Positions 1 to 64,000 of a stretch of DNA of 64,000 bases are shown in pieces. The DNA is taken from the NCBI RefSeq assembly GCF_900114035.1, contig NZ_FORP01000029.1, forward strand, positions 1-64,000, in the 5' to 3' direction. Under the pieces are notes generated by a model. That model was not told where the DNA came from and did not search any database. It saw only the letters and a program-made list of their open reading frames with translations. Both the position numbers and the translations under genes were made by a program. The stretch is from Amycolatopsis sacchari. GTDB taxonomy: Bacteria > Actinomycetota > Actinomycetes > Mycobacteriales > Pseudonocardiaceae. How positions within the stretch are numbered: position 1 is the stretch's first letter; each line of letters begins with the position of its first letter.

Positions 1-113
1 GGACACTTCCTGGCCAAGCCAACCCCACACGGCGGCAGCGCCCTTGCCAGTCACCACGCAACCAAACCGGACCATAACCACCAAGCCACAGCCCATCCAC
101 ACCCTCACACTGA

Positions 114-239
114 GTGCCCTTGGGCCGCGCAGGCCAGCCGGCCGAACTCGCCCCGGTGTACGTGCTGCTCGCCTCCGACGAGGCCAGCTACGTTTCCGGA
201 GCCCGAATCGCGGTTACCGGCGGCACGCCGGTCCTGTGA
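114..239 (+). pseudogene. 3' remnant of a short-chain dehydrogenase/reductase
   Basis: This frame encodes the typical C-terminal end of a classical SDR oxidoreductase. It reads [20 protein letters not shown], then [15 protein letters not shown] and a TGA stop. The motif GQPxELAPxYVxLASDxASYVSG followed by a terminal TGG is characteristic of the family. An in-frame stop lies just upstream at 111-113, and nothing before it reads as an SDR, so about five sixths of the gene is missing. There is no Rossmann motif or catalytic YxxxK. I read it as a gene scrap, not a functional product. The identity is well supported; how it was truncated is not visible. Confidence 0.65.
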
Positions 240-423
240 CGTGACCCGCGCCCGCGGTCCGGTGAGGTGGTGCCCGGCGGGGACGGAGTGTGCCGCAGGA
301 CGACCAGGGCGGCTCGCTCCTCCCCCACCGCGCGGGCCGGGAGAACGGCCGCAGTTGTCCACAATGGACGCCGGAAGGCGGCCGCCACAGGCCGGGTCCC
401 GGCCGTCCGGCCGCCGGTATGGA

Positions 424-999
424 TCACCGGCCCCCGCGCCGGAGCGTCCTCCTGATGGCCGCGAAGACCAGCCCGCCCGCCAGGACCCACGGCCCGGCGA
501 CGATGACCGGGTCCAGCATCTGGTGCTTGACGTCCGCGCGCTTCTTCCCCAACCGCGAGGACACGCCGTGCCGGGAGAACTCGCTGAGCACGCCGGTCTG
601 CGTGACCGGGTTGTCGGGACGCAGGGTCAGCAGCGAACGGGCGTGGCTCTCCCACGCGTCCACCCGGTCCGCGGCCAGCAGGAGCAGCCAGTGCGCCGCG
701 CGGCCCTCGCTGTACTTCCGGTAGGACAGTTTCCGCAGCATCCCCGAAAAACCCCTCGGCGGGCACGAAGTGCCGAAGACCGGGGTCAGGAACTCGTGCT
801 CGATCGACCGTTCCCGGGGCCACTTCTCCGGCTGCCGCTCCGGGAACTCCCAGTGCGCGCCGGTGCGGTCCTCCTGCCACTGCAGCTTGGGCACCGACGG
901 GCGGTCCTTCGGGTCGAGGTCGGCGCCCCAGCCCGGGATCCGGGCGCGCAGCTGGTCACTCGTCTCGGGCAGCGGCGGTCGTTCCGAGGTGTAGGTCAT
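424..999 (-). CDS. conserved hypothetical protein with C-terminal membrane anchor
   Basis: This 191-residue protein belongs to no family I recognise. Most of it is polar and rich in Arg, Pro and Trp. It includes a run of aromatic/charged residues around WALL-type helices (AAHWLLLLAADRVDAWESHA). A hydrophobic stretch near residues 168-186 (VIVAGPWVLAGGLVFAAI) precedes an Arg-rich tail, which fits a single C-terminal membrane anchor with a cytosolic bulk. The ATG start has GGAAAGG about 4 bases upstream. It begins 16 bases after the stop of the zinc alcohol dehydrogenase, so the two are probably co-transcribed. Function is unknown; the pairing suggests an accessory role for that dehydrogenase. 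Coding potential is convincing because codon bias and the reading frame are clean. Confidence 0.75.
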   Translation of the reverse strand: MTYTSERPPLPETSDQLRARIPGWGADLDPKDRPSVPKLQWQEDRTGAHWEFPERQPEKWPRERSIEHEFLTPVFGTSCPPRGFSGMLRKLSYRKYSEGRAAHWLLLLAADRVDAWESHARSLLTLRPDNPVTQTGVLSEFSRHGVSSRLGKKRADVKHQMLDPVIVAGPWVLAGGLVFAAIRRTLRRGGR

Positions 1000-1015
1000 G
1001 GCACCTTTCCTTCCT

Positions 1016-2161
1016 TCAGCTGCCCGCGACGATGAGGGGCTTGATGCAGCCGTCCAGCTTCGCCGAGAACATGTGGTAGCCCTCGGCGATGTGCTCGAGC
1101 GGGATGCGGTGGGTGACGATGTCGCTGGGTTTCAGGTAACCGTTGCGGATGTGCTCGAACAGCCGCGGCCATTGCCGCTTCACGGGGCACTGGTTCATCC
1201 GCAGCGTCAGTCCCTTGTTGAGGGCGTCCCCGAACTTCACGGCGCTGAACACCGGCCCGTACGCACCCATCACCGAGATGGTGCCGCCCTTGCGCACCGA
1301 ATCGATCGCCCAGTTGAGGGCCACCGGCGAGCCGCCCTGGAGCTTCAGCTTCGCCGACGTCACGTGCTGCACGAAGTTGCCGTCGGCTTCGGCGCCCGCG
1401 GCGTCGATCGCGACGTCGGCGCCGAGGTAGCCGGTGATCTTCTTCAGGTGCACGACGATGTCGTCGTACTCGCTGAAGTTGTACGTCTCGGCGTGGGCGA
1501 ACGTGCGGGCCTTCGCCAGCCGGTACTCCAGGTGGTCGATGACGATCACCCGGCCCGCCCCCATCAACCAGGCGGACTTCGCGGCGTACAGGCCCACCGG
1601 GCCGGCCCCGAAGACCACCACCACGTCCCCCTCCACGATGTCGCCGAGCTGCGCGCCGAAGTACCCGGTCGCGAGCGCGTCGGTGAGCAGGACCGCGTCC
1701 TCGTCGTCCATCCAGCCGGGAATGACGGCGGGCCCCACGTCGGCGAACGGCACCCGCACGTACTCGGCCTGCCCCCCGTCGTACCCGCCGCAGGTGTGCG
1801 AGTAGCCGTAGATGCCGCCGACAGCGGTGGCGTTGGGATTGACGTTGTGGCAGTTGGAATACAGACCCCGAGCGCAGTACCAGCACGTCCCGCAGAAGAT
1901 GTTGAACGGCACCATCACGCGGTCCCCCCGTGCGAGGTTCCGCACGCTGGAGCCCACCTCCTCGACGACGCCGACGAACTCGTGCCCGAACGTCATGCCG
2001 ACCCGCGTGTCCGGCATCATCCCGTGGTACAGGTGCAGGTCCGAGCCGCAGATCGCGGCCCGGGTGACGTGGACGACGGCGTCGTTCGGGTGCTCGATGG
2101 CGGGAACGTCCTTCTCCTCGACACGGACCTTGTACGGCCCGCGGTAGACCATCGCACGCAC
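1016..2161 (-). CDS. zinc-dependent alcohol dehydrogenase (formaldehyde-dehydrogenase-like MDR)
   Basis: This 381-residue medium-chain dehydrogenase should oxidise an alcohol or aldehyde with NAD(P). The catalytic-zinc ligands are visible as C38 in AICGSDLHLYHG and H60-E61 in TFGHEFVG. The structural-zinc cysteines follow in FCGTCWYCARGLYSNC. The Rossmann motif reads VVVFGAGPVGLYAA, followed by an acidic residue in VIVIDH. The whole fits the FDH-like subgroup, which often acts on glutathione- or mycothiol-free aldehydes, but substrate cannot be told from sequence. I chose the GTG start because GGAGGA sits 6 bases upstream; the longer frame has no ribosome site. It lies between a formate/nitrite transporter upstream (124 bases) and a small membrane-anchored protein downstream. 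Confidence 0.88.
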   Translation of the reverse strand: MRAMVYRGPYKVRVEEKDVPAIEHPNDAVVHVTRAAICGSDLHLYHGMMPDTRVGMTFGHEFVGVVEEVGSSVRNLARGDRVMVPFNIFCGTCWYCARGLYSNCHNVNPNATAVGGIYGYSHTCGGYDGGQAEYVRVPFADVGPAVIPGWMDDEDAVLLTDALATGYFGAQLGDIVEGDVVVVFGAGPVGLYAAKSAWLMGAGRVIVIDHLEYRLAKARTFAHAETYNFSEYDDIVVHLKKITGYLGADVAIDAAGAEADGNFVQHVTSAKLKLQGGSPVALNWAIDSVRKGGTISVMGAYGPVFSAVKFGDALNKGLTLRMNQCPVKRQWPRLFEHIRNGYLKPSDIVTHRIPLEHIAEGYHMFSAKLDGCIKPLIVAGS

Positions 2162-2285
2162 GGCTTCTCCTCCGACCTGTGGTCGAACGGCCTCTGGGGC
2201 CCCCTCCCGGCACATACCCGTCCCGTCTCCGCGTAATCCTCCCGGGTGTTGCTCCGATGACGCCCGGCTGACCGGGCACCCCGGG

Positions 2286-3125
2286 TCAGGTCCCTCCACG
2301 GGCCTCCTGCTGGGCCTCCTCGACCCGGTGGGACACCCGGAGCAGCCGGATCGAGGTGACCAGTCCGATGCCCCCGATGATGTTGCCCAGCGAGGACCAG
2401 GCCAGCGCGAGGGCCCAGTCGGCCCACGAGTAGTGCGCCCTGCCTCCGAGCAGCCCGGCGAACATGAGGATCGAGTCGAGCACCGAATGGAACAGCTGCC
2501 CCCCGACGAGCAGGAACGGCATGGCCACCGCCGCGACGAGCTTGACCCCCATGTCGTTCGTGGCGTGCTGCATCCTGGTCATGAGAGTGATCACCGCGCC
2601 CGCGAGCACGGCCAGGAACAGCGAGCTCCAGGACACGCCCAGCGTCGCGTAGTGGTCGCCGGTCGCGGCGGCGGTGTCGCGAAGGCCGGGCAGCGCGACC
2701 ACGATCATGCCGGCCATCACGAAACCCCCGGCGAGGTTCGCGGTGAGGGTGACCAGCCACAACCGGAACAACCGTGGCCAGGAACCGGTACCGGACGCCA
2801 AAGCGGTCACCGGCACCAGGAAGTTTTCGGTGAACAGCTCGCTGCGCGCGAGAAGCAGCGCGATGAACCCGATCGTGAACGCGGCGGCCGCCAGCAGCGG
2901 CTGGCCGGTCTCGTGCTTGACGACCAGGTAAGCCAGCACTCCCACGGCGACGTCGACGCCGCCGAGCAGGCCGGTGGCCAGCAACGGCAGCAACGGACGT
3001 CCCAGCCGGTCCCGCCCTTCGGCGATGATCCGGTCGAACGCCTCCTCGAGTTCCGGCTCGTCCCGGCTGCCGGCCTGGGACCGCAGGGGCAGAGTTGCGC
3101 GTTCGTCGTTCGAATCGTCTGACAT
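2286..3125 (-). CDS. formate/nitrite transporter (FocA/NirC) family protein
   Basis: This 279-residue integral membrane protein has about six hydrophobic segments after a polar N-terminal tail of roughly 45 residues. The family signatures are visible: ARSELFTENFLVPVTA in the second/third helix region, and a downstream NLAGGF motif with the Asn typical of the FNT fold. A C-terminal SLGNIIGGIG motif matches the last helix. Members form pentameric channels for formate, nitrite, hydrosulfide or similar small anions. This is one of the divergent actinobacterial members, so the permeant ion is unknown. The ATG start has GGAGG 4 bases upstream. The gene precedes the zinc dehydrogenase on the same strand, which could link anion transport to C1 or aldehyde metabolism. 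Confidence 0.85.
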   Translation of the reverse strand: MSDDSNDERATLPLRSQAGSRDEPELEEAFDRIIAEGRDRLGRPLLPLLATGLLGGVDVAVGVLAYLVVKHETGQPLLAAAAFTIGFIALLLARSELFTENFLVPVTALASGTGSWPRLFRLWLVTLTANLAGGFVMAGMIVVALPGLRDTAAATGDHYATLGVSWSSLFLAVLAGAVITLMTRMQHATNDMGVKLVAAVAMPFLLVGGQLFHSVLDSILMFAGLLGGRAHYSWADWALALAWSSLGNIIGGIGLVTSIRLLRVSHRVEEAQQEARGGT

Positions 3126-3366
3126 CCTGCCTCCAACCGCGGCGGAACCCGGCGACCGACCGCATACCCGGACGGAGCGGACCTATTCGCGGGCGCCCCG
3201 CGGAGGTGCCACCGCGCCACGGCTGAGCGGGCCCTTGCAGGGCAACGGTTTCTTCCCGTGGGGTGGAGCACGGGAGTCGGCCGTGAGCGGGCGGCCGGTG
3301 ACGACATGGCCAACGGCTTGCGGTGCTTGGGTCACGGCCGCAACGGTGCCCGCGAGTTCGATCCAG

Positions 3367-3723
3367 CTATATCCGCAGCCGAGCGGTGTGGGTGTCGTCG
3401 CCGGTGATCGTCAGCTCCGCCGGCTTCAGCATGACCGGATCGGGGCCGCTGGCCAGCAGATCCATCAACCGCGGCAGGTGCCCGACGAGCGCACCGTCGA
3501 GGTGTGCTTGGAACGCGGCGGGAGAGGCGTACTTCTCGATGAGCGTAAGTCGAAGCGGATCGGAGTCGGGCTCCACGTACAGCGCGAAGCGGAGGGTGCC
3601 GGGCTCGTCGCGAAGCACCTCGGTGCTCAGTTCGGAGAACTCCGCGAGCAGCTCGGCACCACGGCCAGGCTTGGCCTGGAACGTGGCGACAACGATGGTT
3701 TCGGCAGGAGACGGTTCGGACAC
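3367..3723 (-). CDS. ABM-domain monooxygenase (putative quinol monooxygenase, YgiN-like)
   Basis: This 118-residue protein is a single antibiotic-biosynthesis-monooxygenase (ABM) ferredoxin-like domain. It opens with ETIVVATFQAKPGRGAELLA and has the usual LRDEPGTLRFALY strand and a late YASPAAFQAHLDGALVGH helix with the conserved His. Such proteins are small dimeric, cofactor-free oxygenases acting on quinols or polyphenols, or are simply stress-linked proteins of unknown substrate. The GTG start has GAGGAG 6 bases upstream. It lies 84 bases downstream of a broken NmrA-like oxidoreductase on the same strand, and the pair is divergent from a LysR regulator, a common arrangement for quinone or electrophile defence. 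A second ABM gene lies near 59 kb. Confidence 0.85.
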   Translation of the reverse strand: MSEPSPAETIVVATFQAKPGRGAELLAEFSELSTEVLRDEPGTLRFALYVEPDSDPLRLTLIEKYASPAAFQAHLDGALVGHLPRLMDLLASGPDPVMLKPAELTITGDDTHTARLRI

Positions 3724-3807
3724 GTGAAGCTCCTCAGGCGGAGAACGAACGGGGGAACTGCGACGGAGGCGGTTGGTGAGCGGCAGGTAGGCCGCGTCGG
3801 AACGCCA

Positions 3808-4580
3808 TCAGGTAGCAGTGAAGGAGGCGGCATGCGCACGGGCGAAGCCCGCGAACGCGCGGGCAGGGCGACCGAGTAGTGCCGTCAGGTCGTCGGAGAG
3901 CCAGGGGGTATCGCCGTCGGCGATCAGCTCGAACGCCAGAGCGTTGTTCTCGGCTGCCGAGAGCGGCAGACCCGCTGCGCGGAAAGCGCTGACGTCCTCC
4001 TCATGCGACCGGGGTGTGAAGGTGATCCTGCGGCCCAGCACATCGGACAGGACGTCGGCGATGTCCGGGTACGACAGCAGCTGCGGGCCCGCAGCCAGTA
4101 GGTCTTGCCCGCGTGGGCACCGGGGTCGGACATCACACGCGCCGCCACGGCCGCGACGTCACGAGCATCGATCAGTCCGACTCGGCCCCTCCCTGTGGAG
4201 GCTGCGAAGCTGTCGGTCTGCGCGGTCCTCGGTGCCATGGCGAGCAGGTTCTGCATGAAGGCGTTGCTCCACAGGAGCGTGTATCCCATGTGGGTCAGCT
4301 TGACCACGTGCTTGACACGGGCCGCGGCGGTCGCTTCAACGACACCGAGCTCCTCGCCGGGCGCCGCGGGGCTGACCAGCACCACGCCGTCGGCATCTGT
4401 CACGGCGTCCTTGACGATCGCCGAGTCCCGCAGATCTCCAACGACGAGCTCGACGCCGGGAATACGCAGACCCTCGTGCCGCCCGACGTCGCGGACAAGC
4501 ACACGCACACCGGCCCCAGCACTGGCCAACAACAGCGCCGCCTCGGTTCCGGCCTTGCCGGCCGTGGCCACCAGGATCAT
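3808..4580 (-). pseudogene. NmrA-like NAD(P)-binding oxidoreductase, internally deleted and frameshifted
   Basis: The start is clear (AAGGAG 6 bases before ATG), and the N-terminus MILVATAGKAG carries the Rossmann loop of NmrA/QOR2-type atypical SDRs. The gene is damaged twice. Near 4285 the chain jumps from KLTHMG straight to YTLLWSNAFMQN, skipping roughly 25-30 residues that normally lie between these motifs, with the frame kept. Near 4098 the frame shifts: the open frame continues as nonsense, whereas the true tail (GPQLLSYPDIADVL, then LGRRITF to AHAASFTAT) is in another frame, consistent with one lost base. Relatives reduce quinones or sense redox state. It is divergent from a LysR gene and upstream of an ABM gene. 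The frameshift alone could be an error; the deletion suggests real decay. Confidence 0.75.
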
Positions 4581-4638
4581 TGTTGCTCCTTCGAAGTCGG
4601 TCCGGGCAAGTCTGTCGCCGGCGGCGCGGGCGATCAAC

Positions 4639-4668
4639 GAGACTTGTCGCAACGCAGCGATTAGTCTC
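4639..4668. promoter_or_regulatory. dyad operator candidate for the LysR regulator
   Basis: A 30-base dyad lies in the 96-base gap between the NmrA-like pseudogene and the LysR gene. Outer arms GAGACT and AGTCTC and inner arms TCGC and GCGA share the same centre (4653.5); 11 of 15 positions pair. Its place between divergent genes, just 8 bases before the LysR start, fits a LysR binding site. The assignment is inferred from symmetry and position. Confidence 0.5.
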
Positions 4669-4676
4669 AGTAATTG

Positions 4677-5603
4677 ATGGAGATCTCGGTGGAGTTGCAG
4701 GAGTTGCGAATCTTCCTGGTCCTGGCAGAAGAGCGGCACTTCGGTCGGACTGCCTCGCGCCTGTTGCTGTCGCAATCCCGGGTCAGCCAGGCCATTCGGT
4801 CGCTTGAGCGCAAACTGGACGGCAGACTGTTCGAACGCACCAGCCGCTCGGTACACCTCACCGCGTTCGGCGAGGTCGTGCGTGACGACGTCGGGCAAGC
4901 GTACGCAGCCCTCGTCGAGGCACTTCAGCGCAGCAAGCACCGGGCGAGCTCGGTCGTCGGCACCGTCCAGCTGGGCATCTACAACAACTCGCTCAACGCC
5001 GGCCCGCAGATGACGGCGGTCGTGCGCGCCTTCACCGCCGCCCACCCCTCCTGCGCGGTTCATTTCGTCGACGTCGGTTCGGTACCCGATCCACTGGCGC
5101 TCTTGCGCAGCGGGCAGGTGGACCTCTACACCGCGAGGCTGCCACTTGATCAGCCCGACCTCACGATCGGCCCCGTGCTGGTGCGGCAACGACGCGTGCT
5201 GCTCGTCGCGGCGACCGATCCCTTGGCCGGCCGCGAATCGATCGACTACGACGAGATCGGAGAGCGCCCGGTGGGCACCCTCGGCCCCACACAGCCCCCC
5301 GAGTTCGCCGAGGCGTTCATCCCGTCCGTCACCGGCACCGGCCGACGGGTGCAGCGCACCGTCGGTAACCTCGGAACCGCCGTAGAGATCAACATGCAAG
5401 TCGCCCTCGGGCAGCTCGTCCATCCCACCGTGGAGGGCTGGACCGAGCACCACTACCACCCCGACGTCGTTGCGGTCCCGATCCGGGATCTCCCGCCGTC
5501 CGAGACAGCTCTTTGCTGGCTCACCGCCGTGAACAACCCGCGCACCAGCGCCTTCGTCGAGCAAGCCGTCGCGGTACTCGCGCAGTCGGACTCGCACCGC
5601 TGA
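4677..5603 (+). CDS. LysR-family transcriptional regulator
   Basis: This 308-residue protein has the standard LysR layout. The N-terminal winged HTH spans about residues 5-65, with LRIFLVLAEERHFGRTASRL and then LLLSQSRVSQAIRSLERKL and LFERTSRSVHLTAFG. A periplasmic-binding-like effector domain follows from about residue 90 to the end. I use the ATG immediately after an in-frame TTG; both are possible. It is transcribed away from the NmrA-like oxidoreductase pseudogene and ABM monooxygenase, so it probably controls them in response to a small-molecule co-inducer, perhaps a quinone or aromatic compound. With the oxidoreductase broken, it may now serve mainly the ABM gene and itself. The ligand is unknown. 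Confidence 0.88.
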   Translation: MEISVELQELRIFLVLAEERHFGRTASRLLLSQSRVSQAIRSLERKLDGRLFERTSRSVHLTAFGEVVRDDVGQAYAALVEALQRSKHRASSVVGTVQLGIYNNSLNAGPQMTAVVRAFTAAHPSCAVHFVDVGSVPDPLALLRSGQVDLYTARLPLDQPDLTIGPVLVRQRRVLLVAATDPLAGRESIDYDEIGERPVGTLGPTQPPEFAEAFIPSVTGTGRRVQRTVGNLGTAVEINMQVALGQLVHPTVEGWTEHHYHPDVVAVPIRDLPPSETALCWLTAVNNPRTSAFVEQAVAVLAQSDSHR

Positions 5604-6048
5604 GGCGATCTCAGCCAGGTCGTCGAGGTGGCGCGAGCGGACGCGCGGTCGCGGAGGGGCACCTCACCGGCGATTCCCCTTGGCCCAGCCCGCGTTCTGG
5701 ACCCCGGAGCGCAGGCTGTCGAGGAGCACGGTGAAGCGCCCACAGCGTCGTGGTCACCAGGCGCGGGCCGAGGCCCCCGTCGCAGCGCCACCGCCTCGAG
5801 CTGCTTTTCCCGTGTTCCCCGGGCACGAGCAACGCTGCGGTCTCGTGCGGCGAGGTGGTGCGCGCACCTGGCGCCGATGGTGCCGGCTGGGAGGACCACG
5901 GTGTGCGCCCGGAGCCGCGAGCGGTGGTCCGGTGGGGCTGATGACGCGGGATGACCGTGCCTTGGATGTGACCAGCGAACGAGCACAGTGGACTCAACGA
6001 CACATTGGCGATCTGGTCCACTCGGGGGCGGTGAACCACGACAACTGC
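5604..6048. other. gene-free stretch, no recognisable remnant
   Basis: Between the LysR stop and the transposase fossil there is about 445 bases without a convincing gene. Open frames on both strands are mutually overlapping, rich in Arg, Pro and Ala, and show no family motif. I see no clear repeat or terminator hairpin. Some of this may be decayed sequence associated with the adjacent insertion element fossil, but I cannot align it to a known protein. Confidence 0.4.
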
Positions 6049-6433
6049 GTGCGAATTCAGGTTTCCTCGCGGTGAGCTGAGCAGTTCCGCATCCCGCGCG
6101 GGCCTTTCGACGGGGCACGCTCCTCGGCTGCCCAACACGTTCTCGGGGCGATCCGTGCGCCCGCGTCGTTCAAGACCACGCAGATCGACTCGGTTCCGGG
6201 ATTCTTCCCCTCAACGACCCGCTGGGGCGCGGAACCGTCAGGAGTGCCGTGCCGTCGATCTCGGCGCGCTTGCCCCACATCCGCAACACCTCCGGGTGCA
6301 CATCCAGCCGGCCCGCGACCCCCGGCGGATCGCCGACCGCCGCCATCCACTGCCTCTCGGCCGCGATCGCCTCCGGTGCCAACCGCGTCGCCCATTCACG
6401 CAGCTCATCGCTGTACTTCCCCGGTGCCGGCAT
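6049..6433 (-). mobile_element. IS3-family transposase fossil (orfA plus start of orfB)
   Basis: The minus strand carries the start of an IS3-type OrfA. MPAPGKYSDELREWATRLA is followed by LDVHPEVLRMWGKRAEIDG, matching the usual KYPDELRERATRLA...LGVHPETLRNWVKQAEIDG helix-turn-helix. In a second frame follow SICVVLNDAGARIAP and then TCWAAEERAP, matching the VEPICRVL...IAPSTYYAAKSRPPS opening of OrfB. In a third frame comes ERPARDAELLSSP, matching the next segment. At least two frameshifts and large deletions remove the DDE domain, so it cannot transpose. No terminal inverted repeats were found. This documents an old insertion between the LysR region and the MocR operon. Confidence 0.75.
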
Positions 6434-6924
6434 GCCCTGTGTCGTTCCTGGAATCACAGCCTGCACAAAACCCGGGGCGCATCACAAGCACGCCCCTGCG
6501 GATCCCAGGGCGGTGGATGCCAGCCGGCGCCGCGAAACCAAGCCAGATCATGACCGCCAATACCACAACGGCCGCAGTGATCGCCATCGCGGCGAAAGCT
6601 TCTTCGAAGCCCCGAAGTCGATAGTCCACATCGGCGGACCTCACTCACGCAATCGGATCAGTGCAGGAACCTCCGTGGGGCTGACGGGTGACGGCTTCCC
6701 TCCGCTGCGTCTGTGCCTCGTTGATCGCCTCGACCAGCGCGTCGATTACCGCGGAGCGGATCAACTACGCCGCAACCGTCTGGGCGGTCCTCGTTCCGCA
6801 CGATGACGATCACTCCCGACGCCAAACGGGATCGCCATTCGGCCGCGATGCTCGGCCGTCGGTTCGGGGTGGCCACGGTCGCCGACGCCGGCCTCACGCG
6901 CCACCACCGATCCCCGTGCGGCGG
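6434..6924. other. decayed stretch with a possible small membrane-protein remnant
   Basis: This roughly 490-base stretch between the transposase fossil and the MocR gene holds no clear intact gene. On the minus strand, at about 6510-6644, a frame encodes FEEAFAAMAITAAVVVLAVM and WLGFAA, which would be one transmembrane helix. It runs into the transposase fossil, so it may be a membrane protein truncated by the old insertion. Upstream (6660-6900, minus) short pieces such as SAVIDALVEAINEAQTQR look protein-like but change frame. I cannot assign a family. Confidence 0.3.
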
Positions 6925-8388
6925 TCAAACGATCGGATCAGGGTACACCGGGAGCGCCTCCGTGCTGTTCGCGTAGCTCTCCCACGCGCTCGCGAGCACA
7001 GCACACGCGTTCCGCAGCTCCGGCTCCGGGAGCGAATACGGCAGGCGGATGAACCGGTCCAGAACACCGTTCGGCGACAAGCGGGTGCCGGGCAGCAGGA
7101 GCAACTGGTGCCGCAGCGCGTGCTGGGCGAAGGCGCTGCTGGATCCGGAGGGCAGCATCGCCCAGCCCGAGAGTCCACCGGCCGGCCGGCTGACGGTCAG
7201 CCCGAGGGCGCGGGCGCTCTGAAGCGCCAGCTCGCGCTGGCGGGCCAGACGCTGCCGCCGGGTGACCAGGTACGTGTCCAGACCGCCTCCGAGGAAAAGA
7301 CGTGCGGCCGCGAGCTGCTCCAGCAGTGGCGTGCTCAGGGTCGAGGTGAGCTTGAGGCTCGCGAGGGCCTGGATGGTCGTGGGCTCCGCGCGAACCCACC
7401 CGATCCTGAGCCCGGCCCACACGCATTTGCTCAGGGACCCCACGGTGATCGTGTTCCGCGCCGGCGCGAACGTGGCCAGGGGGGCCGGCATCACGAGGTC
7501 CTCGTCCACGGCGAGCTCCACGTTGGTCTCGTCCACGACGAGCGTGAGTTTCTCGCGTGCGGCGAACTCGGCCAGGTTCTCGCGAACGTCCTGTCCCATC
7601 AGGCGTCCCGTCGGGTTGTGGAAGTCCGGTGTCAGGTACGCCACCCTGGCCCGGTTGCGCCGCGCCAGGGTGGCCAGTCGTTCGACGTCCCAGGACGTCT
7701 CGCTGATGTCGAGACCGATGAGGTCGGCACGCGCTTGCCGGAGCCGGTCGATGACGCCAGCGTAGGCGGGTGACTCCAGCAGGACGGCGTCTCCCGGCTG
7801 GATCAGCAAACGGGTCACCAGGTCGATCGCATGCTGGGCGCCGGAGGTGACGAGGATCTGTTCGGAGTTGGTCGGAAGTCCCCGTCGCTCGAACCGGCGG
7901 GCGACGGCCTTCCGCAGTTCAGGAATGCCCAGCACGTCGTAGCCGTCACGGGCCGTGAACGACGCGACGTCGGCGGCGGCGCGCCCCAGGACCTCCACCA
8001 CGACGTCGTCGGCACGGGTCGTCGCCTTCGACAGATCGAGGGGACCCGGCAGCGGCCCCGCCGCGGGGAGCCAGGAGCCGGATCTGGTGGTGGAGTCGTC
8101 GGGGAGCCGGACGTAGTTGCCGGAACGCGGATGGGAGTCGAGCAGCCCGGACTGCCGCAGCTCCTCGTACACCCTGACCGCCGTACTGCGGCTCAGGCCG
8201 AATCCCTCCGCGATGTGGCGGTGGGAGGGCAGCCGATCCCCGGGCGCGAGACGGCCGTCCAGGATGGCGTCCGTCAGCGCTCCGGACATTCGCCGGTACA
8301 GCGGCCCTGGCCTGCTCTGCCAAGGACCTAGAAGGCGTACCAGCCGGTCCAGTGACAGAGCAGCCTGCGATCTAGAGGTGACAGACAT
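6925..8388 (-). CDS. MocR-type regulator (GntR HTH fused to class-I aminotransferase fold)
   Basis: This 487-residue protein joins a GntR winged helix (about residues 28-95) to an aspartate-aminotransferase-like domain (about 125-475). The HTH has DAILDGRLAPGDRLPSHRHI and GLSRSTAVRVYEELRQSGLL; the PLP-lysine motif VGSLSKCVWAGLRIGW lies near residue 319. MocR regulators bind PLP or a PLP-amino-acid adduct and activate or repress nearby genes for amino acid, amine or vitamin B6 metabolism. It is divergent, with 70 bases between starts, from a PLP-enzyme/ALDH/permease/aspartase operon, its likely target. The start codon has no strong ribosome site, so the true start may differ slightly. Confidence 0.9.
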   Translation of the reverse strand: MSVTSRSQAALSLDRLVRLLGPWQSRPGPLYRRMSGALTDAILDGRLAPGDRLPSHRHIAEGFGLSRSTAVRVYEELRQSGLLDSHPRSGNYVRLPDDSTTRSGSWLPAAGPLPGPLDLSKATTRADDVVVEVLGRAAADVASFTARDGYDVLGIPELRKAVARRFERRGLPTNSEQILVTSGAQHAIDLVTRLLIQPGDAVLLESPAYAGVIDRLRQARADLIGLDISETSWDVERLATLARRNRARVAYLTPDFHNPTGRLMGQDVRENLAEFAAREKLTLVVDETNVELAVDEDLVMPAPLATFAPARNTITVGSLSKCVWAGLRIGWVRAEPTTIQALASLKLTSTLSTPLLEQLAAARLFLGGGLDTYLVTRRQRLARQRELALQSARALGLTVSRPAGGLSGWAMLPSGSSSAFAQHALRHQLLLLPGTRLSPNGVLDRFIRLPYSLPEPELRNACAVLASAWESYANSTEALPVYPDPIV

Positions 8389-8412
8389 GGAAAAAACATA
8401 CCAGCAATTGTC

Positions 8413-8439
8413 ATCTGGCCTCTAATTATCAGGCCAGAT
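8413..8439. promoter_or_regulatory. dyad operator between MocR gene and catabolic operon
   Basis: Perfect 9-base arms ATCTGGCCT and AGGCCAGAT flank a 9-base AT-rich spacer, in the middle of the 70-base divergent gap. The AT-rich centre (TCTAATTATC) stands out in GC-rich surroundings and probably overlaps promoter elements for one or both directions. It is the obvious binding site for the MocR protein encoded alongside. The symmetry is seen directly; the regulator match is inferred. Confidence 0.6.
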
Positions 8440-8458
8440 TCGTCTTACCGTCAGCACC

Positions 8459-9631
8459 GTGAACATCACTACCTCGCTCATCCACGGTGACGACCACCTC
8501 CACTGGGACGCGGCTGTGACCCCGTCGATCGCGCAGGGCTCGAACTGGGAACTGCCCAGCACCGAGGTCCTGGCCCAGGTGGCGACGGAGCCGCTGTACC
8601 CCTACATGTACAACCGCAAGGGCAACCCGAATCACGAGCAGGTGGCCGCGATCCTGGCGCAGCTCGAGGGCGGCGAACGGGCACTGATGACCGCGTCCGG
8701 GATGTCGGCCGTGTCGACGCTGGCACTGGCACTGGTGCAGGCCGGCGATCACGTCGTCGTGCAGCGGAGCATCTACGCGGGGGTCAGCAACCTCTGTCAC
8801 AACGTGCTTCCGCGGCTCGGCGTCGAGTGCACCTTCGTCGACCAGACCTCGACCGAGAGCTTCGAGACCGCGATCCGGGAGAACACGCGGCTGGTGCTGC
8901 TGGAGACGCCCAGCAACCCGCTGCTGGAGATCACCGACCTACCCGCGGTGGCGGAGATCGCCCACGCGGCCGGCGCCTACGTCGCGACCGACAACACCTT
9001 CGCGACCCCGCTGAACCAGCAACCGCTGGCACTAGGCAGCGACTTGTCCTGGCACAGCTGCACCAAGTACCTGGGCGGCCACTCGGACCTGCTCGCCGGC
9101 GCGGTGATCGGCTCCCAGGAGCTCATCGACCGGATCTGGCACACGCACGAGGTCCTCGGCGGGGTGCTGGCTCCGTTCAACGCCTGGCTCCTGCTGCGCG
9201 GTCTGCGGACGCTGTCCGTGCGGATGGCGCGGCACAACGCCAACGGGCTCGCTCTGGCCCGGGCGCTGGCGACCCATCCCGCCGTGTCCGCCGTCAACTA
9301 CCCCGGGCTCGAGACCCACCCCGGGCACAAGATCGCCGCGCACCAGATGAACGGGTTCGGCGGCATGCTGTCCTTCACGCTTGCGGGTGGGTTCGAGGCG
9401 GCCTCGGCGTTCGTCACCGGCCTCAAGTACGCCAAGCACGCCTCCAGTCTCGGTCACGTGGGATCACTCGTCATCCATCCGGCCGCGATGTGGGGCGCGG
9501 CCATGACCCCCCAGGAACTCCGGGACGCCGGCGTCGATCCGGGTCTCATCAGGTTCTCCGCCGGTATCGAAGACGAGGAAGACCTGGTCGAGGACGTGCT
9601 CCACGCACTCGAGACGAGCGGGCGTCCTTGA
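8459..9631 (+). CDS. PLP-dependent gamma-lyase/cystathionine gamma-synthase family enzyme
   Basis: This 390-residue enzyme belongs to the Cys/Met-metabolism PLP family, fold type I. It has MTASGMSAVSTLALALVQAG (phosphate-binding region), the ETPSNPLLEITD segment with the PLP-pairing Asp in ATDNTF, and the PLP lysine in SCTKYLGGHSDLLAGAV. The C-terminus VGSLVIHPAAMWGAAMTP matches the substrate-carboxylate region of the family. Members catalyse gamma- or beta-elimination or replacement (methionine gamma-lyase, cystathionine lyase, O-acetylhomoserine sulfhydrylase, canavanine gamma-lyase). Here the setting is catabolic: ALDH, permease and aspartase follow, with a MocR regulator upstream. Elimination is therefore likelier than biosynthesis. 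The exact substrate cannot be read. The start is GTG, and its TGA overlaps the next ATG. Confidence 0.85.
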   Translation: MNITTSLIHGDDHLHWDAAVTPSIAQGSNWELPSTEVLAQVATEPLYPYMYNRKGNPNHEQVAAILAQLEGGERALMTASGMSAVSTLALALVQAGDHVVVQRSIYAGVSNLCHNVLPRLGVECTFVDQTSTESFETAIRENTRLVLLETPSNPLLEITDLPAVAEIAHAAGAYVATDNTFATPLNQQPLALGSDLSWHSCTKYLGGHSDLLAGAVIGSQELIDRIWHTHEVLGGVLAPFNAWLLLRGLRTLSVRMARHNANGLALARALATHPAVSAVNYPGLETHPGHKIAAHQMNGFGGMLSFTLAGGFEAASAFVTGLKYAKHASSLGHVGSLVIHPAAMWGAAMTPQELRDAGVDPGLIRFSAGIEDEEDLVEDVLHALETSGRP

Positions 9632-11112
9632 TGGCCACGGCCTTCCCTTCCCATGACGAGACCCGCGCCGAGATGGCGCGGCTCGTCGAGGCCGCGGTGA
9701 AGACTGCCGACATCGCCGCCGATGACGAGCTGATCGTGCGCGACCCGGACGACGGCAGCGCGGTGGCCTCCTTGCCGCAGCAGGATCACCGAGCGGTCGA
9801 AGCGGCCGTGACGGCGGCTTCGACCGCGGATGTCCCGCTGCCACTGGACGAGCGGATCCGCATCCTCGAGGCCGTCGTCGGCATCGTGTCCGCCGAGTTC
9901 GACGTGTTCGCACACGTGATCATGTCCGAGGGCGTCAAGACGATCCGTGAGGCCCGGGCCGAGGTGGACCGGTGCATCGAGACGCTGAAACTCAGCGCGG
10001 AGGCGGCCCGCACGGTTGCCGGACAGCTGATCCCGGTGAACTCCACGCGCCGGCTCCGCGCCCACACCGGCTACTACCGCTACCGGCCGCTCGGGGTGGT
10101 CGCGGCACTGACCCCGTACAACGACCCGTTGAATCTCGTCGCGCACAAGGTGGGACCGTCGTTCGCCGCGGGCAACCACACCATCTTGCGCCCGGACGAG
10201 CGGACCCCGGTGTCGGCACTTCTGCTGTGCCACGCGTTCTGGCGAGCCGGCACCCCTCTCCCGCAACTACAGATCGTCCTGGGTGAGGGGAAGACGGTGG
10301 TGCCCCCTCTCGTGTCGGACCCGCGGGTCCGGGCGATCACCGCGACGGGAGGACAGCGACTGCGACGCGAGATCGAGCGCGTCGCCGGGGCCCGGCGGAT
10401 CCTGCTGGAACTGGGCGGAGTGTCCCCTGCCATCGTGACCCGGGACGCCGATCTCGCCCTTGCCGCGACCCGGCTCGCCGACGCCGCCCGGGGTGCCGCC
10501 GGCCAGAACTGCCTGCACCCGCAAGCTGTGTTCGTCGAAAGGCCGGTCCACACCGAGTTCCTCCGTTTGCTGTCCGAGCAGCTGGAAAAAACCGTGAGCG
10601 GGCCGAAGGCGGATCCCGCCACCGACATGGGCCCGCTGATCGACACTGCCGCTGTGTCCCGTGTGGACGCGCTGGCCGCCGACGCACTCGACCGGGGTGC
10701 GTCGCCGGTGTATCGGGGGCCAGAAGCGCTCTCGAGCCTGCATCGGCCACTGCTCGTGCTCCGGGACGTGCCCGGCGACGCGCGTCTCTGGCATGAGGAG
10801 GTCTTCGGTCCCGTGACAGCGACCCGGCCGGTGGACGATCTGGACCAGGCCCTCGCGCTCGCACGCGGAACCAGCGGCCTGCAGACGTCGGTGTTCACGA
10901 GCCGCCTCGACACGGCGGCGACGGCGGCGGCCGTCCTGCCGCACGCCAGCGTCGTGGTCAACGACACCGACACCAGGTTCGACGGGATGCCCTTCGGCGG
11001 CGACGGCAGCGCCGGACTCGGTCGCGAGGGGCCGTCGTTCGCGCTCAGGGAACTCTCCTCGGTCCAATCCGTACACCACAACCAGCCGATCGAGCGGCAC
11101 CTGCCGCGCTAG
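9631..11112 (+). CDS. aldehyde dehydrogenase family protein
   Basis: This 493-residue NAD(P)-dependent aldehyde dehydrogenase has the catalytic cysteine in AAGQNCLHPQAV, the general-base Glu in LLELGGVSPAIV, the nucleotide-binding TATGGQRLRREI turn and the late HEEVFGPVTA motif. The oxyanion Asn lies in LTPYNDPLNLVAHKVG, a variant close to the phosphonoacetaldehyde/lactaldehyde dehydrogenase branch. Start is ATG, overlapping the upstream stop as TGATG, so translation is coupled. It should oxidise an aldehyde made in the same pathway. Aspartate semialdehyde is an attractive guess because aspartate ammonia-lyase is encoded two genes on, but this is inference only. Confidence 0.87.
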   Translation: MATAFPSHDETRAEMARLVEAAVKTADIAADDELIVRDPDDGSAVASLPQQDHRAVEAAVTAASTADVPLPLDERIRILEAVVGIVSAEFDVFAHVIMSEGVKTIREARAEVDRCIETLKLSAEAARTVAGQLIPVNSTRRLRAHTGYYRYRPLGVVAALTPYNDPLNLVAHKVGPSFAAGNHTILRPDERTPVSALLLCHAFWRAGTPLPQLQIVLGEGKTVVPPLVSDPRVRAITATGGQRLRREIERVAGARRILLELGGVSPAIVTRDADLALAATRLADAARGAAGQNCLHPQAVFVERPVHTEFLRLLSEQLEKTVSGPKADPATDMGPLIDTAAVSRVDALAADALDRGASPVYRGPEALSSLHRPLLVLRDVPGDARLWHEEVFGPVTATRPVDDLDQALALARGTSGLQTSVFTSRLDTAATAAAVLPHASVVVNDTDTRFDGMPFGGDGSAGLGREGPSFALRELSSVQSVHHNQPIERHLPR

Positions 11113-11127
11113 AGAAGAGGCTCAACG

Positions 11128-12720
11128 ATGAGTTCCGTCTCGACACCTGTCAGCAATGACGCCCGGCTGAAGAAGAAGCTGGGCTGGTTCTCGCTCGCGT
11201 CCATGACCTTCGCGAGCATGATGGGCTCCGGCTGGCTGCTCGCGTCCTACTACGCCGCTCAGACCGCGGGGCCGGCCTCGATCGTCTCGTGGATCATCGC
11301 GGGCGGCGCCACCGTCCTCATCGGATTCATCTACGCCCATCTCGGTGTGGCCTTGCCACTGGCGGGCGGGAACGTCCGCTGGCCACGGATGACCTCGGGG
11401 CCGTTCGTCGGGGCGATCGTCGGCTGGGCGGCCTTCGTCCAGATATCGGTGGCGACGCCCGGCGAGACGACGGCCATCATCCAGTACGTCTCCTCCTCTG
11501 TGCCCGGTCTCTTCGGCAACGGCCACCTGACTCCCCTCGGTTTGGCCGCGGCGGTCGCGATCCTCACTCTCTTCGTCGCGCTGAACTACTTCGGTGTCGT
11601 GCTGATGGCACGCTTGAACAACGTCCTGGTGGCCTTCAAGGTCGTCGTTCCGGTCGTGGCCGTGGTTTGCATCATCTACAGCGGGTTCGACTCGGACAAC
11701 ATCGCACTCGGCGGGGGCTGGGCGCCGTACGGACCGGGCTCGGCGTTGACGGCGACCACGAGTGGCGGCCTGTTGTTCGCCTTCGCCGGCGTGATGACGC
11801 CCGCCGTGATGTCCGGGGAGGCGCGCAACCCACGCAGGGACGTCCCACTCGGGCTGTTCGCGGCCGTCGGCGCCGTCCTCGTCATCTATGTCGGCCTGCA
11901 GATCGCCTACCTCGTGGGCGTGCCAGGCGACCTGCTCAGCGGAACGGGGTGGGCGGGCGTGAACTTCACGTCACCGTTCGCACAGATCGCCGTCCTGCTC
12001 ATGATGCACTGGCTGGCGACACTGCTCATCGTCGACTCGGTGGTCGCTCCGGCGGGCACGCTGTTCACGAGTACCGCCTGGAAAGCGAGGGTGACCTACG
12101 GCCTGGCCGAGGACCGCATGCTGCCCGGGGCGGTGGCCGGCGTGCACCGGGGATCCGGAATCCCCCGGTGGGCCCTGCTGGTGAACCTCGCCGTCGCGAT
12201 CTTTTTCCTGCTCGTGTTCCAGTCGTGGCACGAACTGGTGAAGGTCGCCGGATTCTTCCTGGCCATCGTGTACGCCGGCGCCTCGGTGGCCGCGGGCACG
12301 ATCGACCTGCATCCCGGCAGGGCCGACACCCGCCCGTGGCTGCGGCACGCGTACCCGGTCGCGGGGCTGTCCTTCGTGGTGTCGGGGTTGTTGTTGTTCT
12401 GGTCCGGCTGGCGCAACGGGCGCGACGGCTTCCTGATCATCCTCGCGTTGTTCGTCGTCTACCTCCTCGTCAACCACGTCGGACCGAAGCGGCGCTCCCT
12501 GGCAGAGGTGAAGGACGGCTTGTGGTTCGGGGTGTTCATCACCGGTGTCGTACTGGTCTCCTTCCTAGGGACCTACGGCGGCCTGGGCGTCCTCGCGGAA
12601 CCGTGGGGGTCGCTCGTCGTCGCCGTGATCGCGCTCCTGTGTTACCGGTGGGGAACTCTCAAAGCCCGAGCGCGGATAGCCGCCCAGGCCCCCGTCGAGG
12701 AAGCGACCGCTGCGCCATGA
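11128..12720 (+). CDS. APC-superfamily amino acid permease
   Basis: This 530-residue protein has about 12 hydrophobic segments and the amino acid-polyamine-organocation layout. The first helix carries MTFASMMGSGWLLASYYAAQ, the usual unwound substrate-binding helix with a Gly-Ser-Gly core. A conserved FAFAGVMTPAVMSGEARNPR stretch follows in helix 6 with its cytoplasmic loop. It sits in the plasma membrane and should import the amino acid degraded by the neighbouring enzymes, or export a product. The stop overlaps the aspartase ATG (ATGA), so the two are translationally coupled. Substrate unknown; operon context suggests a homoserine-, methionine- or aspartate-like compound. Confidence 0.87.
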   Translation: MSSVSTPVSNDARLKKKLGWFSLASMTFASMMGSGWLLASYYAAQTAGPASIVSWIIAGGATVLIGFIYAHLGVALPLAGGNVRWPRMTSGPFVGAIVGWAAFVQISVATPGETTAIIQYVSSSVPGLFGNGHLTPLGLAAAVAILTLFVALNYFGVVLMARLNNVLVAFKVVVPVVAVVCIIYSGFDSDNIALGGGWAPYGPGSALTATTSGGLLFAFAGVMTPAVMSGEARNPRRDVPLGLFAAVGAVLVIYVGLQIAYLVGVPGDLLSGTGWAGVNFTSPFAQIAVLLMMHWLATLLIVDSVVAPAGTLFTSTAWKARVTYGLAEDRMLPGAVAGVHRGSGIPRWALLVNLAVAIFFLLVFQSWHELVKVAGFFLAIVYAGASVAAGTIDLHPGRADTRPWLRHAYPVAGLSFVVSGLLLFWSGWRNGRDGFLIILALFVVYLLVNHVGPKRRSLAEVKDGLWFGVFITGVVLVSFLGTYGGLGVLAEPWGSLVVAVIALLCYRWGTLKARARIAAQAPVEEATAAP

Positions 12721-14183
12721 AAGCCACTCCCCCGCCCGCGACCGCGCGGCGAACCGAACACGACCTGCTCGGGACCGTCGACATCGACGCGACCGCCTAC
12801 TACGGGGTGCACACCCGGCGTGCTGTGGAGAACTTTCCGATCACCGGCATCCCGATCAGCAGCCATCCCGACCTCATCGTCGCCCTGGCATGCGTGAAGC
12901 AGGCCGCCACGCTCGCCAACGCCCAGCTCGGGCTCCTCGATCAGGAGAAAGCCGACGCGATCGTGCTCGCCTGTGAAGAAATCCGCCGCGGCGAACTGCA
13001 CACCGAGTTCGTGGTCGACGTCCTGCAGGGCGGGGCCGGGACGTCGACCAACATGAACGCGAACGAGGTCATCGCCAACCGCGCACTCGAACTCCTGGGC
13101 CATCGGCGTGGCGACTACGAAGTCGTGCACCCGCTCGAACACGTCAACCTGAGCCAGTCGACCAACGACGTCTACCCGACCGCGGTCAAGGTCGCCCTGC
13201 GGTTCACCGTCCACCGGCTGCGTACCGGCATGCTCCATCTGGCCGATGCGTTCGCCACCAAGGCCGAAGAGTTCGCCCACGTGCTCAAGGTGGGCCGGAC
13301 CCAGCTCCAGGACGCCGTCCCGATGACCCTGGGCCAGGAGTTCGGCACCTACGCGGTGATGCTGGGCGAGGACGCCGAACGCCTGCTTGAGGCATCGGCG
13401 CTGATCGCCGAGATCAACCTCGGCGGTACCGCCATCGGAACGGGCCTCAACGCCGACCCCGCGTACGCCGAGCTCGCGTGCGGTCACCTCGCCCGGATCA
13501 CCGGGCTACCGGTCACCACCGCGGCCGACCTGGTGGAGGCAACTCAGGACGTCGGTGCGTTCGTGCAGCTCTCCGGGGTGGTCAAACGGTCTGCCGTGAA
13601 GCTGTCGAAGGTCTGCAACGACCTGCGGCTGCTGTCGTCGGGGCCCAGAACCGGCCTGGCGGAGATCAACCTACCACCGGTGCAGGCCGGCTCATCGATC
13701 ATGCCCGGCAAGGTCAACCCGGTGGTACCCGAGGTGGTCAACCAGGTCGCGTTCGAGGTCGTCGGCAACGACGTCACCATCAGCCTGGCGGCCGAAGGCG
13801 GGCAGCTGCAGCTCAACGCGTTCGAGCCGATCATCGCGCACAGCCTGTTCGAGTCGATCGCGCACCTGACCAATGCCTGCTGGACGCTCGCCGACAGGTG
13901 CGTCAGCGGGATCACCGCCAACACCGAGCACCTGCGCCATCTGGCCGAGCACTCGGTCGGCATCGTCACCGCGCTCAGCCCTCGCATCGGATACTCCGCG
14001 GCGGCGGAAATCGCGGCCGAGGCCGTCCAGACCGGCCGTCGTGTATCCGACGTGGCCATCGAGCGCGGTCTCCTCAACCGGGCGGAACTCGAGGAACTCC
14101 TCCTGCCGGAGAACCTCGTCCCGTCCTTGCGCACGCCGGGGAGCCGGCCCGCAACCGCACCGCCGGTGACGCGGCGGTCGTAG
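12717..14183 (+). CDS. aspA: aspartate ammonia-lyase
   Basis: This 488-residue protein belongs to the fumarase/aspartase superfamily. It carries the aspartase-type opening EHDLLGTVDIDATAYYGVHT and RRAVENFPI, the GGAGTSTNMNANEVIANRA segment, VNLSQSTNDVYPTA, and the catalytic SS loop GSSIMPGKVNPVVPEVVNQ. It should convert L-aspartate to fumarate and ammonia, feeding carbon to the TCA cycle. The AYYGVHTxRAxENF opening favours aspartase over class II fumarase. It is the last gene of the MocR-linked operon, ATGA-coupled to the permease. Together with the upstream ALDH it could finish a route from aspartate semialdehyde or homoserine to fumarate. The final 20 residues (PGSRPATAPP) are an unstructured extension. 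Confidence 0.87.
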   Translation: MKATPPPATARRTEHDLLGTVDIDATAYYGVHTRRAVENFPITGIPISSHPDLIVALACVKQAATLANAQLGLLDQEKADAIVLACEEIRRGELHTEFVVDVLQGGAGTSTNMNANEVIANRALELLGHRRGDYEVVHPLEHVNLSQSTNDVYPTAVKVALRFTVHRLRTGMLHLADAFATKAEEFAHVLKVGRTQLQDAVPMTLGQEFGTYAVMLGEDAERLLEASALIAEINLGGTAIGTGLNADPAYAELACGHLARITGLPVTTAADLVEATQDVGAFVQLSGVVKRSAVKLSKVCNDLRLLSSGPRTGLAEINLPPVQAGSSIMPGKVNPVVPEVVNQVAFEVVGNDVTISLAAEGGQLQLNAFEPIIAHSLFESIAHLTNACWTLADRCVSGITANTEHLRHLAEHSVGIVTALSPRIGYSAAAEIAAEAVQTGRRVSDVAIERGLLNRAELEELLLPENLVPSLRTPGSRPATAPPVTRRS

Positions 14184-14199
14184 GCGGCGCGACCGGCGG

Positions 14200-14770
14200 A
14201 AGTGCGGGTGGGAAGGGCGGCCGACCCAACGGCGACGCTGGGTCCGGCCACGAACGGGAAGTAGCGGGCGCGGCACCCCCGCTCCGGGGCGAACCGGCCG
14301 GGGGCGTGGTACCGGTCGGGCCGTGGTGCCCGCGGGAAGGCGGAACCCGCCGGGTGTGATGTGCTCGACCACTGCTCGGGGAAGCCAACAACCTGGCGGG
14401 CAGGCGCAGTGCCTCCGTGATGAGGTGGCCGATCTCGTCAAGCTCGAACAGGTGCGCGAGGCACGCGGGTCCGGGGTTCAGCACCCGAATGACTCCGGTG
14501 TGCAGCCGTCGTTCAATATCGGGTTCCTGGCGAGCGGCGCCGGCAACAGGGCGCGTGATCGCCCGGGGCGGTCGCGCCGGGTGGCGATGATGTCGTGGAC
14601 GGAGTGGCGCAGCGAGGCCCGGGAACGCCCGGAGCATCCCGTTCCCGGGGTGACGACTGCGGTCGTTTCGCTCGCGAGCAGATCGACGAGTGGCCACAGT
14701 TGCGGATTGTGATCGTAGTCGGGCGATACCGCGATCACGCCGGGCGCCGCTTCGAGGTAGTGGTGCATTC
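14200..14770 (-). pseudogene. cytochrome P450 fossil
   Basis: Four P450 segments occur in order on the minus strand but in different frames. SLRHSVHDIIATRRDRPG resembles the mid-protein helix. EPDIERRLHTGVIRVL and ELDEIGHLITEALRL match the J/K helices, including the ExxR pair in EALR. VVEHITPGGFRLPAGTT matches the strand after the K helix. PDRYHAPGRFAPERG and CRARYFPFVAGP match the region leading to the heme loop. The heme cysteine itself is not seen: the sequence changes after FVAGP. Frameshifts and a missing N-terminal half make it nonfunctional. The pattern recalls the pentalenene-oxygenase type of actinobacterial P450, though that subgroup is uncertain. Confidence 0.65.
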
Positions 14771-14907
14771 GCGCATGACCGAGCCAAGCGGGCCAGGCTT
14801 GTGACTCGGCCCGTGCGGGGTGCCGGAGGGGCTGAGGACGACATCACCCGGCTTGAGCTCCTGCGGAGGTCCCTCGGTCCTGATCAGCCAGGCGCTTCCT
14901 CGGTCGA

Positions 14908-15250
14908 TTGGCTGTCACAGCGGCCCACCGTGGACACCTCGTGCGGGCGACCGACATTTCAATCGGATTGATCCGGCGTGCGGCGCAGCGCTTGTCGCCC
15001 TATCGCGGATGTTCCGCGGAAGTGATGGACGCGACCAGTCTGCAGTACAGCGATGACGAGTTCGACGCGGCATTGTCGATGTTGGGCGTGCTGCATCTCG
15101 GAAAAGCCGTGCCGAAATGGCTCGGGTGGTGCGACCTGGTGGCGTCGTCAGTCTGGTGCACCGGGCGGGCCCGGTGGGCGCAGGGTTCATTTTCGTGCCC
15201 CTGGCCCGTGCCCTCAATCGCCTGGAAGACCCCGAGGTCGGAAACATCTC
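14908..15250 (+). pseudogene. class I SAM-dependent methyltransferase fossil
   Basis: The first frame reads AAHRGHLVRATDISIGLI, then AEVMDATSLQYSDDEFDAAL and SMLGVLHLGKAVP, matching motifs I-IV of a small-molecule methyltransferase. After a frameshift near 15115, a second frame continues as MARVVRPGGVVSLVHRAG and then FVPLARALNRLEDPEVG, the post-motif region with the usual RVLxPGG turn. The start of motif I (the GxGxG loop) is absent, and the reading ends abruptly near 15250, where M56-peptidase sequence begins. It is therefore truncated at both ends and frameshifted. It lies beside the P450 fossil, so both may derive from one lost secondary-metabolite cluster. Confidence 0.65.
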
Positions 15251-15254
15251 GTTC

Positions 15255-15742
15255 GCCGTAACGTGGCCCACGAGCGCGCCCACCTGCACCTGCGCCACCA
15301 CCTGTTCCTGATCACCGTGGCGCTGTCCTCGGCCCTCAACCCGCTGCTGCGCCCGCTCGGCACCGCCACCGCGTTCGCCCTCGAACGATGGGCCGACGAA
15401 ACCGCGGCCACCCACCTCGGAGATCGCAGCCTCGTCGCGCGGGCAGTCGCGAAAGCCGCACTCGCCGGCCGCACGCCCCACCCGTTCGCCCTGGCCGCCA
15501 GCGGTGGTCCCGTACCCCGCCGGGTGTCCGCCCTGCTGGCGGCACCGGCCCCCACCAGGCCAGCCGCCATGCTGGCCGGCGCCCTCGTACTCGGCCTCGC
15601 CGCACTGTCGGCGCAGACCGCCCTCGACGGCGCATCCGACCTGCACGACGGCATCGAGATCGCGCAAGCAACAGCTCCCGGGCAGAACCCGGCCGCGCAC
15701 CACGGCGCACCAGCCCACGTGGTTGTCTCGCATACCCGCTGA
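15255..15742 (+). pseudogene. C-terminal half of an M56 (BlaR1-like) membrane metallopeptidase
   Basis: The frame reads VAHERAHLHLRHHLFLITVA, the M56 zinc-binding helix (family form HExxH; here HERAH), then ERWADETAATHLGDRSLVAR with the usual downstream Glu/Asp zinc ligand region. One further hydrophobic segment (MLAGALVLGLAALSAQTA) follows, and the frame ends at a normal stop. The N-terminal membrane helices expected before the peptidase helix are missing: upstream sequence is a methyltransferase remnant, with no start codon or ribosome site for this frame. In actinomycetes M56 genes are usually paired with a BlaI/MecI repressor, and none is present here. I read it as a 3' fragment joined to unrelated DNA. 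Confidence 0.65.
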
Positions 15743-16017
15743 TGCCCGCAGCCAGCCGGCATCGCACGCTCTGCCGCAGCGCCACCGAGCCAGCGAGCAT
15801 CAGCCATCGACAGCGTCAGCGGGCCGCGTACGGCGGGCGTAGCCGGTTCCGGGGCGGGCCGTTCACCGCGCGGCCAGGGGCAGCCAGACCGCGTCCGCCG
15901 ACCGCCGCTTCCTCCCCGTCGACGACGCCGACCCGTCGCACAGCCGGTGCCGAAGTGCGGAGTTGATCGCGGTGATCGGGCAGGTCGACTACTTCCCGCA
16001 CCGGCCGACCTGGGACG
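15743..16017. other. gene-free stretch after the M56 fragment
   Basis: Short, Arg/Pro-rich open frames occur on both strands without family motifs or good ribosome sites. I see nothing assignable until the terminator hairpin that follows. Confidence 0.35.
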
Positions 16018-16056
16018 AGGCCCGCCGGACCACGCCAGGCGTGGTCCGGCGGGCCT
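16018..16056 (-). terminator. long perfect hairpin terminator after the alpha/beta hydrolase
   Basis: Two perfectly complementary 19-base arms (AGGCCCGCCGGACCACGCC and its complement) are separated by a single base. The hairpin begins 5 bases beyond the stop of the minus-strand hydrolase gene. There is no U-tract, which is common for actinomycete terminators. The near-absent loop means the top of the stem must open to fold. Confidence 0.8.
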
Positions 16057-16061
16057 TCAGC

Positions 16062-17021
16062 TCATCCGTGATCGGCGCCGGAGTCCGCTGCGAGGAAGGG
16101 CAGGACCACATCGAGGAAGGCCTCGGGGTTTTCCTCGGCGATGTAGTGTCCCCCACGCAGGACGACGCCGGTGATCTCCGAGATGACCGGGCGCATCTCG
16201 GCTTCGACGTCGAGACCGGCGTCGGTGCCCGAGATCGCCAGCACCGGGATGTCGAGGGGGAGCTTCTTGCGCTGTTCGCTCTGCTCGAGGATCTGGTCGA
16301 TTTCGCGGTAGAACTCGAAACTGGCGTGCAGGGCGCCGGGCATCCGCAGCGCCTGCACGTAGACGTCGACCGCGGCCGCCGGGATGGCGGTGGGGGTCGC
16401 GGCCTTCGTGGCGAACTGGTGGCCGAAGTAGAGGTGCTCGCGGCCTTCGACGAGTTTCTCGTTGATGTCGTAGGCGCGGTTGAACGGGAAATGCCATTCG
16501 AAGTCGTTCCACCAGCGGGTGCCGATGAGGGGCGGCGAGGTCGAGATACCGGGGATGATCATCTCGGCGAGCACCAGCCTCGTGATGGCGCCGGGGTCGT
16601 CGACGGCCATCGCGAACGCGGTCCACCCGCCGACGTCGTGGGCGACCATCGCGAATTGCTCGTAACCGAGGACCCTCATCAATTGGTGGGTTTCGCGGGC
16701 CAGGGTGGCCGAGTCATAGCCCTTGCGCGGCTTGTCGGACAGCCCGGTACCGCGGGGATCGACCGCGATCACCGTGTGGTTCCGGGCGAGGGCGGGCAGC
16801 ACGAGACGCCACTGGTACCAGAACTGCGGCCAACCGCCCAGCAGCAGCAGCGGCGCACCTTCGCCACCGACGACGATGTGCAGGTGCACGCCGTCGACGT
16901 CGACGAGGCGGCTGGTGAAGGTGTCGGCGAACCCGTCCGGAAGGCCGGGAGTTCCGGTGACGGAACCGAAACCGCCGACCGGGTGACCGGCTCGCGCCGG
17001 GTTCGGGGATGTCGTGGTCAT
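16062..17021 (-). CDS. alpha/beta hydrolase, epoxide-hydrolase-like
   Basis: This 319-residue alpha/beta hydrolase resembles the epoxide hydrolase/haloalkane dehalogenase branch. The nucleophile elbow reads VAHDVGGWTAFAMA, with Asp instead of Ser as nucleophile. The oxyanion region LLGGWPQFWYQWRLVLPALA precedes AVDPRGTGLSDKP. The catalytic His lies in GGHYIAEENPEAFLDVVLPF near the C-terminus. It probably hydrolyses an epoxide or a related electrophile in the cytosol. The ATG chosen has AAAGGA 6 bases upstream; a longer frame has no ribosome site. It follows an MFS exporter gene by 34 bases on the same strand, both probably controlled by the divergent TetR regulator, a typical detoxification unit. 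Confidence 0.85.
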   Translation of the reverse strand: MTTTSPNPARAGHPVGGFGSVTGTPGLPDGFADTFTSRLVDVDGVHLHIVVGGEGAPLLLLGGWPQFWYQWRLVLPALARNHTVIAVDPRGTGLSDKPRKGYDSATLARETHQLMRVLGYEQFAMVAHDVGGWTAFAMAVDDPGAITRLVLAEMIIPGISTSPPLIGTRWWNDFEWHFPFNRAYDINEKLVEGREHLYFGHQFATKAATPTAIPAAAVDVYVQALRMPGALHASFEFYREIDQILEQSEQRKKLPLDIPVLAISGTDAGLDVEAEMRPVISEITGVVLRGGHYIAEENPEAFLDVVLPFLAADSGADHG

Positions 17022-17055
17022 GGTGGATCCTTTCGTGTGCGGCAGGAACATGCGG

Positions 17056-18321
17056 TCAGGACGTGGGGCCGGGCCGTTGCACCCCCGGTGTGAAGGCGTG
17101 CTTCCGGGACACGAAGGTGATCACCAGTGCCGTGGTGACCAGTGCCAGCAGAGTCCAGGGGAAGGCGCCCGCACCGGCGGTGCCCAGCAGGATCGCGCCG
17201 AGGGCGCTGCCGCCGAAGATCGCGAGGTTCCACGCCGTGGAGACCAGTGCCGCGGCCGTGTCGACGTGCGGTGTGGCCGCATTGAGGACCGCGGTGTTGA
17301 GCTGTGTCGACGCTCCGCCGAAGGTCAGGCCCCAGACGACCACGGCGGCGTAGAGCACTGGCGTCACCCGGCTCGCGACACCCAGCACCACGGTGGCTCC
17401 CGCGAAAGCGGCCAGGCTGCACAGGGTCAGCCTCCGCAGCGCGCGGTCGACCAGCTGACCGGTGACCCAGATCCCAGCCAGTGCGGCGAGGCCGAAGACG
17501 AGGAGGACGACCTCCACCCGCCCGGGGCCGCCCACGGCGGCCAAGTAGGGCGCGAGGTAGGTGTAGAGCAGGTTGTGGGCCAGCATCCAGCCGAGGACGA
17601 CCGCGAGCCCTGGCCGCACCCCCGGCGTGCCCAGCACCCTGAGGACGGGAGTCCTGGCCGTGGCGCGGCTGGCGCCGGGAACATCCGGCGCGCTCGACGC
17701 CATCCATCCGAGTGCCACGACCGCGAGGACGGACAGCGCGGCGAAGGTCCACCGCCATCCCAGGAGCGTGCCGCCGAACGTGCCCAGCGGAGTGCCGACG
17801 GACAGCGCGGCCGGAACACCGGCCATGGCCACGGCCAGGGCGCGGCCGGCGCGGGAGGGTGGGGCGATGCCTCGCGTGTAGCCGGGGATCAGCCCCCAGA
17901 GCAGACCGGAGCACATGCCGCCGACCGCACGGGCGACCAGCGTCAGCACGTAGGCGTCCGACACCGCGGTGACGGTGTTGGTGATCACGAACCCGGCGAC
18001 GGCCGCGAGGTAGACGGGTTTGCGTCGAAGACCGCGGGTCAGCGCGATCACCGGTAGCGCGGCGACGACGGTCCCGGCCGCGTACACGCTCACGAGTTGC
18101 CCGGCGGCGCCCTCGCTCACCCTGAGGCCGGCCGCGATTTCGGGCAACAGCCCTGCGGGCAGCGTCTCCGTCATGATCACCACGAAGCCGGTCAGCGCCA
18201 TGGCCGCGAGCGCGGACCACGGCAGGCGCGGTCCGTCCCGGCCGCTGCTCGAGCCGGCGGGACGCGTGGCTTGACGCGGCGGGCTGACCGTCGAGCGGCC
18301 AGCGATTTCTGGATTAGCCAT
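17056..18321 (-). CDS. MFS drug/metabolite exporter (AraJ/Cmx-like)
   Basis: This 421-residue membrane protein has about 12 hydrophobic segments. The first reads LAAMALTGFVVIMTETLPAG, the LxxFxxxxxEfxxxGLLP-type opening of DHA1 exporters, followed by the expected signature loop (RGLRRKPVYLAA). The second half begins after a loop near residue 195. Relatives export chloramphenicol, arabinose or other small molecules. The ATG at the start has no strong ribosome site; a GTG 51 bases upstream is an alternative. It is divergent from a TetR regulator and followed by an alpha/beta hydrolase, which suggests export of a toxic compound that the hydrolase also processes. Confidence 0.85.
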   Translation of the reverse strand: MANPEIAGRSTVSPPRQATRPAGSSSGRDGPRLPWSALAAMALTGFVVIMTETLPAGLLPEIAAGLRVSEGAAGQLVSVYAAGTVVAALPVIALTRGLRRKPVYLAAVAGFVITNTVTAVSDAYVLTLVARAVGGMCSGLLWGLIPGYTRGIAPPSRAGRALAVAMAGVPAALSVGTPLGTFGGTLLGWRWTFAALSVLAVVALGWMASSAPDVPGASRATARTPVLRVLGTPGVRPGLAVVLGWMLAHNLLYTYLAPYLAAVGGPGRVEVVLLVFGLAALAGIWVTGQLVDRALRRLTLCSLAAFAGATVVLGVASRVTPVLYAAVVVWGLTFGGASTQLNTAVLNAATPHVDTAAALVSTAWNLAIFGGSALGAILLGTAGAGAFPWTLLALVTTALVITFVSRKHAFTPGVQRPGPTS

Positions 18322-18383
18322 GCCAGAAGTCTGCGCCGCCCGGCTCGCCGCAGTCAATGAATTCTGGATCACATGATCTGGAA
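18307..18383. promoter_or_regulatory. two TTCTGG-containing operator candidates for the TetR regulator
   Basis: Two dyads lie in the divergent gap. The first has TTCTGG and CCAGAA arms 10 bases apart (18307-18328) and covers the MFS start codon. The second, TTCTGGATCACATGATCTGGAA (18362-18383), has a perfect GATCA/TGATC core with partly symmetric flanks. Both contain TTCTGG, so a shared regulator is plausible. The TetR protein encoded 56 bases on is the natural candidate; binding is inferred. Confidence 0.5.
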
Positions 18384-18438
18384 ATCGGCGCGGTTTTCGG
18401 TAGTGTTCTCCGGTGAAGCAGTATTGGAGGGGTAGCAG

Positions 18439-19053
18439 ATGGCACGCACCGGACGCCCACGAGAGTTCGACGTCGACTCAGCTCTCGATACCGCGCTGCG
18501 CCTGTTCTGGCAGCACGGCTACGAAGCCACGACGCTCGCGCAACTGCGGGAGGCGATGGGCATCTCCTCGGCGAGCTTCTACGCCGCCTTCGGTTCCAAG
18601 GAAGCCCTGTTCGACTCCGTGGTCGGTCGCTACGCAGGCTCCTACGGGCAGGTCACCGACGACGTCGGCGATCCCGCACTGAGTCCCCGCGAGGCCGTCG
18701 AACGCGTCCTGCGCCGCTCGGCCGCTATGCAGACCGACCCCGCGCACCCCGCCGGATGTCTCGTCGTCCTGGCCGCGACCACCGGATCGGATGCGGGCCA
18801 CCGGGCACGGGACCTCCTGCGCACGCGCCGGGACCTGGTCCGGCGGAATCTCGAGAACTGTGTCAAGCGTGCGATCGGCACCGGTGAGCTCCGCCCCGAG
18901 ACGGACCCGGCTGCGCTCGCGTGCGCGCTGGAGAGCTTCCTGTGGGGCATCTCCACCGAGGCGCGTGACGGCGTGGACGTCGACGTCCTGTCGCTGGCCA
19001 TCGATCACGTCCTGCAGATCTGGGACAACGCCCGGGTTCCGGCAGCGGTGTAG
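18439..19053 (+). CDS. TetR/AcrR-family transcriptional regulator
   Basis: This 204-residue protein has a TetR N-terminal HTH: FDVDSALDTALRLFWQHGYE, then TTLAQLREAMGISSASFYAA and FGSKEALFDSVV. The C-terminal ligand-binding domain includes HPAGCLVVLAATT and other helices of the AcrR-type C-domain. The ATG start follows GGAGGGG closely. Divergent placement from an MFS exporter and its companion hydrolase marks it as the local repressor, released by the compound exported. The 244 bases after its stop contain no gene. Confidence 0.9.
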   Translation: MARTGRPREFDVDSALDTALRLFWQHGYEATTLAQLREAMGISSASFYAAFGSKEALFDSVVGRYAGSYGQVTDDVGDPALSPREAVERVLRRSAAMQTDPAHPAGCLVVLAATTGSDAGHRARDLLRTRRDLVRRNLENCVKRAIGTGELRPETDPAALACALESFLWGISTEARDGVDVDVLSLAIDHVLQIWDNARVPAAV

Positions 19054-19297
19054 CCGACACGGGAGCAGGAGCCCGGAAGCTCCGGTCAGGGCACGACGAC
19101 CGGCGGCACCGCTTTCGGCGGCCGGCGGCCACGGTGTGGCCCGCACCGGTGTTCCGGTGGGGCCTTCGGTTCATTTCGGGCGGTCCCGGCCGACCGTCCT
19201 TGCCGGGAGCGCCCGCCGCACAACGGTCCTGGTGCTGCTCCGGAGTAGCGCGAGCGGCAGGGGGACCTTCGTCCGGCGCGCCGAGAGGTCCGTGCGG

Positions 19298-20506
19298 CTA
19301 CAGGTCTCCCAGTGCGGTGACCGGCGCTTCGACGCAGTCGGCGACGAAGCGGAGGAACCCGCCCGCCGTGCCCCCGTCGCAGACGCGGTGGTCGAAGGCC
19401 AGGGTCAGCTGGCACACCTTCCGCGCCCGCACCTCGCCGTCGACGATCCACGGCCGTGCCACGATCCGCCCGATGCCGAGGATCGCGGCCTCGGGGTGGT
19501 TGATGATCGCCGCGGAACCGTCCACTCCGAACACCCCGTAGTTGTTCACCGTGAACGTGCCACCCGTGAGCTGGTGGGGGGACAGCTGCCCCGCGCGCGC
19601 CGCGGCCGTGCGGGCCGCGATCGCCGCCCCGAGCTCGCGGGTGCTCATCCGGTCCGCGTCGGGCACCACGGGCACGACGAGCCCCCGCTCGGTCTGCGCC
19701 GCGAAACCGAGGTGGACCGCGCCGAGCACGACGATTTCCTCCCCTTCCACGCGGGCGTTGAGCTCGGGGAACCGCCGCAGCCCGGCGACCGTGAACCGCG
19801 CCAGCAGCGCGAGCAGGCTGACCGGGCGTGCGGGATCCGCCGCGTTGAGAGCCTCGCGCGCGGCCAACAGCGCGGTGGCGTCGGCGTCGACCCAGACCGT
19901 CGCCTCCGGAATCTCCCGCCGGGAGGTGCTGAGCTTGTCGGCAATCACCTTCCGCAGTCCCCGCAACGGAACCCGCCGGTCGCCGTCACCGTCCCGGCGT
20001 CCCTTCCGCTCCGCCAGTGCGGCCTCCACGTCCGCACGCCGGATAATGCCCCCGGGACCGGAACCGGAGATGCCGTTGAGGTCCAGGCCGTTGTCGCGGG
20101 CCAGCTTGCGGACCAGCGGCGAGATGACCCCGGCGGCCCCCGCGGGCCGGTCCAGCACCACGGTGCCCGCTCGCCTCTGGCGCCGTCGCGGGGCCGCGTT
20201 CGGCGTGCCGTACCCGATCAGGACGTTCCCGCTCCCTTCAGCCGCGGTCACCACGCCGGGTTCGGTGAAAGCGCTTTCTGCCACGGTGATCAACGGCTTG
20301 CCCACCTCCAGTGCCTCGCCGGGCTCGCCGTGCCGCGCCATGACGACCCCAGCGAACGGCGCCGGAACCTCCACGGCCGCCTTCGCGGTCTCCACCTCCA
20401 CCACCGGCTGGTCGACGGTGATCGTGTCCCCCACCTCCACCAGCCACCGCACGATCTCCGCCTCGGTGAGGCCCTCACCGAGGTCGGGCAGCAGGAAGTC
20501 AGGCAC
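19298..20506 (-). CDS. bkdC: 2-oxoacid dehydrogenase E2 (dihydrolipoamide acyltransferase)
   Basis: This 402-residue E2 has one lipoyl domain (about residues 3-76, lipoylated Lys in VVEVETAKAAVEV). A peripheral-subunit-binding domain follows around 130-165 (SPLVRKLARDNGLDLNGISG). The catalytic domain ends in FDHRVCDGGTAGGFLRFV, the HRxxDG active-site motif. It transfers acyl groups from lipoyl to CoA in the branched-chain 2-oxoacid dehydrogenase complex. GTG start, overlapping the E1 beta stop by 8 bases. Linkers are short compared with pyruvate E2s that carry two or three lipoyl domains, which supports the branched-chain type. No E3 gene is in the window; it must come from elsewhere. Confidence 0.87.
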   Translation of the reverse strand: MPDFLLPDLGEGLTEAEIVRWLVEVGDTITVDQPVVEVETAKAAVEVPAPFAGVVMARHGEPGEALEVGKPLITVAESAFTEPGVVTAAEGSGNVLIGYGTPNAAPRRRQRRAGTVVLDRPAGAAGVISPLVRKLARDNGLDLNGISGSGPGGIIRRADVEAALAERKGRRDGDGDRRVPLRGLRKVIADKLSTSRREIPEATVWVDADATALLAAREALNAADPARPVSLLALLARFTVAGLRRFPELNARVEGEEIVVLGAVHLGFAAQTERGLVVPVVPDADRMSTRELGAAIAARTAAARAGQLSPHQLTGGTFTVNNYGVFGVDGSAAIINHPEAAILGIGRIVARPWIVDGEVRARKVCQLTLAFDHRVCDGGTAGGFLRFVADCVEAPVTALGDL

Positions 20507-21509
20507 CGTGCACGCCCCCGGCGGTCACGACCTCGTCGTCCCACTGCAACCGGTCCACGGCATCGAGGATGCGGTCCACCGTGGGCAGGTGGTGCTGCTC
20601 CAGCTTCGGGGCGGGATAGGGCACGTCGAAGCCGGTCACGCGCAGCACCGGTGCCTGCAGGTGGTGGAAGCACTGTTCGCTCAGCCGCGCCGCGATCTCC
20701 GCGCCGTACCCGCAGAACCCGGCCGCCTCGTGCACCACCACGGCGCGCCCGGTGCGGCGCACCGACTCGGTCATCGTCTCGTCGTCGACCGGGGCCAGCG
20801 TGCGCAGATCGACAACCTCCAGGTCCCGGCCCTCGGCGGCGGCCGCCTCCGCCGTCTCCAGCGCCGTGGCGACCATCGGCCCGTAGGCGATCAGCGTGGC
20901 GTCCGTGCCGGGTCGCCGCACCACCGCCCGGTCGAACGGGGTGCCGTCCCGTCCGAAGGACACCTCGTCCTTGGTCCAGTACCGGCACTTCGGTTCCAGG
21001 AACACCACGGGGTCCGGGCATTCGATCGCGTCCCGCAGCAGGTCGTAGGCGTCCTGCGGCGTCGCCGGTGTCACCACGCGCAGCCCGGCGGTGTGCGTGT
21101 AGTAGACCTCGCTGGAGTCGCAGTGGTGTTCCACGCCGCCGATCCCGCCGGCGTAGGGGATCCGGATCACCATCGGCAGCTCCAGCCCGCCGCGGGTGCG
21201 GTTGCGCAGCTTCGCGACGTGGGAGGTGATCTGCTCGAAAGCGGGGTAGGCGAACGCGTCGAACTGCATCTCCACCACCGGCCGGAACCCGCCCATCGCC
21301 AGGCCGACCGCGTGTCCGACGATGCCGGATTCGGCCAGTGGCGTGTCGAAACACCGCTCCTCGCCGAAATCCCGGGTCAGCCCGTCGGTCACGCGGAACA
21401 CCCCGCCCAGGGTGCCCACGTCCTCCCCGGACACGAGGACCCGCTCGTCCTCCTTCAGCGCATCGCGCAGTGCCGCGTTGAGCGCCTGTGCCATCGTGAT
21501 CTGCTCCAC
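20499..21509 (-). CDS. bkdB: 2-oxoacid dehydrogenase E1 component, beta subunit
   Basis: This 336-residue protein matches the transketolase-like beta subunit. It has the opening TMAQALNAALRDALKEDERV and GEDVGTLGGVFRVTDGL, then the substrate/thiamine segment FDTPLAESGIVGHAVGLAMG with the conserved Glu. With the alpha subunit it forms the alpha2beta2 E1 that decarboxylates 2-oxoacids derived from Val, Leu and Ile. The GTG start has GGAGG 6 bases upstream and starts one base after the E1 alpha stop. The products supply branched acyl-CoA primers for fatty acids and often polyketides in actinomycetes. Confidence 0.87.
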   Translation of the reverse strand: MEQITMAQALNAALRDALKEDERVLVSGEDVGTLGGVFRVTDGLTRDFGEERCFDTPLAESGIVGHAVGLAMGGFRPVVEMQFDAFAYPAFEQITSHVAKLRNRTRGGLELPMVIRIPYAGGIGGVEHHCDSSEVYYTHTAGLRVVTPATPQDAYDLLRDAIECPDPVVFLEPKCRYWTKDEVSFGRDGTPFDRAVVRRPGTDATLIAYGPMVATALETAEAAAAEGRDLEVVDLRTLAPVDDETMTESVRRTGRAVVVHEAAGFCGYGAEIAARLSEQCFHHLQAPVLRVTGFDVPYPAPKLEQHHLPTVDRILDAVDRLQWDDEVVTAGGVHGA

Positions 21510-21510
21510 G

Positions 21511-22611
21511 TCACGCCTCCTGTGCGGCGAGTTCGGCCGCCAGCACCGCGCGCTGGGCGGCGAGCCGGCGCGGCGGCCCGGCGTAGACGTGTTCGAACAA
21601 CTCCAGCGGCTCGACCGCGGGCTCGTCGTTCATGCCGGCCCGGAACCGGGCGGCGAACTCCTCGGCCGCGTCCTGGTCCGCCACCACGTCGGCGTCGCTG
21701 AGCACGCCGCGGTCACGCAGGTGCTTTTCCAGCCGTGTCACCGGATCGGCGGCACGCCACCGGTCCACCTCGGCCGGGTCGCGGTAGCGGGTGGCGTCGT
21801 CGGCGTTGGTGTGCGCGTCCATCCGGTAGGTGTGGGCCTCGACCAGGAACGGCCCCTCGCCACGCCGCGCGTGCGCCACCGCCTCGTCCAGCACGGCGAG
21901 CACCGCCACGAGGTCGTTGCCGTCGACCTGCTCGGACGGGATGCCGTAGCCGATCCCCTTGTACGCCAAGGACGGCGCCGCGGTCTGCTTCTCCAGCGGC
22001 ACCGAGATGGCGTACCGGTTGTTCTGCACGAAGAACACGACCGGAGCGCGGAAGACCGCGGCGAAGTTGAGCGCCTCGTGGAAGTCGCCTTCGCTGGTGC
22101 CGCCGTCACCGATGAGCGCCAGCACCACGTTACCCGCACGCCGCCGCCGGAAGGCGTCGGCCAGCCCCGCGGCGTGGAGGGTCTGGGTGGCCAGCGGGGT
22201 GCACTGCGGCGCGGTGTGGGTGGTGCGCGGGTCGTAGCCGCAGTGCCAGTCGCCCCGCAGCAGCGTCATGACCTCCACGACGTCCAGGCCGCGCGCGACC
22301 AGCGCCATCGAGTCGCGGTAGGTCGGGAACAGCCAGTCGTCGCCGCGCAACGCCAGCACCGCCCCGATCTGACAAGCCTCCTGCCCCGCCGCGGAGGGGT
22401 AGACCGCGAGCCTGCCCTGCCGGGTCAGCGCGGTCGCCTGGGTGTCGAACCGCCTGCCCAGCACCATCCGCCGGTAGCCGTCCCGCAGCCGTTCCGCCGA
22501 GGGTTCCCCGTAGCCCGCGGGAGCCGGGCACGCGGTGCCGTCCTCGGCCACGAAGCGCACCGGCCCGGCTGTCGGCAGCAGGTCTGCCGGTGCCCGTTCC
22601 CCACCCGTCAT
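21511..22611 (-). CDS. bkdA: 2-oxoacid dehydrogenase E1 component, alpha subunit
   Basis: This 366-residue protein carries the thiamine-diphosphate motif GDGGTSEGDFHEALNFAAVF ending in the FVQNN Asn pair. AAGQEACQIGAVLAL and the HTAPQCTPLATQTLHAAG region fit the branched-chain E1 alpha subgroup. It binds ThDP at the subunit interface and decarboxylates branched 2-oxoacids. It is first in a three-gene operon with E1 beta and E2. GGAGG lies about 10 bases before the ATG. The gene is divergent from an Lrp/AsnC regulator, the classic bkdR arrangement, although that regulator is frameshifted here. Substrate class is inferred from the split E1 and the neighbours. Confidence 0.87.
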   Translation of the reverse strand: MTGGERAPADLLPTAGPVRFVAEDGTACPAPAGYGEPSAERLRDGYRRMVLGRRFDTQATALTRQGRLAVYPSAAGQEACQIGAVLALRGDDWLFPTYRDSMALVARGLDVVEVMTLLRGDWHCGYDPRTTHTAPQCTPLATQTLHAAGLADAFRRRRAGNVVLALIGDGGTSEGDFHEALNFAAVFRAPVVFFVQNNRYAISVPLEKQTAAPSLAYKGIGYGIPSEQVDGNDLVAVLAVLDEAVAHARRGEGPFLVEAHTYRMDAHTNADDATRYRDPAEVDRWRAADPVTRLEKHLRDRGVLSDADVVADQDAAEEFAARFRAGMNDEPAVEPLELFEHVYAGPPRRLAAQRAVLAAELAAQEA

Positions 22612-22688
22612 CGCACATCGCCCTCCACCATCCGCTTGGCGCCGATGCTGGCCGATGGCAGACTACGTGTCCACAAAGAGCCGAAAAT

Positions 22689-22707
22689 CAGCGACAACTG
22701 GTCGCTG
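22689..22707. promoter_or_regulatory. inverted repeat in the bkd / Lrp divergent promoter region
   Basis: Perfect 7-base arms CAGCGAC and GTCGCTG are 5 bases apart. The site lies 22 bases before the Lrp-type start and about 80 before the E1 alpha start. Lrp/AsnC regulators usually bind 13-15-base dyads of this kind near their own promoter. Assignment is by position. Confidence 0.4.
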
Positions 22708-22728
22708 TGAAGGGGGCAGTGCGGCGAC

Positions 22729-23240
22729 ATGTCCACGACGGATCCTCCTTCCCCGCCACAGCATGGACAAACGGCGAAGCGCCTCGACGCGATCGACAGG
22801 GCCATGCTCGCGGAACTGGTCGCCGACGCCCGGATCTCGATCCGCGCGCTCGCCGACCGGCTCAGCATCTCCCGCGCCAACGCCTACTCACGCCTGGACC
22901 GGCTGACCCGGGACGGGGTGATCACCGGGTACGGGGCACGGCTGGACCCATACCGCGCCGGACTGGGCACGAGCGCCTACGTGTGGTCAGCGTCGAGCAG
23001 GCCGCGTGGCGGCAGATGCGCGCGGGCCTGCGCACCATCCCCTACGTCGAGCACATCGCGATGGTGGGCGGGGATTTCGACGTGCTGCTGCTGGTGCGCA
23101 CACCGGACAACGCCACCCTGCGCGATGTCGTGCTCGAACGCATCCAGGCGGTCGAAGGGGTGCGCTCGACGCGCACGTGGCTGATCTTCGAGGAAACGAC
23201 GGGCCCCGGCGCGGTGACTTTCGGCCTCACTCCGTCGTGA
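22729..23240 (+). pseudogene. bkdR: Lrp/AsnC-family regulator (BkdR-like), frameshifted
   Basis: The first frame encodes an Lrp HTH: AKRLDAIDRAMLAELVADAR, ISIRALADRLSISRANAYSR and LDRLTRDGVITGYGA. After GLGTSAYV near 22983 the frame breaks. The next base register continues the family as VVSVEQAAWRQMRAGLRTIP, then YVEHIAMVGGDFDVLLLVRT and NATLRDVVLERIQAVEG, the RAM ligand-binding domain, to a proper stop. One missing base explains it. The joined product would be about 170 residues, a normal length. It is divergent from the bkd operon, as BkdR usually is, and its end overlaps the convergent RpiR gene by 14 bases. A single-base loss could be a sequencing error. Confidence 0.75.
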
Positions 23241-24111
23241 CGTCGCCGAAGCCCGCCTCGATCGTGCGCATCCGCTCGTCGGCGGCGCCGCCGAGCCGGG
23301 CGTGGACGGCGAACACCAGCGCTTCGACCAGCGCGGTCGCGGCCACGAGGCTGTCGAACGATCCGGCGGCCTCGACTCGGGCGGACAACACGACGTCGGC
23401 GAAGTCCGCCGCGGGTGAGAGCCAGGGGTCGGTGACCAGGACGATCTTCGCGCCCCGCCCGGCGGCGGCCTTCGCCAGCGCGATCGTGTCCCTCTGGTAG
23501 CGCCGGAAGTCGAAGACCACGCAGACGTCGCGGCGGCCGAGATCGACGACGAAACCCGGGTCCTCGTGCGGGTTCACGGCGTGCACGGAGGTGCCCGGGC
23601 GCATGAGGCGCAGATGCAGGTCGAAGTAGGTGGCCAGCAGGTGCGAGAACCGGCCGCCGAACACCGTGATCCGCTTCGCCGGACCGCACAGCAGGGCGAC
23701 GGCCCGTTCGAACTCGTGCTCGGGCAGCACCGAGAAGGTGTGCTGGATGGCCTTGCTCGCGGTCTCCGCCACGACACTCGCGAGCTCCGACGTCGCCGAA
23801 TCGGCGGTGATCCGCGCCGGCAGCGTCAGCGGCGACGCGCGCCGGGCCTGCACCTCCTCACGCAGCGCGTCCTGGAAGTCCCGGTACTTGCCGAAACCGA
23901 GGCGCCCGATGAACCGCAGCACGGTGGGAGCGCTGATGCCGACCTTCTGTGCGAGGGAGTTGGTGGACTCCAGCCCGGCCGCCGGGTAGTTCGCGAGCAG
24001 CGCCCGGGACAACTTGAGCTCGGCGGGCGAGAGGGACTGCTGGATCCGCCGGATCCGGTCCGCGACGGTCGGGCTGTCTCCCACTCCACCGGTCCGCGGC
24101 GGTGTGCTCAC
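23227..24111 (-). CDS. RpiR/MurR-family regulator (HTH plus SIS domain)
   Basis: This 294-residue protein has an RpiR N-terminal HTH (about residues 15-90): SLSPAELKLSRALLANYPAA, then SLAQKVGISAPTVLRFIGRL. A SIS sugar-isomerase-fold domain follows around 120-270, with ITVFGGRFSHLLA and CVVFDFRRYQRDTIALAKAA. SIS domains usually sense phosphosugars, but RpiR proteins also control amino acid and other nitrogen pathways. GTG start with GTGA overlap to the upstream M20D gene, so it is the last gene of a ten-gene operon and likely regulates it. Its 3' end overlaps the convergent Lrp-type gene by 14 bases. Confidence 0.88.
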   Translation of the reverse strand: MSTPPRTGGVGDSPTVADRIRRIQQSLSPAELKLSRALLANYPAAGLESTNSLAQKVGISAPTVLRFIGRLGFGKYRDFQDALREEVQARRASPLTLPARITADSATSELASVVAETASKAIQHTFSVLPEHEFERAVALLCGPAKRITVFGGRFSHLLATYFDLHLRLMRPGTSVHAVNPHEDPGFVVDLGRRDVCVVFDFRRYQRDTIALAKAAAGRGAKIVLVTDPWLSPAADFADVVLSARVEAAGSFDSLVAATALVEALVFAVHARLGGAADERMRTIEAGFGDVTTE

Positions 24112-25331
24112 GGGCGACCTCCGGTCCCTTCGGCCGAGGCGTGCTTGCTGTCGGGAACCTTCTTAGCACCTCCGGTGACGACCTCGGCCGCCGCCAGGTA
24201 CCCGGCCAGCAGCGCGCCGGCCACGTGTCCGACGTACTCGTCTCCCGGCGCGTAGGTCGCGGAGTGCAGCCGCTGCCCCGCTCCCCCGGTGCCGACGAAC
24301 ATCATCAGCGAGGGCATGGCCTGGGAGAAGTAGGCGAAATCGTCCGAGCCCGCCGAGCGCAGCGTGTCGTCCACCTCGGCCCCCAGCCGCCGCAACAGCG
24401 GGGCGGCCGCCCGGGCGATGCCTGCGTCGTTCTCCAGCACCGGTTCCCCCTCGGTGACCTCGACCCTGCCCGTGCAGCCGTGCGCGCGCGAGACGAGGTC
24501 CACGGTCTCCGCGAGCCGTTCGAGGATCACCTCGCGCGCCGCGGGGTCCAGCGAGCGGACGGTGCCACGGGCGGTGGCCTCGTCCGGCACGACGTTCGGC
24601 GCGGAACCGGCGGCGAGCGTGGTCACGCTGAGCACCACGGGCGTCATCGGATCCGTGCCCCGGCTGACCATGCTCTGCAGTGCCACGACGACGCTGGCCA
24701 GTGCCACCACGGGATCCGCTGTCTGGTGGGGGTAGGCCGCGTGCCCGCCGCGGCCCGCCACCGTCACGGTGAACTCGTCGGAGGAGGCGTTGACCGGACC
24801 CGGGCTGCACGCCACCGTGCCGGTGGGCAGCAGCGGCTGGACGTGCGCGGCCACGGTCGCGCCCGCCTGCTGTTCGGCGAGTACGCCCGACTCACTGATC
24901 TCCAGCGCGCCCGACGGGTAGGTCTCCTCGCGGGGTTGCAGCACGACCACCAGCGGCGCCGGGCCGCCGACGGCCTCGACTGCTCGTGCCAGCGCCACCG
25001 TGGCGGCCAGGTGCACGTCGTGCCCGCACGCGTGCATCACGCCCGGGTGCTCCGACGCCCAGGGCAGTCCCGTCCCCTCGGTCACGCTCAGCGCGTCGAG
25101 CTCCGCCCGAACCGCCACGGCGGAACCGGTGCCGCCGATCCGCAGCACGGCTCCGGTGCCGGCCACCGGCTGTGCCGACGTGCCTGAGGGCAACGCGGCC
25201 AGCACGGTGTCGCGCGTGGCGGCCTCGTCCCCGGAAAGGCGGGGTTTCCGGTGCAGCTCGTGCCGCAGCTGGACGGCGGCGGGCAGCTCCTGCTCCACGC
25301 GGTGCCGAAGCCGGTCGAAACCGTCGGTCAC
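24108..25331 (-). CDS. M20D-type metallo-amidohydrolase
   Basis: This 407-residue enzyme is of the M20D branch (hippurate hydrolase, IAA-amino acid hydrolase, N-acyl amino acid deacylase). Metal ligands are visible in HACGHDVHLA (Cys and His), the REET Glu pair, AAHVQPLLP and a late LHSATYAPGDEYVGH His. The lid domain includes GRGGHAAYPHQTADPV with the usual dimerisation His. It should release amino acid or carboxylate from an N-acyl conjugate in the cytosol. The GTG start overlaps the amidohydrolase stop as GTGA. A long, low-complexity tail (VTGGAKKVPDSKHASAEG) follows the domain. Confidence 0.87.
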   Translation of the reverse strand: MTDGFDRLRHRVEQELPAAVQLRHELHRKPRLSGDEAATRDTVLAALPSGTSAQPVAGTGAVLRIGGTGSAVAVRAELDALSVTEGTGLPWASEHPGVMHACGHDVHLAATVALARAVEAVGGPAPLVVVLQPREETYPSGALEISESGVLAEQQAGATVAAHVQPLLPTGTVACSPGPVNASSDEFTVTVAGRGGHAAYPHQTADPVVALASVVVALQSMVSRGTDPMTPVVLSVTTLAAGSAPNVVPDEATARGTVRSLDPAAREVILERLAETVDLVSRAHGCTGRVEVTEGEPVLENDAGIARAAAPLLRRLGAEVDDTLRSAGSDDFAYFSQAMPSLMMFVGTGGAGQRLHSATYAPGDEYVGHVAGALLAGYLAAAEVVTGGAKKVPDSKHASAEGTGGRP

Positions 25332-26479
25332 CGGGCCGCGCCTTCCCCGCCGGGCAGCCGGTAGACGCGGCGTGCGTTGCCGCCGCCGATCATCCCCGCG
25401 ACCCGGATCGCGTCGGTGGCCGCCCAGTCCCCGTCGGCCACCCACGTGCCGAGCACCCGCGCCATGCCCCGGCGCCACAGCAGCGCACCGAGGTGGTGCA
25501 GTTCCGCGGGTCCCCACGCGTCGGAGGAGAACAGGATCTTGGCGAACGGGGCGAGCTCCAGCGATTCGGCGATCAGGGCGGCCGAGCGCACCCCGGTGTA
25601 GTTGATGCCGAGCCCGACATCGAAGTACACGTGCGGATACACCTGCGCCAGATAACCGGCGTGCCGGTGGTAGGGGTAGCAGTGCAGCAGCAGAACGTCC
25701 ACTCCGGACGGTTCGACCAGTTCGAGCCAGTCGGCCAGCAGCAACGGATCACACCGGTTCAGCCGCAGATCCGGGTCGCCGTAGCCGGTGTGCAGCTGCA
25801 GCGGCAGCCCGCGGTCGATGCCGGACCACAGCAGGAACCGCAGCAGCACCGGATCGTCGAGCCGCGAGGTCCCGGCTTCTTCGGTGGTACGCAACCACTT
25901 CCCCGCCGCCACCTCGACCTCCGAGCCGTCCGGCCGGTGAGGTTCGAAGTCGAAGCCGTACCGGTAGGCCACGATGCTCTTGAGCCCGACGGCATCCGCC
26001 GTGCGCTCGGCCAGCACCTCCGGATACCGCCGGACGAACTCGCGGGCGGAGACCTGCGAGGCGGCGAGCTCCTCGGCGACCGCCTCCAGCCGCACGATCT
26101 CGTCCACGCGCGCGTTCGCCGCCGCGGCCATCTCGGCGGGGCCTAGGATGTCGTCTCCGCGGTAGCCGGTCTCCAGCAGGTAGTGCCCGGTACCGGAGGC
26201 CGCCAGCAACCGCCGGTTCACCTCGGCGGTGCCCAGCTCCGTCCGGCGCCGCACGTAGTCCTCGGGCGAGGCGTGTGGCTCCAGCCCGAGCACCGGCGCG
26301 CACCACCGGAGGACGGCGAAGCCGATCTGGGAGTCGAACTGGGTCGTCCCCGCCGGAATGGGCCGGTCGGACTCGGTCAGCATCCGTTCCAGCGCGTCCC
26401 GGCCGACGTCGTCGCGGAGCGCTCCGTGCACGTGGTGGTCGACGAGGGGCAGCTCGCCGAGGAAGTCCTCAATAGACAT
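25328..26479 (-). CDS. FluG-like amidohydrolase (TIM-barrel, amidohydrolase-2 type)
   Basis: This 383-residue protein has the metal motif LVDHHVHGAL at its N-terminus. Later come LPLQLHTGYGD, LLLHCYPYHRHAGYLAQV and LFSSDAWGPAELHHLGALLW, strands of the amidohydrolase barrel with a late Asp. It matches the N-terminal half of fungal FluG and its bacterial homologues, where the barrel is fused or adjacent to a glutamine-synthetase-like ligase. Here the ligase gene lies directly upstream, overlapping by 11 bases. I chose the ATG in MSIEDFLGELP because it begins inside the end of the ligase gene; longer frames lack a ribosome site. Reaction unknown; hydrolysis of an amide made by the ligase, or its reverse step, is plausible. 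Confidence 0.85.
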   Translation of the reverse strand: MSIEDFLGELPLVDHHVHGALRDDVGRDALERMLTESDRPIPAGTTQFDSQIGFAVLRWCAPVLGLEPHASPEDYVRRRTELGTAEVNRRLLAASGTGHYLLETGYRGDDILGPAEMAAAANARVDEIVRLEAVAEELAASQVSAREFVRRYPEVLAERTADAVGLKSIVAYRYGFDFEPHRPDGSEVEVAAGKWLRTTEEAGTSRLDDPVLLRFLLWSGIDRGLPLQLHTGYGDPDLRLNRCDPLLLADWLELVEPSGVDVLLLHCYPYHRHAGYLAQVYPHVYFDVGLGINYTGVRSAALIAESLELAPFAKILFSSDAWGPAELHHLGALLWRRGMARVLGTWVADGDWAATDAIRVAGMIGGGNARRVYRLPGGEGAAR

Positions 26480-27746
26480 CGGCGATCTTCCGGATCCGTT
26501 GGGCCTCATCGAGACCGGCGACGGTGTCGAGCTCGTGCCGCTTCACCGCGAGGTAGCAGTCCAGCATTTCCCGGTCGAACCACGAGGCCGCCACCCGGTC
26601 CTCCCGCAACGACTCCAGTGCCCCGGACAGCGTGGCCGGCAGCCGGGGCACGTCCGCGAGATCCGCCTCCTCGGGCCACACCGCGGGATCGGGATAGACG
26701 TCCCCGCCGGTGAGCCCGGCGAGTCCCGCGCGCACCAGCACCGCGAGGGTGAGCCACGGGTTGGCCGTCGCGTCCGCGGCGCGGTACTCCAGGTTGAACT
26801 GCCGTGCGGGATCGCCGGGACGCGTGGGGCAGATCCGCACCAGTGCCTCCCGGTTGCGCTCCCCGAGGAAAGCGCCGCTGACACTCCAGTGGCCCGGCAC
26901 GAGCCGGAGGAACGAAACGGGGCTCGGCGCCGTCCACGCGGTCAGCGCCGCGGCATGCCGCAGCAGCCCGGCGGCGAACCGGGAACCCAGGTGCGACAGC
27001 CGCCCCGGCCTGCCCTCGTCGAAAAGGACCGGATCCCCCTTCGCGTCGACCAGGCTCAGGTGGACGTGCACCCCGCTGCCGGTGCCGCCGGGGCGCTGCA
27101 GCGGGGCGAACGAGGCACGCAGGCCACGCCGGATCGCGAGATCGCGCACGAGTTCGCGCAGCACGACCGCACGGTCCGCGGCACGCAGGGCGTCGCCGGG
27201 CGCGAGCGTGATCTCGAACTGCCGCTCGCCGTACTCGGGCAGCCACGTCTCCGGCTCCAGCCCGCATTCGGTCAGCGTCCGCAGCAGGTCCGCGCCGAAC
27301 GGTTCGGCATCGCGGTACCGGCGCAACGAGAACGGCGCGGACTCCGGCAGCCCGTCGAGCACGAACTCGTGCTCGAACGCGGCGATCACCTCGATCCCGG
27401 TCGCCTCGCGCAGGTCCGCCAGAGCGCGCTTGAGGAAGGTGCGGGGGCAGCAGTTCCACGGGGTGCCGTCGGGCAGGGTCTGGTCGGCCAGGTACAGCCG
27501 CAGGCCCGGCCGGTCCCCGTCGGCGGCCAGCTCGACCGCCGTCGCCTCGTCCGGCATCAGCCGGAGGTCACCGGTGGCGCCGAAGGGGCTTGCCGGGGCG
27601 ATCTCCTCGAACGCGGTCAGGCCCAGGTTCGCCGGCACCCAGCCCAGCCCGGAGTCCAGCACCGCGTCGTGGGCTTCGGCCGGAACGGCGCGGCCTCGCA
27701 CGTGCCCGGCCAGGTCGCAGGTCGCGACGAAGACGTCGGCGCTCAC
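26469..27746 (-). CDS. glutamine-synthetase-like ligase (gamma-glutamyl/FluG C-terminal type)
   Basis: This 425-residue protein has the GS fold. A short beta-grasp domain (VATCDLAGHVRGRAVPAEA) is followed by the catalytic half with VIAAFEHEFVLDG and LPEYGERQFEITLAPGDALR. GGTGSGVHVHLSL carries the metal-binding His, and FNLEYRAADATANPWLTLAV the substrate-binding Arg. Key residues for ATP and metal appear intact. It is not a housekeeping glutamine synthetase, being shorter and lacking the adenylylation loop motif. Relatives gamma-glutamylate amines (as in polyamine or isopropylamine catabolism) or act with FluG-type barrels. GTG start with GTGA overlap to the upstream M20 peptidase. Confidence 0.85.
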   Translation of the reverse strand: MSADVFVATCDLAGHVRGRAVPAEAHDAVLDSGLGWVPANLGLTAFEEIAPASPFGATGDLRLMPDEATAVELAADGDRPGLRLYLADQTLPDGTPWNCCPRTFLKRALADLREATGIEVIAAFEHEFVLDGLPESAPFSLRRYRDAEPFGADLLRTLTECGLEPETWLPEYGERQFEITLAPGDALRAADRAVVLRELVRDLAIRRGLRASFAPLQRPGGTGSGVHVHLSLVDAKGDPVLFDEGRPGRLSHLGSRFAAGLLRHAAALTAWTAPSPVSFLRLVPGHWSVSGAFLGERNREALVRICPTRPGDPARQFNLEYRAADATANPWLTLAVLVRAGLAGLTGGDVYPDPAVWPEEADLADVPRLPATLSGALESLREDRVAASWFDREMLDCYLAVKRHELDTVAGLDEAQRIRKIADVY

Positions 27747-29086
27747 GCCGGTTCCCCGTCCGCGACGCCGCAGAAGTCCATCGCGGTCAGCGCGTAGGTC
27801 TTCGCGGCGGTGATCAGCTGGTGGATGGGCACGTACTCGTCCTCCGCGTGGGCGGTGCGGCCGACGCCGGGACCGTAGACGAGACCGTCGACGCCCTTGG
27901 CGTCCAGCCAGGTCAGGTCGCACACGCCGAGGAAGCCCTCCTGCACCGGCGGGGTGGAGACCTCGAACCCGCCGACCGCGTCGCTGTGCGCGCCGATCAG
28001 GCTGGCGACCAGCTCGTGCCCCGAGGGCGTGGTGTAGGGCGGCCACAGCAGTTTCCACTCGAACACCGGGGGGTGCTGCCGCAGCCAGGAGTCGTTCGCG
28101 CAGGCCCGCCGGACCGTCTCCTCGACCTCCGCGATGACTTCTTCGTTGGTGCGGTCCGGGTGGTGGTAGATGCAGTACTCGGCGGTGAGGGTGTCGGCGA
28201 GGAAGAACGGCACCTCGATGCCCTCGGGGTTGGCGCGCAGCACACCGGGCAGGATGTTGAAGTAGCCGGGGCGGAACAGCGGGTGCCGGTCCCGCAGTGC
28301 CCATTCGTTCTCCAGTTGCCGCAGCGCGCTGTAGACCACCCAGAACTTGTCGACGGTGTTCACGCCGAGCGCCTCACCTTCGAGCGTGGGGTGCACGGTC
28401 AGCCCCCGCAGTCCCGAATGCGCCGCTTTTCCTTCCAGGCTCACGGAAAACCACAGCAGACCGGGGGTCACCGGGACCAGGTTGGGGGCCTCCTCGCCGA
28501 AGTTCGACGGTTCGCAGACGATCGCGGCGTCGGCGGTGTACCCCGCCTCCAGCGCGGCCGTCGTGCCGCACTCGTGGTCGCCGATTTCCTCCCCCACCAC
28601 GGCCTGGAGCACGAGGTCGCCGCGCAGCCGTACCCCGGCCTCCTTGAGCGCGAGCGCGGCGTAGGCGGCGGCCACGGTCCCGGCCTTGTCGTCGGTCGCG
28701 CCGCGGCCGAGCACGGCCTCGTCGGTGATCTGGCCGGAGAACGGCGTGGCGCTCCACTTGTGCTCCCGGCCGGGCGGGACCACGTCGACGTGACCGTTGA
28801 GCAGCAGGGAACGCCCGCCGCCGGTGCCGCGGATCCGCGCGCAGGCGTTGTCCCGCCCCTTCTCCACGGCCACCAGTTCGACGTCGGCACCCGCCCCGGC
28901 GTACAGATCCGCCATGAGCCGGGCGACCTCGCCTTCCGGGCCCACCACCCGGTCGTAGTCCTGGCCGGGATACTTCGGGTTCACGCTGGGAATCCGGATC
29001 GCCTCCGACAGCGAGGCTGCCAGGCGCCCGGCCAGGCGGTCGACGGCGTCGAGTACGGCGCGGCGGGAGGTCTCGTCAGGTCGCAT
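27743..29086 (-). CDS. M20 metallopeptidase (ArgE/DapE/ACY1-like)
   Basis: This 447-residue protein has the M20 zinc centre: LLLNGHVDVVPPG, then LGRGATDDKAGTVAAAYAAL with the bridging Asp. VVGEEIGDHECGT carries the catalytic Glu, AIVCEPSNF the next ligand and RTAHAEDEYVP the last His. Unlike the M20D protein further down the operon, it fits the ArgE/acetylornithine-deacetylase-like branch. It probably deacylates an N-acyl amino acid or cleaves a dipeptide. ATG start inside the end of the LivM gene (11-base overlap). Two different M20 enzymes in one operon suggest two amide bonds, or two related substrates. Confidence 0.87.
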   Translation of the reverse strand: MRPDETSRRAVLDAVDRLAGRLAASLSEAIRIPSVNPKYPGQDYDRVVGPEGEVARLMADLYAGAGADVELVAVEKGRDNACARIRGTGGGRSLLLNGHVDVVPPGREHKWSATPFSGQITDEAVLGRGATDDKAGTVAAAYAALALKEAGVRLRGDLVLQAVVGEEIGDHECGTTAALEAGYTADAAIVCEPSNFGEEAPNLVPVTPGLLWFSVSLEGKAAHSGLRGLTVHPTLEGEALGVNTVDKFWVVYSALRQLENEWALRDRHPLFRPGYFNILPGVLRANPEGIEVPFFLADTLTAEYCIYHHPDRTNEEVIAEVEETVRRACANDSWLRQHPPVFEWKLLWPPYTTPSGHELVASLIGAHSDAVGGFEVSTPPVQEGFLGVCDLTWLDAKGVDGLVYGPGVGRTAHAEDEYVPIHQLITAAKTYALTAMDFCGVADGEPA

Positions 29087-30050
29087 GGGCGCGCTTTCCC
29101 TTCTTGGTGAGACTGCGGGCGGCCGCGGTGAACCCGTCGTGCAGGAGCCCGGCGAGGCCGCGGGGGAGGAAGACCAGCACCAGCACCGTGCCCAGCCCGA
29201 TGACGACGGCGCTGTAGGCACCCAGCCCGGTGAGCTTTTCGTTGAGGAACGTCACGACGACACCGCCGAGGACCGGTCCCCAGGCGTAGCCGGTGCCGCC
29301 GAGGAAGACCATGCTCAGCCCGAGCGTGACGAAACCGAAGCTGAACAAGCTGTTGTCGGCCACGCGGAAGTACGACACGTAGAGCGCGCCGGCCGCGCCC
29401 GCGATCGCTCCACTGAGGACGAACACCAGCAGGTGCTGGCGGACGCGGCTGATCCCCCGGCTCACCGCCAGGTTCTCGTTGTCCCGCAGGGCGATGATGC
29501 TGCGGCCGAAGTCGCTGCGCAGCACCACCCCCAGCAGGATGAGCAGCAGCGCCACCGCCACGCCCAGCAGCCACAGGTAACCCAGCCCGTAGTAGCGGGC
29601 GAGCGAGAAGCCGCCGATGCTCAGCGACGGGACGCCGGTCAGCCCGACCGAACCGCCGGTGAGCCCCGGCAGCGCGAGCACCAGGTAGTAGCACAGCTGG
29701 ACGAAGATGAAGGTGACGAGCGCGATGTAGATCCCCCGCATCCGCACCACCGGCAGGTACGCCAGGCCCCCGGCCACTCCGCCCACCACGGCGGCCAGCA
29801 GCAGGCCCGGCCACGGCGCCCAGCCCCAGCTCACCGTCGCGACCGCCATCGTGTAGCCACCGGCACCGAAGAACCCGACGTGCGCGAAGTTGAAGATCCC
29901 GCCGAAGCCGAGCGTGAGGTTCCAGCTCGCGGCCAGCAGGCTGTAGATCAGGGCGGTGATCGCGAGCAGCCGCGCCGGTCCCCCGGTCACCACGAACGGC
30001 AGCAACCCGGCCACCACGAGCAGCCCAGCCCAGCCGACGTAACGCCTCAT
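29076..30050 (-). CDS. livM: branched-chain-type ABC transporter permease LivM
   Basis: This 324-residue membrane protein has the LivM pattern: ALIYSLLAASWNLTLGFGGI, FNFAHVGFFGAGGYT and VVRMRGIYIALVTFIFVQL, then the family DNENLAVSRGI loop and GTVLVLVFLPRGLAGLL near the end. It forms the membrane channel with LivH and is energised by LivG and LivF. The ATG overlaps the LivH stop (ATGA). Start chosen from that coupling; longer frames have no site. The C-terminal tail is basic (KKGKRAHAT). Confidence 0.88.
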   Translation of the reverse strand: MRRYVGWAGLLVVAGLLPFVVTGGPARLLAITALIYSLLAASWNLTLGFGGIFNFAHVGFFGAGGYTMAVATVSWGWAPWPGLLLAAVVGGVAGGLAYLPVVRMRGIYIALVTFIFVQLCYYLVLALPGLTGGSVGLTGVPSLSIGGFSLARYYGLGYLWLLGVAVALLLILLGVVLRSDFGRSIIALRDNENLAVSRGISRVRQHLLVFVLSGAIAGAAGALYVSYFRVADNSLFSFGFVTLGLSMVFLGGTGYAWGPVLGGVVVTFLNEKLTGLGAYSAVVIGLGTVLVLVFLPRGLAGLLHDGFTAAARSLTKKGKRAHAT

Positions 30051-30919
30051 GCGACCTTCCCCTTCACCAGGCCCTGCGGGCGCACGAGCATCACCACGAC
30101 CAGCACGAGGAACACCGCGACCGGGGACCACTGCAACCCCAGCCAGTAGGTGGTCGCCGCGTCGAGAAGGCCGATCACGAAGGCGCCCACGAGCGTGCCC
30201 CACAGCGTCGCCGAGCCGCCGAACACCAGCACCACGAACGCGGTCAGCAGCGGTTCGAACCCCTTGGCCGGCGTGATCGTCGAGTTCGTGCCGTACACCA
30301 GTGCTGCCGCGCAGGCCAGCACCGAGGCGATCCCGAACACCAGCGCGTACACGCGGGCCGGGCGCACTCCGACGAGCATCGCCATGTCCCGGTTCTGCGC
30401 CACGGCCCGCAGCGTCACGCCCCATTCGGTGCGCGCGAGCAGCACGATGAGCCCGATCACCAGCACCAGCGCGAGCCCGAGCGCGACGAGGGTCGTCCCG
30501 GCGACCGCGACCCTGCCGACCAGGAAACTGCCCTCGACCAGCGGGGCGATCTGCACGTTCTCCGGTCCCCATACCAGTTGCGCCCCACCGCCGACCGCGT
30601 TGGCGACGGCCAGCGTGGACACCATGACCAGCAAAGTGCCGTTGGCGCGCCCGGCGAACGGCCGCACCGCGACGAACTCCAGCGCGATGCCCACCAGCGC
30701 CAGCAGCGGGACGGCGGCCGCGAACGCCAGGATCACCGGCAGCCCGGCCCGTGCCGAAAGTGTCCAGATGAGATAGGCGCCGACCAGCAGCAACGCGCCG
30801 TGCGCGTAGTTGAAGATGCCCAGGGTCGACCAGATCAGCGAGAGCCCGCTGGCGAGCAGCGAGTACAGCGAACCCAGCACCACCGCGGAGACCACGATGG
30901 ACAGCAGTGCGTCACCCAT
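30047..30919 (-). CDS. livH: branched-chain-type ABC transporter permease LivH
   Basis: This 290-residue membrane protein shows LivH hallmarks: LASGLSLIWSTLGIFNYAHG, LLVGAYLIWTLSA, and the EWGVTLRAVAQNRDMAMLVG cytoplasmic loop that contacts the ATPases. I chose the second Met because GGAGGT lies 7 bases before it; a GTG further upstream lies within that ribosome site. The start overlaps the LivF stop. With LivM it forms the transmembrane part of a HAAT-family importer. Substrate may be an amino acid, amide, urea or related small polar molecule. Confidence 0.88.
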   Translation of the reverse strand: MGDALLSIVVSAVVLGSLYSLLASGLSLIWSTLGIFNYAHGALLLVGAYLIWTLSARAGLPVILAFAAAVPLLALVGIALEFVAVRPFAGRANGTLLVMVSTLAVANAVGGGAQLVWGPENVQIAPLVEGSFLVGRVAVAGTTLVALGLALVLVIGLIVLLARTEWGVTLRAVAQNRDMAMLVGVRPARVYALVFGIASVLACAAALVYGTNSTITPAKGFEPLLTAFVVLVFGGSATLWGTLVGAFVIGLLDAATTYWLGLQWSPVAVFLVLVVVMLVRPQGLVKGKVA

Positions 30920-31643
30920 CGGCCGCACCTCCGACGTACATGTCCATGACCTCCTCGTGGCTGGGTTTGACGTCCGCGGTGCCGCTGCTCGTGATGCGCC
31001 CCAGTTCGACCACGTGCCACCGGTCGGTGAGCGCGAACAGGAACTCCACGTCGCCGTCCGCGACGAGCAGGGACACCCCGGTGGTCCGGACCTCCCGCAA
31101 CGTCGCGAGGATTTCGTGCCGGACCTTGGGCGCGAGGCCGAGCGTGGGTTCGTCGAGCACGAGGAGCCGGGGCCGCGTCATCAGCCCCATCCCGATCGCG
31201 ACCATCTGCCGCTCGCCCCCGGACAGCGTGCCGACGAGCTGGTCCCGGCGCTGCTCCAGCTTGGGGAACAGCTCCTGCACGGTGGCCAGGGTTTTCGCGC
31301 GGTGCGGCTTCGCGTGCGGCAGCCGTCCGGCGAGCATCAGGTTCTCCCGCACCGTGAGCCTCGGGAACAGCGCGTCGCCCTGCGGGACGTGCATCATGCC
31401 CCGGCGGACGATGTCGTAGGCCTTCTCACCGGTGATGTCCTCGCCGTCGAACCGGACCGTGCCACCGCCGGTGCGGCCCAGCCCGGCGATCGCCCGCAGC
31501 GCGGTCGTCTTGCCGTGCCCGTTGGGACCCAGCAACGCCACGGCCTCACCGGGGGCGACGGAAACCGACAGGCCCCGCACCACCGGCAGACGGCCGTAAC
31601 CCGCGTGGAGGTCCGTCACGGCGAGCAACGCGTCCTCGCTCAC
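30912..31643 (-). CDS. livF: branched-chain-type ABC transporter ATPase LivF
   Basis: This 243-residue ATPase has the Walker A motif LLGPNGHGKTTALRA, signature LSGGERQMVAIGMGL and Walker B LLVLDEPTLGLAP, with the LivF-specific MHVPQGDALFPRLTVRENLM segment. Walker A carries His in place of the commoner Ala (GHGKT), a conservative oddity in this family. GTG start overlapping the LivG stop (GTGA). It hydrolyses ATP at the cytoplasmic face to drive import. Its C-terminal tail (TSSGTADVKPSHEEVMDMYV) is slightly longer than usual. Confidence 0.88.
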   Translation of the reverse strand: MSEDALLAVTDLHAGYGRLPVVRGLSVSVAPGEAVALLGPNGHGKTTALRAIAGLGRTGGGTVRFDGEDITGEKAYDIVRRGMMHVPQGDALFPRLTVRENLMLAGRLPHAKPHRAKTLATVQELFPKLEQRRDQLVGTLSGGERQMVAIGMGLMTRPRLLVLDEPTLGLAPKVRHEILATLREVRTTGVSLLVADGDVEFLFALTDRWHVVELGRITSSGTADVKPSHEEVMDMYVGGAADG

Positions 31644-32380
31644 GCGACTCCCTCCCCCAGGTACGCCTCCATCACGCGCGGATCGCTGAGCACCTCGCGG
31701 GGCGTGCCCTCGACGAGCACGCTGCCCGCCGTGAGCACGATCATCCGTCCGGCGAGCTCCCGCAGCAGGCTGAGCACGTGCTCGATGATGAGCAGCGTGA
31801 GACCGGCGGCGTTGAGCCCGCGCAGCAGCTCGGTCAGCTCGCGCTGGTCCTCGGTGTTGAGGCCGCCGGCGGGCTCGTCGAGCATGAGCAGCCGGGGCCG
31901 GGCGACGAGCGCACTGGCGATCATCAGCTTTTTCTTGACCAGCAAGGGAACGTCACCGGCCAGGTCGGCGGCGTAGCCGGAGATGCCCGCCGTCTCCAGC
32001 GCGCGCTCGGCCTCGGCGCGGCGGGCTCGGTGCCCGAAGATCCCGCCGCCACCCAGATACGCCGCGGCGACCAGTACGTTGTCCAGCACGGTGAGCGCCG
32101 GGAACAGCTGCTCGGACTGGAAGGTCCGCCGCAGCCCGGCCCGGCTGATCCGGCTCGCCGCAAGGCGGTCGACACGCCGCCCGTCGAACCACACCTCTCC
32201 GCGGCTGGGGCCGAACGGCACCCCGGAGACGAGGTTGAACAGGGTGCTCTTCCCGGCGCCGTTGGGGCCCGCGATCCCGAGGATCTCCCCCTCCCGCACC
32301 TGGAGGCTCACGTCGGCCACCGCGGGAAACCCGCCGAAGAACCGGCTCACCGCGCGGACGTCCAGCAGCGGTGCGGTCAC
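31640..32380 (-). CDS. livG: branched-chain-type ABC transporter ATPase LivG
   Basis: This 246-residue ATPase has Walker A IAGPNGAGKSTLFNLVSG, Walker B RLLMLDEPAGGLN and the LivG-type H-loop LLIIEHVLSLLREL. The signature motif is degenerate: where LSxGxxR is expected, the sequence reads PLLVKKKLMIASALVARP, with Val-Lys-Lys replacing the Ser-Gly core. LivF has a full signature, so the pair could still form one competent site. GTG start overlapping the binding-protein stop (GTGA). Confidence 0.87.
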   Translation of the reverse strand: MTAPLLDVRAVSRFFGGFPAVADVSLQVREGEILGIAGPNGAGKSTLFNLVSGVPFGPSRGEVWFDGRRVDRLAASRISRAGLRRTFQSEQLFPALTVLDNVLVAAAYLGGGGIFGHRARRAEAERALETAGISGYAADLAGDVPLLVKKKLMIASALVARPRLLMLDEPAGGLNTEDQRELTELLRGLNAAGLTLLIIEHVLSLLRELAGRMIVLTAGSVLVEGTPREVLSDPRVMEAYLGEGVA

Positions 32381-33651
32381 CGGATCCACGCCGGCTTCTG
32401 GAAGCTGCCCTCGGCGTAGTTCGCCGGGGTGATGGCGACGCGCTTGCCGCCCTGGATCTGGTAGTTGATGAACGGGACGCCGTCGTCGCCGGACACCGCG
32501 AGGTGGGTGGCGGGGTCGAACCGGATGCGGCCCAGCGTCGTGCCCTGGTCGTCGAGGGTGCCGATCGCGGGCCCGACCTTGTCCTTCTGCGCCGGATCGC
32601 CGACCTTGTCCGCGGCCTGTGCCCACATCCGCACCGCCTCGTAGACGATGAAGGCGTAGTTGGCGGGCGCGGACCCGTACTTCTGCGTGTACTTCGCGAT
32701 CATGTCCTGGGTGACCTGAGTCTTCGTCACGGGCGCGATGGGCAGGTTGAACAGCACCCCGTCGGCGCTCGCTCCGGCCAGCGTCACGAACTCCGGCACG
32801 CTCGGCGCGTACTGTTCGAACACCAGCGACTGAGTGGGGTTCTGCCGGAACTGGGTGAGGAACTTCGCGGCGTTGGCGGTCTGGTAGTCCAGGTTGAGCA
32901 CGAGCGCCGGGTCCAGCGCGTGGATCTTGTTGATCTGCGTGGTCCAGTCGTCCACCGCGCCGAAGGGCACCGTGTCCGGCCCGGTCACCTGCCAGCCCTT
33001 CGCGGTCAGGTTGGTCTTGAGCCCGCCGGCGATCTGGTTGGAGTAGGCGTTGTCGCTGGAGATCAGGTACGCCTTGCGGTTGCGCAGCGGGAAAGTGCCG
33101 TCGGTGTTCCACTGCTCGAGCTGGTTCGGCAGGTTGGTGCTGTAACCGTCGTACGACGGCGCGATGGACCAGATCCCCGGGTAGCGGTCCGGGGCCTTCG
33201 CCACGATTTCCTGGGTCTGCGCGCTGTTTCCGCCCAGCACGTAAGGGATCCCGGCCTGGGCGAAGGAGTCGATCTCGAAGTTGGTGGTGCTGGCGTAGCC
33301 GGTGAAGGCGGCCACCACGTTCGGGTCCGCGGTCAGGGTGGTCACCGCCGAGGACACCGCCGCCGACGTCTGGTCCTTGACGTCGATGGCCTGGAGCGTG
33401 AGCTTGCGCCCCTTGACTCCCCCGGCGGCGTTGAGCTGATCCACGGCCAGTTCGGCACCGTTCTGCATGGCCTTGCCATCCGCGGCGGCGGCGCCGGTCA
33501 GCGGCGCCAGCAGGCCGAGCGTGAGCTCGCCGTCGCCGGCGCCCTGTCCCCCGGAGCCGCCGGTGAGCGACGAGCAGGCGGACAGGGTCACGGCGAACGC
33601 GGCCATCGTCGCAACGGCGGCTCGTCGAACGGTGCGGCTGGCGAGAGTCAT
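32377..33651 (-). CDS. livK: ABC transporter substrate-binding lipoprotein, LivK type
   Basis: This 424-residue protein starts with a lipoprotein signal peptide (lipobox LSAC, Cys26) and a Gly-Ser linker. The type I binding fold follows: LTLGLLAPLTGAAAADGKAM, NGAELAVDQLNAAGGVKGRK, then AFTGYASTTNFEID. It captures ligand outside the membrane for LivHMGF. The ATG has GAGGAG upstream; a GTG two codons before is weaker. It is first in the operon, with a promoter candidate about 35 bases upstream. The pocket cannot be typed by eye; catabolic neighbours suggest an amide or conjugated amino acid instead of plain Leu/Ile/Val. Confidence 0.88.
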   Translation of the reverse strand: MTLASRTVRRAAVATMAAFAVTLSACSSLTGGSGGQGAGDGELTLGLLAPLTGAAAADGKAMQNGAELAVDQLNAAGGVKGRKLTLQAIDVKDQTSAAVSSAVTTLTADPNVVAAFTGYASTTNFEIDSFAQAGIPYVLGGNSAQTQEIVAKAPDRYPGIWSIAPSYDGYSTNLPNQLEQWNTDGTFPLRNRKAYLISSDNAYSNQIAGGLKTNLTAKGWQVTGPDTVPFGAVDDWTTQINKIHALDPALVLNLDYQTANAAKFLTQFRQNPTQSLVFEQYAPSVPEFVTLAGASADGVLFNLPIAPVTKTQVTQDMIAKYTQKYGSAPANYAFIVYEAVRMWAQAADKVGDPAQKDKVGPAIGTLDDQGTTLGRIRFDPATHLAVSGDDGVPFINYQIQGGKRVAITPANYAEGSFQKPAWIR

Positions 33652-33683
33652 ACCCACTCCTCACGGGGGACCGAGACCGCTCA

Positions 33684-33728
33684 AGTAACGTTTATTCCAT
33701 CGCCGATGTCAACACCAGCGAATGTTAC
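33684..33728 (-). promoter_or_regulatory. promoter and flanking repeat upstream of the liv/FluG-like operon
   Basis: On the minus strand TTGACA (33712-33707) stands 17 bases from GTTACT (33689-33684), a reasonable sigma-70-like promoter with a strong -35. GTAAC (33685-33689) and GTTAC (33724-33728) form inverted arms bracketing the -35, each followed inward by ATTC/GAAT at unequal spacing. This could be the operator of the RpiR regulator encoded at the operon end. The promoter is moderately supported; the regulator link is a guess. Confidence 0.45.
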
Positions 33729-34349
33729 AAGTGTGCGAAGCGGGCAGCGCCTGCCCGCAAGGCACGAACGGCGGAAGCCCGGTGAGCGCATCGGCTTCCG
33801 CGGTCGTCTTGTCCTGGCGCCGGTACCCGTCCGGAAGGGCGATGCACCGGCACCGCGGGCGGGGACGGGCCGGATCGAAGCGCTGGCGATCAGCCGCTCG
33901 ACAGATGACGTGCTCCGGCGGTTCCCCGTCACCCGACACGAACGGCAACGGCTTCTTCGGCCACCCGGAGCGCCCCGGCCCGCGCTCCCGAGCCAGGGAC
34001 CACGCTGAGCACCGGACGATTTCCATCCTTGCAACGTGCGCAAAGCAGCAGTACGCTTTTTCAAACGATGGCAAAACAGCCGGGCGCTGGTCCCGGAGCA
34101 GAAAGCCTCCCCTCCCGACGAGCGGCGCTGAACGTCTCGTGCATCGACGGCACCCGGACAGCATGCGGAGTACGCGGGCGTGCTCGGTAATGCTGTGCGG
34201 CAGCACGTGGCATCCGAGAACACGCGTCCAGCGCGGCACGGCAGGCGCGGCAGCCGGCAGTGCTCGGCAGGGCCGGAGCTCGAACGGTTCCAGCGGGACG
34301 GGTGAGCCGTCCAGGGCTGTGGTGCCGTCCTGTCCTAGGAGTGAGGTCA
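33729..34349. other. gene-free region upstream of the secreted Asp-box hydrolase
   Basis: About 620 bases without a convincing gene separate two divergent units. Open frames are long but lack motifs and codon character. The one clear signal is a LacI-type dyad in the middle, listed separately. The length suggests a long leader or regulatory region for the hydrolase, or a lost gene beyond recognition. Confidence 0.45.
34029..34043. promoter_or_regulatory. LacI-type operator TTGC-N7-GCAA upstream of the Asp-box hydrolase
   Basis: TTGCAACGTGCGCAA has perfect TTGC/GCAA arms around a central ACGT. The same arms and centre occur twice in the LacI/ABC divergent promoter 7.4 kb away. It lies about 300 bases before the hydrolase start, in a region slightly AT-enriched next to TTTTTCAAA. 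I infer control by the LacI regulator near 42 kb. Confidence 0.55.
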
Positions 34350-36044
34350 ATGGCGCCTGGTCCCCTGGTTATCCGTCACCACCACCCTGATCCCCGAGCG
34401 CGGCACCGCCGAGCGCGACGCGGTGCCGTGCTCGCCGCAGCCGTGCTGGCCGCCGCCGTCGCCGCCGCCGTTCCGGCGGCCGCGGCCACCGCGGCCACGA
34501 CCTCCGGCGGGGTCCTCTACCGTCCGAGCACCGCGAGCGGGTCCACAGAGGACGCGAGCTACCCCCGCGTGATCCGCCTCGAACACAACGGCAGTGCGAA
34601 CGGCACGTTGCTGGCCACGTTCTCCCATTCCGGCACGGGCGTGGCCAAGGCGAACTTCCCGATCTACCGCTCCACCGACAACGGCGTCACCTGGTCGTCC
34701 TCGCCCATCGGCACGGTCACCGACACCCAGCACGGCTGGGACCTCGACGGCCCGACGCTGTTCGAGCTGCCGCGTGCCGAGGGCTCGCTGCCCGCCGGCA
34801 CGCTGCTCGCCGCCGGCACAGCCTGGAACCACGGCGACTACACCCAGCAGGCGGTCGAGGTGTTCGTCTCCACCGACCAGGGCGCGCACTGGACGTACCG
34901 CAGCTCCTGCGCGGCCGAATCAGGCACCGCCAACACGATCGGCCACGGCATCTGGGAACCGGAGTTCACGGTCACCGACCACGGGCTCATCTGCTACTTC
35001 TCCGACGAACGCCCCTCGGCGAACAACTACGCCCAGGTCCTCGCACACGTCGTCTCCACCGACGGCGGGCTCACCTGGGGCGCCGAGGTCTACGACGTCG
35101 CCCTGCGCAACGGCGTCGACCGGCCCGGCATGGCGACGGTGGTCGGGCTGCCCAACGGGACCTATGCGATGACGTACGAGGACTGCAAAGCCGGCGCCGA
35201 CCCGGATCAGGCGTGCGACGTCTACTTCAAGACCTCGCCCGACGCCGAATCGTGGAACCCCGGCAGCCTCGGCACCCGGATCGAAACCAGCGACCACCGG
35301 TTCCTGCTCCACACCCCTTACCTGGCCTGGTCGTCCGCGGGTGGTCCGAACGGGACACTCATCGCGTCCGGACAACGGGTCGTCGCCGGGGCCGACGGCT
35401 CGTTGGCGATCCAGCCGGAGGACGGCCACGTGCTCTTCGTGAACCGCAACCTCGGGTCCGGTGCCTGGCAGGAGATCACGACCCCGGTCACCACGGCCCC
35501 GACCGGCGGCTACGACGCGGGGGAGACGGCCTGCGCCGGGTACAGTTCACCGCTGCTCGCCGCGTCCTCGGGCGGCACGTTCCTGATGCTCGCCGGCACC
35601 CACCTGTCGACGGGCAAGTGCGAGACGGACTTCGGTACGGCCACGCTGCCGAAGGCGCAGGGCCCGATCACGGGCCCTGGTGACACCGGCAAATGCGTCG
35701 ACGTCAACACGAACACCTCCGTCAACGGCAACGCGGTGCAGCTCTACACCTGCGGGGTGGCGACCGGGCAACAGTGGTCGCTGGAGACCGACGGGACGAT
35801 CCGCGCCTACGACAAGTGCCTCAACATCGTCGACGGCGGCACGGCCAATTCGTCCAAAGTAGAGCTGCGGGACTGCCTCGGCACGGCCGCGCAGCAGTGG
35901 CAGGCCCGCGCCGACGGTTCGCTCTACAACCCGCAGTCGGGCCGCTGCCTGGACGATCCCGCCGCCCAGACGGCGGACGGCACGCAGCTGCAGATCTACG
36001 ACTGCAACGGCATGTTCACCCAGGTGTGGCACGTCCCAGCCTGA
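34350..36044 (+). CDS. secreted Asp-box (sialidase-fold) glycoside hydrolase with ricin-type domain
   Basis: This 564-residue exported protein has a long Arg-rich signal peptide ending near AAATAATT. A beta-propeller follows with three Asp boxes (YRSTDNGVTW, VSTDQGAHW, VSTDGGLTW). Segments IWEPEFTVTDHGLICYFSDE and DRPGMATVVGLPNGTYAMTY belong to the catalytic part. About residues 440-564 form a ricin-type CBM13 with repeated Cys and QxW motifs (GQQWSL, AQQWQA, TQVWHV). Such folds occur in GH33 sialidases and GH93 arabinanases; I cannot decide between them. The ATG is preceded by AGGAGTGAGG. It is convergent with the GH2 gene and shares a terminator with it. Confidence 0.8.
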   Translation: MAPGPLVIRHHHPDPRARHRRARRGAVLAAAVLAAAVAAAVPAAAATAATTSGGVLYRPSTASGSTEDASYPRVIRLEHNGSANGTLLATFSHSGTGVAKANFPIYRSTDNGVTWSSSPIGTVTDTQHGWDLDGPTLFELPRAEGSLPAGTLLAAGTAWNHGDYTQQAVEVFVSTDQGAHWTYRSSCAAESGTANTIGHGIWEPEFTVTDHGLICYFSDERPSANNYAQVLAHVVSTDGGLTWGAEVYDVALRNGVDRPGMATVVGLPNGTYAMTYEDCKAGADPDQACDVYFKTSPDAESWNPGSLGTRIETSDHRFLLHTPYLAWSSAGGPNGTLIASGQRVVAGADGSLAIQPEDGHVLFVNRNLGSGAWQEITTPVTTAPTGGYDAGETACAGYSSPLLAASSGGTFLMLAGTHLSTGKCETDFGTATLPKAQGPITGPGDTGKCVDVNTNTSVNGNAVQLYTCGVATGQQWSLETDGTIRAYDKCLNIVDGGTANSSKVELRDCLGTAAQQWQARADGSLYNPQSGRCLDDPAAQTADGTQLQIYDCNGMFTQVWHVPA

Positions 36045-36060
36045 CCGGGCAGCGCGAAAA

Positions 36061-36092
36061 GGGGAGGTCGGTCCACCCGGACCGGCCTCCCC
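36061..36092. terminator. bidirectional terminator hairpin
   Basis: Fourteen-base arms GGGGAGGTCGGTCC and GGACCGGCCTCCCC, with one G-T wobble, enclose a 4-base loop. It sits between two convergent stops, 17 bases after the Asp-box hydrolase and 14 before the GH2 stop on the other strand, so it should serve both. Confidence 0.85.
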
Positions 36093-36105
36093 TCCCCCGT
36101 ACCGC

Positions 36106-38163
36106 TCAGTCCCGGCCGCCGCGCCGGTTCGGCTCCTCCACCACCGCGGCGTCCACGAACGTCCGCGCCACCACCCGGCCCTCCGCCTCCAGCCACAGGT
36201 GCAGGCGTGCCGGACCGCCGGGCGCCGGCACCCGCACCCCGATCGCGGCGGTGAGCCGGAACGGCTCCGCCTGCACCGCACGGGAATCCGCGGCCGCCCC
36301 GGGAAGACCGCGCGAACCCGGAGCCCCCCACGCCGCGTGCAGGGTCCCGGTGATCGGCGTTCGGCCGGTGTGCGAGACGTGCACGTCCAGGGTCAGCGGG
36401 GCGGCCGGCACCGGGATGTCGGCACCGGCGTGCGCGGGCACGAGATCCACCACCAGCGTGGTCGGGGCGAACGCGTCGGCCGGGTTGAGGCCGCCCCAGT
36501 CCTTGGGCCTGCGGTGCGCGTCCAGCAGGCCCGCCATTTCGTGCTCGACGTCCGTCAGTTCGGTGTAGATGTAGCCGGAGAACCGGTCGTGCCTGCGGAT
36601 CTCCTGGGTCTGCCAGCGCACGTGCCAGGCCCGCTCCAGGCTGGTGAAGCCCGCGCCGAACTCGCTGTTGAGCACCGGCACTCCGGCGCGGGGGAAGTCG
36701 GGCGAGCCGTAAAAGGACTTGTCCACCACGAAGTCCGGCCGGAGCTTGACCTCGAACGTCTCCCGTGCGCCGGACGCGAGCGCGGCGAGGTTTTCCGCCC
36801 AGCGGCGCGGATCCTCGTCGTAGTAGTGCCAGTCGACGAGGTCGGTCTTCACATGCGCCCAGCCGGAGTTCTCCACGATCGGACGGGTGTCGTCGAGCGA
36901 GCGCATGAGGTCGTAGGCGTGCGCGGCCGCGGCGGCGCGTTCCGGGCTGCCCGGGATGTCCCAGTCCAGGCCCCACTCCTCGTTGTACAGCCCCCAGATC
37001 ACGATCGACGGGTGGTTGCCGTCCCGGCGGACCAGGTCGGGCAGCTGCGCCTCGAACCCCGCCACCGCCGCCGGGCTGAACCGGCTCGGACAGGGTGGTT
37101 CCGCCCACACCAGCATCCCCGTGCGGTCGGCGTGGTCGAGCCACCGCGGTTCCTCGAACTTCAAGTGTTTGCGCACGAGGGAAAAGCCGAGTTCCCTGGC
37201 CAGGTCGAGATCGCGGAGCAGTGCTTCATCGTCCGGTGCGGTGAGGCCGGTCTCCGGCCAGTACCCCTGGTCGAGCACACCCCGCACGTAGAGCCGTTCC
37301 CCGTTGAGGTACAGCGCCTCGCCACGGGTCTCGATCCGCCGCAACCCGCCGGTCACGGTCAGCCGGTCGGCTTCGGGCCCTTCGCCCGTACGCAGCTCGA
37401 CCCGGTAGAGGTGCGGCGACTCCGGACTCCACAACCGGGGAGACTCGACCTCCAGCCGTCCCTCGAACCGGCCCGCGCTCGCCGTGAGCACGGTCTCCCT
37501 GCCTTCGAGGCGGGCCACGACCACCGCGGTGTCCGGAGCGTCACCGGCCAGCTCACCGGCGATGTCGAACCCGGTCAGTGAATCCCCCCGCAGGGAGACT
37601 TCGGCGACGTAGGTGCGTCCGCGCGCCTCCAGCCACACGCTCTGCCAGATCCCGGACGTCGGCGTGAACGAGACACCGTCGTAGTCGTCGCGCGGGATCG
37701 AGCGCTGTTTACCGTGTGGGATCTCGCGCTTGTCCGCCGGGGCGTCCACCTCGACGGTCAACTCCGCGGGCCGTCCCGGCGCCAGCACGCCGGTCACGTC
37801 GAACTCGAACGAACTGTGCCCCCCGACGTGCGAACCGACCGCCACACCGTCGACCGACACGGTCGCCCGGTGGTGCACGGCACCGAAGCACAGCACCACC
37901 CGCCGTCCGGACCATGCGGCGGGCACGGTCACCGTACGCGAGTAGACCGCGTGCTCCAGCCAGGTGCGTTGGACGCCGGAAGCCGCTGTCTCCCAGGCGA
38001 ACGGGACGATGATCGACCCGGGCGCGCCGTCGCCGGCGGTGAAGCGCCAGCGGCCGTTGAGGTTCAGCCACTGCGCGGAGCGGTCCCGGTCGGGCCGTGG
38101 GTATCCCGGCCGGGGCACCGCCTCCACGACGAGTGGGTCGACGGCGTTCTCGGCAATCGTCAT
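36106..38163 (-). CDS. glycoside hydrolase family 2 enzyme (beta-galactosidase/glucuronidase type)
   Basis: This 685-residue protein has the GH2 layout. An N-terminal jelly-roll includes LNLNGRWRFTAGDGAPGSII and FGAVHHRATVSVDGVAVGSH; an immunoglobulin-like domain follows, then a TIM barrel. The acid/base is in WGLYNEEWGLDW (about residue 394) and the nucleophile in VLNSEFGAGF (about 500). There is no signal peptide, so it acts in the cytosol on oligosaccharides imported by the adjacent ABC system. The start ATG follows 5 bases after the permease stop. The barrel is complete and the C-terminal region includes an extra beta domain. Substrate is not decided by sequence: beta-galactoside, glucuronide and mannoside specificities are all possible. 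Confidence 0.87.
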   Translation of the reverse strand: MTIAENAVDPLVVEAVPRPGYPRPDRDRSAQWLNLNGRWRFTAGDGAPGSIIVPFAWETAASGVQRTWLEHAVYSRTVTVPAAWSGRRVVLCFGAVHHRATVSVDGVAVGSHVGGHSSFEFDVTGVLAPGRPAELTVEVDAPADKREIPHGKQRSIPRDDYDGVSFTPTSGIWQSVWLEARGRTYVAEVSLRGDSLTGFDIAGELAGDAPDTAVVVARLEGRETVLTASAGRFEGRLEVESPRLWSPESPHLYRVELRTGEGPEADRLTVTGGLRRIETRGEALYLNGERLYVRGVLDQGYWPETGLTAPDDEALLRDLDLARELGFSLVRKHLKFEEPRWLDHADRTGMLVWAEPPCPSRFSPAAVAGFEAQLPDLVRRDGNHPSIVIWGLYNEEWGLDWDIPGSPERAAAAAHAYDLMRSLDDTRPIVENSGWAHVKTDLVDWHYYDEDPRRWAENLAALASGARETFEVKLRPDFVVDKSFYGSPDFPRAGVPVLNSEFGAGFTSLERAWHVRWQTQEIRRHDRFSGYIYTELTDVEHEMAGLLDAHRRPKDWGGLNPADAFAPTTLVVDLVPAHAGADIPVPAAPLTLDVHVSHTGRTPITGTLHAAWGAPGSRGLPGAAADSRAVQAEPFRLTAAIGVRVPAPGGPARLHLWLEAEGRVVARTFVDAAVVEEPNRRGGRD

Positions 38164-38168
38164 GTCTT

Positions 38169-39041
38169 TCAGCCCTTTACGCTTCCGGCGAGGATGCCGT
38201 TGATGAAGTGCTTCTGCAGCACGATGAACAGGATCAGCAGCGGGATGAGCGCGATCGACGCGGCGGCGAGCAGCTCTCCGGTGATCGTCGCGTAGTCGGC
38301 CCCCACCCGGTTGCCCGAGATGTTCTGGGCCAGGGTCACCAGCACCACCTGGAGCGTGGCCATCCGGCTCGAACTGGCCGCCACCACCGGCCAGACGACA
38401 TCGTTGTAGATGTTCATGATCGTCAGCACGCCGAGACCCGCCAGCCCCGGCCGGATCGCGGGGACGACCACGCGCCAGAAGATGCCGAACTCGCCGCAGC
38501 CGTCCACGCGAGCGGCGTCGAGCAACTCGTCCGGCACCGCCGCGATCACCTGGCGCATCCAGAAGATCGCGAAGGCGTCGACCGAGCCGGGCAGGATCAG
38601 CGCCTGGTAGGTGTTGACCCAGCCGAGCTCCTTCATCTCCAGCAGCAACGGGATGACCAGGACGATCGTCGGGAGCATCAACGTCAGCAGCACGGCGCCG
38701 AAGATCAGGTGCTGGCCGCGAAAGCGGTACTTCGCGAACGCGTAGGCCGCCAGCGGCGCGAAGAACATCGTGATCGCGCCCTTGCACAGCAGCACGACTC
38801 CGGTGTTGAGGAAGCCGCTGCCGATCGGCACGTCCTGGAACATGCCGCGGAAGTTGTCGAGCGTGAAGTCCGCCGGGTCGAAGGCGAGCGGATGCCGGAT
38901 GATCTCGTTCGCCGGCTTGAACGACGACACCACCGCCCACACCACCGGCACGAGCAGTGCCACGGTCAGCACGAGCAGGAACACGTGCGAGCCGATCAGC
39001 GGACGGCCGGATCGCCGGCCCCGGACATCGAGGGTGGTCAT
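38169..39041 (-). CDS. sugar ABC transporter permease (MalG-like)
   Basis: This 290-residue permease has six hydrophobic segments. The EAA loop reads ELLDAARVDGCGEFGIFWRV followed by VVPAIRPGLA, the site that docks the ATPase. The N-terminus is short and basic, as in MalG/AraQ proteins. ATG start with AGGA 6 bases upstream, 2 bases after the previous stop. No ATPase is encoded in the operon; as in many actinomycetes, a shared MsiK-type ATPase elsewhere must energise it. Confidence 0.88.
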   Translation of the reverse strand: MTTLDVRGRRSGRPLIGSHVFLLVLTVALLVPVVWAVVSSFKPANEIIRHPLAFDPADFTLDNFRGMFQDVPIGSGFLNTGVVLLCKGAITMFFAPLAAYAFAKYRFRGQHLIFGAVLLTLMLPTIVLVIPLLLEMKELGWVNTYQALILPGSVDAFAIFWMRQVIAAVPDELLDAARVDGCGEFGIFWRVVVPAIRPGLAGLGVLTIMNIYNDVVWPVVAASSSRMATLQVVLVTLAQNISGNRVGADYATITGELLAAASIALIPLLILFIVLQKHFINGILAGSVKG

Positions 39042-39043
39042 GG

Positions 39044-40018
39044 TCAGTCCTCCGCCCGCAGCAGCCGGACGAACAGCAGCGACGCCGCCATCACAACGAT
39101 CACCAGGAGGAACGAGTTCGCCGCCCCGGTGCCCAGGTCCGCGCGGTTGATGTGGTTGAAGAGGAAGAGCCCGGCCGTGGTGGTCGAGTTGTACGGCCCG
39201 CCCTTCGTCACCACGTACGGCTCGGTGAACATCTGGAACACCGCCAGCGTCTGCAGCACCACGCTGAACATCAGCGAGCGGCGCAGCAGCGGCACGGTGA
39301 TGCTCCACAGCTGCCGCACCCGGCCCGCGCCGTCGAGCGACGCCGCCTCGTAGAGGCCGCGGTCGATCTGCTGGAGTCCGGAAAGGATGATCAGCACGAC
39401 GAAACCCGTTGTCTTCCAGATGAACAGCAGCGCGAGGGTCGGCCTCGCCCACCCGCTGGTGACGAGCCAGCCGACCGGCGGCAGGCCGAGTGCGCCGAGC
39501 ACCGCGTTCACCGGTCCGTAGTTCTGGTCGAACAACACGATCCAGATCTGGGCGACCGCGGCCAGCGGCGTCACGAACGGCACCACGAACGCCACCCGGT
39601 AGAACCCGCGCATCCGTTTGACGGCGCCCAGCAGCACCGCGACGACCACCGACACCACCAGCTGCACCGGCACGATCAGCAGCCACAGCAACCCCGAGTT
39701 GCCCAGTGACGACCAGAAGGCACCGTTGGTCAGCAGGTAGCGGTAGTTCCCGAGACCGACCCACTCCGCGGCACCTGTTCCGTGCCAGTTCGTGAAGCTC
39801 AGGCGCAACGTGAAGAACAGCGGGTACACGCTGAAGGCGAGGAAGACCGCCACGAACGGCAGCACGAACGTGTAAGGCGCGAGGCGGCGGCGCCACCACG
39901 CCGGCGTGCGCCTGCCGCGCCGGGTTCTCACCGGGCGGGGCCCGGCGGTGTCCGCCGTGACGGGTACGGCGCCGCGCTCCCGGAACACGGTCGCCGCACC
40001 GGTGGGACGGGTGGTCAT
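39044..40018 (-). CDS. sugar ABC transporter permease (MalF/UgpA-like)
   Basis: This 324-residue permease has an N-terminal basic cytosolic tail of about 45 residues, then PYTFVLPFVAVFLAFSVYPL as the first helix. The EAA loop reads GLYEAASLDGAGRVRQLWSI, followed by TVPLLRRSLMF. It pairs with the MalG-like protein. ATG overlaps the binding-protein stop (ATGA). It lies in the cytoplasmic membrane. Confidence 0.88.
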   Translation of the reverse strand: MTTRPTGAATVFRERGAVPVTADTAGPRPVRTRRGRRTPAWWRRRLAPYTFVLPFVAVFLAFSVYPLFFTLRLSFTNWHGTGAAEWVGLGNYRYLLTNGAFWSSLGNSGLLWLLIVPVQLVVSVVVAVLLGAVKRMRGFYRVAFVVPFVTPLAAVAQIWIVLFDQNYGPVNAVLGALGLPPVGWLVTSGWARPTLALLFIWKTTGFVVLIILSGLQQIDRGLYEAASLDGAGRVRQLWSITVPLLRRSLMFSVVLQTLAVFQMFTEPYVVTKGGPYNSTTTAGLFLFNHINRADLGTGAANSFLLVIVVMAASLLFVRLLRAED

Positions 40019-41391
40019 TTGCGCTCGATCAGGTTGGTCTGGATGTCCTTGCTCGCCTGGTCGATGACCTGCTGCGGGGTCATGGTGCCGTCCAGCATCT
40101 TCTGCAGGTCGGTGCCCAGGTAGTCGACCGCGGCGGACCACCAGACCGGGATCGGCGCGCCGCCCGGAATCTGCCTGCCCGCCTCGACGGCGATCGGCCA
40201 CAGGTCCTGGCCGCCCATCCCGTCGACCGGCTTGAACAGCGGCTTCGCCGGGTCGGCGGCGGGGTTGTAGGCGGGGATCGACGTGTTCGTCCCGCCGGGG
40301 TAAACGGCGTTCGGGCCGTAGACGGCGGTGTAACCGGCCTGGTCGAACGCCAGGAACCGGTAGAACAGCCAGGCGAGCTGCGGGTTCTTGGCGTCCTTCG
40401 GGATCACGAACGACGAGCCGCCCATCGCGCCGCTGCGTGCGCCGCCGGCGGTCCAGGCCGGCAGCGGCATCGCCCGCCAGTCGCCCTTCGTCGCGGTCAG
40501 CTGCTGCTGCGGGGCGAAGTCGAACCAGATGGCCCACGGGTAGAAGACCTCGTCGCCGGACTCCAGCGCGCCGACGTCGCTGGGCTTGAGGTATTCGGCG
40601 CGGGTGCCGAGGCCCTCCTTGCGCACCGTGTCGAGCCACGTCAGGATCTGCTGGTACGGCGGGGAGTTCAGCCGCAGCGCGCCGTCCGCGCCCGCCAGGC
40701 TGGTGCCGAACTGGCTGGCGAACATCTCCAGCTGGAGCTGGCTGTTGAAGCTGTCCTGCTCCAGGTGGATCGGTTTGGCGCCGGGCTTGTACTGCTGGTA
40801 CTTCCTCGCCGCGGCGAGGAGGTCGTCGTAGGTCTTGATCCCGTTGGGATCGATGCCGGCCGCGCTCAGCGCTTTCGCGTTGTAGAACAGCAGGCCGGGG
40901 TCGAGGTCGAAGGGCACGCCGTAGATGCCGCCGTTGACGGTGTTGACGCCGACCTTCTGCTTCGCGATGTCCTTGACGTAGGGCGCGAGCACGTCCTTGA
41001 GGTTCCACAGGTGGTCGACGTAACCGCCGACCTTCGCGTCGTCGAGGAAGACGCCATCGGGCACGTCGGTCCCGGTGATCAACGTGTTCTGCAGCTTCGA
41101 GTCGATGTCGACGGCTTCGTGGTGGACCGTGACGCCCGGGTACTTCTCGGTGAACTTCTTGATCGCCGCGTCGAAGACCTTGAACAGGTCGCCGGAGCGG
41201 TCCCAGATCGTGATCTCGCCCTTCGGCGAGTCCTCGGCGGGAACCTGCAGCACGGAACCGACCGCCGTCGAGCCGCCGCCCGAACCGATGTCCGGGCCGC
41301 AGGCGCTCAGCCCGGCTGCGAACAGGGCGACAGCGGCCACGGCGGCGCCGCGACGGGCGAGGAGGCGTCCCCTCCGTCTGCGAGTGGGCAT
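40015..41391 (-). CDS. sugar ABC transporter substrate-binding lipoprotein
   Basis: This 458-residue protein has a twin-Arg-rich signal peptide and a lipobox GLSAC (Cys31). The type II binding fold of family-1 sugar receptors follows: EITIWDRSGDLFKVFDAAIK, FTEKYPGVTVHHEAVD and DVPDGVFLDDAK. The start was chosen because AAAGGAG lies 7 bases before this Met. It is first in the operon and divergent from the LacI regulator, with two operator sites between. It captures oligosaccharides released outside the cell, perhaps by the Asp-box hydrolase. Length and fold are normal; ligand unknown. Confidence 0.88.
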   Translation of the reverse strand: MPTRRRRGRLLARRGAAVAAVALFAAGLSACGPDIGSGGGSTAVGSVLQVPAEDSPKGEITIWDRSGDLFKVFDAAIKKFTEKYPGVTVHHEAVDIDSKLQNTLITGTDVPDGVFLDDAKVGGYVDHLWNLKDVLAPYVKDIAKQKVGVNTVNGGIYGVPFDLDPGLLFYNAKALSAAGIDPNGIKTYDDLLAAARKYQQYKPGAKPIHLEQDSFNSQLQLEMFASQFGTSLAGADGALRLNSPPYQQILTWLDTVRKEGLGTRAEYLKPSDVGALESGDEVFYPWAIWFDFAPQQQLTATKGDWRAMPLPAWTAGGARSGAMGGSSFVIPKDAKNPQLAWLFYRFLAFDQAGYTAVYGPNAVYPGGTNTSIPAYNPAADPAKPLFKPVDGMGGQDLWPIAVEAGRQIPGGAPIPVWWSAAVDYLGTDLQKMLDGTMTPQQVIDQASKDIQTNLIERK

Positions 41392-41452
41392 GATGGCACT
41401 CCTTTGTGCGGAACAACGGCAGGGCGGCGTGCGGAAGGTCTGCACGCGCCGA

Positions 41453-41498
41453 TTTGCCAACGTGAGCAAACTCTACGACACGCTTGCACACGTTGCAA
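41453..41498. promoter_or_regulatory. two LacI-family operators between ABC operon and LacI gene
   Basis: TTTGCCAACGTGAGCAAA (41453-41470) and TTGCACACGTTGCAA (41484-41498) both have TTGC/GCAA arms with a central ACGT and an 8- or 7-base spacer, spaced about 30 bases apart (three helical turns). They fill the promoter region of the LacI gene and its divergent ABC operon, which fits autoregulation and repression of both. The same motif recurs at 34029-34043. Confidence 0.7.
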
Positions 41499-41531
41499 AC
41501 GCTAGGATGACGGGTCGAGGAAGGGAGTGTC

Positions 41532-42545
41532 ATGGCGGTGACCTTGCGGGACGTCGCGCACCGGGCGCAGGTCTCGGTGCGCACGGTGTCGAACGTCGTC
41601 AGCGGCTACGAGCACGTCAGCGCGAAGATGAGGCAGCGTGTGCTCCGGGCCATCGACGAGCTCGGCTACATCCCCAACCCCGTGGCGAGGACGTTGCGCA
41701 CCGGGAAGACCGGGCTGCTGTCCCTGGTGGTGCCGGAGATCGACGTGCCGTACTTCAGCCAGCTCGCCCGCGAGGTCATCGACGCGGCCGCGCACCTCGG
41801 GTTCCAGGTGATGATCGACCAAACGGGGCACGACCACGAGCGGGAACGCCAGCTGCTGCGTGGCGGCGGACGGCGCAACCTGTTCGACGGGATGCTGTTC
41901 GCGCCACTGGCGACACGGGACGAGCTGCGCGACGTGGACCCCGCCACGTCCTCACCGCTGATCCTGCTGGGCGAGCACGTCTTCGACGGCCGTTTCGACC
42001 ACGTCGCGATCGACAACGTCGTGGCGGCCCACGACGCGACTTCGCACCTGCTCGACCGCGGCCGCACGCGCGTCGCGGCGATCGGCGCGCAGCCGAAGGA
42101 GACGTACGCGACCCCGTTGCAGCGCACGGAGGGATTCCGGAAGGCGCTGCGGGAGCGCGGTCTGGCACCGGTGCACACCCTGGAACGCACGGCGGCCCAC
42201 TACGGCCGCTCCGACGGCTACGCCGCGGCCACGTCGCTGCTGCGCGGATCGCCGCGCCCGGACGCCATCTTCTGCTACTCGGACCTGCTCGCGATGGGGG
42301 CGATCCGGGCGGTGTTCGACGCCGGCCTGAACGTTCCGGAGGACGTCGCGGTCATCGGCATCGACGACATCGAAGAGGGCCGGTATTCCCGGCCCTCGCT
42401 CAGCACGGTTTCGTTGGACACGCCCTTCATCGCCCGCACCGCGGTCTCCCGCCTCGCCGCACGCATCGAGGACCCGTCGCTGCCCGCGGAGGAGTTCATC
42501 GCCCCGCACACGCTGATCACGCGGGAAAGCACGGAGACCCGGTAG
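41532..42545 (+). CDS. LacI-family transcriptional regulator
   Basis: This 337-residue protein starts with the LacI HTH and hinge: VTLRDVAHRAQVSVRTVSNV, VSGYEHVSAKMRQRVLRAID and ELGYIPNPVARTLRTGKTG. The periplasmic-binding-like effector domain ends with DVAVIGIDDIEEGRYSRPSL and TVSLDTPF. AAGGGAG lies a few bases before the ATG. It should repress the divergent ABC/GH2 operon until an imported sugar binds. The hinge residues and HTH are intact. Confidence 0.9.
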   Translation: MAVTLRDVAHRAQVSVRTVSNVVSGYEHVSAKMRQRVLRAIDELGYIPNPVARTLRTGKTGLLSLVVPEIDVPYFSQLAREVIDAAAHLGFQVMIDQTGHDHERERQLLRGGGRRNLFDGMLFAPLATRDELRDVDPATSSPLILLGEHVFDGRFDHVAIDNVVAAHDATSHLLDRGRTRVAAIGAQPKETYATPLQRTEGFRKALRERGLAPVHTLERTAAHYGRSDGYAAATSLLRGSPRPDAIFCYSDLLAMGAIRAVFDAGLNVPEDVAVIGIDDIEEGRYSRPSLSTVSLDTPFIARTAVSRLAARIEDPSLPAEEFIAPHTLITRESTETR

Positions 42546-42796
42546 TGCCGGACAACTACATCGCCACGTGGGCCGCGTTCTTCGAGTTGCTTCCGCAACG
42601 TGGGCGTCGCCGGAGCCGACCGCTGCCGCGGGCTTGATCGTCTCTCAGCTGATCAACACCACCCCGGGTCCGTACTCCTCGAGCAACCCGGCCGGGTCCA
42701 CCTACCCGCGCCCGTGGCGGGTGGCCGTTCTCGTCCGGAACGCGGCGAAGCCGAAACCCGCCATCACCCCCGGTACTGGGGAGGAGGAGCCCGTCC

Positions 42797-43618
42797 TCAC
42801 CGGGTGAGGGCGGTGCGCACGAGCCGTGCGACGGCGTTCATGCCCGCCTCGTTCGGGTGGTACGGAGTGCGCCCGGACGGGACGGTGTACTTCTCCACCC
42901 ACGGGGTGGCTGAACAGGCGTCGTGCCCCCGGCTGGCAGGGGTGACCTCGACGACGGTGGATCCGGTGCTCAGCGCGGCGGCGCGGGTGGAGTCAGCCAG
43001 CCGGAGGGCGATGCTGTGCTCGAACGCGAGCTGCTCACGCGTCAGTGGGACGCCGTCGCAGGCGACGGCAGTCGGCACGATGCTCAGGTACTCGACGAAC
43101 ACCATTTTCGCCTGTGGCGCGCGCTGGCGCACGGCGTTCGCGACGTTCTCCAGCCGGCTCTGCAGGACGCCGAAGGTCGCGTTGATGGCGTTCTGGTCCA
43201 CGGTGCCGCACCCTGTGCGGCCGCTGGTCTGGCAGGAGTAGGTGTTCAGGCTGCCGATGTAGTTGACGTCATTGCCGCCGATGGTGGCCGTCACCAGCCG
43301 CGTGTCCGGTGTGACGGCCTGGATCTGCGGGGGCAGCCCGGCCTGGCCGGAGTCGAGGATGTTGGCCGTGGTGGCCCCGCTGCAGCTGACGTCGGTGAGC
43401 GCGAGTCCGAGCTGCGCCGCCAGAACGCTGGGGTAGTTGTGGTCCGACCGCGCGCACACCGACGGACTCCCCGGCTGGAGCGAGGGAATTCCGGGGCCCG
43501 CGGCGAAGGAGCTCCCCATGGCGACGTACTTCGTGCCATCGGCCGCGGCGGCCGTCGGCACGCTCACCGCGGTGACGATCAGCGCGAGCAGTGAAAGCAC
43601 GACACCGCGACGACGCAA
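42797..43618 (-). CDS. secreted SGNH/GDSL-family esterase/lipase
   Basis: This 273-residue exported protein has a signal peptide (RRRGVVLSLLALIVTAVSVP). Block I is YVAMGSSFAAGPGIP with the catalytic Ser, block III is IGGNDVNY, and the catalytic His lies in RTPYHPNEAGMNAV. Six Cys residues suggest disulfides, as in Streptomyces-type secreted SGNH lipases. I propose a TTG start because GGAGG lies 6 bases upstream and it directly precedes the Arg-rich signal peptide; no ATG fits. It would release acyl or acetyl groups outside the cell. Its promoter should lie in the 132 bases before the neighbouring terminator. Confidence 0.82.
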   Translation of the reverse strand: MRRRGVVLSLLALIVTAVSVPTAAAADGTKYVAMGSSFAAGPGIPSLQPGSPSVCARSDHNYPSVLAAQLGLALTDVSCSGATTANILDSGQAGLPPQIQAVTPDTRLVTATIGGNDVNYIGSLNTYSCQTSGRTGCGTVDQNAINATFGVLQSRLENVANAVRQRAPQAKMVFVEYLSIVPTAVACDGVPLTREQLAFEHSIALRLADSTRAAALSTGSTVVEVTPASRGHDACSATPWVEKYTVPSGRTPYHPNEAGMNAVARLVRTALTR

Positions 43619-43750
43619 CGAAGGCCTCCTCGAGTAGTGGAATGGTCTGAACCGGTTGCCCGGTCCACGACCGAGTGTCGACCGCTGGGGAACCCCGGTC
43701 AAGCGACCGCAGTGATTTTATCCGCCGGTTGGCCAGAAGTGCCCGGAACG

Positions 43751-43793
43751 GCCCCGGCTCGTGCCCGCGCCCAGGGCGGGCACGAGCCGGGGC
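43751..43793 (-). terminator. strong hairpin terminator after the DUF4232-like gene
   Basis: Perfect 18-base arms GCCCCGGCTCGTGCCCGC and its complement enclose a 7-base loop. It starts 3 bases beyond the stop of the minus-strand DUF4232-like gene. It also stands upstream of the GDSL gene on the same strand, so it should insulate that promoter from read-through. Confidence 0.85.
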
Positions 43794-43795
43794 GT

Positions 43796-44308
43796 TCAGG
43801 CGGGAGCGACGGCGGTGAGTTCGACGGTGTCGCCCTTCAGGGGGGCACCTGCGGGCCAGGCAATGGTGGTGGTGGAGCCGTCCGCGCTCGGCAGGTTCAG
43901 GTTCATCGCGGTGGGCACGAACGTCACCGGTGCCGCGGCGTCCTGGAGGAGGTACGACACCGCGGGGTGCTGCGCGGTCAGGTTCACCGGATCACCCGGC
44001 GCACCGGGTGCGTCAGGGGTGACGGTGATGTCGCTGCCGTTGTCGTGCCCGGCCACGAAGTTCACACCGGTGGGCACACCCTGCAGCTTGCAGTTCGTCG
44101 TCGGCGACGCCGCGGTGTAGCTGATCGCGTACGCCTCCTGCCCCGCCGCGGCTCCGGCATCCGGTGCCACCGAAACAGTCACGTCGTCGATACCGCACGG
44201 CCGGTCGGACGGCGAGGCGCCGGCCACCCCGGCGGCCAGCAACAAGCCCCCCGCGGCCATCCCACCGGCGACGACAACAGCAGCGGCACGTGCGCTCGTG
44301 CTGGTCAT
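43796..44308 (-). CDS. secreted DUF4232-like protein
   Basis: This 170-residue exported protein has a signal peptide (ARAAAVVVAGGMAAGGLLLA) and a single beta-rich domain with two Cys residues (DRPCGIDDVTVSV ... PTTNCKLQGVPTGV). This is the pattern of DUF4232 proteins, common extracytoplasmic proteins of actinomycetes without a known role. ATG with GGAGGA 4 bases upstream (GAAGGAGGAGATC). It is divergent from a second protein of the same kind, 658 bases away. Confidence 0.8.
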   Translation of the reverse strand: MTSTSARAAAVVVAGGMAAGGLLLAAGVAGASPSDRPCGIDDVTVSVAPDAGAAAGQEAYAISYTAASPTTNCKLQGVPTGVNFVAGHDNGSDITVTPDAPGAPGDPVNLTAQHPAVSYLLQDAAAPVTFVPTAMNLNLPSADGSTTTIAWPAGAPLKGDTVELTAVAPA

Positions 44309-44966
44309 GATCTCCTCCTTCGGTTTCGATCCCGTCCACCCAGAGGATGCCCAGCACCACACTCAGGATGCGTCGCAGCGATCTGAACCTCATCAACGCA
44401 ACCTTCACGCCCTTCAGACGTCCGTGTGTGCGAACTTTCCGCAGCGGCAAGGAGACCCCACCGTCCTTTCAGGACCGGAAGCCGACGCCGGGCGACGAGT
44501 TCGTCCTCAAGCAGGACGCCGTGAGACAGGGCGCGGCACGACCACGACCGACACTTCGGCAACCGCCGTTGCGGACATCGGTGACGATCCACCCGCCGCC
44601 GGACGGTGCGGCGGGGACGTCACTGGCCGCTCTCCCCCTCGCCGGCCACACCGGCTCCGCTTTGACCAGAGGCGGCGTGCCCGGCAGAACGCCATCCGGC
44701 CCGCACCCCGTTTCCGGACAGGTCCAGGACGAAACTCCGGCGATCGGCGCGCGGCCGCCACCGGTCGGTCAGGGTGCAACCGATGCGCCCAAGCCGTGCA
44801 GGGTGTGCCTGACGATCAGCCTGCGCCACGTCCGACGTCCGACGATCTTCAGGGTTGCTTCCGCGTGATCAATCCCATCCGGGCGCATCTCCACAGCGCA
44901 TGTGGGCATCTTTCCTGATGCGTTCGATCAACGACGGTTGATCACGGAACGAGAGAGGAGAACGCC
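44309..44966. other. divergent promoter region between two DUF4232-like genes
   Basis: This 658-base stretch holds no convincing gene. It probably contains both promoters. An open frame on the plus strand at about 44347-44868 has no family motif and a poor start. I see no clear shared repeat that would mark a common operator. Confidence 0.45.
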
Positions 44967-45485
44967 ATGAAGCGCGTCATGATCGGGATTTCGGCGGCGG
45001 CGCTGACGCTGGCGGCTGGGGGTACCGCCGCGGCTGCTTCCACCGCACCAGCCTCGACGCCCCGGTGCGCCACCACGGATCTGGCGGTCTCGCTGGGTGC
45101 TCCGGTGGACAACGGCTCCGGGCAGTTCGATGTGCCGTTGACCTACCGCAACATCTCCGACCACACGTGCGGACTGTTCGGCGTCCCGGGCGTCGACCTG
45201 GTCGGCCCGGAGGACCCGATGGGCCCGGTGTACCACCTGCCGCGCGTCGACAACGGCGTCGAGTACAACGAGGTGACACCGGGGACGACGGCCTCGGCGA
45301 CCATCACGGTGTTGCCCCCGGCCCAGGGCGATACGTCGTGGACGCCTTCGACGCTGGTGACGACGCCGCCGGGGCAGACGGAGCCACTGACCGTGGGCTG
45401 GCCGTCCGGCCTGCCGGTTCTGCGTCAGGACGCGGCGACCCACCCGGGCTCGTACGTGAACGGCATCCTCGCCGACCCGGCCTGA
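44967..45485 (+). CDS. secreted DUF4232-like protein
   Basis: This 172-residue protein has a signal peptide (MKRVMIGISAAALTLAAGGT) and the domain pattern TPRCATTDLAVSLGA, YRNISDHTCGLFGVPGVDLV, which matches DUF4232 (two Cys, GxPGVxLV loop). ATG is preceded by GAGAGGAGAACGCC. It is divergent from a similar but clearly different protein; identity between the two looks low by eye, so this is an old duplication or repeated acquisition. It may bind a ligand at the cell surface. Function unknown. Confidence 0.8.
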   Translation: MKRVMIGISAAALTLAAGGTAAAASTAPASTPRCATTDLAVSLGAPVDNGSGQFDVPLTYRNISDHTCGLFGVPGVDLVGPEDPMGPVYHLPRVDNGVEYNEVTPGTTASATITVLPPAQGDTSWTPSTLVTTPPGQTEPLTVGWPSGLPVLRQDAATHPGSYVNGILADPA

Positions 45486-45554
45486 CCCGCAGGTCCGGGG
45501 CGGCCCCCTGGGGCGTTCGGCGTGTCGAGGGAGCCGGACGTCTCGGCGCGTACC

Positions 45555-46068
45555 GGCCCATCGGGCGCTGGCGCGCTCGGCATCCTCCGGGGTGTCCGCG
45601 ACGGGTGAGAACACGAACCCGCCCGCGCCGAAGTCGTTCACCGCGGTGGTGAGTTCGTCGACCCATTGCCGCACCGAACCACCCACCCCAGGTGCCATCG
45701 GGATCGATGACCTGCCTGGACGTACTGGCTCCGCCAGTCGTACCCGCCCCCGGGTTTCCACGCGTCCGCGAGCCTGCCCGTGACCGCGAGCGACTTCGGT
45801 CCCATCGACCCGCTCCAGATCGGTGGACACGGAACCCGGGAGGGAACCAGGTCGTCGACCCGGTGGAACTCGCCGTCGAAGGTCACCGGGTCACCACCGC
45901 CGGGGAGCAGCTTGAGTGGGTCGTCGCGCCGAGCACGTACCCCAGCGCCGCGTAGGCTTCGAACTGCTCGGCGGCGTAGGGGTGATCGGTCATCGTCACC
46001 ACGTCCAGCCCGTCCCGGTCGGTGTTCCGCGCCTGCGAAACCAGGACGCCGGGCTCATGGATTCCCAC
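45555..46068 (-). pseudogene. LLM-class flavin (F420-type) oxidoreductase fossil
   Basis: Three segments on the minus strand are in order but in different frames. First, DRDGLDVVTMTDHPYAAEQF and EAYAALGYVLGATT match the N-terminal strand of luciferase-like monooxygenases. Second, TFDGEFHRVDDLVPSRVPCP and PIWSGSMGPKSLAVTGRLAD match the late barrel. Third, QWVDELTTAVNDFGAGGFVF and PVADTPEDAERA match the C-terminal helix. About 100 residues between the first two segments are missing. Such proteins use F420 or FMN for redox reactions. The gene cannot be functional. Confidence 0.75.
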
Positions 46069-46154
46069 CTCGACGCCGTTGAAGCCGGTGTCGAGCGAAA
46101 TGCCGAAACGGACGCGTAGCGAAACGTGACCACAGCAGGTTTCCCGGGTACTCG

Positions 46155-46615
46155 CTACACGGCCGCCCAGGTGAGGAGGACTGCGCCGAAGGCGTCAGCG
46201 TCGAGCTCGAGACCCGCGGCGACGCGTTGCTGGAAGCCGCTGATCGCGCAGATGAGGACTTCCGCGCGTTGACCGCCACCGGGACACCGGCGTCCATCTG
46301 CGCCTTCAGCGGCGGTGTAGCCGTGGTCGATCCGCTCCACCTGGCACACGTCCAGCGCCTCCCGGACGTAGGAGGCGGGGCCTTCCTCACCGGCGTGGCA
46401 CGTGGTGCGGTAGCCCTCACGGTGTGCGGCGGCGAAGTAGCGCGCGAACTTCGAGGGCGGGTTCCCGCGCTCAGCGCTGCCCAGGCGGACGCCGAGGATC
46501 CGGTTCCGCAACGGCCGGACCAGCTCGAGCAGCTCCAGGGCGCCGCACGCCCTGCGCGGCAGCGCGGCGAAGGTAGGCGCTGGCCAGATCGCGGAAGCCC
46601 GCGCGTGTGCGCGAC
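46155..46615 (-). pseudogene. adenosine deaminase fossil
   Basis: The frame gives GFRDLASAYLRRAAAQGVR, then after a deletion LELLELVRPLRNRILGVRLG and SAERGNPPSKFARYFAAAHR. Next comes EGYRTTCHAGEEGPASYVRE and ALDVCQVERIDHGYTAAE, which carries the HAGE metal/active-site motif and the RIDHG strand of adenosine deaminases. After that the sequence no longer matches: the SDDP motif and C-terminal end are absent, as is the N-terminal HxHxxG metal motif. It is a mid-gene fragment. It lies just upstream, on the same strand, of the luciferase-like oxidoreductase fossil. Confidence 0.75.
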
Positions 46616-46678
46616 ACGCGGTGCGGGGAGGCCGCCCGGCCGGCCGGATCTTCGTGATCGAGCCGGCCAGACGGCTCC

Positions 46679-46698
46679 CCGTATAGGTCGTTATACGG
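46679..46698 (-). terminator. weak inverted repeat after the GH16 gene
   Basis: Arms CCGTATA and TATACGG, 6 bases apart, lie 6 bases beyond the GH16 stop. The stem is short and AT-containing for this genome, so termination may be weak. It could instead be a scar or binding site. Confidence 0.3.
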
Positions 46699-46704
46699 TC
46701 CTCG

Positions 46705-48579
46705 TCAGCGCATCTGCTCCACCCGCACCCAGTCCACGGCGAGGTTCACGCCACCCGCCGCCACCTTGTCCACACTGGACTGCGGCAGCCCCCAGTACGG
46801 GGTGGCCACCTGGTTGTAGCCCGCCGGGTAGGCGCCGCCGAGCGCGAAGTTCAGGATGACGTACTGGTCGTGGTCGAACACCCACGCCCCGCGCGTCGCC
46901 TCGATCTTGGCGCGCAGCAGTTCCAGGTACTGGACGCCGTCGAGGGAGAACCGCATCCCCGAGGGTGTCCACTCGACGCTGTAGACGTGCCAGCCATCGA
47001 TGCCCTGGCCCGCCGGGAAGTTCTCGATCGCGCCGATGTTGCCGTCGGCCGAGTACCCCGGTCCGTGCAGCGAACTGCTCGTCCACGTCGCGTAGCCGAT
47101 GTTCTCCATGATGTCGGTCTCCCCGCAGCCCGGCCAGGACACCGACGGATCGTCGACGTTGCTGCCCAGCAGCCAGAACGCGGGCCAGAACCCGTCGCCG
47201 ACCGTCATCCTGATCCGGGCGCTCACCCGGCCGTAGGTGAAGTTCACCGCGTGGCTCGTGTCGATCCGGGCCGACGTGAAGTGGTACGTCCCGCCACCCG
47301 GCGCGGCGTAGCCACCGGGCACGTACCGGGGCGTGATGACCAGCTGGCTGTCCGAAACCCTCAGCGTGCTCGAATCGTCGATGTAGGCCTGCGCCTCCCC
47401 GTTGACCGAACCCATCGTGGAACCGGTGACGACCACCCGCCACTTGCTCCGGTCCAGCCCCGGCCCGGTGAAGTCGTCGAAGAACACCGTCTGGTAGGTG
47501 CCCGCCGGATCCGCCGGGGGCGGCGCGTAGTCCGCCGCGGCGCTACCCCCCGTGCCCCACACCTGGAACTCGTACAGCGAGTAGCCGAACTGCGCGGTGG
47601 CGGGCGCCGGGTTGTAGAAACTGCGCCGCCGCAGGCCCTGCAGCCGCACGTACCGCCCGGTCACCGCGCTGGGCAGGGTGATCGCGTCGTGGATCCCCGT
47701 CGAGCTGCCGGGCGTGCCGACGTCGGCGGCACGACGCGCCACCTCGGCGGCACTCGGCTGGTACACGGTCTGCCAGTTCTGGTTGTCCTGCGACACCTCG
47801 ATCCGGTAGTCCACCGCGTAGGCGGACTCCCAGTACAGGTCGAAGCCCGTGATCCGGGCTCCGGCCCCGAGGTCGACCGCGATCCACCGGTTGTCGTTCC
47901 AGTCACTGGCCCAGCGGGTCGCGTCGCCGGTGAGCGGGTTCGGGACGCCGCCGTCGAAGGCGTTCTGCGGGGTGTGCCCGGCGTCCTGGTAGTAGTTGCC
48001 GAACGCCGGTTTGCCGAGCGCGAGGTTGGCGGTCGCCGTCGCCGCCGGGGTGGGCACGGACCCGAACACCTGGAAGGCGTACAGCGAATAGCCGTACGGG
48101 GTCGCGCGCTGGAGGCCCCGCATCCGCACGTACCGCGCGAGCGAGGGCCGCGGATAGGTGTGGATGGTGACCGTGCCGCCCGTTCCGGCGTTCTCGGCGT
48201 ACACCGGTGTCCAGCTCGTGCCGTTCGCGGACACCTCGACGACGTACCGGCTGCCGTAGGCGGCCTCCCACACCAGCGTCACGCCGGTGACGCGGATCGT
48301 GGTGCCCAGGTCGATGCGGATCCAGGCGTCGTCGGCGAAGTTGCTGGCGAACCGCGTCGAGGGGTTGCCGTCGAAGGCCGCGCCCGGCCCGAGTGCGGAG
48401 CTCTCGGCCCCGGAAGCCGTCGCGGCGGCGGGGTTGGCGGCGTAGGCGGCGGCCGCCCAGTCGTCGTTCCAGCCCGGCGCGGCCGCGGCGGCGGGAGCGC
48501 TCCGCAGCGTGCCGAGCCCGGTGGCGGCGAAGGTGGCCGCGGCGAGCAGGATGGCGTCACGGCGGGGAAGTGCGGACAT
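46705..48579 (-). CDS. secreted GH16 endo-beta-1,3-glucanase with two discoidin (CBM32-type) domains
   Basis: This 624-residue protein has a signal peptide with a twin-Arg-like start (PRRDAILLAAATFAATGL). Two F5/8-type domains follow (about 45-180 and 185-345), with WIRIDLGTTIRVTGVTLVWE and RYVRMRGLQ, and the matching WIAVDLGAGARITGFDLYWE and RYVRLQGLR. The GH16 domain (about 365-620) has the catalytic signature GCGETDIMENIGY near residue 484-489. It should cut beta-1,3-glucan such as laminarin outside the cell. GGAGG lies 6 bases before the ATG. It follows the GH55-like gene by 31 bases, so the two form an operon. Confidence 0.88.
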   Translation of the reverse strand: MSALPRRDAILLAAATFAATGLGTLRSAPAAAAAPGWNDDWAAAAYAANPAAATASGAESSALGPGAAFDGNPSTRFASNFADDAWIRIDLGTTIRVTGVTLVWEAAYGSRYVVEVSANGTSWTPVYAENAGTGGTVTIHTYPRPSLARYVRMRGLQRATPYGYSLYAFQVFGSVPTPAATATANLALGKPAFGNYYQDAGHTPQNAFDGGVPNPLTGDATRWASDWNDNRWIAVDLGAGARITGFDLYWESAYAVDYRIEVSQDNQNWQTVYQPSAAEVARRAADVGTPGSSTGIHDAITLPSAVTGRYVRLQGLRRRSFYNPAPATAQFGYSLYEFQVWGTGGSAAADYAPPPADPAGTYQTVFFDDFTGPGLDRSKWRVVVTGSTMGSVNGEAQAYIDDSSTLRVSDSQLVITPRYVPGGYAAPGGGTYHFTSARIDTSHAVNFTYGRVSARIRMTVGDGFWPAFWLLGSNVDDPSVSWPGCGETDIMENIGYATWTSSSLHGPGYSADGNIGAIENFPAGQGIDGWHVYSVEWTPSGMRFSLDGVQYLELLRAKIEATRGAWVFDHDQYVILNFALGGAYPAGYNQVATPYWGLPQSSVDKVAAGGVNLAVDWVRVEQMR

Positions 48580-48610
48580 TCCTGTCCTCCGTTCTGGGGG
48601 GAGGTGGGGA

Positions 48611-50833
48611 TCAGGGGTACGACACGACGGTGCTGGGACCGCCGTTGCCGGAGTTGACGGCGGCGCCGGTGCCGTTGATCACCGAGTCGATGCCGCCGGA
48701 TCCGTTGAGGAACACGGTGAGGAGGTCGTTGAACCGCACCCCGGGCGTACTGGGTGCCTGGAACGCCATCGAACTGTGGATGTCGGCGCCCTGGTTGAAG
48801 TAGGAGTAGCTGCCCATGCCGTAGCCGGTGAACGACGTGACACCGGCGGGGAGGTAGAACGCCGGGTAGCCCTTCTGCGCCGGGCTCGCCATCCACGCCG
48901 CCTGGTCGGGCACCTCGTACGGGTTCTCGTTCTGGAAGAAGATCACCGTGCCCTGCTGGCCGTTCCACACGGTTTCGTACTGCTGGAAGTGCTCGACGAA
49001 CAGCCCGTAGGCGGTGACGCGGGCACCGTTGACGACGACCCCGGTCGGTGCCGGGCTCGACGCCCAGGTACCGGCGCCGGTGCCGTGGTCGGCGCGCCAC
49101 GCCCATACGTCGTCGAGCAGCGCGTCGTTGCTGTTGACCACCAACGCGGTCTGCGCGGTGCCCGCCTGCGCGCCGCCGACGCGGAAGAACACGTCGTGCA
49201 CCGCGGCCGGGTCGGCCGGGTGGTCGGCCGTGCCGCCCTGCGCGCCCAGCCGCAGCAGCGCCGGTGAGCTGACCGGGCCGGCGTCGAAGATCATGCCGGT
49301 CACATCCACCCCGTCGACGTCCGCGACACTCATGGTCACGTTGCCGTTGGTGGGGATGAGCGTCGGGAAGCCCAGCCCGAGGACCTTCGTGCCCGGCCTG
49401 GTGACGTTGATCGTCGTCGGCACCCGGTAGACCCCCGGCGTGAACAGCAGGTTGTCACCCGCCGCCAGCGCCGCGTTGATCTGGTCCACTGTGGACGAAG
49501 GCTGGACGACGAAGAACGCGCTCAGCGGCAGCGAGGTTCCCGGCGTGCCGCCGTTGGCCCAGCTGGGGCCGGTGGAGTTCGTGCGCACCGACGGCACGAA
49601 CACACGGTAAGCGCCGCTCGCGTCGGTGTAGAGGTAGGGCGCCTCCCTGGTGACGGGACAGGTGGCGAGCGTCGTGTAGTGGTCCGCCGGGAACGACTGC
49701 GGGGGCGCCCCGTTGGTCCCGCAGAACACCTGGTTCCACACGCCGTTGCTCCAGCTGCCGAGACTGCTGTTGCGCGTCAGGAACTGCTGCTGCGAACCGT
49801 TGGTGACGGTGCCGCTGATCACGGAGTCGGCCAGGAACCCGCCGCTGGCCCACGCGGGCGAACCGGTGCAGTAGTCCATCAGCGTCAGGTTGCCGTTGAT
49901 GTGCACGCGCCGCATCGGCGCGGCCTGGGAAACCGCCCAGAAGTCGTTCCCGCTGTAGCAGCCGCTGTTCCCGGCGACGTTGATGGTCAGGTTCGACAGC
50001 GAGCGCCAGAAGTTCGTGGTGGCGTAGCACTGCGACTGGTCGCCGCCGTTGCACTGGTTGAAGACGTTGACCGCGCCGTTGATCACCACGTCACCGGGGT
50101 TCTGCCCCAGCCCGGCGACGCTTTCGTAGAAGCCGACGGTGAAGTTCAGCGGGTCGGCGGCCGAGCCGTAGGTGCCGGGCTTGAACAGCACGGCGTAGCG
50201 CTGCGGGCCGAACTCGTTGCCGGCCTGGGCGTTCCCGATCGTGTCGAGGGTGCTCTGGATCTGGGACTGCGGCATCGCCGGGTCGAAGACGTAGACGTTC
50301 GGGCCGAGGTCGCCGCCCGTCGCGGGCGGCGTGGTCGTGGTGCCGTGGACGGACAGCTCCCACAGCGAGTACCCGTAGGTGGTGGTCCGCGCGGTGCCGT
50401 AGAGCCGGAGGTAGCGGCCGGAGCCGGAGACGGTCAGCGTCTCGGTGCCGCCGGTGGCGTTCGCGGTCGAATAGACCGTGGTCCAGTTCGCCGCGTCGGC
50501 GGAAACCTGGATCTGGTAGGACTTCGCCGCCGCGGCCTCCCAGGTCAGCACCACCTGGCACAGGTCGTGCGTGCTGCCCAGGTCCACCTGCAGCCACTGT
50601 GGATCAGACCACTGCGAGGACCAGCGGGTACCGGTGTTCCCGTCGGTCGCCGCCGCCGCGGCGGTACCGGGGTTCTCGGCCGAAGAGGCCGTCGTGGGCT
50701 GGTTCAGCGCGAGGTTCGTACCGGTGTCACACGTTGCGGCAGCAGCGTCAGTGGTATGGACCAGCGGCACCGTGAGCACGGTGCCGAGTGCGGCGAGCAG
50801 GGCGAGCAGCACCCTGGCGCGGGGGACCTTCAT
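48611..50833 (-). CDS. secreted GH55-like beta-1,3-glucanase with discoidin domain
   Basis: This 740-residue protein has a signal peptide (RARVLLALLAALGTVLTVPL). A discoidin domain (about 35-165) shows WLQVDLGSTHDLCQVVLTWE. A large parallel beta-helix follows, with NVYVFDPAMPQSQIQSTLDT, LGLGFPTLIPTNGNVTMSVA, DVDGVDVTGMIFDAGPVSSP and VWAWRADHGTGAGTW. The ADVDGVxVTGxxFDAGP and WxWRADHG motifs are, from memory, those of bacterial GH55 exo-beta-1,3-glucanases. The start was chosen because GGAGAG precedes ATG; an upstream frame has no site. It would release glucose or gentiobiose from beta-1,3-glucan. It is the first gene of the GH55-GH16 operon. Confidence 0.78.
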   Translation of the reverse strand: MKVPRARVLLALLAALGTVLTVPLVHTTDAAAATCDTGTNLALNQPTTASSAENPGTAAAAATDGNTGTRWSSQWSDPQWLQVDLGSTHDLCQVVLTWEAAAAKSYQIQVSADAANWTTVYSTANATGGTETLTVSGSGRYLRLYGTARTTTYGYSLWELSVHGTTTTPPATGGDLGPNVYVFDPAMPQSQIQSTLDTIGNAQAGNEFGPQRYAVLFKPGTYGSAADPLNFTVGFYESVAGLGQNPGDVVINGAVNVFNQCNGGDQSQCYATTNFWRSLSNLTINVAGNSGCYSGNDFWAVSQAAPMRRVHINGNLTLMDYCTGSPAWASGGFLADSVISGTVTNGSQQQFLTRNSSLGSWSNGVWNQVFCGTNGAPPQSFPADHYTTLATCPVTREAPYLYTDASGAYRVFVPSVRTNSTGPSWANGGTPGTSLPLSAFFVVQPSSTVDQINAALAAGDNLLFTPGVYRVPTTINVTRPGTKVLGLGFPTLIPTNGNVTMSVADVDGVDVTGMIFDAGPVSSPALLRLGAQGGTADHPADPAAVHDVFFRVGGAQAGTAQTALVVNSNDALLDDVWAWRADHGTGAGTWASSPAPTGVVVNGARVTAYGLFVEHFQQYETVWNGQQGTVIFFQNENPYEVPDQAAWMASPAQKGYPAFYLPAGVTSFTGYGMGSYSYFNQGADIHSSMAFQAPSTPGVRFNDLLTVFLNGSGGIDSVINGTGAAVNSGNGGPSTVVSYP

Positions 50834-50912
50834 GATCTCTCCTGGGACGGTCGTGGGGGCCCGAAGCCCGCACGGCGGAACCGGCTTCGCGCCGGCCCCG
50901 CAGCCCCGTCCA

Positions 50913-50924
50913 GAGAGCGCTCTC
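50913..50924. promoter_or_regulatory. palindrome GAGAGCGCTCTC upstream of the GH55 gene
   Basis: A perfect 12-base palindrome lies 80 bases before the GH55 start. It matches the core of CebR-type LacI operators (GGGAGCGCTCCC) known from cellobiose-controlled genes in Streptomyces. No LacI gene adjoins; the local regulator is ROK type, so a distant CebR-like protein may control the secreted enzymes. Confidence 0.55.
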
Positions 50925-51000
50925 CGCACGCAGCATGATGGGCCGCCTCAGGGCGGGTGTCAACGCCGCGCCCGGGAAAAGCCCGCAGCCACGCGCTTTC

Positions 51001-52224
51001 TCAGCCCGCCACCCGGCCGGGTGCGGGCAGTGCGGGCCGCTGTCCGCCCGAGGCGAGGAAGGCGGCGACCGGCAGGGTCGCCGCACCGCGGGCGACGGCG
51101 TCCGGTCCGAGCGCGCCCAGTTCGATCGAAACCTGCGAGAACGGCAGGCGCAGGGCGTGCTCCCGCGCCGCCTCCCGGATCCTCGGCAACAACGGCGCGA
51201 GGGCCAGTCCCGCCCAGCCGCCGATGATCACGCGCCGCGGGGTGAGCAGGTTGACCAGGTTCGCGATGCCGACGCCGAGCAGCAGGGCGGTCTCCCCGAG
51301 GACGTCCCTGGCCGCCTGCCCCGCGGCCGAGGGATCCCGCTCCGCCAGCTCCAGGATCCGCCCCAGCGCCCGCTCCTCCTCCGCCGGGTCGATGCGGGCC
51401 GCGCCCTCGCTCTCCAGGTAGCGCGCGATCACCGACTCCGCGCCGACGTAGGCCTCCAGGCAGCCACGCGCACCGCAGCGGCAGCGCCTGCCGCCGATCT
51501 GCACCGTGGTGTGGCCCCATTCCCCGGCACTGGTGACCGAAGCTCCGTCGGCGATGAGGGAGGCACCGGCACCCGACCCGAGCAGCAGGAAGACCGCGCT
51601 GCCGGTACCGGCACCCGAGCCGAACCACAACTCGGCCTGCCCCATGGTGGCGGCCCCGTTGTCGATGAACAGCGGCAGGTCGGTGTGGGCCCGCAGCAGG
51701 TCCTCGAGCGGGACGCCGTCCCAGCCGACGGTCTGACCGTGCACGACGGCCGTCGGGTCCTGCCGCACGATGCCCGGCACGCCGATCCCGGCGCCCAATA
51801 CCGGGTGCGCGTCGGCGGCCAGCTCCGCCAGCCCCACCGCGATGCCCTCGACCACCTGCCGCGGATCAGGGCGGGCACCGTCCACGGGGAGATCGGCCGA
51901 CGCCTGCTCCGCCAGGCCGAGGTCGAACCGCTCCACGCGGATCCGCGTCTCCCCCACGTCGATCCCGATGACCTGGAACCGCGCCGTGTCCACGCGGAGC
52001 AGGATGCGGGGCCGCCCGCCGTCGGACTCCACCGCCCCCGCCTCGACCACCACACCGGCCTCGATCAGGTCGGCGGCCACGTTGCTGACCGACGCCGAGC
52101 TGAGCCCCGTCGCGGAGATCAGGTCCTGGCGGCTGAGCGGGCCGCGGAAGTACAGCTCGCGCAGCAACCGGGACCGGTTGGCCCGGCGCAGGTCACGGAC
52201 GTTCCGGCGGCCGGCGTCGGTCAT
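51001..52224 (-). CDS. ROK-family transcriptional regulator
   Basis: This 407-residue protein has an N-terminal winged HTH (about 10-75): NRSRLLRELYFRGPLSRQDL and SATGLSSASVSNVAADLIEA. The ROK sugar-kinase-like domain follows. Glucose-binding and zinc motifs GEWGHTTVQIGGRRCRCGAR and GCLEAYVG are present; the kinase nucleotide loop is altered (LLLGSGAGASLIADG), as expected of regulators. It should sense glucose or an oligosaccharide and control the divergent sugar ABC/GH1 operon. AAGGGGAG lies 4 bases before the ATG. The divergent gap holds two dyads over a promoter. Confidence 0.9.
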   Translation of the reverse strand: MTDAGRRNVRDLRRANRSRLLRELYFRGPLSRQDLISATGLSSASVSNVAADLIEAGVVVEAGAVESDGGRPRILLRVDTARFQVIGIDVGETRIRVERFDLGLAEQASADLPVDGARPDPRQVVEGIAVGLAELAADAHPVLGAGIGVPGIVRQDPTAVVHGQTVGWDGVPLEDLLRAHTDLPLFIDNGAATMGQAELWFGSGAGTGSAVFLLLGSGAGASLIADGASVTSAGEWGHTTVQIGGRRCRCGARGCLEAYVGAESVIARYLESEGAARIDPAEEERALGRILELAERDPSAAGQAARDVLGETALLLGVGIANLVNLLTPRRVIIGGWAGLALAPLLPRIREAAREHALRLPFSQVSIELGALGPDAVARGAATLPVAAFLASGGQRPALPAPGRVAG

Positions 52225-52285
52225 GCGTCTCCCCTTCACACCCTGGCGCGGCCGTCGCGGCCACTCCCCGATTCTGCTCCACCTG

Positions 52286-52332
52286 TTGACGTGAGACTTA
52301 CCTCACAGGTTAAATCACGTCGTGAACTAACC
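52286..52332 (+). promoter_or_regulatory. promoter overlapped by two dyads (ROK operators)
   Basis: TTGACG (52286-52291) and TTAAAT (52310-52315), 18 bases apart, form a promoter towards the binding-protein gene. GTGAG and CTCAC arms (52291-52306) fill the spacer. A 25-base near-palindrome (52308-52332) has left half GGTTAAATCACG, a central T and right half CGTGAACTAACC, with 10 of 12 positions paired; it covers the -10. A regulator bound here would block RNA polymerase. The ROK protein encoded on the other side is the natural candidate. Confidence 0.65.
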
Positions 52333-52439
52333 CTCGAAGAAAGTGTTCACCACCGTACCCGTCCCCCGCGGCCTCCCCCGTCCCCCGCCGCGCTCCGCAG
52401 CCCGTCCCCCTCGAACCTTCCACCGCTGAAAGGTCCGGA

Positions 52440-53759
52440 ATGCGCCCTCCCCACCGACTACGCTCCGCCCTGCTCACCGTGGCCGTTTCGGTCACCCTGC
52501 TCGCCACCGCGTGCGGCGGGGGCGGCTCCTCCAGCTCCGGCGGTCAGCCCACCATCACCTACTGGGCCAGCGACCAGGGCAGCTCCATCGCGCAGGACGT
52601 CAAAGTGCTCACGCCCGAGCTCGACGAGTTCACCCGGCAGACCGGGATCAAGGTCGACCTCGAGGTGATCGGCTGGAACGACCTGCTCAACCGGATACTC
52701 GCCGCGGCCACCTCCGGCCAGGGCCCGGACGTGGTGAACATCGGCAACACGTGGTCGACCTCGCTGCAGGCCACCGGGGCGTTCGTGCCCATGTCCGGCG
52801 AACTGCTCGACCGGATCGGCGGCAGGAGCCGCTTCCTGCCCAACGCGCTCGCGGCCACCGGGGAACCCGGCAAGGACCCGGTCGGCGTGCCGCTCTACTC
52901 GATGGCTTACGCGCTCTACTACAACAAGGCGATGTTCGCGGCGGCCGGGATCGCGAACCCGCCGGCCACCTGGGAGGAGTTCGTCGCCGACGCCCAGCGG
53001 CTCACGCACGGCGACCAGTGGGGCGTCAGCGTCGAGGGCGCGAGCACGTCCGAGAACGCCCACCACGCCTTCACCTTCAGCCAGCAGCAGGGCGGCAGCT
53101 TCTTCGACGCCGCGGGCAAGCCCACGTTCAACACGCCGCAGAACGTCGCCGGGATCAAGCAGTACGTCGACTTCATCGCGAAGGACAGGATCGCCAACCC
53201 CAGCGCCGCCGAGTACTCCAACGGCACCGAGGCGGTCCAGGACTTCGCCACCGGCAAGGCGGCGATGCTGCTGTGGCAGACCGCCGACTCGCAGCTGGCG
53301 AACTACGGCATGGACCCCGCGCAGTACGGCGTCGCCCCGATCCCGTTCCCGGCGACGCCACCCGCCGGGAGCAAGCACGTGAACTCGATCGTCGCGGGCA
53401 TCAACCTGTGCGTGTTCGCCGGCACGAAGAACCAGGACGCGGCCCTGCGGTTCGTGCAGTTCATGACCAGCAAGCAGACCCAGATCGACCTCAACAAGGC
53501 GTACAGCTCCCTGCCTTCGGTGACCGACGCCTACTCCGACCCGGCCTTCCAGACCGAGACCGCCGCGGTCTACCGCAAGATCCTGACCGAATCAGCCGCG
53601 CCCATGCCGGCCGTCGCACAGGAAAGCCAGTTCGAGACGGCGATGGGCACGGTGCTGAAGAACCTGTTCGCCGCCGCCGCGAGCGGCAAGCCCGTCACCG
53701 AGCAGACCGTGGCGGCCCAGCTGGACCAGGCGCAGCAGCAGCTGAACGCGGGCGGCTGA
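52440..53759 (+). CDS. sugar ABC transporter substrate-binding lipoprotein
   Basis: This 439-residue lipoprotein has a signal peptide with lipobox LATAC (Cys25). A family-1 sugar-binding fold follows: TITYWASDQGSSIAQDVKVL, EFTRQTGIKVDLEVIGWNDL, ILAAATSGQGPDVVNIGNTW. AAAGG lies 6 bases before the ATG. It should capture glucan oligosaccharides, perhaps laminaribiose or gentiobiose, released by the secreted glucanases, and deliver them to the two permeases downstream. Ligand is inferred from the neighbouring GH1, GH16 and GH55 genes. Confidence 0.9.
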   Translation: MRPPHRLRSALLTVAVSVTLLATACGGGGSSSSGGQPTITYWASDQGSSIAQDVKVLTPELDEFTRQTGIKVDLEVIGWNDLLNRILAAATSGQGPDVVNIGNTWSTSLQATGAFVPMSGELLDRIGGRSRFLPNALAATGEPGKDPVGVPLYSMAYALYYNKAMFAAAGIANPPATWEEFVADAQRLTHGDQWGVSVEGASTSENAHHAFTFSQQQGGSFFDAAGKPTFNTPQNVAGIKQYVDFIAKDRIANPSAAEYSNGTEAVQDFATGKAAMLLWQTADSQLANYGMDPAQYGVAPIPFPATPPAGSKHVNSIVAGINLCVFAGTKNQDAALRFVQFMTSKQTQIDLNKAYSSLPSVTDAYSDPAFQTETAAVYRKILTESAAPMPAVAQESQFETAMGTVLKNLFAAAASGKPVTEQTVAAQLDQAQQQLNAGG

Positions 53760-53844
53760 CCGCGCACCTCCTCGTCGTGGGCCGGGGTTCCGCCACCCCG
53801 GCCCACGGCCTTCGCCGCCCTCGTACCGCCCGGGAGGACAACCG

Positions 53845-54822
53845 ATGACCGTCGCCGAAGTCGCCAGGCCACCCGCCCCCGCGCCCGCGCCGCCGCGGGC
53901 GCGCCGGTCGTGGGTCCGGCTCCGCCGCGTGGGCCTGCCCTACCTGCTCCTGCTGCCCGCGGTGGTGTTCGAACTGCTCGTGCACGTCGTGCCGATGCTC
54001 GTCGGCATCTTCATGAGCTTCAAGCAGCTGACCCAGTTCTTCATCCGGAACTGGAGCGCCGCCCCGTTCACCGGACTGGCCAACTACCGTTTCGCGCTGG
54101 ACTTCGACGGCGCGGTCGGCCGCCAGCTGCTGCACTCCTTCACCGTCACGTGCGCGTTCACCGTGCTGACGGTCGGGCTGTGCTGGCTGCTCGGCACCGC
54201 CGCGGCGGTGCTGACGCAGGACCCGTTCCGCGGCCGTGGCCTGCTGCGCACCTACTTCCTCGTGCCCTACGCGCTGCCCGCCTACACCGCCGCGATCACG
54301 TGGGAGTTCCTGTTCCAGCGCGACAACGGGCTCGTCAACCACGTGCTGGTGGACCAGTTGCACCTGTTCGCCGAGCCGCCGTTCTGGCTGCTCGGCGGCA
54401 ACAGCTTCGCCGCGCTGGTGATCACCGCGGTCTGGCGGATGTGGCCGTTCGCGTTCCTCGTGGTGACCGCGGGGCTGCAGAACATCCCCGGCGAACTGTA
54501 CGAGGCGGCGGCGATCGACGGAGCGGGTGTGTGGCGGCGGCTGCGCTCGGTCACGCTGCCCCAGCTGCGCCCGGTCAACCAGGTGCTGATCCTGGTGCTG
54601 TTCCTGTGGAACTTCAACGACTTCAACACCCCGTACGTGTTGTTCGGCAACGTCGCACCGCCGGAGGCGAACCTGCTGTCACTGCAGATCTACGACACCT
54701 CCTTCCACAGCTGGAACTTCGGCGCCGGATCGGCGATGTCGGTCCTGCTGCTGCTGTTCCTGCTGCTGGTCACCTCGGCCTACCTGCTGGCCACGTCACG
54801 CAGGGGGAAGGCCGATGCCTGA
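53845..54822 (+). CDS. sugar ABC transporter permease (MalF-like)
   Basis: This 325-residue permease has a Pro/Ala/Arg-rich N-terminal tail and six hydrophobic segments. VGLPYLLLLPAVVFELLVHV is the first. The EAA loop reads GELYEAAAIDGAGVWRRLRS, followed by VTLPQLRPVNQVL. GGGAGG lies 7 bases before the ATG. Its stop overlaps the next gene by 8 bases. As with the other sugar importer in the window there is no ATPase gene nearby. Confidence 0.9.
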   Translation: MTVAEVARPPAPAPAPPRARRSWVRLRRVGLPYLLLLPAVVFELLVHVVPMLVGIFMSFKQLTQFFIRNWSAAPFTGLANYRFALDFDGAVGRQLLHSFTVTCAFTVLTVGLCWLLGTAAAVLTQDPFRGRGLLRTYFLVPYALPAYTAAITWEFLFQRDNGLVNHVLVDQLHLFAEPPFWLLGGNSFAALVITAVWRMWPFAFLVVTAGLQNIPGELYEAAAIDGAGVWRRLRSVTLPQLRPVNQVLILVLFLWNFNDFNTPYVLFGNVAPPEANLLSLQIYDTSFHSWNFGAGSAMSVLLLLFLLLVTSAYLLATSRRGKADA

Positions 54823-55675
54823 CCGCCGCTCCCCCATGGCCCCACCGCGTTCGTTCCTGTGGACGCGCCGGATCGGGCTGAGCCTGCTCGCGCTGCTCAC
54901 GTCGGTGCCGCTCTACGTCATGCTCTCCAGTTCGGTCAAACCGCTGAGGGACGTCCAGGCGGCGTTCACGTGGATCCCGACGCACCCCACGCTGGCGCCG
55001 TACGTGGACATGTGGAGCACCGTGCCCCTGGCGCACTACTTCCTGAACAGCCTCGTCGTGTGCGTGTGCTCCACGGCGGTGTCGGTGGTGGTGGCGGTCC
55101 TCGCCGCGTACGCGGTCAGCCGCCACCGGTTCCCCGGCCGGCGCCTGTTCAGCGTGACGGTGCTGTCGACGCAGATGTTCCCCGGGATCCTGTTCCTCCT
55201 GCCGCTGTTCCTGATCTACGTCAACATCGGGGCGGCGACCGGGGTGCAGCTGTCGGGTTCCCGGCTGGGCCTGGTGATCACCTACCTGACGTTCACGCTG
55301 CCGTTCTCGATCTGGATGCTCGTCGGCTACTTCGACTCGATCCCGCGCGAGCTGGACGAAGCGGCGAAGGTCGACGGCAACGGCCCGCTCGGCGCGCTCG
55401 TACGGGTCATCCTGCCCGCCGCCGTGCCCGGCATCGTCACCGTCACCGTCTACTCGTTCATGACGGCCTGGGGTGAGGTGCTGTTCGCGTCGGTGATGAC
55501 CGGCGACGCCACCCGCACCCTCGCCGTGGGCCTGCGCAACTACGCGTCGCAGAACGACGTGTACTGGAACCAGATCATGGCGGCCTCGCTGGTGATCAGC
55601 GTGCCCGTCGTGGCGGCGTTCCTGCTGCTGCAGCGCTACCTCGTGGCCGGCCTGACCGCCGGTTCGGTCAAGTGA
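54815..55675 (+). CDS. sugar ABC transporter permease (MalG-like)
   Basis: This 286-residue permease has six hydrophobic segments. The EAA loop reads [20 protein letters not shown], followed by [11 protein letters not shown]. Near its start [20 protein letters not shown] is the usual MalG extracytoplasmic region. It completes the transmembrane channel with the MalF-like partner. The short spacing to the GH1 gene (29 bases) indicates one operon. Confidence 0.9.
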
Positions 55676-55704
55676 GTCCCCGTCCCCGCGATCCGAGGAG
55701 TCCC

Positions 55705-57072
55705 ATGCGCCTTCCCGACCTCACCGCCTTCGGCCCCGGGTTCCGCTGGGGTGCCGCGACCGCCGCCTACCAGATCGAGGGCGCCGTCGCCGAGGACGGC
55801 CGGTCACCGTCCATCTGGGACACCTTCTGCGCGGTCCCCGGCGCGGTGGACGGCGGCGACACCGGTGAACACGCGTGCGACCACTACCACCGCTGGCGCG
55901 AGGACGTGGGGCTGATGCGCGAGCTCGGCCTCGGGGCGTACCGGTTCTCCGTCGCGTGGCCCCGGGTCGTGCCGGGCGGCACCGGCGCGGTGAACCGGGC
56001 CGGGCTGGACTTCTACGACCGCCTGGTGGACGCGCTGTGCGAGGCGGGGATCCGGCCGAACGTCACGCTGTACCACTGGGACCTGCCGCAGGTGCTGCAG
56101 GACCGGGGCGGCTGGCCGGTGCGGGAGACCGCGCAGGCGTTCGCCGACTACGCGGCCGTGGTCGCCGCCCGGCTCGGCGACCGGGTCACCGACTGGGCGA
56201 CGATCAACGAACCGTTGTGCACCGCGTGGATAGGGCACCTGGAGGGCCTGATGGCCCCGGGGCTGACCGACCTGACCGCGGCCGTCCGGGCCGCGTTCCA
56301 CCTGCACCTCGCGCACGGCCTGGCCGCGCAGGCGGTGCGCGCCGCGTCCCCCGGGCCCGTGCGGCTGGGCATCACCAACAACCTGAGCACGTGCGAGCCC
56401 GCGACGTCCGGGGAGGCCGACAAGGCGGCCGCCCAGCGCGCCGACGGGCACATCAACCGCTGGTGGCTCGACCCGGTGCTGGGGCGCGGCTACCCGGGGG
56501 ACATGCTGGAGGTGTACGGAGTGGACCTGCCCGAGCGTCCCGGTGACCTCGCCACGATCGCGCAGCCGCTGGACTGGCTCGGCGTGAACTACTACTTCCC
56601 GCAGATCGTCGCGGACGATCCGGGGGCCGTCCCGTACTTCCGGCAGGTGCCGGGGCCGGGGCCACGGACGGGAATGGACTGGGAGGTGCACGCGGCGGGC
56701 CTGGAAGAGCTGTTGCTGCGCCTGGCCCACGAGTACGGGGTGCGTGAGCTGGTGGTCACCGAAAGTGGCGCGGCGTACCGGGACGTCGTGTCACCGGACG
56801 GCGCCGTGCACGACCCCGAGCGCGCGGCCTACGTGACCGAGCACGTGGCGGCGACCGCGCGCGCCGCAGCCGCGGGAGCCCCCGTGACGGGGTTCTACGT
56901 CTGGTCGCTGCTGGACAACTTCGAGTGGGCGTACGGCTACGACAAACGCTTCGGCCTCGTCCACGTCGACTACGCCACCCAGCGCCGCACGATCAAGGAC
57001 AGCGGTTACCTCTACGCCGACCTCATCGGGGAACACCGGCGCCTTACGCACAGGCCCACTTCGTCCGGGTAG
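55705..57072 (+). CDS. glycoside hydrolase family 1 beta-glucosidase
   Basis: This 455-residue cytosolic enzyme has the GH1 N-terminal signature [15 protein letters not shown]. The acid/base is in [11 protein letters not shown] (about residue 167) and the nucleophile in [11 protein letters not shown] (about 352). The nucleophile motif reads TESG instead of the usual TENG, a minor change seen in some actinobacterial members. [20 protein letters not shown] is the typical aglycone/glycone loop. GAGGAG lies 4 bases before this ATG, which is preferred over an upstream GTG. It should hydrolyse imported beta-glucosides to glucose, closing the glucan-use pathway. Last gene of the ROK-controlled operon. 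Confidence 0.9.
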
Positions 57073-57089
57073 CAAAGGGTGGGCTCGCC

Positions 57090-57506
57090 GCCAGCGCGGT
57101 CACGGCAGCGAAACCCGCCGCCGTATGACGGGCGGCCACATCTCCTGTGCCACGGTGCGCGCAGGCGTGCTGGTGCGCGGCCGCGAGCCACATACCTGGC
57201 GCTCGCCGTACTTGGCGGCTGTCGGACCGGCAACGCGCGAGCCGGCGGATCCGCCGATCCACGGTACGGCAAGTGCGAGTCCGTACTGCCACGGCGCGAA
57301 GTGGAGGTCACACAGCACGAGCACCCCAACCAGCGGATGGCGACGAGGGCGCCGAAACACTGGCAGGGCTCGAACGCACGACGCTGAGGGCGATCAAGGG
57401 CGAAGGCGCCGAACCCGAGACCGGAGCCGTAGGCACTGACCGCATACGCGGCCCACAGCCATCCGAATCCCGCCCGAGCTTCCGGTGCGCCACGTCGTTC
57501 CTTCAT
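57090..57506 (-). pseudogene. MFS transporter fossil
   Basis: The minus strand begins with GFGWLWAAYAVSAYGSGLGF, the classic first helix of an actinobacterial MFS exporter. After a frame change it continues with LVGVLVLCDLHFAPWQYGLA and VPWIGGSAGSRVAGPTAAKY, then GERQV, matching a mid-protein helix pair with its loop. Most of the protein is missing, and frames change at least twice. It is divergent from a damaged LysR gene, suggesting that an exporter-regulator pair decayed together. Confidence 0.65.
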
Positions 57507-57575
57507 CGGGTGTGTCCGCGACCGCCGGTTCTGCCCGGGTTAGGCAATCCCGAGTGGCGACTTGGGAGGTAACAA

Positions 57576-58490
57576 CCGATCTTCTCGGAAGGACGGTTCC
57601 AGAGCGCGGCCGACGAACTCGGCCTCACCCAGCAGGCCGTCTCGAAGCGCATCGGTGCTCTAGAGCGTGAGCTCGGCGTGGTCCTCTTCGCCCGCGGACC
57701 CCGCGGCGCCACGCTGACCGTCGACGGCCAGGCGTTCCTGCCGCACGCCCGCGAGCTGCTCCAGGCCGAGGACCGCGCCCTCGCATCGGTGCTGCCCGGA
57801 CGCCGGGCGCTCCGCGTCGGCGTGCGGAACCGGCGGACGGCACCGGCCACGCTCCTGCACGCCTTCTACCAGCAGCGCCGCGTGCGCGACCTGGACGTTG
57901 TCACATTGCCCGACCTCAACCTCGAGGCGGCGCTGGCCGCCGTCGCGGACGCCGTGGACGCCACGTTCCGCGGTCTGACCGACCCGAGGAGGCAACTCTC
58001 AGGCACGGGACTCTCGAGCGCCCTGGTCATCGAGGACCGCCACGAGCTGCTGGTCGGCCCGAAGCACCCGCTTGCAGATGCTCCGTCTGTGACCCCACAC
58101 CAGCTCGCCGATCACCCGATCTGGATGCCGGGACTGCCCAGCGGGGACGAGGTCTCGGCCTACTACACCGAACTCAGCGCCACTTCCGGGATCACCATCG
58201 ACGTCCTCGGCCCCGCGTTCGGCGCCGAGGTGCTGATGACCGAGATCGCCGAGTCGGCGACGCCCGCCAACCTCGTCGGCGAAGGCTCCCGCTATCTCTG
58301 GCCCACGCACTACGACCTTCGACGCATACCGATCGTCGACCCCGGACCGGTCTTCCCGCTGTGGGGCATCTGGCGTACCGACAACCGGCAGCCCGATCTG
58401 GCCGAGCTACTCGCCTTCCTCGAAGCCGACTCCACTGGCCGGCAACGCAGCGACACATGGCTCCCGTCCTGGGCCCGCCAAGACCACTAG
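57576..58490 (+). pseudogene. LysR-family regulator lacking its N-terminal start
   Basis: In the open frame the HTH reads SEGRFQSAADELGLTQQAVS, then KRIGALERELGVVLFARGPR and GATLTVDGQAF. A LysR effector domain of normal length follows to the stop. The first 15 or so residues (the usual MELRxLRYFVAVAE) are absent. A TAA lies in frame at 57570, and a good ribosome site (GGGAGG at 57564-57569) is followed by no ATG or GTG in frame before the HTH. The first usable codon would be a GTG at 57678, which would delete most of the HTH. The gene therefore seems to have lost its start by a small deletion or frameshift. It is divergent from an MFS fossil. Confidence 0.7.
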
Positions 58491-58905
58491 CCAGAGCTGC
58501 TGCAACTTCGGTGAGCAGCTACGACGCCGTCGTCGTGTCAACGGGCCCCAGTCCGCAGTTCTAGTCGCGCGGATAGTGTCGCAACCCCCCCTCGGGCACG
58601 GACGCCACAACAGTTGAGCCTGCGTGAACTCCTCAACGCTGCCAATCGCCGGGCTCGCCGGTGTCCGGCAACGGATGACCCGATCCGGCGCCGGTTACCT
58701 CGCTCTCAAGGCCGCGGTGGCGACCGGGCTCGCCGTGCCGCGCTCACCCTTCCCCCATGACCACTCCCCTGAACTCCGAAGACCGCATCGACCGCTCCCT
58801 GCGCACGCTGATCTGGGTGGGGGTGATGGGGGCGTTCGCGCTGGGGTGATCACCGAGCACCTCCGCGGGTTTGCCTCCTCGTGTACTGGAGGAAGCACCT
58901 GCAGC
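58491..58905 (+). other. mostly gene-free stretch with a 30-codon membrane-protein remnant
   Basis: A short frame at 58757-58849 starts with ATG and reads TTPLNSEDRIDRSLRTLIWV, then GVMGAFALG and a stop. It looks like the N-terminal tail and first helix of a small membrane protein, but ends after about 10 hydrophobic residues, and no continuation is seen in other frames. The rest of the stretch has nothing I can assign. Confidence 0.35.
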
Positions 58906-58944
58906 TTGACACTTAGACCTCTAACAGTTAGTCTTCTAAGTGTC
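58906..58944 (+). promoter_or_regulatory. TTGACA promoter overlapped by a double MarR operator
   Basis: TTGACA (58906-58911) and TAGTCT (58929-58934) are 17 bases apart, a good promoter. Over it lie two 12-base dyads, TTAGACCTCTAA (58913-58924, perfect) and TTAGTCTTCTAA (58928-58939, one mismatched pair), 15 bases centre to centre. Together they form a larger 37-base palindrome with outer arms GACACTTAGA and TCTAAGTGTC. The downstream MarR gene makes autorepression very likely. Confidence 0.75.
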
Positions 58945-58971
58945 AGCGGAGTCGACCGACAGGAGTACGAG

Positions 58972-59301
58972 ATGCATGCGAAGCAGCCGGGAATGGTGCT
59001 GAAGGTCAAGGCGAAGCCCGGAATGGGGGACGAACTGTTCAAGGCTTGCCACGAGCTCCACTTCAACGGTGACCCGGACGGCCCCGTCGAGTGGGTGCTC
59101 GCTCGCTCGGACGAAGACCCCGACCTCATGTGGGCCTTCGAGTTCTACCGCGACGACGCGTCGTTCGACCGCCACTATTCGAGTGCGGCGCTCCAGGAAG
59201 GGCAGCTCGACGAAGGGCACCAGCGAATCGCCGACCTCGTCGCCGACGGTGCCGACGAATGGGGCGTCCGGGCGCCGGTGCACGTCGTCTCGGCCAGTTG
59301 A
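58972..59301 (+). CDS. ABM-like monooxygenase/quinol-oxidising small protein
   Basis: This 109-residue protein has an ABM-type ferredoxin-like fold: GMVLKVKAKPGMGDELFKAC, then EWVLARSDEDPDLMWAFEFY and DDASFDRHYSSAALQEGQLD. Homologues are cofactor-independent oxygenases or related detoxifying proteins. AGGAG lies 6 bases before the ATG. It directly follows the double MarR operator, and MarR and FAD-monooxygenase genes follow, so it is the first gene of a three-gene inducible unit. Confidence 0.82.
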   Translation: MHAKQPGMVLKVKAKPGMGDELFKACHELHFNGDPDGPVEWVLARSDEDPDLMWAFEFYRDDASFDRHYSSAALQEGQLDEGHQRIADLVADGADEWGVRAPVHVVSAS

Positions 59302-59312
59302 GGGTTCGACGT

Positions 59313-59753
59313 ATGGATGCGCGGGAAACGACCAGCAGCCTCGAACTGATGCGCTGGATCGTCTGGGCACAACGGAAAAGCGGCGAGGACTGGATCCGGG
59401 AGCGCGGGCTCACCCACGAGCAGAGTGCCGCGCTCGTCTACCTGGTCCACAACCCCGGGGCGATCCAGCGTGACATCGCCCAGATGAGCCGCACCAGCGC
59501 GGCGAGCGTGTCCAGCCTCCTGCAGGGGCTCGAGCGGCGCGGTCTCGTCGAGCGGCGCACCGAACCCGGCAACGAGCGCAGCAAACGCGTCTACGCGACA
59601 CCGGCGGGGCGCGAACTCATCGCCGGGTTCGACACCGCGATGACCGGCGTCGAGGAGACGATCCTGGCCCCGCTGGACCAGGCCGAGCGGGCCACCCTGC
59701 AGACCCTGCTCGGGAAGATCGCCGCGGACCTGCCGCAGCCGGCCGGGTCCTGA
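59313..59753 (+). CDS. MarR-family transcriptional regulator
   Basis: This 146-residue protein has the MarR winged helix: GLTHEQSAALVYLVHNPGAI, QRDIAQMSRTSAASVSSLLQ and GLERRGLVERRTEPGNERSK, with the basic wing. Helices at both ends form the dimer interface. The ATG is 12 bases after the ABM stop. It should bind the paired operator upstream and be released by a phenolic, quinone or similar ligand, then allow expression of the ABM and FAD monooxygenase. No Cys suggests ligand sensing instead of thiol oxidation. Confidence 0.88.
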   Translation: MDARETTSSLELMRWIVWAQRKSGEDWIRERGLTHEQSAALVYLVHNPGAIQRDIAQMSRTSAASVSSLLQGLERRGLVERRTEPGNERSKRVYATPAGRELIAGFDTAMTGVEETILAPLDQAERATLQTLLGKIAADLPQPAGS

Positions 59754-59793
59754 CCCCGCGCGTGACTTCCTCGCGCGTCCGAACAGGAGCATC

Positions 59794-60924
59794 ATGACCA
59801 CCCCTCACGTGACGATCATCGGCGCCGGTCTCGGCGGCCTCACGCTCGCCCGCGTCCTGCACGTCCACGGAATCCCGGTCGCGGTCTACGAAGCCGAGCC
59901 CGCGCCGACGGCCCGCGCGCAGGGCGGGATGCTCGACATCCACGACTACAACGGGCAGCTCGCCATCGAGGCGGCAGGCCTGATGGACGAGTTCCGCGGC
60001 ATCATCCTCCAGGGCCGCCAGGCCATGCGGATCCTCTCCCCCGACGGGACCGTCCTGCTCGACAAGCCCGACGACGGCGACGGCGGACGACCCGAAGTGC
60101 AACGGGGCGACCTGCGGCGGATCCTGCTCGGCTCACTGCCTGCCGGCACCGTGCAGTGGGGCCGGAAGGCCGTCAGCGCCCGTTCCCTGGGCGAGGGGCG
60201 CCACGAGGTGACCTTCGCCGATGGCGGCACCGTCACCACGAGCCTGCTCGTCGGAGCCGACGGCGCCTGGTCACGGGTGCGGCCACTGCTTTCCGAGGTC
60301 ACCCCCGAGTACACCGGTACGTCCTATGTGGAGACATATCTGTTCGATGTGGACATCCGGCACCCGACTGCCGCACACGCCGTCGGCAGCGGCTCCATGG
60401 CCGCGCCGGCGGCGGGCAGCAAGGGGATCCAGGCCCACCGCGAGAAGGGCCAGACCATCCACACCTACGTCGTACTCCGCCAGTCGCAGGAGTGGTTCGG
60501 CGCCATCGACTTCGCCGACGGTGCGGCCGCCGCCGCACGGATCGCGAAGGAGTTCGACGGGTGGGCGCCGGAGCTCGCCGCGCTGATCACCGATGGCGAC
60601 GTCCCACCGTTGCTGCGCCCCATCTTCACCCTGCCGCTCGGGCACAGGTGGGAGCGGGTGCCCGGGGTGACCCTGCTCGGCGACGCCGCCCACCTCCTGC
60701 CACCGAACGGCGAGGGCGCCAACAGCGCCATGTACGACGGCGCCGAGCTCGGCAAGGCCATCGCCGCACACCCCGGCGACATCGAGGCCGACCTCACCCG
60801 GTACGAGGAAGCCATGTTCTCCCACAGCGTGGAGTTCGGTTCCATCGGCGCGGAACTCCACGACGTCGACGACGACCCGGCCGCCGCTCTGATCAAGTTC
60901 TACACGGAGCACACACCGCACTAG
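59794..60924 (+). CDS. FAD-dependent monooxygenase (TetX/aromatic hydroxylase-like)
   Basis: This 376-residue flavoprotein has the dinucleotide motif IIGAGLGGLTLARVLH (about 8-23), the conserved VGADGAWSRVRPL near residue 150, and the FAD ribityl motif LLGDAAHLLPPNGEGAN near 300. These place it among class A flavoprotein monooxygenases, nearest to TetX-like tetracycline-inactivating or aromatic-ring hydroxylases. No long C-terminal helix of the TetX type is evident beyond YEEAMFSHSVEFGSI. It probably oxidises an antibiotic or phenolic compound. It is the last gene of the MarR-ABM unit. Substrate unproven. Confidence 0.87.
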   Translation: MTTPHVTIIGAGLGGLTLARVLHVHGIPVAVYEAEPAPTARAQGGMLDIHDYNGQLAIEAAGLMDEFRGIILQGRQAMRILSPDGTVLLDKPDDGDGGRPEVQRGDLRRILLGSLPAGTVQWGRKAVSARSLGEGRHEVTFADGGTVTTSLLVGADGAWSRVRPLLSEVTPEYTGTSYVETYLFDVDIRHPTAAHAVGSGSMAAPAAGSKGIQAHREKGQTIHTYVVLRQSQEWFGAIDFADGAAAAARIAKEFDGWAPELAALITDGDVPPLLRPIFTLPLGHRWERVPGVTLLGDAAHLLPPNGEGANSAMYDGAELGKAIAAHPGDIEADLTRYEEAMFSHSVEFGSIGAELHDVDDDPAAALIKFYTEHTPH

Positions 60925-60942
60925 CCGCCGGGAAGCGGGCAC

Positions 60943-60958
60943 GGACGCGGCGGCGTCC
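60943..60958. terminator. small hairpin between convergent FAD-monooxygenase and GGT genes
   Basis: GGACGC and GCGTCC arms enclose a 4-base loop. It lies 18 bases after one stop and 38 before the convergent one. The stem is short but all G/C-rich, so it could serve as a modest terminator for either side. Confidence 0.4.
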
Positions 60959-60996
60959 GAGGTGGACGGTGTGCCGGGCGTGCTTCTTCCCGGGGG

Positions 60997-62826
60997 TCAA
61001 CCGCGGGGCACGACCACCCCCGCGGACGTGCCCCCTCGCCGCACGGGCTCCCCGGCCGCGAGCACCTTGCCGTGTCCCAGGAACTCCAGGCCCGCCGCCA
61101 CCCCGATGTCCGGCGGGATCGTGATCGACGGGTCGAGCGGCGAGGTCGTGTTGACCGTGAAGCGCTGACCGAGCCGCTGCAGTTCCGGCACCGCGGGATC
61201 GGCGAGGAAGCCCGGCTCCGCCTGCGTGGTGGTCGAGTTCCGCTGGGACGCCCTCGGCGCGGCGATCGCCTGCGGCAGGGTCATCCCGAAGTCGATCCGG
61301 TTCACCAGGACCTGCAGCACGGTGGTGATGATCGTGGCCCCGCCGGGCGAGCCGAGCGCCAGCCACGGCCTGCCGTCGCGCAGCACGATCGTCGGCGACA
61401 TGCTCGACCGCGGCCGCTTGCCCGCCGCGGGCAGGTTCGGGTCGGGAACCCCGGGCTGCAGCGGCGTGAAGTCGAAGTCGGTCAGCTCGTTGTTCAGCAG
61501 GAACCCGCGGTGCGGGACGACGATCCCGCTGCCGCCCAGCTGCTCGATGGTGTTGGTGTAGGACGCGACGTTGCCCCACCGGTTGGTCACGACGAAGTGG
61601 TTGGTGTGGGTCTCCCCGTCCGGCTGCCGCGCCTGCACCGGCCCCGCCGGCGTGCAACCGCCCGCGCCCGCGGCCGGATCGCCAGGGGCGACGGGACTGG
61701 TCAGCGCGTGCGCCGGATCGATCAGGCAGGCCCGCTGCCTGCCGAACCCCGGCGACAGCAGCCCCGCCAGCGGCACGTCCGTGTAAGCCGGGTCGCCGAC
61801 GTAGCGGTTCCGGTCGGCGAACGCCAGCCGGGTCGCTTCCAGGTAGTGGTGCAGCGCCTGCGCCCGGCTCATCTCGCCGAGCGCGAAGTTGCCGAGGATG
61901 TTCAGCGACTCGCCCACGGTGGAACCGCCGCTCGACGACGGCACCATGCCGTAGACGTCGTAACCGCGGTAGTTCACGTGCGTCGGCGCCACGGGCAACG
62001 CGCGGTAGGTGGCCAGATCCCGCAGCTGCATGAGGCCCGGCCGCGGCCGCAGCGTCGCCCCTGGCGCCAAGGGCAGCTCGTGCACGGTGCGCACGACGTC
62101 CGCGCCGATCGGACCGCCGTACAGCGCGGTGATCCCCTCGCGGCCGATCTGCCGGTAGGTCGCGGCGAGATCCGGGTTCCGCAGCGTCGTCCCCACCTCG
62201 GGCAGCTGCCCGCCGGGGAGGAACAACGCGCTCGTCGAGCTGAACTGGGCGAACCGCGCGGCGTTCTGCCGCGTCTGCTCCCGCAGCGTCTCCGTGACCC
62301 GGAAACCGCGCTCCGCGACGTCCACCGCCGGCCGCAGGTCGTCGGCGAGCCGGAAGCGGCCCCACCGGGCGAGTGCCTGCTGCCAGGTGGCCAGCATCCC
62401 GGGCACGCCCACGGACAACCCGCTGGTCACGGCGGCGGGGAAGGCGAGCGGCTGCCCGGTCGCGGGGTCGAGGAACAGGTCGGCGCCCGCGGCGGCAGGG
62501 GCCGTCTCCCGGCCGTCGATCGTGTGCACGGAGCGCGTCCGCGCGTCGTAGTACACCAGGTACCCGCCCCCGCCGAGCCCGGCGACGTAGGGGTCCGTGA
62601 CGCCGAGCGTCGCGGCGACGGCGACCGCCGCGTCGGCGGCCGTCCCGCCCGCGCGCAGGATCCGCAGGCCTGCCGCGGTCGACTCGGGCGTGTCGGACAC
62701 GACCGCGCCCCCGCTGCCCACGGCCACGGGGCCGAGCACCGGGGCAGCCGCCGCCGGCGTCAGTGATGAGCCGAGCAGGGTGACGGCCACGGCCGCCGAG
62801 ACGACCGCGAAACGCGAGGTTCCCAT
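60997..62826 (-). CDS. ggt: secreted gamma-glutamyltransferase (GGT)
   Basis: This 609-residue protein has a signal peptide (VVSAAVAVTLLGSSLTPAAA) and the two halves of GGT. The large subunit includes AGGTAADAAVAVAATLGVTD, GLGGGGYLVYYD and VPGMLATWQQAL. The self-processing site lies before the nucleophile in ETHTNHFVVTNRWGNVASYT; the small subunit has SSMSPTIVLRDGRPWLALGS and PGGATI. The THTNHF form differs from the TTHYS of the E. coli enzyme but is a known actinobacterial variant, from memory. It cleaves gamma-glutamyl bonds outside the cell. AAAGGA lies 6 bases before the ATG. It is downstream of the DedA gene by 97 bases. Confidence 0.88.
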   Translation of the reverse strand: MGTSRFAVVSAAVAVTLLGSSLTPAAAAPVLGPVAVGSGGAVVSDTPESTAAGLRILRAGGTAADAAVAVAATLGVTDPYVAGLGGGGYLVYYDARTRSVHTIDGRETAPAAAGADLFLDPATGQPLAFPAAVTSGLSVGVPGMLATWQQALARWGRFRLADDLRPAVDVAERGFRVTETLREQTRQNAARFAQFSSTSALFLPGGQLPEVGTTLRNPDLAATYRQIGREGITALYGGPIGADVVRTVHELPLAPGATLRPRPGLMQLRDLATYRALPVAPTHVNYRGYDVYGMVPSSSGGSTVGESLNILGNFALGEMSRAQALHHYLEATRLAFADRNRYVGDPAYTDVPLAGLLSPGFGRQRACLIDPAHALTSPVAPGDPAAGAGGCTPAGPVQARQPDGETHTNHFVVTNRWGNVASYTNTIEQLGGSGIVVPHRGFLLNNELTDFDFTPLQPGVPDPNLPAAGKRPRSSMSPTIVLRDGRPWLALGSPGGATIITTVLQVLVNRIDFGMTLPQAIAAPRASQRNSTTTQAEPGFLADPAVPELQRLGQRFTVNTTSPLDPSITIPPDIGVAAGLEFLGHGKVLAAGEPVRRGGTSAGVVVPRG

Positions 62827-62923
62827 CGGGCATCCTTTCCGGGGTGGGGCCGGAGCTGCTCCTCCGATCCTGTCGCACATCCGGCGAGAGCGCTGCCCGC
62901 CGGCGGAGGGAACGGCCCCCGCG

Positions 62924-63553
62924 CTATCGACCCGCGGCTCCACGGCGCGAGCGGCGACGGCTGCGCCACAGCTCCAGGAAAAGCGGGACCAAGGACACCA
63001 CGACGATGATCGCGATGATCGGCAGCAGGTACTGGTCGATGCCGGGGATGCTCGCGCCCAGCAGGTAGCCGGCGAGCGTGACGCCGATCGACCACAGCAG
63101 GCCCCCGAGCACCTGCCACAGCGCGAACTTCCGGGCCGGGACGGCCAGGATCCCGGCCATCGGGTTGAGCACCGTCCGGACCACCGGGATGAACCGCGCC
63201 AGGACGATCGCCTTCGCGTAGCCGTAGCGGCCGAGCAACTCCTCCGCGCGCTCGACCCCGCGGTGCAGGTGCGGGTTCCGGACCCGCGCCAGCAAGGGCC
63301 GGCCGCCACGACGGCCCAGCACGAAACCGGCCTGCGCGCCGCTGATCGCGCCCGCCGCCGCGGCGAGCAGCACGACCGGCAACGAAAGGTGCACGACGGT
63401 GGCGCTCGTCGTGCAGAACAGTCCGGCGGTGAACAACAGTGAGTCGCCGGGCAGGAAGAACCCGATCAACAGACCGGTCTCCGCGAACAGCACCAGGAAC
63501 ACGCCCGCCGCACCGAGATCGGCCAGCCAGGACGTCGCACTCAACGGGTTCAC
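62924..63553 (-). CDS. DedA-family membrane protein
   Basis: This 209-residue membrane protein has the DedA core: LVLFAETGLLIGFFLPGDSL near the N-terminus, then AGFVLGRRGGRPLLARV. The conserved ARFIPVVRTVLNPMAGILAV follows, then the last helices and a very basic tail (RSRRRSRRG). DedA proteins are linked to lipid-carrier recycling and membrane homeostasis. The GTG start overlaps the PAP2 stop (GTGA), so the two are coupled. A DedA-PAP2 pair fits undecaprenyl-phosphate handling. Confidence 0.88.
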   Translation of the reverse strand: MNPLSATSWLADLGAAGVFLVLFAETGLLIGFFLPGDSLLFTAGLFCTTSATVVHLSLPVVLLAAAAGAISGAQAGFVLGRRGGRPLLARVRNPHLHRGVERAEELLGRYGYAKAIVLARFIPVVRTVLNPMAGILAVPARKFALWQVLGGLLWSIGVTLAGYLLGASIPGIDQYLLPIIAIIVVVSLVPLFLELWRSRRRSRRGAAGR

Positions 63554-64000
63554 GCCGACCGCCACCGGCCTTTCAGCGCCAACACTTGCGCGCCCGTCCC
63601 GACCAGCGGGGACAGCCGCCCCTCGCGACCCCGGCGGACCAGAGCCGCGAGTGGCCGCCGGGCCACGAGGCCACAGGCCGCCACCGCCGCTCCGAGGACA
63701 GCGCCGGCGAGGACGTCGTGCGGATAGTGCGCCCCGACATACACCCGCGAGAACCCGACGAGCGCCGCCAGGACGAAGGCGAGCAGGCCGACCCGCCACG
63801 CGACCAGCAGCAGCCCGACCGCCGCCGACACCGCGAGCACCACGTGGTTGCTCGGGAACGAGTAGTCCGTGGCGAAATCACACGGCGCGACCGTCGGCGT
63901 GCCGGGATAACGCAAACACGGCCGGGGCTCCCGGACGAGGACCTTCACCAGGTTGCTCAGGCCGTAGGCCAGCAGGACACCGAGCGGAACCCACAGCGCT
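63550..64000 (-). CDS. PAP2-family phosphatase (partial, runs off the window)
   Basis: The visible 150 residues carry the PAP2 triad: VKVLVREPRPCL (KxxxxxxRP), DYSFPSNHVVLA (PSGH-type with Asn) and GFSRVYVGAHYPHDVLAGAV (SRxxxxxHxxxD). Several hydrophobic segments surround them. The N-terminus lies beyond the right edge, so the start is not seen; the frame is open to the window end. Such enzymes dephosphorylate lipid pyrophosphates, for instance undecaprenyl pyrophosphate, at the membrane. Its stop overlaps the DedA start. Confidence 0.85.
   Translation of the reverse strand, partial: ALWVPLGVLLAYGLSNLVKVLVREPRPCLRYPGTPTVAPCDFATDYSFPSNHVVLAVSAAVGLLLVAWRVGLLAFVLAALVGFSRVYVGAHYPHDVLAGAVLGAAVAACGLVARRPLAALVRRGREGRLSPLVGTGAQVLALKGRWRSA

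Follow-up and report, generated by a model that had tools for sequence, protein, structure and literature searches.

A ten-gene overlapping operon of Amycolatopsis sacchari that combines a Liv-like importer and two M20 hydrolases with a putative split FluG system

Results

The operon and its genes

The window, i.e. the whole stretch of DNA that was analysed, comprises 64,000 nucleotides from Amycolatopsis sacchari (positions 1 to 64,000 of contig NZ_FORP01000029.1). Ten minus-strand genes lie between 23227 and 33651, given here from the first to the last:

32377..33651, minus strand: LivK-like substrate-binding protein (Peripla_BP_6; PF13458, 136.6 bits), first gene, probable lipoprotein
31640..32380, minus strand: LivG-like ATPase (ABC_tran and BCA_ABC_TP_C), 4-base overlap with livK
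30912..31643, minus strand: LivF-like ATPase (ABC_tran), 4-base overlap
30047..30919, minus strand: LivH-like permease (BPD_transp_2), 8-base overlap
29076..30050, minus strand: LivM-like permease (BPD_transp_2), 4-base overlap
27743..29086, minus strand: M20A, ArgE/DapE-type M20 metallohydrolase (Peptidase_M20, TIGR01910), 11-base overlap
26469..27746, minus strand: putative GS-like gamma-glutamyl-amine ligase of the PA5508 (4HPP) type (Gln-synt_C, Gln-synt_N_2), 4-base overlap
25328..26479, minus strand: FluG-N / 2QPX-type binuclear amidohydrolase (PF04909, Amidohydro_2), 11-base overlap
24108..25331, minus strand: M20D amidohydrolase (Peptidase_M20, TIGR01891), 4-base overlap
23227..24111, minus strand: RpiR-family regulator with SIS domain (PF01418 and PF01380), last gene, 4-base overlap

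All nine junctions overlap, by 4, 4, 8, 4, 11, 4, 11, 4 and 4 bases as counted from the start codons picked in our analysis; the longest LivH frame (start 30928) would overlap more. Pfam matches above the curated cut-offs were obtained for SIS, HTH_6, Peptidase_M20 (twice), M20_dimer, Amidohydro_2, Gln-synt_C and Gln-synt_N_2, and in the importer genes for BPD_transp_2 and ABC_tran (twice each) and Peripla_BP_6. A preliminary description of this DNA had claimed a ten-gene overlapping operon with a Liv importer, an M20 peptidase, a GS-like ligase, an amidohydrolase, an M20D hydrolase and an RpiR regulator, and both the architecture, with its overlaps of 4–11 bases, and the families were borne out. 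Its two M20 hydrolases are present as well and belong to different subfamilies (TIGR01910, ArgE/DapE-type M20A, and TIGR01891, M20D). The span that it gave (23227-33728) holds for the gene set, but its upper limit lies about 70 bases too far, as the longest livK frame starts at 33657. Since the same neighbours recur in other genomes (see below), the grouping of the genes is not due to chance.

A promoter scan gave no promoter-like match, and four terminator-like matches were not clearly above shuffled sequence (mean 2.8, sd 2.1). Seven weak inverted-repeat pairs lie upstream of livK. The tRNA scan of the whole window found none.

Each of the five LivKHMGF subunits was matched by Pfam family. 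In the NCBIfam comparison, which covered LivG, LivF, LivH and LivM, all scores fell below the Liv cut-offs (LivG 180.2 of 362, LivF 178.9 of 441, LivH 82.5 of 379 and LivM 108.8 of 366), and the importer is therefore called Liv-like. The best PDB sequence match of LivK was 3h5l, and its lipobox was recognised by eye.

The ligase groups with PA5508

Against PDB sequences, the ligase matched 4hpp with 344.6 bits, the next structure reaching 124.6. A quick tree placed it in an 83-row PA5508-type clade (SH-aLRT 100) together with a P. defluvii protein that itself matches 4hpp at 674 bits, and outside an 18-row clade of ligases, putatively 'GlnA3', that are found near the amidohydrolase in the taxonomic family and order; the trees exclude any translation that contained stops or had short coverage. 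With residue roles taken from the accessible part of PMC6478659, V37 and W287 occupy the positions of the GS Asp and Glu (D53 in 4LNN, and E304), and the metal, ATP and glutamate residues are retained (E125, E127, E171, E178, H227, H229, R281, R299, R304 and E320). The marker Trp at the position of GS Glu304 was found in 79 of 79 PA5508-type relatives; among 17 rows from the other clade near the amidohydrolase, 16 carry it. These counts omit the window protein, its copy L144 and the duplicates L058 and L059 (of L085 and L063), L052 (of L187) and L190_5728 (of puuA).

That the locus merely encodes an ordinary glutamine synthetase with neighbours is hardly credible. The Gln-synt_C match of 238.4 bits would agree with such a reading, but the GlnA equivalog score (163.8 bits) is below the cut-off of 429.15, the ammonium Asp and the catalytic Glu are replaced, and the genome has five more Gln-synt_C genes, one of which (L142) keeps both residues. 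Glutamine synthetase type I was rejected because of these replacements (V37, W287) and the score below the GlnA cut-off. As judged by residues and phylogeny, the ligase is not a glutamine synthetase: it groups in the PA5508 clade, lacks the ammonium Asp and carries the Trp marker, in agreement with the GS-like ligase proposed earlier.

The amidohydrolase resembles 2QPX and the FluG N-terminal half

Up to an E value of 1, 2qpx was the sole PDB sequence match of the amidohydrolase. In the alignment the protein carries all seven 2QPX/FluG site residues (H17, H19, K166, Y171, H227, H263 and D317 of 2QPX; roles again from the portion of PMC6478659 at hand), and its own H16, H18, K167, Y172, H230, H266 and D320 are invariant in 32 aligned rows. 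The structure model (pLDDT 95.2) gave a Z of 44.1 to 2qpx with an rmsd of 2.5 over 362 aligned residues, indicating the 2QPX fold. The models of the amidohydrolase and of M20A bear out the expected folds and do not reveal a substrate. The amidohydrolase pairs with either ligase clade; the clade label changes eight times on the best amidohydrolase tree, at least four of these on starred branches. The predicted FluG-N-type amidohydrolase and FluG-C/PA5508-type gamma-glutamyl ligase thus appear to constitute the split FluG system that had been suggested, as two genes.

As of 2019 it was not known what the 2QPX protein does, and the substrate of FluG and the reaction of its amidohydrolase half were unresolved (PMC6478659). 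According to the same paper, FluG is needed for conidiation and PA5508 and the 2QPX protein can jointly replace it, which would fit a detoxifying or signalling role of the operon, as that of FluG in fungal development, rather than a nutritional one. The ABC importer and the two further hydrolases, however, would suggest nutrient uptake, and we consider this role very unlikely.

The two M20 hydrolases

M20A passed TIGR01910 (ArgE/DapE deacylase) only marginally, with 217.7 bits against a cut-off of 217.6, whereas M20D scored 252.1 bits for TIGR01891, well above its cut-off of 153.75. M20A residues H99, D132, E166/E167, E192 and H413 are invariant in 12 rows and M20D residues C102, H104, E135, E136, H163 and H356 in 19 rows; in both cases we take them to be the metal site. 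Among known structures, 3pfo (Z 41.6) was closest to the M20A model, with 7uoi (Z 40.7) practically its equal.

Hydrolase partners of the ligase in other genomes

We next compared the ligase loci of other genomes by tblastn, discarding matches under 55 bits; all counts below refer to the best 80 of 194 confirmed loci. The amidohydrolase was found in 50 of these and an FGase-like protein in 22, and never both; M20D was found in 44 and an isochorismatase-like hydrolase in 23, again never both. The hydrolase pair was present in 67 of the 80 loci, some of the other 13 being on short contigs. In 48/80 loci the ligase has the amidohydrolase downstream of it on its own strand, with a gap of at most 60 bases in 45, and M20D is downstream of the amidohydrolase in 39/80. 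An RpiR match occurred in 54/80. The exclusion tracks phyla (Actinomycetota/Chloroflexota versus Pseudomonadota), so that a single historical swap is possible. The ligase relative of highest identity among the best 80 of 194, in Pseudonocardia acaciae (L061, 72%), has M20D and no amidohydrolase within 21 kb; Micromonospora L089 likewise has M20D and no amidohydrolase, and in L073 all five hydrolases that were looked for are missing. The complete set of ligase, two hydrolases, M20A and Liv importer was present in eight of the best 80 of 194 loci, in arrangements that differ from that of the window.

M20A relatives occurred in 19 of the best 80 of 194 loci, with an importer adjoining in 18 of the 19 (LivM in 11/19, an NCS1 permease in 7/19); the aligned NCS1-linked and proteobacterial relatives are just 33-49% identical to the window M20A. 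These observations bear on the possibility that one transcript carries two unrelated functions, a Liv-M20A module for uptake and hydrolysis and a FluG-type one, brought together by transfer. M20A occurs with no ligase module nearby in G443 and G777, the examined stretch holds no M20A in 61 of the best 80 of 194 ligase loci, the importer part forms a separate divergent unit in other loci, and the importer genes of Microbacterium are closer to those of the window (64-71%) than is its ligase (44%). On the other hand, M20A-Liv adjoins the ligase in Actinomycetota and also in Pseudomonadota, where the hydrolase partners are different ones (three loci: L111, L117, L121), L194 groups relatives of the ligase, amidohydrolase and M20D (34%, 36%, 47%) with M20A and an NCS1 permease, and all ten window genes overlap. 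On balance, two unrelated functions seem improbable.

Discussion

A proposed catabolic route

We propose that the ten genes form one catabolic operon under RpiR control, which would serve the use of an imported amide- or acyl-conjugated amine through uptake, deamidation, gamma-glutamylation of a bulky amine and later deglutamylation, and assign this reading a probability of about 0.5. Judging by its family, the Liv-type ABC importer would take up the conjugated amine. M20A, whose relatives adjoin an importer in 18 of 19 loci, would cleave an amide bond in it, after which the PA5508-type ligase, at the cost of ATP, would link glutamate through its gamma-carboxylate to the freed amine, probably a bulky or aromatic one and not ammonia. 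The tagged compound may then be processed by M20D or by enzymes outside the operon. The amidohydrolase would cut the gamma-glutamyl amide and return glutamate, as it accompanies two ligase clades and is replaced by an FGase-family protein in Pseudomonadota. M20D may remove a second amide, an isochorismatase-like hydrolase standing in for it in Pseudomonadota. The ten genes include no oxidase, dehydrogenase or aldehyde dehydrogenase; with no oxidase in the operon, tagging followed by immediate untagging would waste ATP unless M20D or an enzyme encoded elsewhere acts in between. Other points against this reading are the loci without an amidohydrolase or without a hydrolase pair, the agreement of the exclusion with phyla, the low identity of the aligned NCS1-linked and proteobacterial M20A relatives, the M20A genes apart from the module in G443 and G777, and two published accounts of PA5508 substrates that agree poorly.

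The route may be an instance of a general oxidase-free scheme, which we put forward tentatively and hold to be rather doubtful: a PA5508-type ligase would add a glutamate handle, one hydrolase (amidohydrolase or FGase-like) would act on the gamma-glutamyl amide and another (M20D, isochorismatase-like or PF04199 cyclase-like) on a further amide, both from interchangeable families, and an import-linked M20A would sometimes supply the amine. Such a scheme, if true, would be a new and modular way of using conjugated bulky amines and might account for the fusion of ligase and hydrolase as FluG in fungi. The swap of families between phyla predicts that the amidohydrolase and the FGase-like protein catalyse the same reaction. 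Moreover, as both FluG halves are here joined to an importer and two amidases, the LivK ligand and the RpiR inducer could reveal the substrate directly.

Polyamines as an alternative substrate

Polyamines are reported to induce glnA3 (SCO6962) of Streptomyces coelicolor together with two genes downstream of it, SCO6961 (amidohydrolase 2 family) and SCO6960, and SCO6961 has been put forward as the hydrolase in a gamma-glutamyl pathway (PMC5403932). The operon could serve a similar gamma-glutamylation of polyamines; genes elsewhere would then supply an oxidase and an aldehyde dehydrogenase, and gamma-glutamyl-GABA would be cut by the amidohydrolase or M20D. Besides the induction of a FluG-N-like amidohydrolase beside a ligase in S. 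coelicolor, this is favoured by class III aminotransferase matches, present in 32 of the best 80 of 194 loci (22 with at least 39% identity to the Mesorhizobium one), and by Orn/Lys/Arg decarboxylase-like matches in eight, four of them strong. The window ligase, however, is in the PA5508 clade, set apart from the second clade that accompanies the amidohydrolase, PA5508 is reported to favour bulky amines and not to be induced by polyamines (PMC6478659), and the operon has a Liv-type importer and no oxidase. A polyamine pathway appears unlikely to us.

Comparison with known systems

The ligase–amidohydrolase core is known, both in bacteria and as fungal FluG, and what is new within the open-licence literature searched is the larger import-linked combination. 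The idea that the core lacks precedent was not sustained: the pair has been published as SCO6962-SCO6961, both of which resemble FluG halves (PMC6478659, after Rexer et al. 2006, in the part accessible), and since this pair is polyamine-inducible in the accessible text of PMC5403932, homologues of the core are already linked to a substrate class, which the preliminary description had itself named as a finding against novelty. Its statement that no pathway with this exact set had been described thus fails for the core pair and stands for the larger combination: neither the ten-gene set nor its substrate was found in the open-licence literature searched. That literature gave no paper for glutamine synthetase with amidohydrolase, M20, branched-chain ABC and RpiR, no relevant one for FGase with isochorismatase, glutamine synthetase and RpiR, and, in titles and abstract openings, no substrate for PA5506, PA5507, PA5509 or PA5510 of the Pseudomonas PA5506-PA5510 cluster. 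An FGase-family protein (PF05013), SCO1615, is a proposed gamma-glutamylglycine hydrolase in the accessible part of PMC9397018.

Like the window, glnA3-SCO6961-SCO6960 has a gamma-glutamyl ligase gene with an amidohydrolase-2 gene downstream, there co-induced. The window ligase probably belongs to another clade, as judged from our tree, in which S. coelicolor is not represented, and the window has a Liv importer, M20A and RpiR, none of which is mentioned in the available text of PMC5403932. The PA5508-type cluster of Pseudomonas, represented here by P. defluvii L136, shares the ligase clade and a nearby RpiR gene; in place of the amidohydrolase, M20D, M20A and Liv genes of the window, L136 has neighbours that encode an isochorismatase-like hydrolase, an FGase-like protein and a permease.

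In the Puu pathway of Escherichia coli the amine is also gamma-glutamylated before breakdown, and the cluster includes a regulator and a transporter. Its ligase is 28% identical to that of the window, and none of the ten genes is a counterpart of the PuuB oxidase, the PuuC dehydrogenase or the PuuD hydrolase. A Puu-type pathway inside the operon was rejected, as Pfam shows no oxidase, aldehyde dehydrogenase or PuuD-type hydrolase among them.

FluG of Aspergillus nidulans has both catalytic modules and their residue sets in common with the window (PMC6478659, in the part at hand). FluG is one polypeptide with the amidohydrolase first, whereas the window has two overlapping genes with the ligase before the amidohydrolase, and the role of FluG is developmental, whereas that of the operon is probably catabolic.

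Organisation of the operon and its flanks

ORF calls and Pfam and NCBIfam matches bear out the ten-gene minus-strand operon of the preliminary description, which runs from 33651 down to 23227. The overlap proposed for every junction was likewise recovered (9 of 9: 4, 4, 8, 4, 11, 4, 11, 4 and 4 bases), the lengths depending on the start codons chosen in the analysis. The outer coordinate 33728, however, had to be abandoned, as it lies outside the livK frame, whose longest start is at 33657. The make-up of the operon, the class of its ligase, the sets of catalytic residues and the conservation can be read directly from the sequence. The next gene is:

22707-23240, plus strand, Lrp/AsnC-type regulator

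It is convergent with rpiR and divergent from an E1-alpha/E1-beta/E2 dehydrogenase set, with which it probably belongs; together these genes occupy 19298-23240, directly downstream of the operon. Pyruvate dehydrogenase and branched-chain keto acid dehydrogenase commonly have this layout. Upstream (34260-38940) lie genes for a family 2 glycoside hydrolase and for a divergent ricin-type lectin-domain protein, whose BNR matches did not reach the cut-offs.

Judged from the protein families, the operon would provide for import by the Liv-type transporter, amide hydrolysis by M20A (the ArgE/DapE-type M20 protein) and M20D, gamma-glutamylation by the ligase, and deglutamylation. This logic is clear but predicted only. 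Its weak point is the absence of an oxidising enzyme, so that nothing in the operon accounts for the tagging.

The ligase is of the PA5508 type

The closest solved structure to the ligase by sequence is 4hpp, the Pseudomonas GS-like ligase PA5508 (344.6 bits; runner-up 124.6). A quick maximum-likelihood tree of 110 rows places the ligase within an 83-row clade (SH-aLRT 100) that also includes a P. defluvii protein scoring 674 bits to 4hpp. A separate clade of 18 rows (SH-aLRT 99) consists of L145, a paralogue in the window's own genome, and of 17 rows drawn from 16 family and order genomes, in which the same amidohydrolase is about 5 kb or less from the ligase; we take this second clade as GlnA3-like, judged from neighbours rather than any named sequence.

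Using the residue roles in section 18 of PMC6478659, we found the metal, ATP and glutamate residues retained, with V37 in place of the ammonium Asp and W287 in place of the catalytic Glu. Trp occupies the catalytic-Glu site in every one of the 79 PA5508-type rows and in 16 of the 17 second-clade rows, and the Asp site holds V, L or T in all 79 PA5508-type rows. The clade and both replacements uphold the earlier proposal of a GS-like enzyme distinct from ordinary glutamine synthetase and, together with the kept site residues, class it by sequence as a gamma-glutamyl-amine ligase. As to substrates, PMC6478659 describes PA5508 as preferring bulky amines and as the sole paralogue without polyamine induction. 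PMC11335346 terms its substrates aromatic, yet the examples it names are spermidine and putrescine, so that the agreement between the two papers is poor.

Close orthologues of the ligase are rare: of 298 order genomes only two match at 1e-90, and one of these is the window's own; the same-family genome G018, which also has one, is absent from these matches and probably lies outside that sample. Four loci in Chloroflexota and Actinomycetota (L092, L106, L114, L120) carry two different GS-like ligases in tandem, 34-36% and 48-49% identical to the window's; in three of the four they are separated by a PF04199 cyclase-like gene and a permease.

Two ligase clades share an amidohydrolase family

For the amidohydrolase, the sole solved-structure sequence match up to an E value of 1 is 2qpx, a relative of FluG-N (4.1e-44). 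All seven 2QPX binuclear-site residues named in PMC6478659 are present, and are invariant across 32 aligned relatives. The model (mean pLDDT 95.2) matches 2qpx with Z 44.1 and rmsd 2.5 over 362 residues, followed by the amidohydrolase-2 structure 4i6v (Z 25.7) and then uronate isomerases and phosphotriesterases.

In contrast to close ligase orthologues, amidohydrolase relatives are common: at E up to 1e-20 they are present in 80 of 150 family genomes, and at E up to 1e-50 in 49 of 200 order genomes, the window's own included. On an amidohydrolase tree of 69 rows, for which a 41% identity threshold set the ligase type, 8 switches of the PA5508 label are seen in the best tree and no fewer than 4 on starred branches (shuffled mean 18.8). 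The labels are clustered, yet partners changed several times, so that ligases of both clades are served by the same amidohydrolase family, which speaks for an enzyme acting on the common gamma-glutamyl moiety. Genome G112 (L038, around 7287-7887) has an almost complete amidohydrolase match, with only short pieces of the adjacent ligase and of M20D, and this copy may be decaying.

Hydrolase partners differ between phyla

A single search of genome contigs, made with the alignment of the ligase, confirmed 194 loci. Among the best 80 of these, RpiR occurs in 54, the amidohydrolase in 50, M20D in 44 and the latter two together in 41, while FGase-like genes occur in 22, isochorismatase-like genes in 23 and both in 21. 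None of the best 80 combines amidohydrolase with FGase-like or M20D with isochorismatase-like genes. PF04199 cyclase-like genes are present in five (L085, L092, L094, L106, L114), each with the amidohydrolase and without M20D; outside the set, L194 has a cyclase-like gene together with M20D. A hydrolase pair is thus found in 67 of the best 80 loci (41 + 21 + 5). The only hydrolase is M20D in L061, L089 and L105, the amidohydrolase in L068, L093, L095 and L115, isochorismatase-like in L125 and L135, and FGase-like in L128; none of the five families was seen in L073, L090 and L120. As L090, L105, L115, L120 and L128 are on contigs of 6 kb or less and the L068 contig stops about 0.1 kb past the amidohydrolase, only part of these 13 unpaired loci are true absences.

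The swap tracks phylum (Actinomycetota and Chloroflexota versus Pseudomonadota) and may therefore be a single event, an apparent non-orthologous replacement (amidohydrolase/FGase-like; M20D/isochorismatase-like) around a PA5508-type ligase. In 48 of the 80 loci the ligase has the amidohydrolase downstream of it on its own strand (gap at most 60 bases in 45), and in 39 M20D comes after the amidohydrolase (at most 80 bases in 29).

In L066, L070, L071, L076, L082 and L113, two genes in divergent orientation immediately precede ligase-amidohydrolase-M20D, one for an FMN protein and the other for an MftG/choline-dehydrogenase-like GMC oxidoreductase. The L071 FMN protein scores 539.8 bits and so exceeds the cut-off of 470.85 for the pre-mycofactocin synthase MftD. 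These genes hint at mycofactocin-linked oxidation in this variant. An Orn/Lys/Arg decarboxylase-like gene, which could point to diamines, lies near the cluster in Microbacteriaceae (L102, L103, L108, L112; weaker matches in L085, L092, L118, L138).

The import module

Of the best 80 of 194 loci, 19 contain an M20A relative, which adjoins LivM in 11, an NCS1 permease in 7 and neither in L107. In an alignment of eleven, identity to the window's M20A is 70% for L072, 62% for L112, 49% for L069 and 33-37% for the other eight. Ligase, amidohydrolase, M20D, M20A and LivG, F, H and M occur together in eight loci (L072, L074, L075, L077, L080, L083, L088, L112). RpiR lies within the examined stretch in L072 and L112, and adjoins M20A in L178 (G415), apparently a stretch of the L074 contig. 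The single co-directional run of the window was seen in none of the eight. L112, from Microbacterium, has the four Liv genes most similar to those of the window (64-71%, versus 44-53% in the other seven) but a distant ligase (44%), which suggests that the import module was transferred. In six of these loci, all from Streptosporangiaceae (L074, L075, L077, L080, L083, L088), the importer unit also has two SDRs, a gamma-glutamyltranspeptidase and a polysaccharide-deacetylase/allantoinase-PuuE-like PF01522 gene.

The 80 loci were chosen by ligase; searches with M20A are free of that bias. Among 394 class genomes there were two non-own matches, in G415, where the module is present according to the L074 record, and in G443, where no module was seen from -19 to +10 kb around M20A. 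Two more came from 396 phylum genomes: G980 has M20A with ligase (34%), amidohydrolase (36%), M20D (47%) and NCS1, and G777 has no ligase, amidohydrolase or M20D within about 9 kb either side. The module thus lies beside M20A in two of the four matches.

Comparison with known systems

The preliminary description had suggested a new system, and this stands in part. Among the papers listed from an open-licence library, none on the exact gene set was found. The ligase/amidohydrolase pair, on the other hand, is already known (PMC6478659, PMC5403932). According to PMC6478659, FluG unites the two modules in one fused protein, the similarity of its halves to SCO6961 and SCO6962 had been reported earlier, PA5508 and the 2QPX protein jointly replace FluG, and such genes lie close together in bacteria. 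PMC5403932 describes S. coelicolor glnA3, SCO6961 and SCO6960 as likely co-transcribed and polyamine-induced, with SCO6961 a predicted hydrolase, and PMC9397018 proposes a PF05013 protein as the gamma-glutamylglycine hydrolase of the ethanolamine route. Given the FluG and SCO6961/SCO6962 reports, the operon is a variant of a known pair, from which it differs in its ligase clade, its second hydrolase and its import module: it is real and conserved, partly known, and new in its arrangement.
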